Source of the DNA: Sphingobacteriales bacterium
GTDB taxonomy: Bacteria; Bacteroidota; Bacteroidia; Chitinophagales; Chitinophagaceae
Assembly (NCBI GenBank): GCA_004295245.1
Contig: REAR01000064.1
Coordinates: 1-52,331, forward strand
DNA: 52,331 bases
Direction of reading: 5' to 3'
Below are positions 1 through 52,331 of this stretch, in pieces. The first letter of the stretch is position 1. Each line of letters starts with the position of its first letter. The notes under the pieces were generated by a model that saw only the letters and a list, made by a program, of their open reading frames with translations, did no database searches and was not told where the DNA came from. The position numbers and the translations under genes are program-made.

Positions 1-515
1 AGCCGTTCTGCATTGTTCACGCTGGCGTCGGCACTCATTTTGCTAACTGTTACTTCCAATGTATTTGGCTTATCATAATTCAGCAATGAAGAAATATCAT
101 ATTTAAACCGATAGAAAGCCCCTTGGTGAATAGCACCAGCACTCTTTCCGTTAACCCTTACTTCGGTATCCGTCATGCTGCCGTCAAATACAATGTTTAC
201 CACTTTACCTTTAAAAGATGCAGGCACTTTAAATGCATATTTATATTTTCCCTGCTCATCATAAAACCGTGCGTTCTTACCATTGGTTTTATAATCTCTT
301 CCATAATTATAATTACCAAAGCCTTGTTGCTCCCAGTTGCTGGGCACCTGTATTTTTTTCCACTCGCCACTATTGCGGCCTGCGGTGCAAAAAAAATCCC
401 ACTGCACAGTATGTGCAGCATCGGTGCCACTGAGGTATTGAATTTGCTTTTGTTGGGCGTTTGTAAAGCAAGAAAATAGCGCTATGCAAACAATAGTGAG
501 GATTAACTTATTCAT
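1..515 (-). CDS. Glycoside hydrolase family 2 protein, N-terminal part (partial)
   Basis: The reading frame opens at an ATG at 515 and stays open for 171 codons to the left edge, so only the N-terminus is present. It begins with a Sec-type signal peptide (MNKLILTIVCIALF..., predicted cleavage after TNA). A GH2 sugar-binding (jelly-roll) domain follows, with the pattern VPSNWEQQGFGNYNYG, then a YKYAFKVP strand and FDGSMTDTEVRVNG. This arrangement is typical of periplasmic beta-galactosidase/beta-glucuronidase-like GH2 enzymes in Bacteroidota PULs. The catalytic TIM barrel lies outside the window, so substrate specificity cannot be judged. The gene is separated from the upstream aldo/keto reductase by 220 bp holding a repeat element and a possible operator, so it may have its own promoter. 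Confidence 0.85.
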   Translation of the reverse strand, partial: MNKLILTIVCIALFSCFTNAQQKQIQYLSGTDAAHTVQWDFFCTAGRNSGEWKKIQVPSNWEQQGFGNYNYGRDYKTNGKNARFYDEQGKYKYAFKVPASFKGKVVNIVFDGSMTDTEVRVNGKSAGAIHQGAFYRFKYDISSLLNYDKPNTLEVTVSKMSADASVNNAER

Positions 516-735
516 ACAGCAATAATTAATGCTGTAAATATATTTTATTGAAGAAGGCACATTATCCTGTGCTGTCTGTATTTTTTTGTACCCTGCATTT
601 GTAAAAAACCTAGCATCGTTGCGTCGCACACTGGTGCTTATAGCACCTGTATCAGCAATGCTCAATAAAGCTTTAATTGTACAAGTGAGTGACACAACAA
701 TGCTGAATAATGGAACTGCTGCTTATTACAAAAAA
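516..735. other. Intergenic region between GH2 and aldo/keto reductase
   Basis: Non-coding. It contains a 93-bp inverted-repeat element (612-704) and, nearer the GH2 start, TATCCTG at 563-569 next to CTGTCTGTATTTTT (572-585). A nearly identical CTGTCTGTATTTTT block lies upstream of rhaT. Reading frames crossing this interval have no recognisable homology and are best regarded as chance. Confidence 0.6.
612..704. repeat. Intergenic inverted-repeat element, copy A
   Basis: Two 24-bp arms at 612-635 and 681-704 are inverted repeats matching at 19 of 24 positions. The left arm holds GTTGCGTCGCAC, the reverse of the family core GTGCGACGCAAC. The right arm holds the variant GTGAGTGACACAAC. The segment just before the right arm (CAATGCTCAATA ... 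GTACAAGTG) resembles the same segment of copy C. It lies between two co-directional genes. Confidence 0.8.
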
Positions 736-1752
736 CTACTTCAATATCTCTTCAATTGCAGCCAACTCCTCATTACTAAACTCAATATTATTTGCAGCGG
801 CAATGGAGTTTAGTAACTGCTGCGATGAGCTGGCACCTACTAAAACAGATGTAATGCGTTTATCTTTCAGCAGCCACGCAATGGCCATTTGCGCCATGGT
901 TTGGTTGCGCTGTTGGGCAATAATATTTAGTGCTGCCACTTTGTGTAAAACATTTTCATCCAACCCATTTTCTGTTAAAGCGCCGTTGGGTAGTTTGCGG
1001 CCCACACGAGAATCGGCAGGAATGCCTTTTAAATATTTATCGGTAAGAAGGCCTTGCGCAAGCGGAGAAAATACAATGCAGCCTACGCCGTTTTCATCCA
1101 CCACTTCCAGCAGATTTTTATTTACGGCATCGTTCTTTTTTTCCACCCAACGGTCCAGCATGGAATATTTTGGCTGATGAATTAAACAAGGTGTGCCGAG
1201 TTGCTTTAAAATTTTAAATGCTTCGGCAGCGGTATCTGCCGGATAATTGGAGATGCCTGCATACAAAGCTTTGCCCTGGCGCACTATTAAATCCAGCGCT
1301 GCCATGCTTTCTTCCAATGGTGTATTGGGGTCGGGACGATGATGATAAAAGACATCTACATAATCCAACCCCATTCTTTTTAAACTCTGGTCTAAACTGC
1401 TTGTCAAATATTTTTTACTGCCCCACTCGCCATAAGGTCCGGGCCACATATAATAACCTGCCTTGGTAGCAATAATAATTTCATCCCGGTAAGCAATGAA
1501 ATCTTCTTTATAAATTTTTCCAAAATTTATTTCAGCTTCGCCAACCGGCGGGCCGTAGTTGTTGGCCAAATCAAAATGGGTAATGCCATTATCAAATGCG
1601 GTGCGCAGTGTTTGGCGATATACATTCATGTCATCGGGCTGGCCAAAATTTTGCCAAAGACCTAATGAAATGGAGGGTAATAGAAGGCCGCTTTTTCCGC
1701 TGCGGCGGTATTGCATTTTTGTGTAACGATCTTCTGCTGCAACGTAGCTCAT
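736..1752 (-). CDS. Aldo/keto reductase, YghZ (L-glyceraldehyde-3-phosphate reductase)-like
   Basis: A 338-residue cytoplasmic protein with no signal peptide. The N-terminal DRYTKMQYRRSGKSGLLLP and SLGLWQNFG are characteristic of the YghZ branch of NADPH-dependent aldo/keto reductases. The catalytic tetrad is visible: Asp and Tyr in FDLANNYG, Lys in IATKAGY, His in FYHHRPDP. The length matches the family. The E. coli relative reduces L-glyceraldehyde 3-phosphate and other short aldehydes. Here it starts 4 bp after the last codon of the decayed GH43/117-like gene, so it is probably cotranscribed with the enzyme array. A role in reducing lactaldehyde from rhamnose is possible but inferred only from context. 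Confidence 0.9.
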   Translation of the reverse strand: MSYVAAEDRYTKMQYRRSGKSGLLLPSISLGLWQNFGQPDDMNVYRQTLRTAFDNGITHFDLANNYGPPVGEAEINFGKIYKEDFIAYRDEIIIATKAGYYMWPGPYGEWGSKKYLTSSLDQSLKRMGLDYVDVFYHHRPDPNTPLEESMAALDLIVRQGKALYAGISNYPADTAAEAFKILKQLGTPCLIHQPKYSMLDRWVEKKNDAVNKNLLEVVDENGVGCIVFSPLAQGLLTDKYLKGIPADSRVGRKLPNGALTENGLDENVLHKVAALNIIAQQRNQTMAQMAIAWLLKDKRITSVLVGASSSQQLLNSIAAANNIEFSNEELAAIEEILK

Positions 1753-1756
1753 ACTA

Positions 1757-2686
1757 TCAGGGCTTTTTTAATTTTATGATAACGGGTTTATCCCTGTTGC
1801 AAGTTACTGTTTCGTTGGTATATTCCAGTTCTGCAATTTGTATCACACTTCTTTTATCATTAAAACTTGCTTTAGCAGCTGGGTTTATTTTATTTCTGCC
1901 GGGGTGTGTAAAATAATAAATGTAGGCTTTGCCATCATTCACCACTACATCACAATGGCCACCAATGGCCTGGTCATCTTTTCCGGTGCCGGGGTTTTCT
2001 AAAATAAAAATATTTGTTTTGCCAGTAAAAAACCTTTGGGCCTTCTCCCCTTGTGGCAATAGCTTTGCCTTTATCAACCCAGTTATATAAATCTCTACTA
2101 TCAGCATAGTAAATACTTTTGCCATCCTTTTCGTTATTGTACCACATGCGAAAAAGTGTGTCGTTTATTTTATAAACAGATGCATCAATTACTTTTTCAT
2201 TCACCAATTTTAAAGTGGATTGATAATTCCAGTTTTGTAAATCAGTACTGATTAAATGCACAATTACTCTCGGATGGTTCCAGTCCTTAAAAGTGCCGGG
2301 CACATAAGTAAGATACATGTGGTAAGTACCGTTGCTTTCAATTACATCTGGCGCCCAATGTGTGTAGCCTTCATCAGGACGGTAATTAATATTTGCGGTG
2401 TCAATATATTTCCATTTTTTTCCGTCTTTACTTTCTGCAATGCCAATACGTGTGCCATGCACCCATTGCACAGTAGAATCTTGTATGGATGCCCTGCGGT
2501 TGGTGTACAGCATCCACCATTTCTTTTTTGCTTTGTTGTAAATAATAACCGGATCGGCAGCGCCGATGCAAACGATACACTACTGAGAAATGTTGATAAT
2601 AGTACTAAATGCTGAAGAGTGCGACGCAACAACTGGTGAGTAGCGTAACGATTGCTGGCGTCAGAATAAAAAAAAATGAACCCCAT
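1757..2686 (-). pseudogene. Decayed GH43/GH117-like five-bladed beta-propeller glycosidase
   Basis: One coding sequence appears spread over two frames. The middle part (about 2579-1974) reads IGAADPVIIYNKAKKKWW, MLYTNRRA, GYTHWAPDVIESNGTYHMYL and GEGPKVFYWQNKYF, then stops. The C-terminal part continues in another frame as ILENPGTGKDDQAIGGHCDV and YIYYFTHPGR to the stop at 1757. From memory of the family, about 20 residues that normally join these blocks are missing, so a deletion plus frameshift is likely. At the 5' end the propeller frame has a TAG stop near 2583 and no ATG before 2513. A signal-peptide-like stretch (LVLLSTFLSSVSFA) is in a different frame and runs back into repeat copy B. 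Probably inactive; a sequencing error would explain only one of the lesions. Confidence 0.7.
2611..2661. repeat. Intergenic repeat element, copy B
   Basis: Contains the core GTGCGACGCAAC at 2619-2630, followed by AACTGGTGAG and then TAGCGTAACGATTGCTGG, a degenerate form of the second arm (GCATCGTTGCTACGCTC type, reversed). It sits inside the 5' end of the decayed glycosidase, between the only upstream ATG (2686) and the homologous region. It may have inserted into that gene or arisen beside it. Confidence 0.65.
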
Positions 2687-2692
2687 GAGTTG

Positions 2693-4081
2693 TTATTTAT
2701 AGTTGCGCTTTAACCATTCTTCCGGAACAGGTATAATGCAAATATTCATGCTTCGATTGTCTGCAGAGAGCATAGCGGATTGAATTTGAATTTTTGTGCC
2801 ATCAGGGCTCATAGTAGGATGCGGGTGGTCTGCGGCGGTAGTTTTGTGCCCAGTTGATAACAGCAGCATTTCTTTTGAATGACGATTGATGAGATAAATA
2901 TTCCTTGCAAAATCATCTCCCACCACAAACCTTCCATCAGCAGAACCAGTAACATGCCAAAGGCCGCTACCCGATTTTGTTTGCCCGGCAATTTCCATTT
3001 CTCGGGTACGCAAATTAATAATAGCAAGACCTGTTGGTTTTTCTCTTGTACCAGACGGACCCCATGCAGCATCTTGCCCAGGGTTAGCACCTCCAACATC
3101 GGTGCCTGCTTCAGTAATTTTATTGGTGCCCGAAATTTTTCTGTGGCCCATAATAGCTATCGCTACTTCATCTTTACTGATAACGGCTTCATGCGTTACC
3201 CATTCATACTCGCTTTCTGGATAGAGAGGGCGGAGACCTGTGCCATCACTCATCACCGTCCAGGTACGTTGTGGAGATTTACCGCCGGTCTCCCAACAAA
3301 AAACAATTTCGCCCGGCATCCAAGGATTAGTTTGTATATGTCCAATTTGAAAAGGCACACTCACCACATATTTTAGTTTGCCGGTTTTAATATTCATGGC
3401 GGCAATGCCCGATGGGCCTGCACCCATATTACGCGGACCAAAGTTTTTTTCTAGTGTAGTATTTGCGGGTAAATGTTTTATTGCTTCTTGCTTATTTACT
3501 CTAAAGTAAGCCCACTCTTCACCACCATCCAAGGCCATATCTCCGCCAGCACCCATTTCTTTTGGTGTGGTGCCGCAAATACGTTGGTAATAATCAGCTT
3601 TTTTTAAAGTGCCTGCTTTACTATCAGCAAATAGTTTTTCTAAGTCTACTTCTATAATTTGTACAGGGCGTTGTACGCTTCGCCTTGCAGTATCTGCCGG
3701 TGTAACTGGTATGGTATCTGTTTTTTCGTTCCGCATAAAATACAGCTTCATGCTTTTGCGGGCTATATTTAACATACCGGTGTAACCACCTTCTGTTACC
3801 TGTACCATATCTCCCGTGTTTTCATGTACCGCCATTGCTTCACCCTTTACACGGTTGCTGCGAAAGATAAGCCATTGTCCGTCACTCGTCCATTGGTTAT
3901 GTGTTTGATAAATTTTACTATCGCCGCTTTGTGTGCTTGTTAAGAAAGTGAGCATGGTGCCTGTAACAGGATCTTTAACAATTTTCTTTTCAGACGGAAA
4001 TTGTTTACCTATTTGTGCTTGTGTAGTGGCTGCCACCACAAAAAGCACACACAAATACAAACATATTTTGAATAGTTTCAT
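2693..4081 (-). CDS. Oligogalacturonate lyase-like beta-propeller (PL22-related)
   Basis: 462 residues with a signal peptide (MKLFKICLYLCVLFVV..., cleavage near TTQAQ). A TolB-like propeller follows, starting GKQFPSEKKIVKDPVTG with QWTSDGQWLIFRSNR, VTEGGYTGMLNIA and, near the C-terminus, DHPHPTMSPDGTKIQIQS. The paired His of HPHP and the preceding polar residues correspond to the metal-binding region of PL22 oligogalacturonide lyases, which cleave short (unsaturated) galacturonides by beta-elimination. It is divergent from the second PL22 protein at 9019-10260, so the two may differ in substrate. The ATG directly follows the stop codon of the GH106 gene with no gap, indicating translational coupling. 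Confidence 0.75.
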   Translation of the reverse strand: MKLFKICLYLCVLFVVAATTQAQIGKQFPSEKKIVKDPVTGTMLTFLTSTQSGDSKIYQTHNQWTSDGQWLIFRSNRVKGEAMAVHENTGDMVQVTEGGYTGMLNIARKSMKLYFMRNEKTDTIPVTPADTARRSVQRPVQIIEVDLEKLFADSKAGTLKKADYYQRICGTTPKEMGAGGDMALDGGEEWAYFRVNKQEAIKHLPANTTLEKNFGPRNMGAGPSGIAAMNIKTGKLKYVVSVPFQIGHIQTNPWMPGEIVFCWETGGKSPQRTWTVMSDGTGLRPLYPESEYEWVTHEAVISKDEVAIAIMGHRKISGTNKITEAGTDVGGANPGQDAAWGPSGTREKPTGLAIINLRTREMEIAGQTKSGSGLWHVTGSADGRFVVGDDFARNIYLINRHSKEMLLLSTGHKTTAADHPHPTMSPDGTKIQIQSAMLSADNRSMNICIIPVPEEWLKRNYK

Positions 4082-6835
4082 TTACTGAAGTGGTATTAAT
4101 TTTACGGTACCCCCAAGGCCAGAAGGCAATACTTTCCAATTTGAAGCATCGAAGGGTTTATAATTGATGTTTACAAAATTTATTTCGTGGTAGTTGCGCC
4201 ACACTTCTCCATTACGATCCATCTGACGGATACGATTGGCCATTAGATTACAAACTTCTATACTTATGGTATTGGTGCCTTTTTTTAGGAATTTTCCAAT
4301 CTTTAACTCAAAGGGAAGGCTCCAGATTAAACCGGCCTCTTTGCCATTAACCATAATTCTTGCAGATTCATATAACTGATCTAACTGCAGCAAATAATCG
4401 GTTGCTTTATTTTTTAGTGTAAAACTGGTGGTATAAACGCCCGTGCCACTAAAGAACTGCGTAGCTGTATCTTCAGTAAAATTAGTCCAGGGTTGCAGTG
4501 TGGTTACTGTTTTATTTTTTGGCAAAGAAGGCCCGCCTTCTGCAAAATGCAGTTTCCATATATTTTTTTCCAGGTTGATTGCATGGCCAACCGGTTCTGT
4601 GTATTTCCATTTGGCTTCTTTTGCAACAACATGATAGTTGGAGCGAACAATAATAGACTGCCCTGATTTCAGTTGCATTCTTAGTTTAACAGCATTCCCC
4701 TCTTTTTGAAACGGCACCCTGCCAGTTTCGCCATTTAGTGGATTTATAAATACAATACTATTGGAGTTGGTATTTAGTTGTATTGTTTCATCAATATCTT
4801 TTGCTGTATTGTTTGCAATAAAATAATACAAAGAATCGCCCTGTCGCCTTTTTATAAACTTTAAACCCAATGCAGCCATTTTCTCATTGCTTGTCCATTT
4901 TATATATTCCAATGCCTTTGCAATGTCATTACTTAAAATAATTTTTCCGCCTGTTTTTAAGCTAGTTTCATTAATACCTTCTGCTACTTGTTTAAAATTC
5001 AGGCTATCTATTAAATGGCGCAATGCTGCCCTTTCTTTGCTAAGGCTATTAAAACCGGGCACATCTTGCGGCAAAGACTGAAAAATTACATACTCAGTGT
5101 TTACACCAAGTGTTACAATATTTCTTAAGGTACTTACAGGCATTCGCTGGCATTCTGGTACAATAATAATTTGCCTGCTTTTTTTATAAAAGGGTGCATT
5201 GGCCGCTCTTTTGGCCAGCATTTCATCGCTTAAAAAATCTACTTCATAGCCGTTATTCTGAAGTTGCGTAACATTTTTATAAAAGGCAGTTGGGTGCAGC
5301 CATTTTTCAATACTATGTACGCCTAATGGCATATCAAGCCCGTTTGCATTGTGCCAAACATCATATACCGGCCAATAAATTTTTACTGTATTATAATCTG
5401 AGTTGCCCGCCTGTAAAACAGCCTGGCAGCGGGCTATATATTCATTAAGGCCTTTTAAATGTTTCCAGATACTGTTATGCGGCACAAAGTTTACCGATGC
5501 ATAAAATAACCATCCCGGAAATTTAACATCGGCAGGTGTGTAGGTTGTGCCATGATAAAAAACGTGGTTAACACCAGAAAGAAACACCTGGTCTAACTCT
5601 GGCTTGCATTGGCTCCAGGCTGTTTTAAAATGCTCACCCAACCAAGTAAAAGTTTCGCTGCTGGTAAGTGGCTTGTTATATTCATGTGCCGCACTGCTGG
5701 CAAATTTCAGCATAATTGGATCGGGGTCTACATTACGGATATCGGCACTGTCTCTTCTTAATCCTTTTACTGCAAAATAACTGCTGCCAAAAGTTTCGCA
5801 CTCCGGTATATCAAATGCCCCATACAAATCGAGCAGATTACCCGGAGAACCATGCGCCTGATTAACAGATTTTGTATTTCGCTTATTTGTCCATGCAGTA
5901 AATACGGAGGAAAAATTTTGCAGCATCAGGTCAGCAATAGTTTCTCTATAATCACTTTTTATTCTTGCCACCGTATCGTTTAGCAGTGTGCCGGTAAGCT
6001 GAGGTAAATAATTTCTTAAATCATACCCTCTGCGGGTTTTAAACTCATTAAAAAACTGTGGCGTCCAATCTGCATTATATACTTCGTAGCTATCATTAAA
6101 AAAAGCTTTCACCCCGTGCGATGTATTACCAAATGCCGTATCAAATATTTTAAAATAGTTAGCGGTGGCTGTTGCACTAAAATGATCAATAGTAAACCCT
6201 TCTCCGCCGGGTGCAGCCCTTTTTACTGCCTGTTTGGTTTTACCGGTAAATGCAGCAATTATTTCCATATCAGCATTAGCGGTATAATTTAGCAACCCAT
6301 CAGCCTGCAGTTTATCAGACAAATCAATGATCTCTCCATTCTCTTTATATCCTACCAATGCGCTGAGTATTGCAATTTCTTTTTGCTTTATATCATTCAC
6401 TTCAATTTTATCTGCCAGTTTTTCATTTGCTTTTAACGTGTACTTTTGAACAATCAGTTTACTGGCAGCATCTTCTTTTGTTACATGCGTTCCCCCAATT
6501 GGCCAACCAGTGCCTACTGATATATAAACACCCATGTTTAATGCCTGAGCCTGCGCTACTGTATAGTCCAGCAGCCTCATCCACTGCGGAGAGAGGTATT
6601 TTACGTAAGTAGCTTCATACCCTTTGGCTCCATAAATGGGTACAATTTCAACACCTCCAAAACCAGCGCCGGCCATTTGTGTTAATTGCTTTTTTATTCC
6701 AGTTTCATCTACGGCACTGCCCATCCACCACCAACGCGTCCATGGTTTGTTTGCTGATATAAGTCTGTCTGTTTGACTGAACAACGCTTGCCCCCAAAAT
6801 AACAACAAGCAAACCAATACAAATTTCAATTTCAT
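4082..6835 (-). CDS. Alpha-L-rhamnosidase, GH106
   Basis: 917 residues with signal peptide MKLKFVLVCLLLFWGQALFS. The N-terminus of the mature protein carries the GH106 hallmark NKPWTRWWWMGSAVD and GGVEIVPIYGAKGYE, then a TIM-barrel region with VYISVGTGWPIGG, SYEVYNADWTPQFFNEFKTR and TSSETFTWLGEH. A C-terminal galactose-binding-like sandwich ends in EVWRNYHEINFVNINYKPFD. GH106 enzymes remove terminal alpha-L-rhamnose from pectins (RG-I, RG-II) or flavonoids. In this locus it would feed the rhamnose operon 35 kb upstream. Its stop codon abuts the start of the next gene. The 101-bp upstream gap holds repeat copy C. Strong family match; linkage specificity is not readable. Confidence 0.93.
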   Translation of the reverse strand: MKLKFVLVCLLLFWGQALFSQTDRLISANKPWTRWWWMGSAVDETGIKKQLTQMAGAGFGGVEIVPIYGAKGYEATYVKYLSPQWMRLLDYTVAQAQALNMGVYISVGTGWPIGGTHVTKEDAASKLIVQKYTLKANEKLADKIEVNDIKQKEIAILSALVGYKENGEIIDLSDKLQADGLLNYTANADMEIIAAFTGKTKQAVKRAAPGGEGFTIDHFSATATANYFKIFDTAFGNTSHGVKAFFNDSYEVYNADWTPQFFNEFKTRRGYDLRNYLPQLTGTLLNDTVARIKSDYRETIADLMLQNFSSVFTAWTNKRNTKSVNQAHGSPGNLLDLYGAFDIPECETFGSSYFAVKGLRRDSADIRNVDPDPIMLKFASSAAHEYNKPLTSSETFTWLGEHFKTAWSQCKPELDQVFLSGVNHVFYHGTTYTPADVKFPGWLFYASVNFVPHNSIWKHLKGLNEYIARCQAVLQAGNSDYNTVKIYWPVYDVWHNANGLDMPLGVHSIEKWLHPTAFYKNVTQLQNNGYEVDFLSDEMLAKRAANAPFYKKSRQIIIVPECQRMPVSTLRNIVTLGVNTEYVIFQSLPQDVPGFNSLSKERAALRHLIDSLNFKQVAEGINETSLKTGGKIILSNDIAKALEYIKWTSNEKMAALGLKFIKRRQGDSLYYFIANNTAKDIDETIQLNTNSNSIVFINPLNGETGRVPFQKEGNAVKLRMQLKSGQSIIVRSNYHVVAKEAKWKYTEPVGHAINLEKNIWKLHFAEGGPSLPKNKTVTTLQPWTNFTEDTATQFFSGTGVYTTSFTLKNKATDYLLQLDQLYESARIMVNGKEAGLIWSLPFELKIGKFLKKGTNTISIEVCNLMANRIRQMDRNGEVWRNYHEINFVNINYKPFDASNWKVLPSGLGGTVKLIPLQ

Positions 6836-6858
6836 ATATTCTGTTTTTCTCTCTTACA

Positions 6859-6930
6859 ATGCTGAATACACTATCTGCAGTACAAGTGTGCGACGCAACC
6901 ACTGCTGCTGGTTTTACCATAGCTGGCTAC
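6859..6930. repeat. Intergenic repeat element, copy C
   Basis: Core GTGCGACGCAAC at 6888-6899 in the context GTACAAGTG...CGCAACCACTGCTGC, then GGTTTTACCATAGCTGGCTAC. The tail ACTGCTG..GGTT..ACCAT..CTGGCTAC is also found in copies E and H, so this is a good reference for the left half-unit. It lies in the 101-bp gap between GH127 and GH106. Confidence 0.8.
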
Positions 6931-6936
6931 AAAAAA

Positions 6937-8943
6937 TTAATGTGCTAGTATTAAAACGTCTGCAATTTTTTCTGGTAACCATACCGTCATTTCGCCCCTA
7001 CCACGGTTAGCCCAAGCATAATAAGGTATGGCTGTAAATGGTTGAGTTTGCGTTTGCACACTATTGGCTGCGGTATTGGTTACAACGGCAATGGCGTTTC
7101 CCTGCAAAGTTATTACACCATTTAACAAATTGCTGTTATAAACCGCCGTTAACGATTGGTTGGCTGGTAATACCAGGTTTGTGGTGCTGCCATTATTATC
7201 AGCCCACTCTGCGCAGTACACCAACGGGCCACGCTGCAAACTCACTAAGCCCTTATTATTTATTAGTGCCTCACTACTGGCTACTCTTTTAATATCCATG
7301 GGCAATAGCATTTCCACTACATCATTTTTTTTCCAGCTGCGGTTAATGGCCACATAGCCATTTTGCAATGTGTAATTAATTGCAACGCCATTTACTTTTA
7401 TAATAACTGGCGCACTGTTACTGTTTTGATAATGATATAAACTGGAAGGCATTGGCTGTTGCTGCGCCCAACCAGGCACCCGAACCAGTAAACTAAATGG
7501 CGTTGTTGTTTTTGGGCTAATGATAAACTTTAAATTTCCATCCCACGGGTAATTATTTTGCTGCTCAATGGTAACCTGCTTTTTGTTTACCACTATTTGT
7601 GCACTACTATTGGCAAATAGGTTTACATATAGTTTATCAGCTGCAATTGCATACATATAACCGGGCATACTGGGTAACAAACGACAAATATTGGTAGGAC
7701 AGCAACTGCAATCAAACCAACCGCTCCGTTCTGCTTCCAGATGTTTATGTGTAAGCCGGTGATTTACTTCCATGGCGTTGGTATAAAAAAAAGATTTACC
7801 ATCTAACCCAACACCTGATATTAATCCGTTGTATAAAATACGTTCCAACACATCCACATATTTAGCATCTCCGTGCAATTGAAACATACGCTGGTTCCAA
7901 TACACATTGGCAATGGCAGCGCAGGTTTCATTGTAAGCAGTAGTATTGGGCAACTCAAAATTTTCCCCGTAACGTTCGCCACTGCCAATAGCCCCCGCAC
8001 CGCCCTGTACATAGAATTTTTTATTTACCATATTTAACCAGATGCTGTCAATTGCATCCAGCATTGCTTTATCGCCGGTTAACGCTGCAATATCAGCAAC
8101 TGCTGCATACAAATAACCAGCTCTTACGGCATGGCCTGTTGCTTCGCGTTGTGCTGTTACAGGAATATTATCCTGCCAGTAGGCCCCATTCTTCCATTGA
8201 TCTTTGCTCTTGCTATCATATCCTGCATAGTGTCCTCTTTCTTCAATAAAATATTTTGCTGTTTCCAGGTATTCTTTTTTTCCTGTAATGCGGTAGAGCT
8301 TTACCAATCCCATTTCTACCACCTGATGGCCGGGGGCCATGTGCATTTTATCTTTTCCAAAAACATGGCAAACCAAATCGGCATTCTTAAGTGCAATATT
8401 TAAAAAATTCTTTTTCCCTGTTGCCATAAAATGCGCCACCGCTGCTTCAAACATATGACCGCTATTATATAATTCATGGCTCAGTTCTCTTTCTTTTACC
8501 CAACGCTCATTACCCGACCATGCATGCGGGTTTTTAGGATCAATAGTACGTGCCGTGTATAAATAACCATCCGGTTCCTGCGCAGCGGCCACAATGGCAA
8601 TTAAAGAATCCATATAAGAATCCAGTTTTTTATCCGGAAACAAACTGATGGAAAAAGAAGCCCCTTCAATTGTTTTATAAATATCAGTATCGTCAAAAGG
8701 AAAGGTGGTACAAAACTTACCCGTTTTGGTTGCTGCCATTAAAAAATTCTTTATACGTCCTGTTTTATCACATCGTTCAAACGATGCCGGAATGGTTACC
8801 GTGTGATTAATTTTTATACGTGGCAACCAAAAATTATCGGTAAGCTTTACATTGGTAAAAGGCACCGGCGTATAAGTATAATCGGTTTGCTGTGCGGTAG
8901 CTGTTATGCCACATAATAAAAATGCAATTACAAGTATTCTCAC
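6937..8943 (-). CDS. GH127 beta-L-arabinofuranosidase-type enzyme (DUF1680)
   Basis: 668 residues with signal peptide MRILVIAFLLCGITATAQ. The body matches the GH127 (alpha/alpha)6-barrel family: VKLTDNFWLPRIKINHTVT at the start, GHAVRAGYLYAAVADIA, NETCAAIANVYWNQRMFQL and WFDCSCCPTNICRLLPS around residue 420. The Cys-rich CSCC motif holds the zinc ligands and the unusual Cys nucleophile of this family. GH127 members hydrolyse beta-L-arabinofuranosides, and some remove aceric acid from RG-II, so either pectic role is possible. It follows the PL22 gene with a 75-bp gap carrying repeat copy D. Confidence 0.92.
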   Translation of the reverse strand: MRILVIAFLLCGITATAQQTDYTYTPVPFTNVKLTDNFWLPRIKINHTVTIPASFERCDKTGRIKNFLMAATKTGKFCTTFPFDDTDIYKTIEGASFSISLFPDKKLDSYMDSLIAIVAAAQEPDGYLYTARTIDPKNPHAWSGNERWVKERELSHELYNSGHMFEAAVAHFMATGKKNFLNIALKNADLVCHVFGKDKMHMAPGHQVVEMGLVKLYRITGKKEYLETAKYFIEERGHYAGYDSKSKDQWKNGAYWQDNIPVTAQREATGHAVRAGYLYAAVADIAALTGDKAMLDAIDSIWLNMVNKKFYVQGGAGAIGSGERYGENFELPNTTAYNETCAAIANVYWNQRMFQLHGDAKYVDVLERILYNGLISGVGLDGKSFFYTNAMEVNHRLTHKHLEAERSGWFDCSCCPTNICRLLPSMPGYMYAIAADKLYVNLFANSSAQIVVNKKQVTIEQQNNYPWDGNLKFIISPKTTTPFSLLVRVPGWAQQQPMPSSLYHYQNSNSAPVIIKVNGVAINYTLQNGYVAINRSWKKNDVVEMLLPMDIKRVASSEALINNKGLVSLQRGPLVYCAEWADNNGSTTNLVLPANQSLTAVYNSNLLNGVITLQGNAIAVVTNTAANSVQTQTQPFTAIPYYAWANRGRGEMTVWLPEKIADVLILAH

Positions 8944-8980
8944 GTTATTTACTTTTTTGGTCTGAACATTTATTCTTTGT

Positions 8981-9012
8981 GCTGCATTGGTTGCGTCGCA
9001 CCCTTCAGCTGT
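8981..9012. repeat. Intergenic repeat fragment, copy D
   Basis: Contains GTTGCGTCGCAC at 8990-9001 (reverse orientation of the core), followed by CCTTCAGCTG. Only one arm is recognisable; the 75-bp gap between PL22 and GH127 leaves little room for a full unit. Confidence 0.7.
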
Positions 9013-9018
9013 TTAATA

Positions 9019-10260
9019 TTACTCAGCTTTTTTTAATGCTACTGCATAAACATTGGTTTCGCCTTCAAAGTTTGCCCTAAAGATGACCCATTGCTCGTCG
9101 GGGCTAAAATGTACATTGGGTTCCAGCTTGTAATTATGGTTTTTCATATTCACCAGCTTTTCGGCTACAAATACATTTTGGTTGGGCCTGAACAAATAAA
9201 TCCATCTGCCATCAGTGGCTCTTGCCACCTGGCCGGGGTCGCCACCATCGCCACAAAACAGTTTATTGTCTTTGGTACTGTTAAAATGAATACTCCATTC
9301 GTTGCGTTGCAATTCATACTTTGTTTTAGCGCCTGTTTTAACATGATGCCCTTCAATATAAAATTTTGTGCTGCGGGGTTGCTGCAAATCGTACCATATA
9401 ATACTGCCATCAGCGCTGCTCCATTCATGCCCGGCAATTTCCATTTCCATAATACGCTTATGAATTTGTGTAATGGCTTTTGTTGTTACATCTATCGTCC
9501 ATATGCGGTTTACTTTATGCCATGGGCCTTCATGACAAAACATTAATAAGTTAGGGTCTGCTGCTGAAAACTGTACATGGTTCAGCCATGCTGTATCGGT
9601 ATGCAGTTTGTTTAATTGCTTTTTGGCAATATCAATTGTAAATAGCGTACGTGGAAGCTTAGCTTCGTAAATAATATTAAAGTAGCTTGCTTTATTAGGG
9701 TATTTCTTAAATAATTCCTTTTCTTCATCGCTGGCTTTAACCCCCGCCAGTAAACTGCCGTTGGCATTTATACAAGTAACGCTGGCTTTAAAATCTTCCG
9801 GAAAAACAAACACCAGCCGTTCCTTTTTTGTAGTCACATCCACTTCAAACACACTATCCTTTACCTGAAAATATAATTTATTGGTGGCTGCAGCTACAAT
9901 CTCTCCGTTCATAGCTGTTGCATGGTGCGTTAATTGTGCTGTTTCATATGTTTTTAAATCAACCCAATGTATCTGGCGTTTGCTTTCGCTGGTATTACTT
10001 ATTTCAATTTTTGCAGCTTGCTCTTCCTGCTTTTGCGGTGCCGCATTATAAAATACCATCTTATTGCCAATAAAGGGATTGTTATGAAAGTAAAAACTAT
10101 AGTTGCTGCCAGCTATACGGGTAAGGCGCACCACTTTATGTTGTGTGTCTTTATCAATCCATACATCCGGCATTTTTGTTCCTCCTGTTTCCATTACCGG
10201 TTGTGCATAGCATATTACTCTTGCAACAACAAACAAACCCAGCACCACGCTTTTTTTCAT
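9019..10260 (-). CDS. Oligogalacturonate lyase, PL22
   Basis: 413 residues with an N-terminal signal peptide (MKKSVVLGLFVVARVICYAQ). The beta-propeller carries motifs of genuine PL22 enzymes: YFHNNPFIGNKMVFYN, MFCHEGPWHKVNRIWTID, MEIAGHEWSSADG, RNEWSIHFN and LEPNVHFSPDEQWVIF. The conserved His residues in these blocks are the expected base and metal ligands. PL22 converts unsaturated digalacturonate to 4-deoxy-5-keto-uronate. Unlike the cytoplasmic enterobacterial enzyme, this copy looks exported, as does the second one at 2693-4081. It begins 2 bp after the end of the GH43 gene, consistent with one transcript. Confidence 0.88.
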   Translation of the reverse strand: MKKSVVLGLFVVARVICYAQPVMETGGTKMPDVWIDKDTQHKVVRLTRIAGSNYSFYFHNNPFIGNKMVFYNAAPQKQEEQAAKIEISNTSESKRQIHWVDLKTYETAQLTHHATAMNGEIVAAATNKLYFQVKDSVFEVDVTTKKERLVFVFPEDFKASVTCINANGSLLAGVKASDEEKELFKKYPNKASYFNIIYEAKLPRTLFTIDIAKKQLNKLHTDTAWLNHVQFSAADPNLLMFCHEGPWHKVNRIWTIDVTTKAITQIHKRIMEMEIAGHEWSSADGSIIWYDLQQPRSTKFYIEGHHVKTGAKTKYELQRNEWSIHFNSTKDNKLFCGDGGDPGQVARATDGRWIYLFRPNQNVFVAEKLVNMKNHNYKLEPNVHFSPDEQWVIFRANFEGETNVYAVALKKAE

Positions 10261-10262
10261 AC

Positions 10263-11225
10263 TTATTTTTTTATGGGTTTAACACCTTCGCTTGTCATTA
10301 CCACACGTTTCATTGTACCATCTTTATTATAATAGAGATAATCAATACAAACGCTGCGATGAAAGCTTCCTGCATCTGGCACCAATGCCCCATTGTGATA
10401 AATAAAATACCACTGCCCCTTGTATGCTACAATTGCCTGATGGTTGGTATTGCTGTTTCCGGCAATCTCGTTTAAAATACCTTTATATTCCCAAGGGCCT
10501 TCAATATTGCGGCTCATAGCATACGCAATCTTTTCCGGAAACTCATACGCATAAGACAGGTAATACCATCCATTTCGCTGATGTACCCAAGGTGCTTCTG
10601 TAAACTTAGGCAGTTCAATTTTTTTAAACGCACCCTCCATCTCAATCATATTCTCTTGCAGCTTCACATAATGCAACGTAGTATTGCCCCAAAACAAATA
10701 CGCCTGCCCCTTATCTATCATTACAGTAGGGTCAATATCATCCCAGCTTATTTTTGCTTCGGTGGTCATATCATTTGTAATAAGCGCTTTTCCAATGGCG
10801 TCTTTAAATGGCCCTTTCGGGTTGTCCGCCACGGCTACGCCAATTGCCTTTCCACGATGTGTACTATCGTGAGTAATAGCAACAAACCAATAAAATTTTC
10901 CATTACGTTCAATTACCTGGCTGGCCCATGCATCATCTTTTGCCCATTTAAATATGGAAGTATTTAACGGAGACGGATGCTCTGTCCAATGCTTCATATC
11001 TGTAGTAGAAAAACATAACCAATCGTGCATCACATACCTGTTTTCTTTAGCCGGCGCTACATCGTGGCCGGTGTAAACATACAAGGTGTCTTTATACACC
11101 AATGCTGCTGCATCTGCTGTGTATTTGTGCCGTATAATGGGGTTGCCAGCTGCTATAAATGCAGTGTCTTGCGCCAATACATTTAATGTGGCAAACAATG
11201 CTATTGATACACTAAATAATTTCAT
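10263..11225 (-). CDS. Glycoside hydrolase family 43 (arabinan/arabinoside type)
   Basis: The ATG at 11225 gives 320 residues starting with a good signal peptide (MKLFSVSIALFATLNVLAQ). An upstream in-frame ATG at 11288 would add 21 residues encoded by repeat copy E, so it is rejected. The five-bladed propeller shows the three GH43 acidic residues: Asp in HKYTADAAALVYKDTLY (base), Asp in SWDDIDPTVMI (pKa modulator) and Glu in FTEAPWVHQRNGWYYLSY (acid). RNIEGPWEYKG and NTNHQAIVAYKGQWYFIYH are typical of exo-acting arabinosidase/galactosidase subfamilies. The exact subfamily is not assigned. It is cotranscribed with PL22 downstream (2-bp gap). Confidence 0.88.
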   Translation of the reverse strand: MKLFSVSIALFATLNVLAQDTAFIAAGNPIIRHKYTADAAALVYKDTLYVYTGHDVAPAKENRYVMHDWLCFSTTDMKHWTEHPSPLNTSIFKWAKDDAWASQVIERNGKFYWFVAITHDSTHRGKAIGVAVADNPKGPFKDAIGKALITNDMTTEAKISWDDIDPTVMIDKGQAYLFWGNTTLHYVKLQENMIEMEGAFKKIELPKFTEAPWVHQRNGWYYLSYAYEFPEKIAYAMSRNIEGPWEYKGILNEIAGNSNTNHQAIVAYKGQWYFIYHNGALVPDAGSFHRSVCIDYLYYNKDGTMKRVVMTSEGVKPIKK

Positions 11226-11240
11226 ATTGCCGGGTTTTTT

Positions 11241-11374
11241 GTTGCCGTTGCAGGGTGCGACGCAACGGCTGTTTATTATTTTTACCACTGCTGGCTACCA
11301 AAATATTTTTTGTTATCAGCAGTATCGCTTTATTCATCTTTGCTTGCGTCGCACTCTTCAACCGTTGTTTCTTT
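11241..11374. repeat. Intergenic inverted-repeat element, copy E
   Basis: Two cores face each other: GTGCGACGCAAC at 11255-11266 and CTTGCGTCGCAC at 11343-11354. The flanks are also inverted (CGTTGCAGG on the left against CTTCAACCG on the right), giving arms of about 24 bp at 11246-11269 and 11341-11364. The interior carries ACCACTGCTGGCTACC, shared with copies C and H. The unit fills almost the whole gap between the CE12 stop (11384) and the GH43 start (11225). Confidence 0.82.
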
Positions 11375-11383
11375 GTGCGGCGT

Positions 11384-12718
11384 TTAGTTGCCATCGGGTT
11401 TTGTACCGGTTATAAATGCACTGGATGGCCAATAAAATTTTTCAAAAGGTAAAGGCCTTGCAGGATGGTAAACATTGATCTGCGGTTTAATAAATTTTAC
11501 CAATGGCAACTGCTGTTGTTGTATGCTGCTAACAATGCAACGGGCCAGTTGATACGCACCATAAGGACTGAAATGCGTATTATCTTCTAATTTTTTTTCC
11601 TGCCCTGGAAAAGTATTGGCAGCATAATGCACAAATGCTTTTACGGATGCCTCCTCGCCCCAAGCTTCGTATAAAGTTTTACTCATTGCATTTAAATCAA
11701 TCAGCGCAACCTGCTCTTGTTTTGCTAATTGTCGCATGGCTTCAGGGTAGGCTGCTAAAGTATTTTCTATATGCCCGGCAGCATCAAACTTTCTGCGATG
11801 CATAGAAGTAACCAGCACCGGTATTATTTTACGGGCTTTGGCTTCAATAATCCATTCTTTGATGGTTTGCTGGTATGTTGTAAAGGGATCCAGATGATTG
11901 CCACCCGGTTTCTGGTCATTATGTGTAAACTCTATAAACAAATAATCGCCGGGTTTGCTCAGGCTCCATATTTTATCAAGTCGTCGTTCTGCTTTAAAGG
12001 CCTTCATAGTTTCGCCACTTTCTGCATAGTTTGCTACCGCCACTTTACCCGGCTGTAAAAAAACAGGAAACACTTGTCCCCAGGCAGCCCAAGGTTCCTT
12101 ATCCTGATCTACCACGGTAGAATTTCCGGCTAAAAAAATAGTAGTGGCTTTTTTATTAGGTGTTATTTCTACAGCACACACTTTGGGCAGAGAGTCATTA
12201 AATTCTATAGTTAACAAATTATCCCAATGGAGATACGCATATTCTCTGGCTTTTAATTTTACTTTATTAATGATACTTGCCTGATCGTTTCTTATAACAC
12301 TGTCTTTTATATGCACAGTAAAAATTTCTGTTATAACTTTTCCTTTAGCGGTACGTATATTTTCCAGCATCAACCTGCGGCACTCTGTACGCACCGTGGT
12401 AGCAGAGATGCCTTTGCTATCGCCAAGTATCAATTTAACATCGTAATTACCATCGGGCAATTTTACAGAAAAGTAAAATGGTTTTGAAGCGGTGATATAA
12501 TCTCCTTTTAAAACATCACCCCCATTGTCTACTACTGTTACCGGTGTGCCGTAAGAAAAGCCATAGCCCAGTTCATCTTCATACTTGCTGGCAGCCGTAA
12601 TAGCAATATACCCTTTAGCTGTGCGACTGCTGCCAAAATCAAACTTATACCCTGCAGGCATTTGAGCAGTTGCTATGAGTGGCAATAAAAAAAATACTAT
12701 TGAAATAAACCCTTTCAT
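11384..12718 (-). CDS. Rhamnogalacturonan acetylesterase, CE12 (SGNH/GDSL fold) with N-terminal beta-sandwich
   Basis: 444 residues with signal peptide ([19 protein letters not shown]). Residues about 20-170 form a jelly-roll domain ([34 protein letters not shown]), common in Bacteroidota CE12 proteins. The esterase domain follows: [20 protein letters not shown] with the nucleophile Ser, [13 protein letters not shown] (oxyanion Gly), [12 protein letters not shown] (oxyanion Asn) and [15 protein letters not shown] with the Asp-x-x-His pair. CE12 enzymes remove acetyl groups from galacturonic acid in RG-I. The start ATG overlaps the GH95 stop by 4 bp (ATGA), so the two are translationally coupled. 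Confidence 0.92.
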
Positions 12719-15177
12719 TCGTTTGGCATTATTTGGTAGCGTTGCCCGGCCACTGTGTTAAAGGTTGTTATGTATTGTTGTAATGGCAGCTGTGTGTTCA
12801 GCATACTTTTAGCGGTATTATTTCTTATAGCAATAGCAGTTGCTGTACTTAGCTTACAAATACCTCCCTGCTTTGAGATAATTGTGGCTTTAACCAGTTT
12901 ACCATTTTTCCACCATATATCTATTTCAAAATTGCCCCGGGCTACAATCCCTTTTATAGATCCTTCTTTCCAGGCAGTTGGTAACGCAGGCAATAGTTGT
13001 ATGTTGCCCAAATGGCTTTGCACCAGCATTTCCAGTACACCCGCAGTGGCGCCAAAATTTCCATCTATCTGAAATGGGGGATGTGCATCAAACAAATTAG
13101 GGTACACGCCGCCACCGCCAGAATACACTTCCTTGTTATACTCTTTTGTTAAGCGTAATAAATTTTTATATAAAGTATAGGCATGGTCACCATCCAGTAA
13201 TCGGGCCCAAAAATTAATTTTCCACGCTATGCTCCAGCCAGTGCCATCGTCTCCACGCAATTGTAAAGTTTTAGTTACAGCATCAGCATATTGCTTATCC
13301 AGTAGCGGAGAAATTTGCCTGCCCGGATGCAAACCAAACGCATGAGAAACATGGCGGTGATGTGGTTCATCATCTTCCCAGTCATCATACCACTCTACAA
13401 GGTTTCCTTTCTTGCCAATTTTTAGCGGGTTTAGTTTGCGGCGTTTTTCTTTCAGCATTTCCGCATAGTCTTTATCTATGTTTAAAATAGCAGCCGCTTC
13501 AATAAGATTGGTAAATAAATCCCATATAATTTCCATATCCATAGCAGAAGCAATGGTAAGAGTGCCTTTAAACCCATTGGGATGTATGTAAACATTTTCA
13601 GGCGATGTTGAAGGAGCTGTTATTAGTACGCCATTTTTTTCCACCAGCCAGTCTAAACAAAAATCAGCAGCACCTTTCATTAAAGGATACGCTACTTCTT
13701 TTAAATATTTTTTATCAGCCGTGTAGCGATACCGTTCAAACAAATGCTGGCTTAGCCAAGGGCTGCCCAAACTCCAGTTGGCCCATTTGGGGTCTCCGTT
13801 ACCTTCACCTACGGGATTGGTTTGTGCCCACAAATCACTGTTATGGTGCACAGCCCAACCGTTCATATTATAATAGTTGCGGGCCGTGGCCGCACCATTC
13901 TTAGCCATTCTTTGTATGTGTTGTACCAATGGCCATTCCATTTCGCTAAGATTGGCAGGTTGTGCCAACCAGTAATTCATTTGCAGGTTAATATTGGTGG
14001 TGTAATTGCTGCGCCATGGCGGGCGGATGCCATTGCTCCATATACCTTGCAGGTTAGCGGGCATGCCGCCGGGGCGTGATGAACAAATCAATAAATAGCG
14101 TCCATACTGAAAGAATAATTCTTCCAGCGCATAATCTGCAGTCCCTTTCTGATAATTCAATAAGCGTTCATTAATTGGTAATGCCGGTGCTACAGCATTG
14201 TTGAGAGATAAAGCAACACGGTTAAAATATTTTTGGTAATCAGCAATATGGGCTACTAGTAATTGTTGGTACGTTTTAACAGTAGCAGCCTTTAAAAAAT
14301 TACTAACCAGTTGTGCTTCGTCTTTACCATCTTTATCAGGGCATTTATCGTAACCATTAAAGCTGGTGGCCCCTGCCACCATTAATATTACTTCTGTAGC
14401 GTTTTTAAAATTCAATGAAGTATCAGTAGCCGTTAATTGCCCATCATTAGAAACAGTCTTCACGGCAAACTGAAAACGCATACCATCGCAGGAAGCACTA
14501 TCAGTATATATGAACGGCTTGGGGTAGCGCCGCTCATCGTTTGTAATACGTGCCTTACCTTTTAAAACTAATTCTTTTGCAGGGGTTGTATTTTTTTGAT
14601 ACTGCAATTCGTGCTTCACATTTACAGTAAAATTTAATTGCCCTGCTTTATCCGCTTTTAGTTTTATCAGCATTACCTGATCTGGTGCCGATATAAAATA
14701 TGCTCTTGTGTAGTGAACGCCCGCTGCAGTAAAACTGCTGGTGGCAATAGCAGTGGCTATATTTAGATCGCGGTAAACCGAAGTTGCAGCACCAGCAAAT
14801 TGTTGCTCAATTATAATATCTCCCAAAGGTTGATACATTTCTGTATCTGGGCCTTGTATTTTTTTAAGCAGGCCAATGGCTTTATTAATACTATCTCTGT
14901 ATAATTCTTCTCTAACCGGTTGCAGATAATTAACTGCCCCCGGGTTCGGATTCAGATTTACAGGCCCGCCGGTCCATAGTGTTTGCTCATTTAATTGAAT
15001 CAATTCTGTACCCGGTCTGCCAAACACCATTGCTCCTAAACGGCCATTACCCAGCGGTAAAGCTTCATTCCAGTCTTTTGCCGGTTGTGTATACCAAAGT
15101 GTATAATTTTTATTGCTTTGGCTATTTACAGTAAAGCAGCAGCAAATGATACCAATGCAGACAAAATATTTTTTCAT
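12715..15177 (-). CDS. GH95 alpha-L-fucosidase / alpha-L-galactosidase
   Basis: 820 residues with signal peptide ([20 protein letters not shown]). The N-terminal domain carries [19 protein letters not shown] and [13 protein letters not shown]. The (alpha/alpha)6 barrel has [36 protein letters not shown] (the Asn pair used for catalysis in family members), [11 protein letters not shown] (acid Glu) and [19 protein letters not shown] (Asp that activates the Asn base). GH95 enzymes cut alpha-1,2-linked L-fucose or L-galactose from xyloglucan, RG-II and arabinogalactan proteins. It overlaps both neighbours by 4 bp (GH51 upstream, CE12 downstream), so these three genes form a tightly coupled unit. 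Confidence 0.93.
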
Positions 15178-17144
15178 TTCTTTTTAACAGGTATTTTAAG
15201 TACGGCTACCGCATTTGCAGGTATTGTATATAGCAGCTTATTAGCAGCAAGTAAAGCTTCTTTTGTATCAGGCTTTACTTGCTCCAGTTCTGAAAGTTTA
15301 TTGCAACTGGAAAGATCTTTTGTGCTCAACTCCTGTATTACTACTGCCGCTTTTTTTATTTTAAGACCCATAATATTTAAATCAATCATCTGTGCTGTGG
15401 CAGCATTGTTCACCACTTTAATAATCAATGTGCCTGTTTCTGCATCTGTAACAGCACTACTGTATAAACCCTCTTTACCGGTAAGAGGTTTTCCTTCTTC
15501 TGTAATTGCAATTACATGGGTACCCCTATTTGTTGAAAACAATTGCTGCACATAATAATTAGGCGTTGCCACTGTTTTTAAATTATCAAACCATATCAGG
15601 TCAGGGCGCCATTGCCATGCATCGGCATGCGCCAGCAGCGGTGCATAAGAACACATTTGTACCATATCGGCATTTCTTTCCAATCCGGTCATAAAAGCGG
15701 CTTCTGCTAATGCAGCTTCCCAGCTATTCATACCTTCGGCAGCAGCAGGGTTACCTTTAATATGCGCCGCATATTCACCAGCAAAAACTTTCGGACCGCT
15801 ACGATCATAGTTATCGTAACGATTGGCATTTTTTAAAAACCATTCTGGTGGTTTGTAATAATGTTCATCTACTAAAGAAGGTTGCAGGTGTCTTAACTCC
15901 TTCCATGCATAATTAAAATATTCCCCCTCTGCAAACGGACCAGAACCAGATACAATTTTTATGTTAGGGTACTTTGCAAGTATTGCTTTTTCAAAAACCT
16001 TATAGCGTTCTATATATTGTGGCTCCCATTGTTCATTACCAACCCCTAAAAATTGTAAATTAAAAGGTGCCGGGTGTCCCATATCATTTCGCAACTTACC
16101 CCATTGCGTGGTAATGGCTCCGTTTGCAAATTCAATTAAATCCAGTGCATCATTAATGTAAGGTTGCAGTTCATCCATAGCTACTACTTCGCCGCTATTA
16201 AACTGGCAAGCCATGCCGCAGTTTATAATGGGTAAAGGTGCTGCGCCAATATCTTCAGCCAGTAAAAAATATTCATAAAACCCTAAACCAAAACTCTGGT
16301 AATAATCCGGTGCTGCACGATGGCGAAACTCAACATTCCAACGATTCATAATTAACGTGCGGTCATCTGTATTGCCCACCGTTGTCTTCCATTGGTAACG
16401 GTTAGTTAAGTCTTTGCCTTCTACAATACAGCCACCGGGAAAACGTAAAAAACCCGGTTTCAGATCAGCAATTTTTTGTACAATATCATTTCTTAATCCA
16501 CCGGGTCTTCCTTTCCAGGTATCTTTCGGAAATAAAGAAATTATATCAATATCAATTATACCCTCGCCTTCAAAAACAATATTTAATTTACCCCGCTGTG
16601 CGGTATCTGTTGCAGTAATTGATGCCGTAATTTTTTTCCATTCTGTGGTAACATCATTAATAGCGGCGCTGCCTATAACAGTACCTGCATTATTCAGTAA
16701 CTGAATTTTTAGTTGCATAGCACCCGGTGTAAGCACTCTGGCCATTAAAGAAAAATCATACTGCTTGTCTTTATGAAAGCCCATGCCTCTAAAACCTTCA
16801 TTGCTCAATGCATAATTTCCATCTTCTTTTTCAATAGTAACTCTTGCAAATCTTGTATTAGTTTCCTGTGTAGCTTTATTAATAATTAATATTCTTCCCT
16901 TATCATAACTGCTGCGGTTTTCTCTCCATCCCATCAGCGCTGTCGGAAATTCAAACGATCGGTTTTTTACCAGCTCTGCATACAAACCACCATCTGCACC
17001 AAAATTGATGTCTTCAAAAAAAACGCCCCACATGGTAGGTGCCACCGGATTCAGCAGCTTATCTGCACTTACTACTAATTTTCGTTGCGCCACCGCCACC
17101 ATGCTCATTATAAATACAGCAGCTATTAAGATCAGTCTTTTCAT
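15174..17144 (-). CDS. Alpha-L-arabinofuranosidase, GH51
   Basis: 656 residues with signal peptide [20 protein letters not shown]. The mature N-terminus ([39 protein letters not shown]) is diagnostic of GH51. A carbohydrate-binding-like insert follows (about 75-200; [18 protein letters not shown]). The TIM barrel has [28 protein letters not shown] with the acid/base Glu, and [10 protein letters not shown] with the likely nucleophile Glu. A C-terminal sandwich closes the protein. It would release terminal arabinofuranose from arabinan or arabinogalactan side chains. It overlaps the GH95 gene by 4 bp. Repeat copy F fills the 84-bp gap to GH105. Confidence 0.93.
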
Positions 17145-17160
17145 CCAATTATTTTTTTGT

Positions 17161-17228
17161 GTTAACCAGCTTTTTTATTTCATAGCAACAGCCTTGCTAC
17201 GCTCAGTTCAACTGTTATGCCAATGGCA
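17161..17228. repeat. Intergenic repeat half-unit, copy F (second-arm type)
   Basis: Carries the 17-mer TTGCTACGCTCAGTTCA at 17194-17210, identical to that at 24274-24290 in copy H, and GTTAACCAGC at the other side. This is the second half-unit of the family without the GTGCGACGCAAC half. It fills the 84-bp gap between GH105 and GH51. Confidence 0.75.
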
Positions 17229-18599
17229 TCAGTTTTTCTTTTTCAGTTGTAAAGAGCTGTCGTTAATTTCAAAACTGTAATTGTTTAGCAAAGCAATCAT
17301 TTCAGCGCCTGCAAGAATAACAGGGCCATAGCCATGCGCTGCATACACATTTACCGGGCGGTGATAATAAAACAAAGGGTCAAATGCCATACCCGTACCT
17401 ACACAAGTGCCTTCTACCTGGCCTTTATCATTAATTTTTGTAGTTACAGCATTCCATGCCAATAAACTCATAGGGGCATAGGTCATGGGGTCTAACCAAC
17501 CTTTATTACAAGCGTGTGCAATACAATAAGCATAAATAGCAGTAGCAGATGTTTCTAAATAAGAGTCTTCCCTATCTAATAACTGGTGCCAAAAGCCACT
17601 GCCACTTTGGTAAGCGGCCAAGCCTTTAGCATGTGCATTTAACTGTGCAATTACATAGGGCCTTCCGCTATGGTTTTCTGGTAAGGCGTCCAGTAATTCA
17701 ACCATCGTCATAATAGCCCAGCCATTTGCCCTTCCCCATCTAAATTCCGGATGTGTTTCCATACGCTCAACCCAGCCATGCATGTACACGCCTTTTTCTT
17801 TATTAAACATTCTATCTGTATAGGCTTTCAATTGTTTTACAGCATCATCAAAATATTTATTGTCTCCTGTTAAACGGCCCATCTGTGCCACGGCGGGTAT
17901 ATACATATACAAATCATCTAACCACAAGGTGTTTTTTTGCGGGCGGTTTCTGCCAATAGTACCATCTGCAAACCGATATTCTTTGGTAAAAATATAATCC
18001 ATGTAACCATCAATAAGACTGCGCAGGTTATTATTCAACCCACTTTTTTGTGCCCGTATCATTGCCGCACATACCGCCCCGGCATCGTCTAACGCATGCG
18101 GGTTAATAGGCTGAGAAAACAATCGGTTCTTTTGAATATACTCAAGCGGAAACTTTGCTTTTACTGCAGGCACCCATTTTGCCAAAAAGTCGAACCGGGT
18201 TTTTACATACGCTGCATATTTTGTATCTCCGGTGGTTTCTGTGGCCCGCTGCAATGCCCCGTAGGTTACCCCCCACTCATAACTTGTTAAACGAAAATCT
18301 TTTTGCTCTACAATGGCATTTGTGTCCAAGCCCGCTGTATTAGTTATTTCCTCTCCGGTTTTTTTATGAATCATGCGGGCAGGCGTTACTGCATTGATAT
18401 AGTTAAACACCTTATCTAAGGATGCTTTTACTTCTGGTACCGTCATAGCCTTATAAGGCACAGGGTAATCTGGCTGCATGGCATGCAGCGGGGCGGTAAC
18501 ATCGTTTTTAACTGGGGGTTGTTGTGCTTGTACTAATTGCGTGGTAATAAACAAGGCAATTAACAGCAGTTTTTTTTTTGTAGCAGCTTTACTATTCAT
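17229..18599 (-). CDS. Unsaturated rhamnogalacturonyl/uronyl hydrolase, GH105
   Basis: The ATG at 18599 gives 456 residues beginning MNSKAATKKKLLLIALF, a proper signal peptide. A further in-frame ATG at 18656 would place the start inside the operator, so it is rejected. GH105 signatures: FRLTSYEWGVTYGALQRA, PHALDDAGAVCAAMI, NTLWLDDLYMYIPAVAQMG (catalytic Asp region), EFRWGRANGWAIMTMVELL and DSYLETSATAIYAYCIA. The enzyme removes the unsaturated uronate left at the non-reducing end after a rhamnogalacturonan or pectate lyase has acted. It is the first gene of the leftward enzyme array, with the direct-repeat operator 45-61 bp before its start. Confidence 0.92.
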   Translation of the reverse strand: MNSKAATKKKLLLIALFITTQLVQAQQPPVKNDVTAPLHAMQPDYPVPYKAMTVPEVKASLDKVFNYINAVTPARMIHKKTGEEITNTAGLDTNAIVEQKDFRLTSYEWGVTYGALQRATETTGDTKYAAYVKTRFDFLAKWVPAVKAKFPLEYIQKNRLFSQPINPHALDDAGAVCAAMIRAQKSGLNNNLRSLIDGYMDYIFTKEYRFADGTIGRNRPQKNTLWLDDLYMYIPAVAQMGRLTGDNKYFDDAVKQLKAYTDRMFNKEKGVYMHGWVERMETHPEFRWGRANGWAIMTMVELLDALPENHSGRPYVIAQLNAHAKGLAAYQSGSGFWHQLLDREDSYLETSATAIYAYCIAHACNKGWLDPMTYAPMSLLAWNAVTTKINDKGQVEGTCVGTGMAFDPLFYYHRPVNVYAAHGYGPVILAGAEMIALLNNYSFEINDSSLQLKKKN

Positions 18600-18616
18600 A
18601 TGAAAACAATTGAAAT

Positions 18617-18660
18617 TAAAATTACTAATCCGTAGAACGGTTTCATCCTGTGCCATCCTG
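18617..18660 (-). promoter_or_regulatory. Direct-repeat operator and putative promoter of the enzyme operon
   Basis: CATCCTG occurs at 18644-18650 and again at 18654-18660 (CAGGATG-n3-CAGGATG on the coding strand, 10-bp period). The Bacteroidota-like -7 candidate TAATTTTA (coding strand; 18617-18624, one mismatch to TAnnTTTG) starts 19 bp downstream. The same arrangement with a 20-bp gap precedes the SusC gene at 23953. The position would overlap the -33 region, as for an activator. Inferred, not measured. Confidence 0.6.
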
Positions 18661-18743
18661 CGAAAAATGAATTTATTGCTGCAGCGCTTAGTAGTTCAAA
18701 TATCGTGAAAAAAGGGCGCTAAAAAAAGATTATCAGGGCGGTG

Positions 18744-18798
18744 TTGTTGAAGGGTGCGACGCAACGAGGCCTTATTGAAACGATGCGGCTGGTAAACC
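18744..18798. repeat. Intergenic repeat half-unit, copy G
   Basis: Core GTGCGACGCAAC at 18754-18765, preceded by TTGAAGG and followed after about 17 bp by ATGCGGCTGGTAAACC, which matches the tail of the left half-unit. It lies just beyond the terminator of the SusC/SusD operon, between that terminator and the operator of the enzyme operon. Confidence 0.75.
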
Positions 18799-18800
18799 AC

Positions 18801-18832
18801 AAAAAAAAGGCGGTCAAAAGAATTTGACCGCC
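18801..18832 (-). terminator. Intrinsic terminator of the SusC/SusD operon
   Basis: On the minus strand a perfect 10-bp stem GGCGGTCAAA / TTTGACCGCC with a 4-nt loop is followed by eight T residues (18801-18808). It lies 38 bp after the SusD stop codon, ends the two-gene operon, and separates it from the enzyme array. Confidence 0.92.
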
Positions 18833-18869
18833 GAACCATCTAATTTTACGCATGCTTGCTATGAGAAAA

Positions 18870-20825
18870 CTAATATCCTGGGTTTTGCATCGCCTGCTTT
18901 TCTGCTGCTGTTAAAGGAGCACCGTTGGCCTGTATACCATCTAAGAAAGTTTGTGGTATAGGACGCAGTAAATGGCGATCCTGAATGTTTGGCGACGCAT
19001 CAGGGTTAAATGCTTTGGCACGTGATACTAATGTTTTAGTACGTGACAGATCTTGCCAACGCAAATATTCGCCGGCCAGCTCTCTTGATCTTTCATTTAA
19101 CACTAATGCTAAGGCCCTGTCGTACTGGTCTGTTAAGCCTAATGTTGTCATTACAAATTCATCTCCGGCAGGTAATGAAGCCAAGCTGGTGATGGTAATG
19201 CTGTTTGAGGCAGCCGTAGTTACAGGGATATTGTTTGATTCGTAATAAGAATTCTCCGGGAAGAAAGAAGGGGGTACTGATTGAGGTGCGCTGCTTGGTG
19301 CAGCACCACCATCGTAATACACAGAACGGCTTTCTCCGCTTTTAAATTGTGCTCTTGTTCTTAATGCATTGATATAAGGTAATGCATCTGCATAAGTACC
19401 TGTACCTGCTTTTGCCAAACGAACTTTTGCTTCAGCAGCTATTAGATACGTTTCTGCAGAACGGGCCAGTGTAATATCTCTAAGACCTCTTACATCGTTA
19501 AAGCCTGCTGTACGAGAGCCGTCCATAAATTTGCTTAAAGAAGGGAAACGACGGGTGTCGTTCCAACCACCGTCTGTACTAACACCGTTTCTGTAAGCAA
19601 CATATACGTGAGGGATTGTTTTACCGGTTCCGCTATACACCACTGAGTTGTTTAGCACATTTGCCGTAAAACGGGTATCTCCGGGCTGATTGATTACATA
19701 CATCAAACCTAAATCTCCCTGCACATAAGGAGCGGTTGGTGTATTGGCATTTACTTTATGCTTGGTACGGAATGTTTTCCAGAATCTTGAATCATTCTGC
19801 ATGTCATAAATTCTGTATAGGAAAAAGTTAGGTGCTAAACGGCTGAACGGACGGTCGCCACTAAGATCTCTTTGCATTTGCGCAATATCCTCATATCGGG
19901 AAATAAAGTATAAGTGTTGTGTATTTTGTCCGCTGGCTGTTAAATCTGAAGTAAACTGTGCCGATAAAAGTACTTCACGCAAATTTTCATTGGCACTGTT
20001 TGGTGCGGTGTAGCGCCACAGATCTCCATAGTTTGGCGCTAATGCATGGTTGGCTATTACTGCATCGCATAAGGGTACAATAGCCGCTAAGTCTGCAGCC
20101 TTGGTTGATGAGTTCCATGAATCGTTGATTTCGCTGGCACGGCTTAGGTATGCTTTTGCCAGAAAATGCGCAGCGGCATCTTTAGTAATTTTTGCCGGAG
20201 AGCCCGTATTGCCAAGCAGATTATAAGCTTGTGTAAAATCTGCAATTATCTGGGCATATACATCTTTTGGTGCAGCACGGGTAAACTCTAATTCAACCGT
20301 ATTGCTCGACTTTGTTTTTAAAGGAACAGCGCCAAATTGGCTTACCAGTCTTAAATAATTATAGGCACGTAAAAAATAACCTTCGCCTAATGCAGTTTTC
20401 TTAATAGCATCTGCGGTTGAAGCACTGGCAGTGGCATTTTCTACAATCAGGTTGGCATGGCCCACCCCTAAATATAAATTATCCCACTGTGCATTAGAGG
20501 CTACTGTATTGCCGTTGTTAGGTGTTACAAATGAACCAAAGGTATTACCATAAGAATTGTACATACCATTAGAAGGGTCTCCACCTACACGAAACTCATC
20601 GGTACCATAACACATATTAGAAAAAGCCATTTCTCCATTAAACGGTGTGGCAAATACCTGGTGGTAAGCACCTAATACCAATTGTTGAATACCTGCATCC
20701 GTTTTATAGAATTCCAGATCTCTGGATGTTTTTAATTCTTCGTCTAAAAACGATTTCTTACAAGATGTGATAACCAATGCCATCAGCATGGTTACTACAG
20801 TTATATTTAAAAATTTATTTTTCAT
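18870..20825 (-). CDS. SusD/RagB-like outer-membrane glycan-binding lipoprotein
   Basis: 651 residues with a lipoprotein signal; the lipobox ITSCKKSFLDEEL puts the acylated Cys at about residue 22. TPR-rich SusD features follow, such as DAGIQQLVLGAYHQVF, YFLRAYNYLRLVSQFGAVP and, near the C-terminus, LALVLNERSRELAGEYLRWQ and DRHLLRPIPQTFLDG. It would sit on the cell surface as the lid over the SusC channel encoded 23 bp upstream. Substrate cannot be read from sequence. It is followed by a strong terminator. Confidence 0.94.
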   Translation of the reverse strand: MKNKFLNITVVTMLMALVITSCKKSFLDEELKTSRDLEFYKTDAGIQQLVLGAYHQVFATPFNGEMAFSNMCYGTDEFRVGGDPSNGMYNSYGNTFGSFVTPNNGNTVASNAQWDNLYLGVGHANLIVENATASASTADAIKKTALGEGYFLRAYNYLRLVSQFGAVPLKTKSSNTVELEFTRAAPKDVYAQIIADFTQAYNLLGNTGSPAKITKDAAAHFLAKAYLSRASEINDSWNSSTKAADLAAIVPLCDAVIANHALAPNYGDLWRYTAPNSANENLREVLLSAQFTSDLTASGQNTQHLYFISRYEDIAQMQRDLSGDRPFSRLAPNFFLYRIYDMQNDSRFWKTFRTKHKVNANTPTAPYVQGDLGLMYVINQPGDTRFTANVLNNSVVYSGTGKTIPHVYVAYRNGVSTDGGWNDTRRFPSLSKFMDGSRTAGFNDVRGLRDITLARSAETYLIAAEAKVRLAKAGTGTYADALPYINALRTRAQFKSGESRSVYYDGGAAPSSAPQSVPPSFFPENSYYESNNIPVTTAASNSITITSLASLPAGDEFVMTTLGLTDQYDRALALVLNERSRELAGEYLRWQDLSRTKTLVSRAKAFNPDASPNIQDRHLLRPIPQTFLDGIQANGAPLTAAEKQAMQNPGY

Positions 20826-20848
20826 AATATCAAAAAAGTTTAATGAAA

Positions 20849-23800
20849 TTAAAAACCGGCATTAATACCCAATGTAAATCCACGGTTAGAGAACATAGAA
20901 ACAGCATCCATATCCATGAATTTAATTTGAGAAAATAACATACCCGGATTAGCTGACTGGAAATAAACTCTAAGGCTTGACATATGCAGTTTCTTTAACG
21001 ACTCTGCTGGTATATTATAAGAAGCTGAGATGTTTCTGATTTTTAAGAAAGAAGCCTTTTGGTATCCCAGTGAAGCTGAATAGTTATCTCCGGATCCTAC
21101 TGAGTAGAATGGTCTTTGATATTCACTGTTTTGATTGTTCTCTGTCCAGTAATTAATTTGTCTTTGATTACCACGGGCAGTTTGTGCTTCGCCGCCAGTA
21201 CTAAACCAATAGTTCAACCGGCCATAAATAAACACTGACAATTCAAACCCTTTATAGGTGAAGCTATTGGTCATACCTACTACCCAACGTGGTCTTGTAT
21301 GTCCGATCACAACTCGGTCGTTATTAGCATCAATTTTATTGTCACCGTTCTGGTCAATCGGTCTTACCTGTCCGGGCGTGAAAGCGTTACCATTTGTAGC
21401 AAACTTTTTCATTAAAGCAGTATCTGCATACTGCCACATGCCATTGGCAGCAAAACCATAAATAACACGGATGGGCTGGTTAACAAACAGGTTATTAAGT
21501 ACATCATCATTTTTACCAAATGCACCCTCTACCAGTTTATCTTTTTGCCAGCTTACGTTCAGGCTGGTTGTCCACTGAAAGTTTTTAGAGGTCATATTGG
21601 TAGTATTAATATTAATATCAATACCCTTATTAGATGTCTGTCCAATATTAGTAAGTGTATTTAAGAAGCCCGTAACAGTAGGTAATTGTTGAGGAAATAA
21701 TAAATCAGTTGTTTTAGAGGTATAAACATCTATAGCACCTGATACCCTGTTTTTAAACAAGCTAAAATCGATACCTGCATTGTATTGGGTTGTTTTCTCC
21801 CATCGTAAGTTAGGGTTTCCTAACTGGGTTGTTGGTAAAGAAGCCGCACCAACACTACCGCCATTAGGATAGAAATATGGAACGCCAAAGGTTAATGTTT
21901 GGTAAGGGTTTATTGCTGAATTACCCGTAACGCCCACACCAAGACGGAATTTTAAATCATTTACAAATCCCACATTCTGCATAAACTTTTCACGGCTTAT
22001 ACGCCATGCAAAAGCAGCACTTGGGAAGATATCGCTTTTGTTGCCTTCAGCAAGCTGAGAAGCCGCATCGTGTCTTAAAGATGCAGTTAATAAATACTTG
22101 TCATCAAAACCATAGTTTACACGAGCCATATAACTAGACAACTGGCTTTCTGCTAATGCTGAAACCCGGTTAATAGTAAGATTAGTAGAAGGCAATACAC
22201 CACTATTCAATTCATACCATTTTTGACTGGCCGCAGGAATACCTGTACCTACAATTCTGGTTACAGGGTCTGCTACATACTTTGTGGCACTTTGCAATAA
22301 AGTAACTCCAATACTGTGTTTTTTAATCTCAGTATCGTAGTAAACAAGGTTGTCCAATGTCCAGGAATATGTTCTTGATTGTTGTAATGAGGCACCATTA
22401 ATACCACTGCTAGCAGCAGAAAGACCATCAATATATACTCCGTTGGTATAATTAGAAAAATCTGGACCAAAATTGAAGCGGTATCTTAAGCCTTTTAATG
22501 CAGGCAAAATTTTGCCAAAATCCAATTGTGCATATACACTACCAAATGCACGTAAAGAAGTGCGCTGATCTTCTGTATACTTTTGCTCGTCTACAACTGT
22601 TTTTATGGCCACATCACCACCGGGATAAAGAATTCTGTTACCGGCAGAATCGTAAGGTACTGCCCATTTAAACATACCCCTTGCAGAGTTATAAATGCTA
22701 TTTTGAGGGGTTCCTACAAATGAACCAATAATTAAATTTGATTGGCCAAATTGTTGCGTACCCTGTGTGATATTTACGGTCATACCCATATTAAACCAAT
22801 CGGTAGCCTGAATATCCACACTGGCTTTTCCAGAATATCTGGTAAACTTTTGTCCAACAGATGTACCCTTATTATTTAGATACCCAAAAGAACCGTATGC
22901 TTTAATATTTTTAGTACCACCGCTTACACTGATTGTATTATCAGTTGTAATACCAGTTTGAGATATTAAACCCGTCCAATCTGTATTGCCCACTTTAGAG
23001 CCATCCCATGTGCCGCCGGCCCAGCCTTTGTTAATATTAGCCCATGATGAAGGATCTGAAGTTGCCAGGAAAATATCCCTATCATTCGCAATTGTTGGTG
23101 CATCCCCTCTTGGGCGGCCAGTGGGGTTACTGTAATAAACAGCCCAACGACGAAAATCGATATACTGTGATGCCGTCATTATTGGTGCAAAGTCTCTTAC
23201 CGTTTCAAAAGTAACAGCGTTATAAAAATTAACCTGCACTTTACCTGCTTTACCCTGCTTGGTAGTAACTATTACAACTCCATTAGCACCTCTTGAACCA
23301 AAAATTGCAGTAGCAGATGCATCTTTCAATACATCAATACTTTCAATATCATTGGGGTTTAAATATTCTATACCACCCGATGTTAAAGGAATACCATCTA
23401 CCACATAAAGTGGATTATTTGTAGCATTGATAGAACGCTCACCGCGAATTCTGATAGTACCAACGGTACCCGGGCGTTCATTAGAAGTTATATCCACACC
23501 GGCTACCTTACCCTGCATGGCTTGCAGTGGGTTATCTACCGGCCGAGAACGGATATCTTTCTGGCCAATGCCAGCCACAGAACCTGTAATGTCTTTCTTT
23601 TTACGGGTACCATAACCTACCACCACAACATCGTCTAAAGTACCGGTTTCCTGAGTTAAAGAAACAGCAACACTGTTTCTGCCAGCCAATGCTATTTCCT
23701 GAGAAGAAAAACCAACAAACGATACTACCAGTACCGAGTTTGCTGATGGTACGTTTAACTGAAACAAACCATCTTTGTTAGTAACAGCAGAATTAGTGCT

Positions 23801-23953
23801 GCCTTTAACAGACACCGTGGCACCCGATAAAGGCGCTGCATTCTGATCAGTTATTTTTCCGGAAACGGTAATACTTTGTGCGTAGGAGAGGGAAGAAAGC
23901 ATCAGCAAAAAAACAAGAAGATATGCCGATGCAGCACACCAATTTTTTTTCAT
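20849..23953 (-). CDS. SusC/RagA-like TonB-dependent transporter
   Basis: 1034 residues. After the signal peptide (ending SSLSYAQ) comes a carboxypeptidase-D regulatory-like domain (VSGKITDQNAAPLSGATVSV, about 28-110). Next are the TonB box region DDVVVVGYGTRKKKDITGS and the plug (LQAMQGKVAGVDI, NNPLYVVDGIPL, IESIDVLKDASATAIFGSRG). A 22-strand barrel follows, ending in FTLGINAGF with a terminal aromatic residue. It imports oligosaccharides across the outer membrane with the SusD partner downstream. It is the first gene of a two-gene operon with the direct-repeat operator 70-86 bp upstream. Confidence 0.95.
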   Translation of the reverse strand: MKKNWCAASAYLLVFLLMLSSLSYAQSITVSGKITDQNAAPLSGATVSVKGSTNSAVTNKDGLFQLNVPSANSVLVVSFVGFSSQEIALAGRNSVAVSLTQETGTLDDVVVVGYGTRKKKDITGSVAGIGQKDIRSRPVDNPLQAMQGKVAGVDITSNERPGTVGTIRIRGERSINATNNPLYVVDGIPLTSGGIEYLNPNDIESIDVLKDASATAIFGSRGANGVVIVTTKQGKAGKVQVNFYNAVTFETVRDFAPIMTASQYIDFRRWAVYYSNPTGRPRGDAPTIANDRDIFLATSDPSSWANINKGWAGGTWDGSKVGNTDWTGLISQTGITTDNTISVSGGTKNIKAYGSFGYLNNKGTSVGQKFTRYSGKASVDIQATDWFNMGMTVNITQGTQQFGQSNLIIGSFVGTPQNSIYNSARGMFKWAVPYDSAGNRILYPGGDVAIKTVVDEQKYTEDQRTSLRAFGSVYAQLDFGKILPALKGLRYRFNFGPDFSNYTNGVYIDGLSAASSGINGASLQQSRTYSWTLDNLVYYDTEIKKHSIGVTLLQSATKYVADPVTRIVGTGIPAASQKWYELNSGVLPSTNLTINRVSALAESQLSSYMARVNYGFDDKYLLTASLRHDAASQLAEGNKSDIFPSAAFAWRISREKFMQNVGFVNDLKFRLGVGVTGNSAINPYQTLTFGVPYFYPNGGSVGAASLPTTQLGNPNLRWEKTTQYNAGIDFSLFKNRVSGAIDVYTSKTTDLLFPQQLPTVTGFLNTLTNIGQTSNKGIDININTTNMTSKNFQWTTSLNVSWQKDKLVEGAFGKNDDVLNNLFVNQPIRVIYGFAANGMWQYADTALMKKFATNGNAFTPGQVRPIDQNGDNKIDANNDRVVIGHTRPRWVVGMTNSFTYKGFELSVFIYGRLNYWFSTGGEAQTARGNQRQINYWTENNQNSEYQRPFYSVGSGDNYSASLGYQKASFLKIRNISASYNIPAESLKKLHMSSLRVYFQSANPGMLFSQIKFMDMDAVSMFSNRGFTLGINAGF

Positions 23954-23994
23954 ACAGCAGTTTTAATTTAAAAATAAGAAGGTAATCGTATATC

Positions 23995-24039
23995 TAAATA
24001 TAGAACCCGTTGCCTTACCGTTCATCCTGAACCATCCTG
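23995..24039 (-). promoter_or_regulatory. Direct-repeat operator and putative promoter of the SusC/SusD operon
   Basis: CATCCTG at 24023-24029 and 24033-24039 (coding strand CAGGATG-GTT-CAGGATG, 10-bp period). A -7 candidate TATATTTA on the coding strand (23995-24002; one mismatch to TAnnTTTG) starts 20 bp downstream. The site geometry matches that before GH105. Confidence 0.62.
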
Positions 24040-24155
24040 AAAACATATAAATATTTACGCAATCGTTCCCGAACTAAGCCTGCATCAATTTTTACATGGT
24101 CTGATGCAACACATTGGTAAACGTTTGTGGTGTTGCTATAAAAAATATACCTATA

Positions 24156-24306
24156 AATGCTCCTTTATAGTATACCGTACAAGAGTGCGACGCAACCACT
24201 GCTGCCACTGGTTAACCATGCCGGCTACCTAACTTTTTTTTGTAAACCGGCAGCAACTGGTATAGCAGCATCGTTGCTACGCTCAGTTCATCGGCAGATT
24301 AGCTAT
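24156..24306. repeat. Complete intergenic repeat unit, copy H
   Basis: Both half-units are present. The left half has core GTGCGACGCAAC at 24185-24196, then CACTGCTGCCACTGG and ATGCCGGCTACC. The right half starts ACCGGCAGCAACTGG, then AGCAGCATCGTTGC and TTGCTACGCTCAGTTCA at 24274-24290. The interior (about 24189-24225 against 24245-24282) is itself an imperfect inverted repeat around a T-rich centre, so the whole could fold into one long hairpin. This is the best copy for defining the family. Confidence 0.85.
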
Positions 24307-24311
24307 GAGAC

Positions 24312-24336
24312 AAAAAAGCCCCGCAAAAGCAGGGCT
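24312..24336 (-). terminator. Intrinsic terminator of the FAS1/SusCD operon
   Basis: On the minus strand AGCCCTGC-TTTT-GCGGGGCT forms an 8-bp stem with one G-T pair, followed by a run of six T residues. It lies about 40 bp after the SusD stop at 24377 and immediately before repeat copy H. Confidence 0.88.
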
Positions 24337-24376
24337 AACTTATAAACAGACTATATGAGAAACAGGTGTATTGCTA

Positions 24377-26125
24377 TTACCATTTAAAGGGCAGGTACCA
24401 ATTATTAGGATCCATTAAACGGGCCCTTATGCCTGCAGCGTTGGGCACACCATCTTTGAGTGCTTTGCTATAAATTTTGTCGGCAATAAAAGAAGGCTCA
24501 TTTCTTCTTAAGGCTACTCTTAGCAGATCGGGCCAGCGGGTTCCTTCAAATGCATTCTCTAAAGCCCCTTCCTGTATCAACGCATTTTCAATGGTATTTA
24601 AACTATCTGCCGCAGGAACAACAATATCTGTTACATTGGCTCTTAAACGTATGCCAATATTCCGGTACCAATCGCTGCGGTAAAAAGGCACGCCGGTGTT
24701 GCCACTATTGCGTGCATCAAAGTTATAAGGAAAAGATTCGCTTAACGTGTTGTGATAATTTGTTACATCAGAACCCGGAGACGGATATGCACCTGCAAGC
24801 CCACTATTTAATAAACCCCATGCCAACCGATGTTTGCCAGCACGGTTTGCAGCTTCTGAGTAACGCATATGCAAATGTGTTTGGCGAAACAAATACCACT
24901 TGCCGTTTTTTACCAACGGATTCAGTGGCAGGTTGGTGCTATAGTTAAGGTAATTGTACAAAAACTTCATCACCACCGGCTTGCCGCCTATTTCTTTCCA
25001 GCTAAATAAACCCCTTGCGTCGTAGGGTATTGAATTGCCTTGTGCGGGGCGTTGAGTTTCATTGTTCCATTTATCAATTGCTTCATTTGAAGGTTTTAAC
25101 AGGTAGCTTCCATTTACCGGAGAAAATAGTTTAATAAGGCTGTTCTCTGGTTTAAACTTATTATCAAAAGGCAGCACCCACACCCACTCTCTGTTAAGGC
25201 TGTTAGAACCATATGGCTGTTCAAAAATAATTCTCCATCCATCATTATAAACCAGTGTAGAAGCATCGCCGGCGCGGCTATAAGTAACGTAATGGTTATG
25301 GCCACCTGCCCAGCCCAGCTTGTATTGAGAGTAGTAAGTTTCGCCCTGCACACCAATAGTTGCCTGCTCCATTACCTGGCGATACCATTCAGCAGCCTTC
25401 TGATAATTGCCTTTCCACAGGTATAAATCTCCCAACACCACTTTTTTGTTTACATAAAATTTCTCAGTGGGGTATCCATCTACGGTAATATTTAAATTGG
25501 AGCCTACCGGGTAAATATCTTTATATGGAAGTGCTGCAGTAAAATTAATAAGGCTATCTAACAAAATAGCAAACGGCAATTTAGGAAACAGTGCTGCTTC
25601 TTTTGCCTGATCTACATTTTCAAGCGCACTGGTTATATAAGGCACCTGCCCGTAATGAATACCTAATTGCAGGTATACAAAAGTGCGTAAGGCACCTATA
25701 TCTGAATAACGCTGGTTAAACTCCTGTTCATTAATACGCTTTTCGGCATACATAATTTTAAGGTGTTTTAATACGTCATTACAGTTTATTATTAACTCGT
25801 AAAAAGGCCGCGGGCTGGCATAGGGGTTAGTTTCTGAAACACTGTGTGTGCTGATTTGTTTTAAGTTTTCGTCTGCATTGTCGGTGTACTGTAACAAATC
25901 GCCCCGCAATTCATTTAAGATAATATAGCGATCGGCCAGGCCCATAAACTTGCCGTAAATACCAACTACAGCGGCATCAGCATCATACACGTTTTGGTAT
26001 GCGTTTGTAACATCCAGCTGGGTTTCTGGTTTTATATCAAATATTTTATTACAGCCTGCAATAAAAATAATTGCCTGTAAAAAAACTGTCCACTTTATAA
26101 CTGAAAGCATTTTCATACCATTCAT
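24377..26125 (-). CDS. SusD/RagB-like lipoprotein
   Basis: The ATG at 26125 gives 582 residues (MNGMKMLSVIKWTVF...) with the lipobox FIAGCNKIFDIKPETQ. The frame continues upstream to an ATG at 26179 that lies inside the SusC gene, so the internal start with an A-rich leader is preferred. SusD-type elements: NAYQNVYDADAAVVGIYGKF, RTFVYLQLGIHYGQVPYIT, GDLYLWKGNYQKAAEWYRQV (TPR) and GALENAFEGTRWPDLLRVAL. It pairs with the SusC encoded just upstream and is the last gene of the seven-gene operon. It is moderately diverged from the other two SusD proteins, suggesting a different ligand. Confidence 0.9.
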   Translation of the reverse strand: MNGMKMLSVIKWTVFLQAIIFIAGCNKIFDIKPETQLDVTNAYQNVYDADAAVVGIYGKFMGLADRYIILNELRGDLLQYTDNADENLKQISTHSVSETNPYASPRPFYELIINCNDVLKHLKIMYAEKRINEQEFNQRYSDIGALRTFVYLQLGIHYGQVPYITSALENVDQAKEAALFPKLPFAILLDSLINFTAALPYKDIYPVGSNLNITVDGYPTEKFYVNKKVVLGDLYLWKGNYQKAAEWYRQVMEQATIGVQGETYYSQYKLGWAGGHNHYVTYSRAGDASTLVYNDGWRIIFEQPYGSNSLNREWVWVLPFDNKFKPENSLIKLFSPVNGSYLLKPSNEAIDKWNNETQRPAQGNSIPYDARGLFSWKEIGGKPVVMKFLYNYLNYSTNLPLNPLVKNGKWYLFRQTHLHMRYSEAANRAGKHRLAWGLLNSGLAGAYPSPGSDVTNYHNTLSESFPYNFDARNSGNTGVPFYRSDWYRNIGIRLRANVTDIVVPAADSLNTIENALIQEGALENAFEGTRWPDLLRVALRRNEPSFIADKIYSKALKDGVPNAAGIRARLMDPNNWYLPFKW

Positions 26126-26156
26126 TTTGTATTTGTACGCACTATTATGTGGTTTT

Positions 26157-29100
26157 TTAGAAACCAATTTTAGCACCAATTGTTATTGTTTTATATAAAG
26201 GATCAAGCCCTGCATCTATACCTTGTGCAAATACACTTGGGCTGGCACTAAACTCAGGATCGTACCCCAGGTATTTGGTAAAAGTTAGCAGGTTATTACC
26301 GCCCATATACACAGAAGCGTTTTTAATAAAGCCTTCAGATTTTAATGGGATATGGTATACCACAGAAAGCGTACGCATTCTTAAGTAAGAACCGTCTTCC
26401 ATCCAGCGGCTGCTGAACCGGCCATTACCCATCGGATCTGCATAAGCAATTTTAGGCGTGCTGGTTACCTGCCCTTCTGCTCTCCATCGATTTCTTATAC
26501 TGTTTAATTGATTCTCAATACCACTACCTGCTTCAAGACGGTATCTTAAATGATTGAACACATCATTGCCTTTTGAGAAAGTAAAGAGTACATTTAATTC
26601 AATGTTCTTATAGCTGACCCGGCTGTTAAACCCTCCGTAAAAATCGGGGTTAGGGTTACCAATAACCTGACGGTCTAATTCATCAATAATTTTATCGCCA
26701 TTTAAATCGTCAAAATGCATATCTCCAGCCATAAAACTGCTGAAGGAGCCATCTGCATTTCTTTTTTGCAAACCTGCATTGGCTGCCTCAGCAGTGGTGC
26801 TGAAAACTCCTTTAGCTACATACCCGTAAAAAAGATTAGCAGGGTCTCCTTGGCGGGTTAACAACGTAGCACCTGCAAAGTTTGTAGTAAAACTGCCGCC
26901 GGGTACTGATGTTATTTTGTTTTTATAAGTGCCAATATTGGCAGCAACATCCCACTTAAAATATCGGGTATTAACCACACGAAGATTTAAACTTAACTCT
27001 ACCCCAGTATTTTGCAGGGCCCCATTATTAGTAAGAATGTTATTAAAACCTGTTACACTTGCCAATTCTTCGTACACCAACATATTGGTAGTTTTGTTTT
27101 TGTAAACATCCACACTTAGCCCTAATCGCTCGTTCCAGGTAGCTATATCAATACCAGCATTTATCTTCTGATTGGTTTCCCACTGTATTGCCGGGTTTGG
27201 AACACCATTACGCACCAACCCTTGCATACCAAGGAAATTCTGAGAAGCATAGGCTTGACGACTGGTATAGTTTCCAATATCATCATTACCGGTTTTACTT
27301 ATAGAAGCTCTTAGTTTAAGCAGGTTGAGAAATGATTTTGCCATAAATTTTTCTGAGGAAACCAACCAAGCTACTGATGCAGAAGGTAGCACTGCATAAT
27401 TATTGCCACTGATAGCAATTCCATTTGTCACTTGTTTACCAAACCTTGACGAACCGTCCATTGCAGCATTTAGAGATACAAAGAATTTTTCTTTATACCC
27501 GTATTCTACATTTGCGTAAGTATTCATCCAGTTCCACTCGCCAATACCACCACCTATTTGGCGCAAGGCATTTACGCCGTTTTGCACACTTAGTAATTCG
27601 TCTGTAGCCGAATTAAAACCAAGTGCAAAATCTTGTTCAGCCCTATTGTGCTGATAACGCAATCCTAAACGGGCAGCAATGCTGTGTTTGCTATTCCATA
27701 CTCTTGCGTATTGAATACGGGAGTCTGTGAAGACGCTAAATAATCTTTTTACTTGTGTTCCCAAACGACTGTCTGCCACTTCATTGCTTAATGTATCGTT
27801 GGCAACGCCTTTACGTGGCACAAAAATATTTTCACGAACCTTATCATAAACTATCCCAAATAGTGTATGTGCACTAAAATGTTTAGAGATATCGTATTTA
27901 AACGCAAAGGACCCATTAAAACGATAAAATTTATTAAACGCCTGCATGGTCTCAATTAAAGCCGCGGGATTACTAATACCCAAAATATCTACATCTTCAA
28001 GATTAGGAGAACGTACTCCTTTTTCATTTACTTCATGATCGGTAAAGAAAGGTGCTTTAATAAGTGCCGTAAAAAGTGGGGCCGTTTTATAAGCCAATCC
28101 CTGATCCTTTAAATTTTGCTCATTATAAGTAAAAGACAAATTGGCGGTTCCGGTAAATCTCTTTGAAAAATTAAAATCGGCGTTGAAGCGTGTATTGTAA
28201 CGCTTTAAGTCAGTATTTTTTATTACCCCTTCATTCTTCATATAACCCAGACTTAGTGCATAGGTGGCTATATTATCGCCACCTGTAACTTTCAGAAAAT
28301 AATTATTATTCATTCCCTGGTTCAGTACTTTTTTTTGCCAATCTGTAGTATTATGATAGCGGAAGTATTCTGCGGAAGTAACATCGTCATTCATATAGGG
28401 TTGGGCTGCAATTTCAGAAGCCGTCATTCCTTTACTTTGCAACATTTCAGCAAGATAGGTTCTGTAATCTGTAGCATTCATAACAGATAAAGTAGCCGGA
28501 GCCTGGTTAAACCCAGTATGGATCCCAAAATCTATTTTTGTGGCCTGCTGCTTAGCTTTTGATGTAGTTATGAGAATAGCACCATTAGCACCTTTTGTTC
28601 CATAAATAGACGCTGCATCTTTCAATACAGTTACATTATCTATGTCTTGTGTATTTAATAATGCCAGCGGGTTTGTATAATTGTTTGCAATAATACTTTC
28701 ACCATAATCATTCACATCGTAGATCATTCCATCAACAACTATAAGCGGCTTATTGGTGCCAAATAAAGAATTATAACCTCTTAAAAAAAGGTTTGCCCCT
28801 GTACCCGGAGCACCTGAGCGACGAATGCTGTTTAACCCTGCTACTTGCCCTTGTAAAAGACCATCAATTGTTTCGTCGGGTCTTTTCCACTCGCCGTTTG
28901 CAGAATAGTTACCTATTGCAGCAGCAACATTTCTTTGTGCAATTTTTTGAAAAGGCATACTTACTGATTGCATAAAGCTAGAAGCCTCATCATCTAATAG
29001 TGCAATAGAAATATCTGTTCTTCCTTTCAAAGAGACCTGTCTGCTTGCGTAGCCGTCTCCGGTAATATTAATATCTGTTAAATAAGATGGCACAGTTAAC

Positions 29101-29345
29101 TTGAATGTCCCATTATCATCTGTAATAGCCGCAGAAAAATTTACAACAGCCACCCTTATGCCTGCTAACGGTTTTCCGGTGGCTGCATCTTTTATAACTC
29201 CTGTAAGAGTAGTTTTGCTTTGATGCTCTTTAGCTGCCACACCCCCGGATTTATTTTGCTGAGCGCATGCTGTTGTGACGGCAACACCAGCAGCTAAAAT
29301 AACTACAAGAAATTTTAATTTATATTTCATATTAGTAATAGCCAT
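26157..29345 (-). CDS. SusC/RagA-like TonB-dependent transporter
   Basis: 1062 residues; a second possible start is ATG 29330, which begins the signal peptide directly (MKYKLKFLVVILAAGVAV). The domains are a carboxypeptidase regulatory-like domain (TGVIKDAATGKPLAGIRVAV), a plug (IDGLLQGQVAGLNSIRRSG, NKPLIVVDGMIYDVNDYGE, VTVLKDAASIYGTKGANG) and a barrel ending LYKTITIGAKIGF. The canonical VVVVGYG TonB-box stretch is not evident; VSMPFQKIAQRN occupies its place. This is unusual but seen in some Bacteroidota transporters. It lies 21 bp after a FAS1 lipoprotein gene and before its SusD partner. Confidence 0.93.
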   Translation of the reverse strand: MAITNMKYKLKFLVVILAAGVAVTTACAQQNKSGGVAAKEHQSKTTLTGVIKDAATGKPLAGIRVAVVNFSAAITDDNGTFKLTVPSYLTDINITGDGYASRQVSLKGRTDISIALLDDEASSFMQSVSMPFQKIAQRNVAAAIGNYSANGEWKRPDETIDGLLQGQVAGLNSIRRSGAPGTGANLFLRGYNSLFGTNKPLIVVDGMIYDVNDYGESIIANNYTNPLALLNTQDIDNVTVLKDAASIYGTKGANGAILITTSKAKQQATKIDFGIHTGFNQAPATLSVMNATDYRTYLAEMLQSKGMTASEIAAQPYMNDDVTSAEYFRYHNTTDWQKKVLNQGMNNNYFLKVTGGDNIATYALSLGYMKNEGVIKNTDLKRYNTRFNADFNFSKRFTGTANLSFTYNEQNLKDQGLAYKTAPLFTALIKAPFFTDHEVNEKGVRSPNLEDVDILGISNPAALIETMQAFNKFYRFNGSFAFKYDISKHFSAHTLFGIVYDKVRENIFVPRKGVANDTLSNEVADSRLGTQVKRLFSVFTDSRIQYARVWNSKHSIAARLGLRYQHNRAEQDFALGFNSATDELLSVQNGVNALRQIGGGIGEWNWMNTYANVEYGYKEKFFVSLNAAMDGSSRFGKQVTNGIAISGNNYAVLPSASVAWLVSSEKFMAKSFLNLLKLRASISKTGNDDIGNYTSRQAYASQNFLGMQGLVRNGVPNPAIQWETNQKINAGIDIATWNERLGLSVDVYKNKTTNMLVYEELASVTGFNNILTNNGALQNTGVELSLNLRVVNTRYFKWDVAANIGTYKNKITSVPGGSFTTNFAGATLLTRQGDPANLFYGYVAKGVFSTTAEAANAGLQKRNADGSFSSFMAGDMHFDDLNGDKIIDELDRQVIGNPNPDFYGGFNSRVSYKNIELNVLFTFSKGNDVFNHLRYRLEAGSGIENQLNSIRNRWRAEGQVTSTPKIAYADPMGNGRFSSRWMEDGSYLRMRTLSVVYHIPLKSEGFIKNASVYMGGNNLLTFTKYLGYDPEFSASPSVFAQGIDAGLDPLYKTITIGAKIGF

Positions 29346-29366
29346 GTAATTTCTTTTAATTTTTTT

Positions 29367-30815
29367 CTACAAAACAGGCACCAGCCGTATATAATCACAC
29401 ACAAGCGGATTTACTGCTGCTGTTGTGCTGTTGGCTGCTGTCAGATAAATATTAAATTGTGGTTGATACTGTGTTAATGTAAATTCACCTATATATACTT
29501 CATTGTAATTATTTAGTGCTACTGTAGTATATCCAAATGTTGTGGAAGCAGCAGCGCCTATTCCTAATTTTTGTGTAAATGTAGCCGTCTGAAAATCGTT
29601 TAATGCCACCCAATAAGCTTTATACTTTAGCGTCGGCATTTCAGGTAGTTGGTAGCGTAGATTAAAAAGTGCCACCCCGTGCCCTAATACTAAAACATCT
29701 CTGAAATCTTTTGAAGTAGCTGTGTTGAACCGATCTCTGAAATACGTATTGCCTCTTCTGTCTACACTGGAAGCAGTATAATTCTCAGCTTGTACCAATG
29801 TTTCTAAAAACTTATGTTTGGGTTGTACATCTACTTTACCCATAATATAAACAATGCCATTACTTGTTTTTATTGTATTAACTATTGACAACTTTTCTAC
29901 TGGCACTTTTGTTCCAAATTTCGATAAAACAGTATCTTGTATTGACGTTAGGGGGAACGATCCTTCTATAGATAAATCTTTTACAACAGCCCAACTGGCA
30001 GCCTTAGTAGTACTATCTGTATTACTTGTGGCAAAAAAAGGTTTATACTTATTTACTTCAGCATCCCAGGCTGCGTCTTGCAATAAAAAGATGGTGTACT
30101 GTTTTTTTTCATCACGCAGATCATGTACTTTATTCCAGAACAAATTTGTAAAAACAGAATCTGTACCGGCTTGATAAATTGGGTCACCTGTATTTGGGTC
30201 AATTCCTACTATTACAGCATGTGAAGTATCAAAAACCTTTTGAAACAATGATAACATATATGCTCTTTGTTTAACTGGAGCATTGATGCTGTTACTTATA
30301 TACTCCCAACAATTATCAAGTGCCGTAACCTTTCTATCAACAATATGTAAAACCCCATTAGACGCATATAAATCCGCTTTAGTAATTGCAGCATCTTCAA
30401 TTTTACCACTGGCAACATTATTATATTTACCATTCATCATTTGTATTCTTCCAGGTGTAGATAGACTATTACTATAATACAATTGCTGTGAAATATGGTT
30501 TCCCACAAAAAGGGTAAGCTTTAACGGGTTTTTAATTATCGCGGTATCCAGATTTTCAAGCTCTTTATTAGTAGGGGCAAATACGGTGAAATTTTTTGAT
30601 GAGGATAATACTCTATCATACCCCGATAACATTAAGAGTCCGCGAAAACTGCTAAGCTCTGGCGTAGCTGTAATTAAATCAAAAACATTGTTTGCCAAAA
30701 CACTTTCCTTAACAGCATTGTGGTCTGTAGTAGCCTTTTTACAAGCAAAAAATCCAAACAACAAGCAACTAACTGTAAAAACGAATAAAAGACTTCTATT
30801 GCGCATATTATTCAA
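29367..30815 (-). CDS. Fasciclin (FAS1) domain lipoprotein with C-terminal beta-sandwich
   Basis: 482 residues with a lipoprotein signal (lipobox GFFACKKATTD). The first FAS1 domain (about 40-165) has both conserved boxes, FTVFAPTNKELENL and GVLHIVDRKV. A second, degenerate FAS1 (about 170-325) has YTIFLLQDAAW and GIVYIMGKVD. Residues about 335-482 are different: a beta-rich tail (LVQAENYTASSVDRRG ... CDYIRLVPVL) whose ending is typical of carbohydrate-binding galactose-binding-like folds. The gene sits between a second FAS1 gene and a SusC gene, so a role as a surface glycan-binding protein is plausible but inferred. Confidence 0.85.
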   Translation of the reverse strand: MNNMRNRSLLFVFTVSCLLFGFFACKKATTDHNAVKESVLANNVFDLITATPELSSFRGLLMLSGYDRVLSSSKNFTVFAPTNKELENLDTAIIKNPLKLTLFVGNHISQQLYYSNSLSTPGRIQMMNGKYNNVASGKIEDAAITKADLYASNGVLHIVDRKVTALDNCWEYISNSINAPVKQRAYMLSLFQKVFDTSHAVIVGIDPNTGDPIYQAGTDSVFTNLFWNKVHDLRDEKKQYTIFLLQDAAWDAEVNKYKPFFATSNTDSTTKAASWAVVKDLSIEGSFPLTSIQDTVLSKFGTKVPVEKLSIVNTIKTSNGIVYIMGKVDVQPKHKFLETLVQAENYTASSVDRRGNTYFRDRFNTATSKDFRDVLVLGHGVALFNLRYQLPEMPTLKYKAYWVALNDFQTATFTQKLGIGAAASTTFGYTTVALNNYNEVYIGEFTLTQYQPQFNIYLTAANSTTAAVNPLVCDYIRLVPVL

Positions 30816-30830
30816 ATATTACTCTTGTAT

Positions 30831-32519
30831 TTAAAAAAATATTTTTGTTCCATCGGGTTTAAACCTAGGTAATACCTGGTTATCATCAACCGGTATAAAA
30901 TGGATCATATCCAGATTGTTATTATTTTGAGTACCTGTCAGTGGTGTAATCCTTATAATCTGCTGCTGGGTAGTGGTAAAATCAATGGTTCCCACTAATC
31001 TTGATGCAAATAAATTGGTTGTATTTTCAGTATATCGTTTCCAACCAATGGCTTCTAATTCTGCATCAGTTCCGGTAGGTCTGTTTTCAGTAAAATTCAT
31101 TGTTCTTTGCATTAAAACTTTATTTACTTCCACTTGACAAAGCATATTAGAACTGCTGGATTGTTTTTGAGCACGATAACATACCCAAACTTTGTAACGG
31201 CCTTTTATTATTGGAGGTGTTTTCATTTCCCACCATATTGGCCGATTGGGTAACCCCATTGGAAGCATATTCACATCATTATTAACTGCATAGTTTGTTA
31301 TTGAACTGGTAGCAGAATATAAATAAGATAAAACATTGGTACCCGCCAAAGGCCCCCAACCCCAGTAATGATCTTTAATTAGATTGTCTGCTTCAGTAGC
31401 TCTTGTAAAATTGTAATTACCTCTTTTATAATAAGCTGGTAATTTCATGATCTCTGGAAAAGTTGAAACATCCCAAAATAGGGCTGTTGGTTTACGGAAT
31501 TTAACCATATAATGCGCTGTTGCATCATGCCATACACCATTTGAAGCGGCATTATCACTTTTTTGGCGATTCAATAGAATACCCTTTTCCAATACTCCAT
31601 TAAACTCGTCTTCATTTATTACGACATTTTGATCTATTAGTTTAATACTAATAACCTCTTGCGGCAATAAAGTAACGTGTGTTGCAACAGTTATAATATC
31701 TCCCAAAAATTTGATCCCGGATGATATATGGTAAGCAACATACATATTCAAACTATCTGTAGCTGATGACGGATTACCTGTTTGTGAATATTTACCTTTT
31801 AACGATGCATAGGTAGTAAATCCACTGTCTGCTAAAGCCTTATTACTTTCTGCAAAAACAGAAAGCCATCGATTAGATGTATCTGGATCAACCGTATTAA
31901 GCTTTGAAAAAAATCCAGTCTCCTTTAGTGCCTGCACAAAAAGCGAATATTCTGGGTTTTCTTCTAATTGCTGAGCGATAGTTTTAGTAGCAGGAATAAG
32001 AACATGATCTATGACATGAATGAGTCCATTACCAACTTTCAAATTTGATTGGAGTACTTTTGCCTGCCGATTAACAATGTAATTTGAAATACCCTGTTCA
32101 AAAGATACAGCGGTTACCAGAAACTGACCATACATGGTAATTACGGGGAGTTTGCCATCTGTAAAAGAACCTGAGTATACGGTATCTTCAAGTAAATGCA
32201 GTCTTACCATATCTTTTAAAATATTGATATCTGCAGCTTCTACTGTTGCAGCCCCTATTTTTTGGAGATATGTTTTAACACCAGTATTAGTAGGTGCAAA
32301 ACAAGTATAAGACCCATATGCATTTAGAAAAGAGGCAGTTCCTGTACGTTCCAGAATTTGCCGGAATAATGAAAATGAATCCGGGCGTTTATCCAGATAG
32401 CCCACAATGTTTACGTCTTCTGTAGTAGTCTCACGAATATTAATTTTTTTACAAGCAGGCAATTGAACTGCTATGTACCCGCTGAGTAGTAGCACAAATA
32501 ATAATTTTATCTTTTTCAT
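30831..32519 (-). CDS. Fasciclin (FAS1) domain lipoprotein with C-terminal beta-sandwich
   Basis: 562 residues; the lipobox QLPACKKINI puts the Cys at about residue 23. The first FAS1 domain (about 45-175) is clear: YTCFAPTNTGVKTYL and GLIHVIDHVLIPATKT. A weaker FAS1 follows (about 180-345; YSLFVQALKETGFFSKL). The last 200 residues look like a carbohydrate-binding beta-sandwich: GRYKVWVCYRAQKQ, CQVEVNKVLMQRTMNF and NNLDMIHFIPVDD. It shares architecture with its neighbour at 29367-30815 but the sequences are far apart. Spacing is 12 bp from the SusD gene upstream and 15 bp to the next FAS1 gene. Confidence 0.85.
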   Translation of the reverse strand: MKKIKLLFVLLLSGYIAVQLPACKKINIRETTTEDVNIVGYLDKRPDSFSLFRQILERTGTASFLNAYGSYTCFAPTNTGVKTYLQKIGAATVEAADINILKDMVRLHLLEDTVYSGSFTDGKLPVITMYGQFLVTAVSFEQGISNYIVNRQAKVLQSNLKVGNGLIHVIDHVLIPATKTIAQQLEENPEYSLFVQALKETGFFSKLNTVDPDTSNRWLSVFAESNKALADSGFTTYASLKGKYSQTGNPSSATDSLNMYVAYHISSGIKFLGDIITVATHVTLLPQEVISIKLIDQNVVINEDEFNGVLEKGILLNRQKSDNAASNGVWHDATAHYMVKFRKPTALFWDVSTFPEIMKLPAYYKRGNYNFTRATEADNLIKDHYWGWGPLAGTNVLSYLYSATSSITNYAVNNDVNMLPMGLPNRPIWWEMKTPPIIKGRYKVWVCYRAQKQSSSSNMLCQVEVNKVLMQRTMNFTENRPTGTDAELEAIGWKRYTENTTNLFASRLVGTIDFTTTQQQIIRITPLTGTQNNNNLDMIHFIPVDDNQVLPRFKPDGTKIFF

Positions 32520-32531
32520 ATAATGCCTGTG

Positions 32532-34079
32532 TTATTTGTAAAATGGGTTTTGAACTAATAATTTATTGGTCTGCAATTCGTATAAATAGATCGGAAAGTA
32601 GTGACTGTTTTTATCTTTGATTTTTGCCTGTGCTGATTGCTGCAGATTTGGCGGCACACTTTGAGCTACCATATTTAACAATATGCTTAGTCTTTCGTAA
32701 TTATTACGTTTTGCATTTCGTAATGCATCGTACCAGCGTTTGCCTTCAAAACAAAACTCACGTGAACGTTCCTGCAAAATAAAATCTTGAATCCCTATTT
32801 TATCAGAAGGAGCAGGATTAATATCAGTTGCTGCAAGCGCATTCGCTCTTTTACGTATCGCGTAAATAAGACTTAATGCATCTGAGCCACGTCCCAGCTC
32901 ATTCAAAGCTTCTGCCTTCATTAATAAAATATCAGCATACCTGTAAAAAAACCAATGTGCGTAACTCTGATCAAACGTCCTCAGCGCTGTATTAGTAGCT
33001 CCAACATATTTCCATATAGTTGATGTAGCAGCTCTTACAGACCCGGCGTCTCCACGGATATCATAATTCTGGTCATTTGTAAAATCAACGGTAAATAACT
33101 GATCCATTATCTCAGGGAAAGCAATCCATCTTCTTACAGATATGCTAGAAGAAAACATATTAAAGTAAGGGTTCAACCGTTGCGCATCAAACTGCAATTC
33201 AAAAATACCCTCATTTGAATTACCATTATAGTACAAAGTATTAAACCAATTTTCATTATAGGTGATGATTCCTCCATTATCTGTTGCCCCACGTATTAAG
33301 CCAAATTTTTGAGAGTTAATTATTTTATCGCATGCTACCACACAATCAGCGTATTTTTCAGCCCAGAGGTAAACATCCGCTAAAATAGCGTTAACAGTAT
33401 AAACCGTAACCCTGCCTTTATCTGAAGCGGCATCACCATAAGTAGTTACAGCTTTCGCTTCAGCCGATTTGAGATCCGCAATTATTTGGTTAATGATTTC
33501 TTCCTGTGTGGCCTTTTTGATTGGCGTAATATTCTCGTCGCTTAGGGTAGCATCTAATTTCAGCGGTGCTTCGCCAAAACTTCTTACCAAGTAGAAATAC
33601 ATCAACGCTCTTATTGTTAATGCTTCACTCAAATAATTATCTAATTGCACTTTCGTAAATGTGTTATCAAAATTTACTACTTCAGGTGCCTTTTCTATTA
33701 GTGTATTGCAATAATTAATCGTTCTGTAAAAAGGCCTCCAATTGGTATTTACATTCGTAGGCTGTGTATTCATGTTTATAAGTTCCAAATCATCGCTACT
33801 TGTAAATGTTGCAGGAGATATATTATCTGCCCTGCATTCTCCCCAAACAAATAACTGCTCAGACAAAGAAGGTATATAACCAACGGTTCCATAGTTTCCG
33901 GTTGACCCGTCTAACATGGAAGCGTAAATTCCAATGGCGGAAGCCTTCACCTGCTCCTTGGTTTTCCAAAACTCTTCTTTTACTATGCCATCCTGCGGCT
34001 TTAAGCTCAGCCACTTCTTGCAACTGAAGGCTATTGCAATCAGCATAAAAACAAAACTATATTGAATTATCTTTTTCAT
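32532..34079 (-). CDS. SusD/RagB-like lipoprotein
   Basis: 515 residues with lipobox AIAFSCKKWLSLKPQDG. SusD features include FWKTKEQVKASAIGIYASM, ALTIRALMYFYLVRSFGEAP, ILADVYLWAEKYADCVVACD (TPR), RYADILLMKAEALNELGRG and QERSREFCFEGKRWYDALR. This gene follows the 1088-residue SusC by 21 bp and precedes two FAS1 genes. It is the most canonical SusD of the three in the window. Confidence 0.95.
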   Translation of the reverse strand: MKKIIQYSFVFMLIAIAFSCKKWLSLKPQDGIVKEEFWKTKEQVKASAIGIYASMLDGSTGNYGTVGYIPSLSEQLFVWGECRADNISPATFTSSDDLELINMNTQPTNVNTNWRPFYRTINYCNTLIEKAPEVVNFDNTFTKVQLDNYLSEALTIRALMYFYLVRSFGEAPLKLDATLSDENITPIKKATQEEIINQIIADLKSAEAKAVTTYGDAASDKGRVTVYTVNAILADVYLWAEKYADCVVACDKIINSQKFGLIRGATDNGGIITYNENWFNTLYYNGNSNEGIFELQFDAQRLNPYFNMFSSSISVRRWIAFPEIMDQLFTVDFTNDQNYDIRGDAGSVRAATSTIWKYVGATNTALRTFDQSYAHWFFYRYADILLMKAEALNELGRGSDALSLIYAIRKRANALAATDINPAPSDKIGIQDFILQERSREFCFEGKRWYDALRNAKRNNYERLSILLNMVAQSVPPNLQQSAQAKIKDKNSHYFPIYLYELQTNKLLVQNPFYK

Positions 34080-34100
34080 GTATTTGCTTTAACATTTAAA

Positions 34101-37100
34101 TTAAAATCCTGCTACCAATCCAATCGTAACAACTCTTGAAGGAGGAGTCATTGAATAATCGTAGGCTGTTCTGAAAGGATCTGCTCCCCTTGTTGTAATC
34201 TCTGGATCCTGTCCGGTATATTTAGTAAACGTTAATAAATTTTCACCAGTAATATATGCGCTTAATGTCTTCATTTTAAGCTTTGCCAAAACCTTCTTGC
34301 TAAATGTATATCTTGCTGTAATTGTTCTAAACCTTACATATGATGCGTCTTCCACATACCTATCACTGCCTAACCAGTTGTATCCTCCATTCAGCAATGC
34401 TCTCGGTATGTCTGTAACATCTCCTTCCTTTCTCCAGCGTCTTAAAACAGCCGTGCTTTGATTATCGAAGTAATACATATTTGACGTAGTCATTTTGGTG
34501 CCGTTTACTACATCATAACCCCACCTGAAACTAAAAAAAGTACTAAGCTTTAAATTTTTCCATGTTAGTGATGGACCAAAACCTCCAGATAATTTAGGAT
34601 TACTATTACCCAGGTAAACCACATCCATATAATTAATATTACCATCATTATTAATGTCCTCATACATAGCATCGCCAGGTTGAAACACATAATCTGTTGT
34701 TGGATAATTAAACCGGGTGTAAACTACCTGACCATTTGGACCAACTATTGGCTTACCATCTGCACCCGTTGCAATTGTGGAATTTTTATCTTTGTAAACT
34801 CCTTTATACTTATAGCCGTAGAAAGAGCCAAAGGGATTATCAATTTGTAATAATCTGAGGTATTCGCCATTTTTAGTTACATCACCACGACTATTTGGAT
34901 AAAATTCCGAGATATCTCTGATTACATTTTCATTGGCAGAAATATTAAAATCAAAACCTATCGTCAGATTTTTTTTCTTAACGGGTTGAGTCCATACTGC
35001 AATTTCCCAGCCCTGGTTATCCATGGTTCCTACATTCATGAATAAAGAATTAAAGCCAGTATAAGAAGCAATTTGTAATCCATCAAAGAACATATCTTTT
35101 GTACGGTTACGATAAATTTCTGCATCTACACGAAAACGTCCGTTAAACAAGCTCAGATTGGCTCCAATATTAGCTCCGTGCAAGGTTTGCCATTTCAGAT
35201 TTTTCAATTCCATTCTTGATGGGTATACCGCAGACTGACCTAAATAAGTATAATTATACGTATTGTATGTATTATAAAACAGGTAGTCATAGCGGGGAAC
35301 TTCTCCGGTAATACCGTAACTGGCTCTGAAACTCAAGTCATCTATTGCTTTAACTTTATTCAGGAAATTTTCTCCAGAAACCCTCCACCTTAGTGACACT
35401 GAGGGAAATAATCCATATTTATAATTAGGACCAAACCGTGAATTACCATCGCCCCTTAATGTGGCACTGATAATATATTTATCGTTATATCCATACTGGG
35501 TACTTATAATAGCGCCAATAGATCTTGTTTGTGAAATTCCGGATGCAGCCCGAGATTCTGAATTCTGGGTCCGGGAAGCAATAGAGGGATCTACCAATAA
35601 TGAAGAAGCTGTATTAGATGTGATTACTTCCTGATATACCGCTTTGTAATCGTTGGTTAATAGTGTTACGAATCCAAGAAAATTGTGCTTTTCATTTTTC
35701 AATTGTGGTGTATAAACCAAACTAGATTTTGTGCCTACACTAAAAACGTCAATATCTCCATCATAAGCCCTGTTTACTACTGTCTCCGTATTGGGTCTTC
35801 CGGTTGCAATCTGCGGCAAAAAGCTGTTATTTTTTGTATTATTAATATCAAATTGAATATCAAACTGCGCTTTTAGTACTTTTTTAATAATATCATAATC
35901 CAGCTGAAACCTGGGAACAATTCGTTCACCTATTACCGCATATTTCGCTTTATCTGCCATTGCCACAGGGTTATATACCCTGCTATACTGCCCTTGTACA
36001 TTTGAAGCTGGAGAGAAATAATTAGTAGTTAGATTACCCAACTCATCATACTCAAACACACTCATATTGGGCATTTTAATATAAGCCATACCTCGTATAG
36101 AAGCTTCCCCGCTTGCAGCACTCGATCCTAAATAACTGCGACTTTGATTGGTGTGTGTATAGGCAATGCTTGTAAAGAACTTAATCTTATCAGATACAGT
36201 ATAATCAAGATTAATGCGAGTGTTGATACGTTGAAGATCGGTACCCAATGTAATGCCGGTTTGATCAAACATACCTACAGAAGCAAAATATTTAGCCTTT
36301 TCGCCTCCACCAGTAAGACTCACCGTATGATCCTGCAAATTTCCTGTTCTTGAAATAGCATCTATCCAGTTTGTATTATTACTATAATTATAATACCAAT
36401 AGGGGTCGTTGGGATCGTAATTGAACTCCCTAATAGCAGTAGTATTTAAAGTACTACCCAAGCGATTCATAAAACCTTCCGGAATTAATGTTGAATACTG
36501 ATCTCCGTTTAAAAGAGGAATGGCCTTAGGTACAAAAGAAAGCGAGCCTTTGAATGTATAGTTTACTGTTGGCTTACCAATACTTCCTCTTTTTGTAGTA
36601 ATTACTAAAACACCATTTGCCGCACGACTTCCCCAAATTGCAGTTGCAGCAGCATCCTTCAATACGGTGATGTCTTTTATATCAGAAGGAGAAATATTCA
36701 ATAACTGTGCATACCCCTGCTCATCTGCTGTACCAAAATTAAAATCACCGGGTATCTCAGTATCATAGGGCATGCCATCCAAAATAATTAAAGGAATACC
36801 AGTTGAATTGATTGAAGACACTCCTCTGATACGAATATTCATTGCAGCACCCGGATCGCCGCTAGTAGCGGTTATATCTACACCGCTTAAACGACCTTGC
36901 AACGCCTGATCAATACTGGCGGCTTGCATTTCTTCTACGTCTTTGGCATTTATTCTGGCTACTGCTGTTGTAAGGTTTCGCTCATTAATATTCACCATAC
37001 CGTTGCTCGACTGAGGCCTTGATACCACAATAACTTCTCCTAAATCTGTCTGGCTGTCTTCTAACGAAAAATTAATGGTAGTTCTGCCACTCATATTTTG

Positions 37101-37367
37101 AGAAATACTTCTGTATCCAATATTTGTTACAGAAATCTTATTCTTCCCGTTTACATTTTTCAAAACAAAATTTCCTTCAATATCTGTTGATGTGCCTTTT
37201 ATAATACGTCCATCAGTATCTACTTCAGAAACAGAAGCACCCTGAACAGGTTTCCCTTTTTTATCTGTCACCTTTCCTTTTACCAGTATCTGTGCGGTAG
37301 TAGCATGGCCTACTATTACAAACACCAGAAAGGTGGCTAAAAATTTAAATATATGCTTGTACATCAT
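34101..37367 (-). CDS. SusC/RagA-like TonB-dependent transporter
   Basis: 1088 residues. The signal peptide ends near GHATTAQ. The regulatory domain KGKVTDKKGKPVQGASVSEV is followed by the TonB-box region LGEVIVVSRPQ and the plug (IDQALQGRLSGVDITATSG, GIPLIILDGMPYD, ITVLKDAAATAIWGSRAANG). The beta-barrel ends VVTIGLVAGF. It is the largest transporter here, second gene of the seven-gene operon, 20 bp after a four-FAS1 lipoprotein and 21 bp before its SusD. Strong family match; substrate unknown. Confidence 0.95.
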   Translation of the reverse strand: MMYKHIFKFLATFLVFVIVGHATTAQILVKGKVTDKKGKPVQGASVSEVDTDGRIIKGTSTDIEGNFVLKNVNGKNKISVTNIGYRSISQNMSGRTTINFSLEDSQTDLGEVIVVSRPQSSNGMVNINERNLTTAVARINAKDVEEMQAASIDQALQGRLSGVDITATSGDPGAAMNIRIRGVSSINSTGIPLIILDGMPYDTEIPGDFNFGTADEQGYAQLLNISPSDIKDITVLKDAAATAIWGSRAANGVLVITTKRGSIGKPTVNYTFKGSLSFVPKAIPLLNGDQYSTLIPEGFMNRLGSTLNTTAIREFNYDPNDPYWYYNYSNNTNWIDAISRTGNLQDHTVSLTGGGEKAKYFASVGMFDQTGITLGTDLQRINTRINLDYTVSDKIKFFTSIAYTHTNQSRSYLGSSAASGEASIRGMAYIKMPNMSVFEYDELGNLTTNYFSPASNVQGQYSRVYNPVAMADKAKYAVIGERIVPRFQLDYDIIKKVLKAQFDIQFDINNTKNNSFLPQIATGRPNTETVVNRAYDGDIDVFSVGTKSSLVYTPQLKNEKHNFLGFVTLLTNDYKAVYQEVITSNTASSLLVDPSIASRTQNSESRAASGISQTRSIGAIISTQYGYNDKYIISATLRGDGNSRFGPNYKYGLFPSVSLRWRVSGENFLNKVKAIDDLSFRASYGITGEVPRYDYLFYNTYNTYNYTYLGQSAVYPSRMELKNLKWQTLHGANIGANLSLFNGRFRVDAEIYRNRTKDMFFDGLQIASYTGFNSLFMNVGTMDNQGWEIAVWTQPVKKKNLTIGFDFNISANENVIRDISEFYPNSRGDVTKNGEYLRLLQIDNPFGSFYGYKYKGVYKDKNSTIATGADGKPIVGPNGQVVYTRFNYPTTDYVFQPGDAMYEDINNDGNINYMDVVYLGNSNPKLSGGFGPSLTWKNLKLSTFFSFRWGYDVVNGTKMTTSNMYYFDNQSTAVLRRWRKEGDVTDIPRALLNGGYNWLGSDRYVEDASYVRFRTITARYTFSKKVLAKLKMKTLSAYITGENLLTFTKYTGQDPEITTRGADPFRTAYDYSMTPPSRVVTIGLVAGF

Positions 37368-37387
37368 GTATCTGGTTTGAAATTTCG

Positions 37388-39619
37388 TTAGTTGGTTTTA
37401 AGATAATTATCCAGTAAGTGTATTACACAGCGGTTGCTCAGATTATTACTCTTGGCAACTATGATATTGGCAGAGCGGCTGGTCATATCATTTACCACCA
37501 TATTATTGGGCGTACTGTTATTAATAAATATGGTAGATGGATCTCCGTTTGGAAACTTGTAAAGGGTTTCAATCGTTCCACTCTCCTGCCCGTCTGTTGC
37601 CAATGTTTTCTTATTAAGAATATGATAGTAAATAAAATTGGCTACCTTCTCTCTGTCTGCCAGTAATGTGGGATTAAACAAAGGCACTTTGTTAGGCGCT
37701 GTACCGGTACCCGGTAAAAGACCTGCATTTACCGCTGCCCTGATTGCGTTATTATCTGGTATAAAGAAGGTATAAAAAGTACCCGATGCAACCTGTTGAA
37801 TTTCGCCCGTTGAAAAATTATAAATAGTTGCATTTCTTAAATACTGCCAAAAGAAATTATAATCTGAAGTAGTGGGAGTACCTAATGCTTCAATATGCTT
37901 TCCAATGGTTTTTTCGCTGAATTCTAAAATTTTATCTAAATAATAAACCGTTCCGTTTTTAGCGGTTTTTTTATTCAGTACATTGGCCACATTGGGCTTA
38001 TCATTATTGCCGGCAGCAACAACCGTAGTGCCACTATACTTTACAAACTCTCCAGAATACGTTAATGCCACTCCTGGTGCAGTAATACTTGTTATATCGC
38101 GGCCCGGCACCACATGCATATTTAATATGCGTTGCAAACGAACCAAGGCAGATGTACCTGTTAAATGTGCCCCACCACCGGGCGGTATATAACGCCACTG
38201 CTCATTTAAATTATTACTCACAGTAGGATCTACATAATATCCGGCAGCATTAAATGCAGCGTTACTTATTAAAAATAAAGTGTACTTCTGATTAATATTA
38301 GAAACCTGAAATTTAAGATCCAAATTCAACAGGCTGGTCATCATCGAATAATTAGGATCTAAATAAGCTTTGCCATATACACTGCTAAACACATTGGCAT
38401 CCTGCACCTTATTAGTGCCATAAAAAATTCCATTACTCAATATCTTTTTATCCAGCACATTTGTATTTACGTCGAAACGAGCTTCCTCTCCTACGGAATT
38501 AAACGTTGAGCTGAACTTACTGGGCCATACTGCAGTACGCCACATATGTGCATTTACAAAATCGTATATAACATTAATAGGCAATGCATCCAAGCTTGTA
38601 TAATGCTCTAATAAAACTGTATTAATATAATTGGTTAGTGTGGCATTTTCTGGTACAAACATGCTATAGGTATCAGACTGCCCGTCATTATCCTGCAGCT
38701 TTAAAAAATTTTCGTTGTTTGGTGAAAAAGCCAGACTTGCATTATATACTTTGGTAAAAACATCTGCTGTGCTGCCGGTAATATTTTTATAGTTCTGTGT
38801 AACTGTTGCATTGTACACATACTGCACCACATACTTCTCCAGAATTTTTTTAAACTCGCTGTATTGCGGGCTGTTGCCAATATACTGATCAAGGCTAGGC
38901 AATGCCGTAACCACTTTATTAATTACATGTATCACTCCATTTTCTGCAGGCAGGTCCCTTTCTGTAACATTTGCATCCACTACGTTAAACCCTTTAAATG
39001 TAGTGGCAGGATAGAAATAGTTATAGTCGTATGCAGATAATGATTTGCCCGTCACATAACCTGTTTCAAAAATGGGCATGTATTTATTATTATTATCAGC
39101 ATCTACATAAAAAAAGGTTCCAAAAGTATTGCGATTAGAAGCAATAGCTTTTATAGAAGCCCCCGCTGTATTTACCGCATCGTAAATGCCGGTATAACTG
39201 GCAGTGCGGCGTTTAAACGACGCATTCTCCACCCAACCCAGGTTACTCTGATAATCAGCAATACGCTCTTGCTTAAATGCATTATACACCAGGCAATAGG
39301 TTACTATCTTTCTGCAGGCAGCAGAATCTAATGCATCAATACCACTTAAGCCGTTGGCCGTAAAATATACCTGAAACGCTGAATCGTGCGGCGCAAACAG
39401 CGTCCAGTAACCTGCGGCACTTAACGTATTTTTATACCCTGCTTTATCTATTGCTGTAAGCAGAGTTTTAAAATTACCTTTTGCAGCCAATGTTTGATAA
39501 ATAGGTGGCTCCAGATTTACAGGGCGGCCATAATATTCATCCAGCGCTTTTTTACGGCACTGCACGGCTAATAGCGAGAACAGTAACACCAGCACTATGG
39601 ATGCTTTAGTTCTAAACAT
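37388..39619 (-). CDS. Four-domain fasciclin (FAS1) lipoprotein
   Basis: 743 residues; the lipobox LLAVQCRKKALDEYY puts the Cys at about residue 21. Four FAS1 units can be read from their paired boxes: WTLFAPHDSAF/GVIHVINKVV (about 40-240), YSMFVPENATL/GIFYGTNKV (about 250-405), YTLFLISNAAF/GTVYYLDKIL (about 420-570) and FYTFFIPDNNAI/CVIHLLDNYL (about 575-743). FAS1 domains are adhesion modules; their role in glycan use is not established. It is the first gene of the operon that also encodes two SusC/SusD pairs, so it is probably exposed on the surface next to them. The mapped operator is about 380 bp upstream. Confidence 0.88.
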   Translation of the reverse strand: MFRTKASIVLVLLFSLLAVQCRKKALDEYYGRPVNLEPPIYQTLAAKGNFKTLLTAIDKAGYKNTLSAAGYWTLFAPHDSAFQVYFTANGLSGIDALDSAACRKIVTYCLVYNAFKQERIADYQSNLGWVENASFKRRTASYTGIYDAVNTAGASIKAIASNRNTFGTFFYVDADNNNKYMPIFETGYVTGKSLSAYDYNYFYPATTFKGFNVVDANVTERDLPAENGVIHVINKVVTALPSLDQYIGNSPQYSEFKKILEKYVVQYVYNATVTQNYKNITGSTADVFTKVYNASLAFSPNNENFLKLQDNDGQSDTYSMFVPENATLTNYINTVLLEHYTSLDALPINVIYDFVNAHMWRTAVWPSKFSSTFNSVGEEARFDVNTNVLDKKILSNGIFYGTNKVQDANVFSSVYGKAYLDPNYSMMTSLLNLDLKFQVSNINQKYTLFLISNAAFNAAGYYVDPTVSNNLNEQWRYIPPGGGAHLTGTSALVRLQRILNMHVVPGRDITSITAPGVALTYSGEFVKYSGTTVVAAGNNDKPNVANVLNKKTAKNGTVYYLDKILEFSEKTIGKHIEALGTPTTSDYNFFWQYLRNATIYNFSTGEIQQVASGTFYTFFIPDNNAIRAAVNAGLLPGTGTAPNKVPLFNPTLLADREKVANFIYYHILNKKTLATDGQESGTIETLYKFPNGDPSTIFINNSTPNNMVVNDMTSRSANIIVAKSNNLSNRCVIHLLDNYLKTN

Positions 39620-39854
39620 AGTGTTCTATAATTTTTTTTGTGATAAGAAACTGCGTGTATGCGTTTGCAGTAATAGCATTTTGCTGAAAATAGCAATACT
39701 TAACCGAGTGTACAGTTAGCTGCGCAAAACAATAAATAGCAGTAATGCATGGCAAAAATGTCATGGCAATCGTATAAGCAGTTAAGAAATAGCAGCAGCA
39801 ATTATGTAGTATAACGAAGGAACGATTTTGCTTTTTGTGTTGATTAGCATTGTT

Positions 39855-39915
39855 GCCGTTGAACGGATTGCGACGCAACGATGTATAATAGCGTTACTGC
39901 CGCTGGTACTCCAAA
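39855..39915. repeat. Intergenic repeat, copy I, left half
   Basis: TTGCGACGCAAC at 39868-39879 (one change from the core), followed by a degenerate tail with ACTGCCGCTGGTACTCC. It is the left half of a unit whose right half is about 120 bp further on. Confidence 0.7.
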
Positions 39916-40001
39916 AAAACAACTGCACAACTGGTAACCCTCAACCTCAAAAAACCAATACAACCATCAGTTACTAAATTGCTGCTTATTTGCAATACAA
40001 C

Positions 40002-40018
40002 TATCCTGAAGCATCCTG
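40002..40018 (-). promoter_or_regulatory. Direct-repeat operator upstream of the FAS1/SusCD operon
   Basis: TATCCTG at 40002-40008 and CATCCTG at 40012-40018 (coding strand CAGGATG-CTT-CAGGATA, 10-bp period), the third copy of the motif found before 23953 and 18599. A -7 box at the expected 19-20 bp spacing is not convincing here. The predicted leader to the start at 39619 would be about 350 nt and contains half a repeat element. Confidence 0.58.
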
Positions 40019-40030
40019 TTATAATAATTA

Positions 40031-40105
40031 AGTTACCGGCTTTTACCACTCCGGTTGGGCATCGTTGCCACGCTCGGTTCAGCAGCAATACATAGGTTGG
40101 GCAAT
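40031..40105. repeat. Intergenic repeat, copy I, right half
   Basis: GTTACCGGCTTTTACCA followed by GGGCATCGTTGCCACGCTC and GGTTCAGCAGC, the second-arm type also seen in copies F, H and J. The operator at 40002-40018 lies between the two halves. Confidence 0.7.
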
Positions 40106-40192
40106 AGTTGTTTTCGCAAACCTTCTTAGCAACTCACTTCAACTTTTGTTTGTATATGAGCAATACTGTAGTACAATTAAAAAAAAGAATAT

Positions 40193-41560
40193 TTATTGGT
40201 TAGAATAGCGTGTAATGCGTATTAAATTAACCGGAAATGGCTGTGTGTTCCAATGATGGTGCACTGCCAGTGCTGCACCCAACGCGGTAGCTTGTGCCAC
40301 ATCTGCGGCATACACTTCAATACCGGGGTAGGCCAATGCCATCAGCTGCATGTAAATAGGATTTTTGCTAAACCCGCCATCCACAAAAATTCTTTTCACA
40401 GTAGTACCTTTTAAAACAAGATTGGTACTTCGTATCTGTTGCTCTACAATATCTGCTATTAATTGGTGGTAAGCCGTTTCATAATCTGCAAAAGCAGTAA
40501 GCTTTCTGTTGCCAAATTTTGATTGTGCCACCATTACCTGCTGTGTTTGCTGTACGGCCGCCTCTGCATTGGGTTGCATTTTTTTTATTAAAGCGGCATT
40601 AGCAGTAACTGTTTTGTAAAAGTCTGTTGCTTTATTAAAATGCGTTGCCAATAATTTTACCTGCTGTTCATGCTCGTAGCCTGCAAACAAACGAGATGCT
40701 TTAACGGGCATTGCTTCATAAGAAAGATAGCAGAGGCAATCGTTGTGCAACTCGTAATCTGAAAGCTGTGTATGGTTAAACGGATTTAGAGTAATGCACC
40801 AGGTGCCTGTAGATAATAATGCAAAAGGCTCAGTAAAAGAAGCCAGATAAGGTATTAGTGCCGCAGAGCTATCGTGCAGGCCAATGCCAATGGCAATGCC
40901 TTCTTTTTCGGCAGCAATATCTTTGCAAGACTTTAGTGGCGCAAATTTTTCCAGCACCCCTTCCTGCTTCACCCACTTGTGATAATTTTTCTTTTGAAAA
41001 TGCCAGAGATTGGTATGGCAACCAATGCTCGTAATATCGGTTTGTGTGGTATTGCTTAATAAATAACTTAAAAATTGAGGTAAGTGCAACGCTGTTTTTA
41101 TGCTTTCAAAAAAAACAGGTTGTTGATTTTTTAGCCGGTACAATTGCATGCCAGCATTTAAATTACCCAGCACCGGCGAAGCGGTTTGTTTGGCTACCAG
41201 GCTTTCTCCACCATAGTTTGTATAAAACTGTTGTTTTAGTGCTTCGGGGTAAGGCTTCAAATAATTATAGAGCGGCGGTAATATCTTTCCATCAGCATCT
41301 AAATAAACAAAGCTGGCGCCGTAGGCTGAAAAATTTACAGCTTTAATAATAAAGGATTCGTTTTTACAAATAGCTTCATATGCTTGCAGCACCCATGCAG
41401 CTAATGCTTCTACATTTTCGCAGGCAAAGCCATCTTCATCTGTTGTTTCTGGCAACTGGCCGCTTTCTTCATACACCACTTCATACGCTTCGTTAAACAA
41501 CAATAGTTTTTTATTGGTTTTACCCACATCAAAAACGGCTATTACTGGTTGCTGACGCAT
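40193..41560 (-). CDS. rhaB: L-rhamnulokinase (FGGY carbohydrate kinase)
   Basis: 455 residues, cytoplasmic. The FGGY fold shows the N-terminal phosphate loop VIAVFDVGKTNKKLLLF and the C-terminal ATP-site motif RIFVDGGFSKNPIYMQLMAL, plus LSTGTWCITLNPF. It phosphorylates L-rhamnulose to rhamnulose 1-phosphate; identity rests on family plus the neighbouring isomerase and aldolase. Its ATG overlaps the isomerase stop by one base (TAATG), so translation is coupled. It is the last gene of the rhamnose operon. Confidence 0.92.
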   Translation of the reverse strand: MRQQPVIAVFDVGKTNKKLLLFNEAYEVVYEESGQLPETTDEDGFACENVEALAAWVLQAYEAICKNESFIIKAVNFSAYGASFVYLDADGKILPPLYNYLKPYPEALKQQFYTNYGGESLVAKQTASPVLGNLNAGMQLYRLKNQQPVFFESIKTALHLPQFLSYLLSNTTQTDITSIGCHTNLWHFQKKNYHKWVKQEGVLEKFAPLKSCKDIAAEKEGIAIGIGLHDSSAALIPYLASFTEPFALLSTGTWCITLNPFNHTQLSDYELHNDCLCYLSYEAMPVKASRLFAGYEHEQQVKLLATHFNKATDFYKTVTANAALIKKMQPNAEAAVQQTQQVMVAQSKFGNRKLTAFADYETAYHQLIADIVEQQIRSTNLVLKGTTVKRIFVDGGFSKNPIYMQLMALAYPGIEVYAADVAQATALGAALAVHHHWNTQPFPVNLIRITRYSNQ

Positions 41561-42834
41561 TATAAACCGGTGGCTTTAGTAGCGATGCCTCTTTCTTTAA
41601 TTAATTGTTGTCTTAATTGCTGCTCTCTGTAAAACTGCAGGGGTTGCAATGCACCACCGCTTCTTAACCGGGCTTCTGCCACTATACTTCTTACATCAGT
41701 ATGAAAAGTTTGCTTTAGCAATTCTTGCGCAGCCACCACATCATTATTATCCTGCGCTGTATTTAGTTTATTACGGTCTACCAATAAGGCATGCGCATAA
41801 GACATCATAATGGCCTCTACCGATTGCAATAGATCTTCTAAAGGATCTTTTACATTATGAGAAGCATCAATCATCCATCCTAAATCAGTAGCATGGTTCA
41901 TGCCACGGGCATCCATGCCTTCTACCAGTTCATTAAAAATTAAAAATAACTGGTAAGGCTTAATGCTGCCTACGGTTAAATCATCATCGCCATATTTACT
42001 ATCATTAAAATGAAAACCGGCCAGTTTGCCTTCCATCAGCAATAAAGAAACAATCTGTTCAATATTGGCATTGGGCAAATGATGGCCAAGATCTACAAGC
42101 GTATAAGCTTTAGCGCCTAATTTGTTTGCATATAGCAAAGATTGCCCCCAATCGCCTACCGTCATTGAGTAGAAATTGGGTTCAAAGGCCTTGTATTCTA
42201 CAAACATTTTCCAATCGGCCGGAAGCGCTGCATATATTTCTTCTAAGCTTTCTAATGTGTTTTGAAACGCTTTTCTGAAATTGAGTTGCCCAGGAAAACA
42301 ACTGCCATCACTTAGCCAAACGGTTAATGATTGCGAGCCCAGTTCAACACCATGCTTTATTACATCAATATTATGTTGGATGGCTTGTTTGCGAATGGCT
42401 TTATTTACATTTTGCAAAGAGCCAAACTTATAGGTTTGTTCTTGCCCCGGCTGATCTTGAAACGTATTAGAGTTTACAGCGTCAAATTTCAGGTTCAGTT
42501 CTGCCCCTAATTTTTTGATAGCACTATAATCTTTCGGAATATCCCAAGGAATATGTAATGAAATTGCGCCGCTGGATTTATTTAAAGCATGAAGCAACCC
42601 AACATCTTCCATTTTTTGTTCCAGCGTGCCTGGCTCGCCAGCGCCGGCAAAGCGACCAAAGCGGGTGCCGCCAGTGCCTAATGCCCAAGATGGTATGGCC
42701 ACCTGAAAATCGATGAGTTTTTTTATAATTGCTTCCGTATTGCCAACTTCAGATTTTGCAAAATCAAAATGCTTTTGATGGCGAGACAGGTATTGGTCAT
42801 TGTGTTTTTGTATGGCCGATGTATCAATTCTCAT
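41560..42834 (-). CDS. rhaI: L-rhamnose isomerase, RhaI type
   Basis: 424 residues without signal peptide. Motifs of the RhaI (Pseudomonas stutzeri-like) isomerases are visible: IPSWALGTGGTRFGRF, SLHIPWDIPKDYSAI, VWLSDGSCFPGQLNFRKAF, MFVEYKAFEPNFYSMTVGDW (metal-binding Glu), LVDLGHHLPNANIEQI and GFHFNDSKYGDDDLTVGS. It interconverts L-rhamnose and L-rhamnulose with a divalent metal. It lies 38 bp after the aldolase gene and overlaps the kinase by 1 bp. This type differs from the E. coli RhaA sequence family. Confidence 0.95.
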   Translation of the reverse strand: MRIDTSAIQKHNDQYLSRHQKHFDFAKSEVGNTEAIIKKLIDFQVAIPSWALGTGGTRFGRFAGAGEPGTLEQKMEDVGLLHALNKSSGAISLHIPWDIPKDYSAIKKLGAELNLKFDAVNSNTFQDQPGQEQTYKFGSLQNVNKAIRKQAIQHNIDVIKHGVELGSQSLTVWLSDGSCFPGQLNFRKAFQNTLESLEEIYAALPADWKMFVEYKAFEPNFYSMTVGDWGQSLLYANKLGAKAYTLVDLGHHLPNANIEQIVSLLLMEGKLAGFHFNDSKYGDDDLTVGSIKPYQLFLIFNELVEGMDARGMNHATDLGWMIDASHNVKDPLEDLLQSVEAIMMSYAHALLVDRNKLNTAQDNNDVVAAQELLKQTFHTDVRSIVAEARLRSGGALQPLQFYREQQLRQQLIKERGIATKATGL

Positions 42835-42872
42835 ATAGCGTAAAAAAATTAAAATTCAATTTACAAATATTC

Positions 42873-44993
42873 TTAGCGATAAAAGCCCATAGCCACACCG
42901 CCATCTACATTCAATGCATTACCAGTTGATTTATTCAACAAACCGCCAACAAAAGCAAAGCATGCATTGGCAATATCATCGGGTAATATAATTTCATTCA
43001 GCAAAGTTCTTTTAGCATAATACGCCGGCAACTCTGCCACGGTAATACCATAGGCTTTTGCACGGCCTTCTGCCCAACCGCCCGCCCAAATATTAGAGTC
43101 GGCTATTACGGCATCGGGGTTCACCGTATTCACTCTTATTTTATCTGCACCTACTTCTGCTGCCATTAACCGGGTTAAATGCGCTTGCGCCGCTTTTGCA
43201 CTGCCGTAGCCGGGGTTATTAGGACCTGCCACCACGGCATTCTTAGAAACAATATTTACAATATCGCCACCAAAACCCTGCTTACGCATTACTTCAACAC
43301 CCTTCTGCGATACCAGGAACTGACCTTTTACCAATATATCATATAGCCTATCCCACTCTTCTATGGTATGCTCTGCAATAGATTTAGAAATGCTGATGCC
43401 CGCATTATTAATAACAATATCAACACCACCAAAAGCCAAACAAGTAGCTTCTAAAGCACTGCTGATAGTAGCTGTATCTGTTACATTTAATAAAGTACTG
43501 CTAATAACATCCTTTCCAAATATTTTTGTAAACTCTTCGCGGGTGCCATTCAGGCGTTCTTCATTAATATCATTAATAATAATACAAGCACCTTCTTCTG
43601 CAAACTTTTTTGCAATTGCTTTACCAATGCCACCTGCACTGCCAGTAATTAATGCCACACGGCCACTTAATGGTTTGGGCTTGGGCATGCGTTGCAGCTT
43701 AGCTTCTTCCAGCAACCAGTATTCTATATTAAATGCTTCCTGGCGGGGTAGCGAAGTGTATTCAGAAACTGCTTCTGCGCCACGCATAACATTAATAGCA
43801 TTAATATAAAACTCTGCAGCCACACGGGCAGTTTGTTTGTCTTTTGCAAAAGTAAACATACCTACACCGGGGTATAAAATAACCACGGGGTTGGCATCTC
43901 TTATTGCCGGACTGTTAGCATGCTTACAAGTATCATAATATGCTGCATACATTTTACGGTATGCTTCAAACAGCGGCTGTAATTTTTCTTTTACCGCTTT
44001 CACATCACTAATGTCTTCTGCAGGTTGCAGGTTTAATACCAGCGGAGAAATTTTAGTACGTAAAAAATGATCGGGGCAACTGGTGCCCAGCGGGGCCAAT
44101 CTTTCTAAATCGTTAGCGTTAGTAAATTGTAATACTCTGTCATCATCTGTAAAATGACCAATCATTTTTACCTGAGATGAGCAGAAGCCTCTTAATACCG
44201 GTGCTAGACTGGCTGCTTTTTTTATACGTTCTTCTTTGGGTAAAGAAGTAATTTTTTGTCCACCAAATACGGGGCGTTTTTTACCATAGTTATCTTCTAA
44301 GTACTGTGCACAGCGCTCAATTACTTCTAATGTGTTTATATAACTTTCATACGCCGTATCGCCCCAGGTAAATAAACCATGAGAGCCTAACATAATACCA
44401 CGTATGCCCGGGTTTTCATCAAGGCATTGCTTTAGTTGCAAGCCTAAATCAAAACCAGGGCGCTGCCACTCTACCCAACCAATGGTGCCACTAAATAATT
44501 CTTGTGTAATTTTTTTACCGTCTTTAGCTGCTGCAATAGCAATAGCAGCATCAGGGTGTAAATGATCTATATGTTTAAAGGGCAAAAAACCATGCAGCGG
44601 TGTATCAATTGAAGGCGCTTTAGAAGCTAAATCGTAAATGCAATGGTTAAACAGCTCTACCATTTCATCTTCGTGTGCAATACCCCTATATACATTTTTT
44701 AAACTACGCAACCGCTCTACATACAATGCCGCCAAACCAGTACGTTTCATAGAGCCAAGGTCGCCGCCGCTGCCTTTAATCCACATCACTTCTGTTTCTT
44801 TACCCGTTAACGGGTCTTTGGCAATGGCTTTGCACGAGGTGTTGCCGCCACCATAATTGGTCAACCTTAAATCGGCGCCTAATAAATTAGAACGATAGAC
44901 CAGCAATGCCACTTCATCTCCGGCCATGCTGGCTGCTTTTGCTTCATCCCACAAATAGCTTACATGCTTAAACTGCATTGTACTTGCACTCAT
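42873..44993 (-). CDS. rhaD: Bifunctional rhamnulose-1-phosphate aldolase / lactaldehyde dehydrogenase (class II aldolase-SDR fusion)
   Basis: 706 residues in two parts. Residues about 1-420 form a class II aldolase domain (LRLTNYGGGNTSCKA, WIKGSGGDLGSMKRTGLAAL, DTPLHGFLPFKHIDHLHPDA with metal-binding His). Residues about 440-706 are a short-chain dehydrogenase (VALITGSAGGIGKAIAKKF with the TGxxxGxG NAD site, INNAGISISKS, NPGYGSAKAAQAHL with the YxxxK pair). The fusion, also called RhaEW, splits rhamnulose 1-phosphate into DHAP and L-lactaldehyde and oxidises the latter to lactate. It lies between rhaT (171-bp gap with repeat copy J) and rhaI. Confidence 0.93.
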   Translation of the reverse strand: MSASTMQFKHVSYLWDEAKAASMAGDEVALLVYRSNLLGADLRLTNYGGGNTSCKAIAKDPLTGKETEVMWIKGSGGDLGSMKRTGLAALYVERLRSLKNVYRGIAHEDEMVELFNHCIYDLASKAPSIDTPLHGFLPFKHIDHLHPDAAIAIAAAKDGKKITQELFSGTIGWVEWQRPGFDLGLQLKQCLDENPGIRGIMLGSHGLFTWGDTAYESYINTLEVIERCAQYLEDNYGKKRPVFGGQKITSLPKEERIKKAASLAPVLRGFCSSQVKMIGHFTDDDRVLQFTNANDLERLAPLGTSCPDHFLRTKISPLVLNLQPAEDISDVKAVKEKLQPLFEAYRKMYAAYYDTCKHANSPAIRDANPVVILYPGVGMFTFAKDKQTARVAAEFYINAINVMRGAEAVSEYTSLPRQEAFNIEYWLLEEAKLQRMPKPKPLSGRVALITGSAGGIGKAIAKKFAEEGACIIINDINEERLNGTREEFTKIFGKDVISSTLLNVTDTATISSALEATCLAFGGVDIVINNAGISISKSIAEHTIEEWDRLYDILVKGQFLVSQKGVEVMRKQGFGGDIVNIVSKNAVVAGPNNPGYGSAKAAQAHLTRLMAAEVGADKIRVNTVNPDAVIADSNIWAGGWAEGRAKAYGITVAELPAYYAKRTLLNEIILPDDIANACFAFVGGLLNKSTGNALNVDGGVAMGFYR

Positions 44994-45031
44994 ATAAAAA
45001 GAAATTTTTTGTTATTAACTGTTGTGCTTAT

Positions 45032-45151
45032 CCCGGCATCGTTGTGTCACTCACTTCAGCTGTAAGTTGGCTATGCAGCCATTTGTTGCAAACCTTGCAA
45101 CGGCACAAGTGTGCGACGCAACAAAAGCGTCATTCTTATTCCACTGCCGGG
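45032..45151. repeat. Complete intergenic inverted-repeat unit, copy J
   Basis: Outer arms CCCGGCA (45032-45038) and TGCCGGG (45145-45151) are perfect inverted repeats. Inside them are GTTGTGTCACTCACTTCA (second-arm variant) and ACAAGTGTGCGACGCAAC with the core at 45111-45122. The unit is 120 bp long and fills most of the gap between rhaT and the aldolase gene. This copy suggests where the element ends. Confidence 0.82.
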
Positions 45152-45163
45152 TTCAAAAAAAAA

Positions 45164-46252
45164 TTATTTTAAATAGTTGCCATAGCCTACCAGCAATACA
45201 GAAAGTATGATGGTAACAATACCTGCTATAATGGTTGAAACTGTTTTTTTGTTGACACCTTTCCACTCTTTTAACACTAAGCCCCACATATTGGCCACCA
45301 GTATTATGAACGACATGTGTAAGATCCACGAGCTGGGGCCGTTGCCCAATTTACTTTCGCCCATACCGTAGAAAAAGAACTGTAAAAACCAGGTGGTTCC
45401 TGCTATTGCTGAGAAAATATAATTTGACAGTAATGGTGTTTTACGATTGGTATAATCTCCGAACGTTTTATTGCGTGCATTTAAAATCATACACCAGATA
45501 AAGTTGGTGGTTAACCCACCCCACAACACCACTACATAGGTTACATTGTTCTGGTATAAAAACTCTCCTTGCCCCGGGTTGGCATTCTTCCATATTTCAT
45601 TGGCCAGATCTGCCATGGGTTTACCTGCTTCTAACCCAAAATTAAAACAGGCACTTAATACACCCGATACTATTGATACAAACATACCCAAGCCAAATTT
45701 GTATTCTGTTTTAGTAACTACACCGTGCGGATCTGTAGCCGCTGCAGATAATTGTTTTTCTTTCATCATACCGGCTTTACCACAAATAACAATGCCCACT
45801 ATACAAATGGCCAAGCCTGCTAATACGGTTAGGCCCCAGCCAGAACCCACCAGCATACTAAATGTATCTTTACCTTCTTTAGGAAAAACATCATAGTAAA
45901 TGGAAGGAATTAAAGCGCCAAACACCATACACAAGCCTAAAATAATGCTGCTGCCTAATGATACACCTAAGTAACGTACGCCCAAACCGTAAGTTAATCC
46001 GCCAATACCCCATAATACACCAAACAAATAAGCAATGCCAATAGTAGTACCGCTGGCACCCTTAATAATATCCATGAAATTGGGGATGGTAAGATACGCT
46101 GCCAATGGCGGAACAATCAACCACGAAAAAAGGCCACCAACTATCCAGAAGCTTTCCCAACTCCAGCCTTTTACTTTTTTATAAGGCATGTAAAAACTGC
46201 CTGATGCAAAACCACCAATAAAGTGGAAAATAACGCCTAATATAGCCTGCAT
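45164..46252 (-). CDS. rhaT: L-rhamnose-proton symporter RhaT
   Basis: 362 residues, about ten hydrophobic segments, DMT superfamily. Clear RhaT sequence: GVIFHFIGGFASGSFYMPYK at the N-terminus, KGWSWESFWIVGGLFSWLIV, GLTYGLGVRYLGVSLGSS and VVLWGGLTTNFIWCMILN. It brings free L-rhamnose across the inner membrane, so it links the periplasmic rhamnosidase and possible rhamnose-releasing lyase to the cytoplasmic isomerase. The upstream gap holds repeat copy K and a possible operator, suggesting a promoter separate from rhaM. Confidence 0.95.
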   Translation of the reverse strand: MQAILGVIFHFIGGFASGSFYMPYKKVKGWSWESFWIVGGLFSWLIVPPLAAYLTIPNFMDIIKGASGTTIGIAYLFGVLWGIGGLTYGLGVRYLGVSLGSSIILGLCMVFGALIPSIYYDVFPKEGKDTFSMLVGSGWGLTVLAGLAICIVGIVICGKAGMMKEKQLSAAATDPHGVVTKTEYKFGLGMFVSIVSGVLSACFNFGLEAGKPMADLANEIWKNANPGQGEFLYQNNVTYVVVLWGGLTTNFIWCMILNARNKTFGDYTNRKTPLLSNYIFSAIAGTTWFLQFFFYGMGESKLGNGPSSWILHMSFIILVANMWGLVLKEWKGVNKKTVSTIIAGIVTIILSVLLVGYGNYLK

Positions 46253-46427
46253 TCGTTAGTGTTTTTAAGATAAACCGAGAGATGAAATTAGAGCAGAACA
46301 CTACAATCGCTGTCATGCACTGTCTGTATTTTTAGTGCCAGAAACCCTTGTTGAATTTACTTTCTACAGCATAAGTGTGCGACGCAAGTAAAGCTTAATA
46401 GTAGTGCTATTGCTGGCCTACTTATTT
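46253..46427. promoter_or_regulatory. Upstream region of rhaT with possible operator
   Basis: CTGTCTGTATTTTT at about 46320-46333 is identical over 14 bp to the sequence before the GH2 gene (572-585), and TGTCATGCA lies beside it. On the coding strand this reads AAAAATACAGACAG. It may be a second or degenerate regulator site. Repeat copy K follows at 46364-46421. Confidence 0.4.
46364..46421. repeat. Intergenic repeat half-unit, copy K
   Basis: GTGCGACGCAA at 46377-46387 preceded by CTACAGCATAA and followed at a distance by TGCTATTGCTGGCCTAC, matching the left half-unit of copies C and H. It lies between rhaM and rhaT. Confidence 0.75.
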
Positions 46428-46742
46428 TTATAACATATAAAAAACTTCGGGCAACGGCACCGATACCGGCGAGTTATCTGCATTGCTTTCCATTATATCT
46501 TTCATGTAGGCCCACCACTTTTTCATAACCGGTTGGTGTGGCAATGTATCTAAATTAGCAGCGTTGGTTATTTTAAGTACGCCAAATAAATAGCCGGTGG
46601 GTTCATCTAAAAAAATGGAATAGTCTTCTATGCCTGCTTCTTTTAGCAGCTGCACCAGCTCGGGCCAAATTTCATCGTGTCTTTTTTTATATTCAGCTTC
46701 CTTGCCCTTAAACAATTTCATTTTAAATGCTACGCGTTGCAT
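46428..46742 (-). CDS. rhaM: L-rhamnose mutarotase
   Basis: 104 residues. MQRVAFKMKLFKGKEAEY, KKRHDEIWPELVQLLKEAGI with the catalytic His, DYSIFLDEPTGYLFGVLKI and PVMKKWWAYMKDIM are the standard RhaM blocks. It speeds interconversion of alpha- and beta-L-rhamnose so that the isomerase gets its preferred anomer. The full family length is present. It starts 5 bp after the GH88 gene and is probably cotranscribed with it. Confidence 0.95.
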   Translation of the reverse strand: MQRVAFKMKLFKGKEAEYKKRHDEIWPELVQLLKEAGIEDYSIFLDEPTGYLFGVLKITNAANLDTLPHQPVMKKWWAYMKDIMESNADNSPVSVPLPEVFYML

Positions 46743-46747
46743 AATTT

Positions 46748-47950
46748 TTATTTTCGGTTTAATTGTTTGTAACGTAATAATGCCTCTACATAATAATAAT
46801 CTGCATAGGTTAATGGCACATCAATTTCGGTTTGCTGTGGAAAATGCCCCACACTATGTTGCAATATAAAACCGCCATTGGTGCCGGCAGCAGCCCTGTA
46901 TTTTTCTGTAGAAAGATTTTTTAAAATAACCGTAGCTGCGTTAACATACTGTGCGGCCGTTTTGGCATTCACATACTCTTTCAGTTCTAATAAAGCGCTT
47001 GCAATAATGGCCGCAGCCGATGCATCACGCAGTGCATTTGGTATGGTGGTGGCATCAAAATCCCAATAAGGAATTTTATCTGACGGCAATTTGGGATGGT
47101 TTAAAATAAATGCAGCAATAGCATTGGCTTGTTGCAGGTATTGCACATCTTTTGTTTCTCTGTAGGTAGCCGTATATCCATACAAGCCCCATGCCTGCCC
47201 ACGAGCCCATGCAGAAGCATCTGCAAAACCTTGTGCGGTTCTTTTTTGCTGCACAGCACCTGTTTCGCTGTTGTAATTTAATACATGGTAAGAACTATTA
47301 TCGCTTCTGAAATGGTTTTTTAAAGTAGTATTAGCATGGGTTACTGCAATTTTATAAAACGAAGAGTCTCCACTGTAAAGGGTTGCCCAAAATAAGAGTT
47401 CCAGGTTCATCATATTGTCTATTATTACCAAAAAGTCGCCTTTCTTAGAATCCCACGACTTGATACAACCAGTAGCAGGATTAAAACGGGTGCAGAGCGA
47501 TTTTGCGCTGGTTAATAGAATTTCATTGTATTCAGTTTTTGGCTGCAGGCGGTTGGCATTGCCAAAACTGCAAAACATCATAAATCCAAGATCGTGTGTG
47601 GTGGTATTGTTTTTTTCTTTTTCTAATAACTGCAAAATACGCAAGGCTTCCTGGTAAAGACTGGCGTCTTTGGTAGCTTCGTATAAATAAAGCAATGTGC
47701 CGGGGTAAAAACCACTGCACCACCATCCGCTGTTGCTCCACTCATATTTGCCGGTGGTAGGAAAATAGGTTTTAGGAAATTTATCGGCGGGTAATTGCTG
47801 CTGCAATATTTTATATTGTGCAGCAGCGGCAGTCAGGTACTTATCAGCCACAGCCAGCAACTTTTTATCGGCTTTAATTTTTTGAGCATCGCTGCTTAGT
47901 GGCAGTATGGCTAAAAACAAGACAATCATTCTTAATAAAAAAAAGCGCAT
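46748..47950 (-). CDS. Unsaturated glucuronyl hydrolase, GH88
   Basis: 400 residues with signal peptide (MRFFLLRMIVLFLAILPLSSDAQ). The (alpha/alpha)6 barrel shows WSNSGWWCSGFYPGTLLYLY, THDLGFMMFCSFGNA with the first catalytic Asp, VIIDNMMNLELLFWAT with the second Asp, and SAWARGQAWGLYGYTATYRE. GH88 enzymes hydrolyse the 4,5-unsaturated glucuronate that polysaccharide lyases leave behind. Its partner here is probably the BNR_4 protein encoded 4 bp upstream. It is distinct from the GH105 enzyme in the enzyme array. Confidence 0.93.
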   Translation of the reverse strand: MRFFLLRMIVLFLAILPLSSDAQKIKADKKLLAVADKYLTAAAAQYKILQQQLPADKFPKTYFPTTGKYEWSNSGWWCSGFYPGTLLYLYEATKDASLYQEALRILQLLEKEKNNTTTHDLGFMMFCSFGNANRLQPKTEYNEILLTSAKSLCTRFNPATGCIKSWDSKKGDFLVIIDNMMNLELLFWATLYSGDSSFYKIAVTHANTTLKNHFRSDNSSYHVLNYNSETGAVQQKRTAQGFADASAWARGQAWGLYGYTATYRETKDVQYLQQANAIAAFILNHPKLPSDKIPYWDFDATTIPNALRDASAAAIIASALLELKEYVNAKTAAQYVNAATVILKNLSTEKYRAAAGTNGGFILQHSVGHFPQQTEIDVPLTYADYYYVEALLRYKQLNRK

Positions 47951-47954
47951 ATCG

Positions 47955-49277
47955 TTATTTTTTAGGTTTCCATTCTAATACCTGTACCGGCTGTGGTTTT
48001 GTGCGGGTAATGCCTTCCGCATCGGCCTGCTCCACTTTTTGAACAAAAAGGTGCAGCTGCTTTTTTTGCTTCCATAACTCAGTATCAAAGGAAGGCTCCC
48101 ACTGGCCAAGATCTGTTTGCAATAAATCTGTTAGCTGCCAATGGCTGCTGTTAATAAAATTGGTAGTGGCTACAGATATAGCATTGCCCCTTTCTGCATC
48201 TCTAAAGATTAAAGCAAGCCGTATTTTATTGTTGTTATTCCAACCAATAATCTGTGGTCTTGAAATAGGAATTCGTTTAGTGCCTGTACCGCTCAATGTA
48301 AAATCTGTACTTCTTGTATTTAAAGTACTGCGTTGCCATTTCTTGTTTTGAAGATACACTACTTGGTATTGAGGCGATACAGCATTTTTATCTTTCCAAT
48401 AAGTAGCTATAAATACATGCATACTATCTGTAGCAAACATAGAAGTTTGATTGATAAGCTCGCTACCGGAAGGTACTTGCCACGCATATTCTGCATTTTT
48501 ATTATCAATGGGTAAAATGTAAGCCACCCCGTTTGATTTTTTCCAGGTAATACCACCATCATCAGAGCGGGCATAACAGATATCGTGATTGCTGGCAACA
48601 TCTGGAGACTCTCTCCAAACCCACGACAAGTGAATGCTTCCTTTATCATCGGTACAGGCCTGCCAGTAAGCATTACGCTGCCGTTTACCATCTATTAAAT
48701 TACTGTGTAACTGTTGCCAACTTTGTAACTGATGGTTGTAATGGTTTATTACAAGATTGCCGCTACCGGAAGCACCATCGCGGTACAAAAAAATTAGATT
48801 GCCATTGGGTAACAAATAAAACTCTGGGTAGGTTACAGCGGTTTCGTTGAGCCCCGTCATAGCAATTTTTTCTACAAACTGCAAAGCACCCGGTGCCACC
48901 GAGCGGATATAGTTAAGTGCATTGCCATGATGATTCCAGGAAAGGTGCAAGTAACCACTGCCATCCACCATTATACTGATAGTGTTATGAGCATCGCTGG
49001 CTTTGCCACTGAAAGGCGTTTTTTGCAAAACCCAATCATTGCTGTTCAGGTTTCTTTTTCCTACTACCACAAAAGCATCCTTATCATAAAAAGCAATAAA
49101 CTGTATGTTGTTACGAGTTACCAAAGAATTTTTGCGAAAAATAACCGCATTTACTGAGTTGTCGGCCCAACCATCCTGTACAGTATGCAGTTGTACTGAT
49201 GGTGTTTGCGCACACAATAAACAATGAAGGCCGCAGCAATGTATAATGAAAAGCAAGAAATATTTCATACAGGCCAT
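47955..49277 (-). CDS. BNR_4-family beta-propeller, possible L-rhamnose-alpha-1,4-D-glucuronate lyase (PL42-like)
   Basis: 440 residues with a Cys-rich signal region ending LLCAQ; a second start at 49268 is possible. It has BNR_4 features: SVNAVIFRKNSLVTRNNIQF, DAHNTISIMVDGSGYLHLSW followed by NHHG, YPEFYLLPNGNLIFLYRDG, QRNAYWQACTDDKGSIHLSW and YARSDDGGITWKKSNG. Members of this fold include ulvan lyases and the PL42 lyase that releases capping L-rhamnose from glucuronate in gum arabic/arabinogalactan proteins. Its place with GH88 and rhamnose uptake genes favours the latter, but this is inference and a non-catalytic role is possible. A single TATCCTG (49305-49311) lies upstream. Confidence 0.7.
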   Translation of the reverse strand: MACMKYFLLFIIHCCGLHCLLCAQTPSVQLHTVQDGWADNSVNAVIFRKNSLVTRNNIQFIAFYDKDAFVVVGKRNLNSNDWVLQKTPFSGKASDAHNTISIMVDGSGYLHLSWNHHGNALNYIRSVAPGALQFVEKIAMTGLNETAVTYPEFYLLPNGNLIFLYRDGASGSGNLVINHYNHQLQSWQQLHSNLIDGKRQRNAYWQACTDDKGSIHLSWVWRESPDVASNHDICYARSDDGGITWKKSNGVAYILPIDNKNAEYAWQVPSGSELINQTSMFATDSMHVFIATYWKDKNAVSPQYQVVYLQNKKWQRSTLNTRSTDFTLSGTGTKRIPISRPQIIGWNNNNKIRLALIFRDAERGNAISVATTNFINSSHWQLTDLLQTDLGQWEPSFDTELWKQKKQLHLFVQKVEQADAEGITRTKPQPVQVLEWKPKK

Positions 49278-49377
49278 TAAAGTAGTAAAGAATAAAAGTA
49301 CAACTATCCTGCCCTAAATGTTTTCTTATCAGTAGAAAGTGTTTTACCTTTCAGGGCCTTAGAATTACGATTGACAC
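49278..49377. promoter_or_regulatory. Divergent promoter region
   Basis: 100 bp between divergently transcribed genes. Leftward, a single TATCCTG (49305-49311) resembles half of the shared operator. Rightward, TACCTTTC (49345-49352) is one mismatch from the Bacteroidota -7 box TAnnTTTG. TGCCCTAAATG (49310-49320) and CTTTCAGGGCC (49349-49359) form a weak inverted repeat that a GntR-type protein could bind. All tentative. Confidence 0.35.
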
Positions 49378-50409
49378 ATGAAAAAAAATATTCTTTTTAA
49401 ATATATAGATATTGATTATTTGTCTGCCACGCCAAAATATATTCAGCTGGCAAACTCTGTTATAAAAGCCATCAGTAGTGAAAAGATAGGCAAAGACGAT
49501 TTACTGCCTTCTATTAATGAGCTCAGTTTTGAATTTGAAATATCAAGAGATACTGCAGAAAAAGGATACAAATACCTGAAACAAATTGGCATCCTAGGTT
49601 CAGTACCCGGCAAAGGTTATTTTGTAAAATCTACCGAAGTAAACCAGCCACTTAAAATATTCTTACTATTCAATAAGCTGAGTGCCCATAAAAAAATTGT
49701 ATACGACGCTTTTGTTAAAACATTAGGTGGCATGGCTTCAATAGATTTTTATGTATACAACAACGATTTTGCACTTTTTAAACGGCTGATACAAAACAAT
49801 AAAAACGAATACACCCATTATGTGGTGGTGCCGCATTTTTTAGAAGGGGGCGAAACTGCCAGTGATATTATTAACCAGATACCATCTGATAAATTACTGG
49901 TGCTGGATAAACTTATTACCGGCATTAATGGCAACTATGCCGCCGTATATGAAAATTTTGAAATTGATATTTATAATGCATTGGAGCAATTGCGAAAGCA
50001 ATTGAGCAAATACCACACTATCAAAATCATCTTCCCCGAGTATACTTACCACCCGGAAGAAATTCTAAAAGGCTTTTATAAGTTTTGCCATCAGTATGCC
50101 TTTAATTTAAAAGTAGTACACGATATTGCTAACGAACCGATTAAAGAAGGCGAAGTATATATTAACCTGATGGAAGACGATCTGGTAATTTTAATTGAGA
50201 AAATACTGGCCACCAGTTTAAAAGTAGGTAAACATGTAGGCGTTATTTCTTATAACGAAACACCGCTAAAGAAAATTATATTGAACGGTATTACCACCAT
50301 TTCAACAGATTTTGAGTTTATGGGGCAAAAAGCGGCAGAACTTATACTGAACAACTCAAGCGAGCATTTTGAAGTGCCTTTTGTGGTTACCTCCCGTTCT
50401 TCACTGTAA
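49378..50409 (+). CDS. GntR-family regulator with LacI-type sugar-sensing domain
   Basis: 343 residues. A winged HTH occupies about 15-85 (YIQLANSVIKAISSEKIGKD, DLLPSINELSFEFEISRDTA, GSVPGKGYFV). The rest is a periplasmic-binding-protein-like sensor (LKIFLLFNKLSAHKKIVYDA, VGVISYNETPLKKIILNG, DFEFMGQKAAELILNNSSEH). Proteins of this build control sugar genes in Bacteroidota. The gene is divergent from the BNR_4-GH88-rhamnose operon, so L-rhamnose or rhamnulose is the likely signal (inference). It ends exactly where the AraC-type gene ends on the other strand. Confidence 0.9.
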   Translation: MKKNILFKYIDIDYLSATPKYIQLANSVIKAISSEKIGKDDLLPSINELSFEFEISRDTAEKGYKYLKQIGILGSVPGKGYFVKSTEVNQPLKIFLLFNKLSAHKKIVYDAFVKTLGGMASIDFYVYNNDFALFKRLIQNNKNEYTHYVVVPHFLEGGETASDIINQIPSDKLLVLDKLITGINGNYAAVYENFEIDIYNALEQLRKQLSKYHTIKIIFPEYTYHPEEILKGFYKFCHQYAFNLKVVHDIANEPIKEGEVYINLMEDDLVILIEKILATSLKVGKHVGVISYNETPLKKIILNGITTISTDFEFMGQKAAELILNNSSEHFEVPFVVTSRSSL

Positions 50410-51318
50410 TTATTCATTTTTCTTCATAGTACGGTATTGCTTGGGCGATACACCAATGATGGTTTTAAACCGCTTGGAAAAATAATACGGATCGTCAAAA
50501 CCCATATTAAAAGAAATTTCTTTTACTGACTGATTGGTAAAATCCAGTTGCTGGCAAGCCTTCTGCATTTTCATTTGCAGAAAATAATCTATAGGCGCAT
50601 AGCCCGTCTTCTGCTTAAACAAATTAGAAAAACGGGATACTGAATAATTATAGTGTTTGCTCAAATCACTGAGCGAAATATTCTCATTTATATGTTCTTG
50701 CATAAATAATATTGCACTGTCCACACAATCCAGCTTTGAGCGATCGGTGGTTTCAAAATGACGATCGTTATAAACAAACAATGTAAGAAAATGGGTAAGG
50801 CACATATTGGCAAAAAGCAGGTTGTCTATACTATAACCCAATTGCAGGGTTTTATATATTTTGGTAAAAATTGAAATAATTTCACCCCCCGTTTTAATAT
50901 GCGTTGGTTTGAAATTTTTTTGAACAGCATGTGTTTTATTTAATTCAGACAAGGCATCTCCACCAAAATGTATCCAGTAAATACTCCAGGGGTTTTCTTC
51001 ACTACTGGCGTAGGCGTGTTCCACATATTGGGGTAAAATAAAAAATTCGCTGGGGCCTACTTCGTAGCGCTGGTCGCCAATTTTATACCAGCCATGCCCA
51101 TCCACACAGTAAAAAATAAAATTTTCAGACAGACCTTTTTTACGATAGGTATAATGATCTTTTGCCTTGGGGTAATAACCAATAGAAGCAATATGAAGGT
51201 GCTTTAGTAATAGGTTATTCTGAATCCTCGATTTGAGGATAGCACGGGGTATTTCAATACGCTGGCGCCCCACGCCGTACCATATATTTTTATGAGAACC
51301 TTCTTTACTTTCCTTCAT
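50410..51318 (-). CDS. AraC-family transcriptional regulator
   Basis: 302 residues. The N-terminal cupin-type sugar-binding domain is about 30-170 (LSENFIFYCVDGHGWYKIGD, VGPSEFFILPQYVEHAYAS, WSIYWIHFGGD). The C-terminal double HTH is about 205-300 (ENISLSDLSKHYNYSVSRFS, FKQKTGYAPIDYFLQMKMQK, SVKEISFNMGFDDPYYFSKR and FKTIIGVSPKQYR). AraC proteins usually activate from direct repeats, so this is the best candidate for the CATCCTG-n3-CATCCTG sites, though that link is not shown. Rhamnose regulators in Bacteroides are also AraC type. The gene is convergent with the GntR gene with no spacer. Confidence 0.92.
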   Translation of the reverse strand: MKESKEGSHKNIWYGVGRQRIEIPRAILKSRIQNNLLLKHLHIASIGYYPKAKDHYTYRKKGLSENFIFYCVDGHGWYKIGDQRYEVGPSEFFILPQYVEHAYASSEENPWSIYWIHFGGDALSELNKTHAVQKNFKPTHIKTGGEIISIFTKIYKTLQLGYSIDNLLFANMCLTHFLTLFVYNDRHFETTDRSKLDCVDSAILFMQEHINENISLSDLSKHYNYSVSRFSNLFKQKTGYAPIDYFLQMKMQKACQQLDFTNQSVKEISFNMGFDDPYYFSKRFKTIIGVSPKQYRTMKKNE

Positions 51319-51455
51319 ATGGTTTTTTCATTAGCTTAGAAAATTACTAAAAACTTCTTTATAGCAGCCATCTACTTTTTGTTAAATGCCAAACAACAGT
51401 GCCAGACGGTAGTAAAAAGCAGATCAGTTATATTCGTAGTCTAAAATAATTACTA
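51319..51455. other. Short intergenic region between AraC regulator and esterase gene
   Basis: 137 bp between divergent genes. No recognisable operator, repeat element or terminator was seen. Confidence 0.4.
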
Positions 51456-52331
51456 ATGATTGCCCGATTTCGTTTATTAGCTGCTGCAGCCATTCTTGTG
51501 CTTATACAAGCAGCTCCCCTAACTACAAATGCAAAAGTGCAACTACCATATTTCTTTACAGATGGCATGGTTTTGCAACAACAAACCACTGCCGGCATTT
51601 GGGGCTGGGCTGCAGCCGGTAAAAATATAAAAGTTACTACCTCGTGGAATAAAAAAACATATACCGCTACCACCAGCAATACTGGTACCTGGCAATTAAA
51701 AGTAGCCACCCCCCAACCCGGAGGGCCCTATACCATCACTATCTCTGATGGAGACCCTGTAGTGCTGAATGATGTATTGATTGGTGAAGTTTGGTTGTGT
51801 AGCGGACAAAGTAATATGGAGATGCCCATGAAGGGTTTCAGAGATCAACCCATTCTAAATGCAAACGATGCTATTTTTAATGCGGCTAACAACCAAATAC
51901 GTTTATACACCGTACCCCGTTCGGTAAAAACAGTTGCATTAGATACCAGTAAACAATCTGTATGGAAGATTGCCGCACCAGAAGCGGTCAGCAATTTTAG
52001 TGCAGCCGCCTACCATTTTGGTAAAATCTTACAGCAACAATTAAAAGTTCCGGTAGGTTTAATTGTCATCAGTTATGGTGGCAGCAGCGCAGAAGCATGG
52101 ATGAGTAAAGAAGGATTAAAAGATTTTCCCGAGTTGGCCATACCAGCAGTGGCAGACTCAGCTAAAGTAAATAACAGAACACCCACCACGCTATACAATG
52201 GCATGCTGCATCCGTTTATTGGCTACACATTTAAAGGTTGTTTGTGGTACCAGGGCGAAAGCAATAATGGCAGACCAGAACAATATGAAAAACTCTTTCC
52301 TGCTATGGTAAAACAATGGCGCAGCGAAATG
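51456..52331 (+). CDS. Sialate O-acetylesterase-like (SASA) carbohydrate esterase, partial
   Basis: The frame from the ATG at 51456 stays open for 292 codons to the right edge. It starts with a signal peptide (MIARFRLLAAAAILVLIQAA) and the family's opening LPYFFTDGMVLQQQTT. An Ig-like domain follows, then GEVWLCSGQSNMEMPMKG with the nucleophile Ser, AAAYHFGKILQQQLKVPVGL, SYGGSSAEAWMS and GCLWYQGESNNGRPEQYEKL. In PULs these proteins deacetylate pectins, xylans or sialic acids; next to the rhamnose regulators a pectic or arabinogalactan substrate is more likely. The C-terminus with the catalytic His is outside the window. Confidence 0.9.
   Translation, partial: MIARFRLLAAAAILVLIQAAPLTTNAKVQLPYFFTDGMVLQQQTTAGIWGWAAAGKNIKVTTSWNKKTYTATTSNTGTWQLKVATPQPGGPYTITISDGDPVVLNDVLIGEVWLCSGQSNMEMPMKGFRDQPILNANDAIFNAANNQIRLYTVPRSVKTVALDTSKQSVWKIAAPEAVSNFSAAAYHFGKILQQQLKVPVGLIVISYGGSSAEAWMSKEGLKDFPELAIPAVADSAKVNNRTPTTLYNGMLHPFIGYTFKGCLWYQGESNNGRPEQYEKLFPAMVKQWRSEM

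Follow-up and report, generated by a model that had tools for sequence, protein, structure and literature searches.

The seven-gene operon described here, which joins three lipoproteins carrying fasciclin (FAS1) domains to two SusC/SusD pairs, is a widely conserved module and is found in many Bacteroidota, including soil and plant-associated genera. We consider it probable that the seven genes form one cell-surface unit for the capture and import of rhamnogalacturonan-I (RG-I) fragments, composed of FAS1-CBM lipoproteins and two linked SusCD pairs. No earlier description of such a module was found in the literature, among the matches listed.

Layout and conservation of the operon

In the window, that is, the whole 52,331-bp stretch of Sphingobacteriales DNA that was analysed, all seven genes lie on the minus strand, from 39619 down to 24377, in the order FAS_A-SusC1-SusD1-FAS_B-FAS_C-SusC2-SusD2; coordinates and domain matches thus confirm the order and strand that an earlier note had given for an operon of FAS1 lipoproteins and two SusC/SusD pairs. 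The first gene, FAS_A (37388..39619), encodes a 743-aa lipoprotein of FAS1 repeats and is followed by SusC1 (34101..37367), a SusC/RagA TonB-dependent outer-membrane transporter, by the SusD-family lipoprotein SusD1 (32532..34079), by two lipoproteins of FAS1-FAS1-CBM-like architecture, FAS_B (30831..32519) and FAS_C (29367..30815), by a second SusC/RagA transporter, SusC2 (26157..29345), and by the divergent SusD-family lipoprotein SusD2 (24377..26179). The gaps calculated from the coordinates were 20, 21, 12, 15, and 21 bp up to SusC2, while SusC2 and SusD2 overlap by 23 bp if SusD2 starts at TTG or are separated by 31 bp if it starts at the ATG at residue 19 (possibly at 26125). The domain search detected no CAZyme or glycoside hydrolase (GH) domain in the seven operon proteins, in agreement with the earlier note. 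The terminator placed there at the operon end was matched by a terminator-like hairpin with a T-run after SusD2 (24317..24336, minus strand), although such hairpins as a class were no commoner than in shuffled sequences (15 versus 13.8, sd 4.0). The Bacteroidota-type promoter pattern had one match, far from the operon, versus 5.0 expected by chance.

We then gathered related loci via FAS_B and kept the best 80 of at least 371 relatives, a choice that favours close kin. All seven genes were present in 69 of these 80 loci, and since their order and strand were identical in 69/69, we regard the layout as more than chance. The remaining 11 loci end at a contig end, as judged by contig ranges. The co-occurrence of FAS1 genes with SusCD, which the earlier note had proposed to check elsewhere, was found in 80/80 kept loci (best 80 of at least 371) within contig reach. 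In two of the 69 complete loci (L114 and L161), FAS_A is truncated where the contig stops, and L116 and L124 contain fragmented genes; in one family locus (L078), FAS_B precedes FAS_A. In the phylum sample, the module stood at 8/8 full-length matches to FAS_B (7/296 genomes, its own included). A survey of 60 family genomes, in which the SusC searches scored at most 12 to 13 candidates per genome, placed FAS_A, SusC1, FAS_B, and SusC2 in the same 10 genomes, the sole extra being a SusC1 relative (33%) in a sialidase-linked module. A local oddity of one MAG was ruled out by recurrence in other genomes and loci.

The two SusC/SusD pairs and the sialidase-linked version

Both transporters scored far above the SusC/RagA cut-off of 368.25 bits for TIGR04056 (733.8 bits for SusC1 and 684 bits for SusC2), and each has a SusD gene beside it, SusD1 with a clear SusD_RagB match (8.1e-31) and SusD2 with a marginal one (23.9 bits versus a cut-off of 23.1 bits). 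The two SusCs share 28% identity. A rarer, six-gene version of the module adjoins sialidase genes at two loci, L080 and L180, on which its conservation rests; it was found full length in 2/395 phylum genomes and 1/395 class genomes, the two samples overlapping. The profile alignment of its FAS_B spans the full length of the protein, with about 1 bit by HMMER for the C-terminal part. In the SusC tree, SusC1 and SusC2 each paired with the corresponding SusC of the sialidase-linked module (100/99 each), and the module and sialidase-linked SusCs together were separated (95/95) from 24 other SusCs, with the C1 and C2 groups as sisters; 22 of 30 fetched SusCs, hand-picked, served as the outgroup. 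Because each SusC groups with its sialidase-module match, the SusC pair is older than the change of likely substrate. Judged from these sequences, SusC1 and SusC2 derive from an old duplication; a recent one was ruled out, as the split is older than the sialidase-linked module. In the SusD tree, support for the D1 group was just 87/78, and SusD2 was not recovered with its sialidase-module counterpart, the two forming one group in 22% of bootstrap trees. The distances of the seven proteins correlated pairwise (0.56 to 0.82) over 64 of the 69 complete loci, from which L116, L124, and three loci with a protein below 85% of median length were left out.

FAS1 genes also occur in other settings. The Fasciclin family (PF02469) was present in 49/60 family genomes versus 10/60 for the module, which rules out that FAS1 proteins are generally PUL proteins. 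Among 20 stretches chosen by hand, not at random, round other or divergent FAS1 matches (L180 to L199), a SusC-like gene was seen in L180, L184, L187, L188, and L198; the arrangement in L187 and L188 was LacI-SusC-SusD-FAS1, the gene in L184 lay several genes away from FAS1, and that in L198 was a 168-aa fragment scoring 36 bits. Ten further stretches, likewise hand-picked (L080 to L089), had a SusC-like gene in L080 to L084, L086, and L088, five of which score just 61 to 84 bits, in several other arrangements.

The FAS1 lipoproteins and their CBM-like domains

All three FAS1 proteins exceeded the PF02469 cut-off of 22 bits (95.7, 78.9, and 66.4 bits). The earlier note had read FAS_A as four FAS1 domains, of which three are supported by HMM: residues 49 to 237 with an insert (38909..39475, two Pfam stretches in one frame), residues 423 to 565 (37925..38353), and residues 608 to 740 (37400..37798), all on the minus strand. 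The fourth, the segment 236 to 422, scored about 0 bits, with FAS1-like motifs discernible by eye. A Pfam search detected no non-FAS1 domain in FAS_A.

The lipoprotein nature that the earlier note had assigned to these proteins agrees with their signals, which resemble those of SusD. By a rough rule applied to the best 80 of at least 371 loci, a lipobox-like Cys was present in 70/71 FAS_A, 75/80 FAS_B, and 80/80 FAS_C proteins, as well as in 77/79 SusD1 and 73/73 SusD2; its roughness is evident from its also marking 26/78 SusC1 and 20/78 SusC2. Lys was the commonest residue at position +3 after the Cys in FAS_A, FAS_B, and FAS_C, as in SusD1 and SusD2. Cys21 of FAS_A was invariant in 10/10 sequences, and Cys23 of FAS_B in an alignment of 55 sequences (the window plus 54 of the best 80 of at least 371 loci). 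The three FAS1 proteins are, like surface glycan-binding proteins (SGBPs), lipoproteins encoded in a SusCD operon, and we infer that they are exposed at the cell surface.

We examined predicted structures of FAS_B and FAS_C (pLDDT 88.6 and 92.6, respectively). The FAS1 pair of FAS_B (residues 36 to 340, 31500..32414, minus strand) matched periostin/TGFBIp with a Z of 21.8 and an rmsd of 7.9 over 278 residues, the two domains being differently angled. Periostin and TGFBIp are eukaryotic extracellular matrix proteins that have the FAS1 fold in common with FAS_B and FAS_C; we know of no CBM-like domain or transporter context for them. In FAS_C, the FAS1 pair covers residues 36 to 334 (29814..30710, minus strand), with the second domain assigned from structure, as its HMM score is weak. 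Each protein ends in a predicted beta-sandwich. That of FAS_C (residues 337 to 482, 29370..29807, minus strand) has the fold of CBM6/35/36 and matched the CBM6 structure 2cdp (Z 13.1, rmsd 2.5 over 122 residues); in the rows ranked 25 to 50, 25/26 were CBMs or enzymes, the latter assumed to be aligned at their CBM, and the matches also included Cry2Aa and hinokiresinol synthase. For FAS_B (residues 343 to 547, 30879..31493, minus strand) the likeness was weaker: its best match was 7ehg MiXBM, which we take to be a xanthan-binding module (Z 13.3, rmsd 2.2 over 130 residues), and the CBM4/6/35 rows (Z 9.5 to 10.6), among which CBM6/35 reached 9.5 to 9.8, were level with those of Cry toxins (Z 9.6 to 9.8). 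Residues E344 and D474 of FAS_C were invariant columns in an alignment of 52 sequences (the window plus 51 of the best 80 of at least 371 loci).

Pfam gave no CBM match at an E value of 0.01 in any of the 52 FAS_C and 55 FAS_B members, so we call the domains CBM-like and do not assign them to CBM6/35/36, from whose known members they also differ in being joined to FAS1 and not to a CAZyme. The FAS_C profile run against PDB sequences returned FAS1 proteins and no CBM (26 rows). A fold in common does not prove glycan binding; nevertheless, the CBM-like fold at the C-termini makes that domain, rather than FAS1 alone, the likely glycan-binding part. The earlier suggestion that FAS1 lipoproteins bind glycans is therefore plausible as a role, with the best candidate being the CBM-like domain and not FAS1.

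Substrate, alternative readings, and known systems

Downstream of the operon, on the same strand, a SusC3/SusD3 pair (18870..23953) starts the next, CAZyme-bearing gene run, with pectin/RG-I enzyme genes at 2693..18656: GH88/105, alpha-L-arabinofuranosidase (GH51-type), GH95, GDSL esterase, GH43, GH127, GH106, and two PL22-like genes, one clear (9019-10260) and one weak (2693-4081). On the other side lie genes for L-rhamnose catabolism (40193..46252, minus strand), namely, an FGGY kinase, an isomerase-like gene, an aldolase/dehydrogenase fusion, and RhaT, of which RhaT alone is named by Pfam and the others take their Rha names from context. A pectin- or rhamnose-labelled flanking gene was present at 35/75 loci with a flank, as scored with window-derived profiles at module loci only. 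We also considered 87 same-strand neighbours, of which 42 were labelled by our own profiles and 30 of the other 45 were scanned. The 30 comprised PL11 (3), PL9-type (2), GH2 (3), GH115 (2), GH35, GH31, and GH97 (1 each), hybrid two-component regulators (6), DUF4450/rhamnosidase-like (1), SASA esterase (1), Ig/PKD proteins (2), and 7 with no match. The adjoining genes point to RG-I pectin as the substrate, and the pectin setting seen in the window recurs at other loci. It is unlikely that the import serves instead a different glycan of plants or microbes, rich in rhamnose or uronate, with the pectin genes incidental: this would fit neighbours that vary by locus, where GH115, GH31, and GH97, which are not specific to pectin, and GH35 and GH2 stand beside PL11, PL9, GH106, and GH105, and it would fit the best stand-alone CBM match of FAS_B, presumably a xanthan binder, but rhamnose catabolism, GH106, GH88/105, PL22-like, PL11, and GDSL esterase genes recur near the module across several Bacteroidota families.

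In the capture-and-import unit that we favour, FAS_B and FAS_C would be surface glycan-binding proteins that are held by a lipid anchor, use their two FAS1 domains as a stalk for spacing or protein contact, and hold the glycan with the C-terminal CBM-like domain, while FAS_A, with FAS1 repeats only, may be a scaffold or docking protein. RG-I fragments would pass to two different TonB-dependent channels, SusC1D1 and SusC2D2; these channels are co-inherited and are likely to act as a pair, possibly in one mixed complex. Enzymes of the adjoining gene run would cut the polymer and complete oligosaccharide breakdown, and rhamnose would enter the adjoining pathway. More tentatively, two SusCD pairs in one complex, a FAS1 scaffold, and FAS1-CBM arms could form a mixed importer, a hetero-utilisome class of sufficient age for re-tooling between pectin and sialic acid.

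Somewhat doubtful, to our mind, is that the two SusCD pairs are merely co-transcribed as ordinary transporters, independent of each other and each taking its own class of pectin fragment, with separate FAS1 partners (A with C1D1, B/C with C2D2) and no joint machine. FAS1-SusC-SusD followed by FAS1-FAS1-SusC-SusD is what tandem duplication would be expected to leave, the C1 and C2 groups are sisters (95/95), and the levan and dextran utilisomes, as far as described in the part of the source consulted, have one SusC type (PMC7618045). Against it, neither half occurred alone in the 60 family genomes, and the pairing outlasted a likely change of substrate (L080 and L180), which independent importers would not need. 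We think it quite improbable that the FAS1 proteins are adhesins fixing the cell to the plant wall (for example, to fasciclin-like arabinogalactan proteins) and not importer parts. FAS_A, in which FAS1 was the only domain detected, would suit that role, and adhesion and matrix proteins are the most familiar carriers of FAS1, yet the review excerpt that says so cautions that assuming adhesion could be misleading in bacteria (PMC6032426); moreover, the FAS1 genes are fixed within a transporter operon, FAS_B and FAS_C have a predicted CBM-like fold, and a similar arrangement adjoins sialidase genes, a setting in which a plant-wall target is unlikely.

Of the known systems, the closest are the levan and dextran utilisomes of Bacteroides thetaiotaomicron, which, in the sections seen, are built on a single SusC/SusD type forming a dimer with SGBP and GH (PMC7618045). 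They share with the module a SusCD core and glycan-binding surface lipoproteins in one gene set, binding being predicted here, and the levan SGBP has a lipidated N-terminus and a C-terminal levan-binding domain, as proposed for FAS_B and FAS_C (PMC7618045, same sections). The module differs in having two different SusCD pairs, three FAS1 lipoproteins, and no surface GH in the operon, the CAZymes being in the adjoining gene run. PULs with tandem SusC/SusD pairs, such as xylan loci, likewise have two SusCD pairs in one gene run; FAS1 proteins are not known among their additional lipoproteins. In the module, by contrast, FAS1 genes stand ahead of each SusCD pair, and the whole is fixed across families. 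A SusCDE complex has been described in a text whose available part lacks the terms "fasciclin" and "FAS1" (PMC12611786). A Gramella portivictoriae PUL already indicated that FAS1 may occur together with SusD, a FAS1 domain protein being named in a figure legend; that locus is cellulose/hemicellulose-like and, in the excerpt available, comes without a stated FAS1 role or a paired module (PMC4891872).

The reading as a capture-and-import unit gives FAS1 domains of Bacteroidota, as a proposal, a concrete job in glycan import, and it adds a predicted CBM-like domain, unseen by Pfam, in two protein families. It also offers a natural case of two different SusCs that are seemingly obliged to cooperate, which would bear on why SusCD transporters are dimers. 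In soil and plant-associated genera, the module could matter for the consumption of pectin.

The operon and its surroundings

The genome behind the window spans 3.37 Mb in 269 contigs (completeness 96%); one of these, C34, makes up the whole window. The seven genes, all on the minus strand, are FAS_A (39619-37388), encoding a lipoprotein of FAS1 repeats; SusC1 (37367-34101); SusD1 (34079-32532); FAS_B (32519-30831) and FAS_C (30815-29367), encoding FAS1-FAS1-CBM-like lipoproteins; SusC2 (29345-26157); and SusD2 (start 26179 or 26125, end 24377), beyond which lies a terminator-like hairpin. Domain matches bore out the families assigned to these genes in an earlier note, and the scan of the seven proteins likewise agreed with its statement that the operon holds no CAZyme. 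Downstream lie a further pair, SusC3/SusD3, and then enzyme genes (GH88/105, GH51-type arabinofuranosidase, GH95, GDSL esterase, GH43, GH127, GH106, and two PL22-like proteins, one a weak match); the upstream flank holds a sugar kinase of the FGGY family, an isomerase-like gene, a gene fusing aldolase with dehydrogenase, and RhaT. Since pectin-type enzyme genes lie downstream and sugar kinase and RhaT genes upstream, the locus, judged from its flanks, reads as a system for rhamnose-rich pectin (RG-I).

Two further observations concern the contig. Two minus-strand ORFs, 1757-2125 and 1974-2513, overlap each other, the second matching part of the GH43 model (E 2e-9); at 1757-2513 a GH43 gene may be disrupted, or the sequence may contain an error. 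A short repeat, GTTGCGTCGCA, has 9 copies in the window, mainly intergenic (sites at 24186-24284, 39869-40075, 618, 2620, 6889, 8990, 11256, 18755, and 45112). Its partner, GAGCGTRGCAACGATGC, has 17 exact genome copies versus 0 for the reversed control, and at 39870-40073 they together make up an imperfect inverted repeat (14 nt, 86%). The short repeat looks like an intergenic element of the REP/MITE type.

Conservation and co-occurrence of the module

A FAS_B search of 60 same-family genomes gave matches in 37, mostly short FAS1 matches; full-length relatives were found in 10 of the 60, at 11 loci including that of the window. All ten fetched family loci hold the module as far as the stretches extend; in one of them, L078, FAS_B is placed ahead of FAS_A. 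A scan of named genomes with FAS_B yielded at least 371 relatives, of which the best 80 were retained. The complete seven-gene set was present in 69 of these 80, and gene order and single strand were identical in all 69. No foreign ORF of at least 120 aa lay between module genes in 67 of them, and in the other two (L116 and L124) the module genes were fragmented. Median intergenic gaps, counted from the first possible start codons, were 14-48 bp. The other 11 of the 80 loci end at a contig edge; among the 69, L114 and L161 have FAS_A truncated by a contig end. Among the hosts were Chitinophaga, Niastella, Lacibacter, Pedobacter, Mucilaginibacter, Arcicella, Belliella, Pontibacter, and Rufibacter, as well as MAGs labelled Prolixibacteraceae and Bacteroidales. 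The spread is patchy: full-length FAS_B occurred in 7 of 296 phylum genomes, and all eight loci of those seven carried the complete module. The module was also seen in a MAG labelled Sphingobacterium thalpophilum (L106) and in a MAG record labelled Williamsia sp. (Actinomycetota; L123), the latter probably mis-binned or mislabelled.

Among the 60 family genomes, SusC1 and SusC2 (at E 1e-150 or better) and FAS_A (at E 1e-20 or better) were found in the same ten that hold FAS_B at full length; one of these, G048, has the module divided between two contigs. The sole extra match was a SusC1 relative in G022, 33% identical, which belongs to a rarer sialidase-linked sister module. The SusC family is large and paralogous, with more than 100 first-look candidates in some family genomes, which makes the absence of stray SusC orthologues notable. 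The pairwise distances of the seven proteins correlated across 64 loci (Spearman 0.56-0.82), as species kinship alone would also make them do; for each of the 21 protein pairs, 0 of 200 permutations gave a value as high.

A flanking gene was available at 75 of the best 80 loci, and at 35 of these 75, a figure for the module loci alone, at least one was pectin/rhamnose labelled by profiles built on the pectin and rhamnose genes of the window itself. A Pfam scan of 30 of the 45 unlabelled neighbours found PL11 rhamnogalacturonan lyase (3), PL9-type (2), GH2 (3), GH115 (2), and six hybrid two-component regulators, the kind controlling PULs; other enzymes occurred once each, and 7 of the 30 gave no match.

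CBM-like domains and lipoprotein signals

Structure predictions built on alignments of 52 (FAS_C; pLDDT 92.6) and 55 (FAS_B; pLDDT 88.6) sequences gave both proteins a predicted architecture in which a beta-sandwich comes after two FAS1 domains. Foldseek PDB hits were realigned in a second look. FAS_C 337-482 resembled CBM6 (2cdp; Z 13.1, rmsd 2.5 over 122), CBM36 (7ay3; 12.9), and CBM35 (3zm8; 12.6). Among its rows ranked 25-50, 25 of 26 were, going by their titles, CBMs or enzymes presumably aligned at their CBM, and the remaining one was a FAS1 protein; rows above rank 25 match the FAS1 part. FAS_B 343-547 resembled a xanthan lyase region (6f2p; 13.5) and MiXBM (7ehg; Z 13.3, rmsd 2.2 over 130). 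Because two Cry-toxin rows (9.6 and 9.8) scored alongside CBM4, CBM6, and CBM35 (9.5-10.6), only the top FAS_B matches stand clear of the rest. No Pfam CBM matched the C-terminal domains of the 55 FAS_B and 52 FAS_C members; the only recurrent further match was DUF5108 (33 of 55 FAS_B members, the window's being below the cut-off), and the FAS_C profile found FAS1 proteins and no CBM among PDB sequences. CBM6/35/36 modules hold a structural calcium with a Glu at the N-terminal and an Asp at the C-terminal side, a pattern that E344 and D474 of FAS_C would fit; both are invariant in its alignment, as are Y388 and Y475. A profile-profile alignment of FAS_B with FAS_C spans the full length (E 1e-18), and pairwise BLAST finds little past the first FAS1 domain.

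A simple rule placed a lipobox-like Cys in FAS_A (70/71), FAS_B (75/80), FAS_C (80/80), SusD1 (77/79), and SusD2 (73/73); these counts are rough because the rule also marks SusC1 (26/78) and SusC2 (20/78) and picks the wrong Cys in some rows. Lys was the commonest residue at +3 in all five lipoproteins and at +2 in four, FAS_A having Arg. SusD is surface exposed in known systems, and the similar signals of the three FAS1 proteins suggest the same location.

Origin of the SusC pair and proposed working of the module

The sister module, found in 2/395 and 1/395 genomes of overlapping samples, has the order FAS_A-SusC-SusD-FAS_B-SusC-SusD and lacks FAS_C; by profile score its first FAS protein corresponds to FAS_A and its second to FAS_B. 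Sialidase-type BNR proteins adjoin it at both loci (L080 and L180), together with NanM, a DHDPS/NanA-type aldolase, and an MFS transporter at L080. In a tree with 24 other SusCs (22 of 30 fetched, hand-picked, plus two from loci studied here), SusC1 grouped with the sister's first SusC (100/99) and SusC2 with its second (100/99), the two groups being sisters (95/95). An earlier tree with different outgroups had the same outcome; the SusD tree did not recover the placement of SusD2. By these groupings, the SusC pair arose by one duplication older than the change in likely substrate, and the pair was retained.

Other FAS1 arrangements were seen. One, alike across three genomes (L081-L083), comprises two small genes, possibly sigma and FecR-like from length and position, a SusC-like gene (61-76 bits), a second gene of ~1090 aa, a protein of ~725 aa, and several lipoprotein-like genes, two or three of which encode FAS1 proteins. 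L187 and L188 have a LacI-type regulator (by eye) and a single SusCD pair with a 480-485-aa FAS1-like protein as third gene; from sequence starts, by eye, the adjoining genes resemble amino-sugar use. In three further genomes (L181-L183) a 470-487-aa FAS1 protein stands in surroundings of similar gene lengths and without SusC-like genes, which suggests that multi-FAS1 proteins of Bacteroidota have a second role, outside PULs.

Among the matches listed in the open-access literature, no title or abstract start describes the module. A legend (Fig. 6) in PMC4891872 mentions FAS1 in a PUL in passing, and a passage of PMC10199937 cites a FAS1 structure paper next to a highly transcribed "...domain protein". 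Of characterised systems, the utilisomes for levan and dextran come closest (PMC7618045); that for levan is an octamer of SusC2D2 (numerals as subunit counts), two GH, and two SGBP.

In the working that we propose, the CBM-like tips of FAS_B and FAS_C, borne on FAS1 stalks, would catch RG-I chains, FAS_A would be a spacer or dock for the parts, enzymes of adjoining genes would trim the chain, and oligosaccharides would enter via SusC1/SusD1 and SusC2/SusD2. That both pairs form one mixed complex is a tentative idea, which we hold somewhat less probable than its opposite. The double arrangement has been retained across two likely substrates, which argues that the pairing has a structural reason and is not just a matter of serving two substrates.
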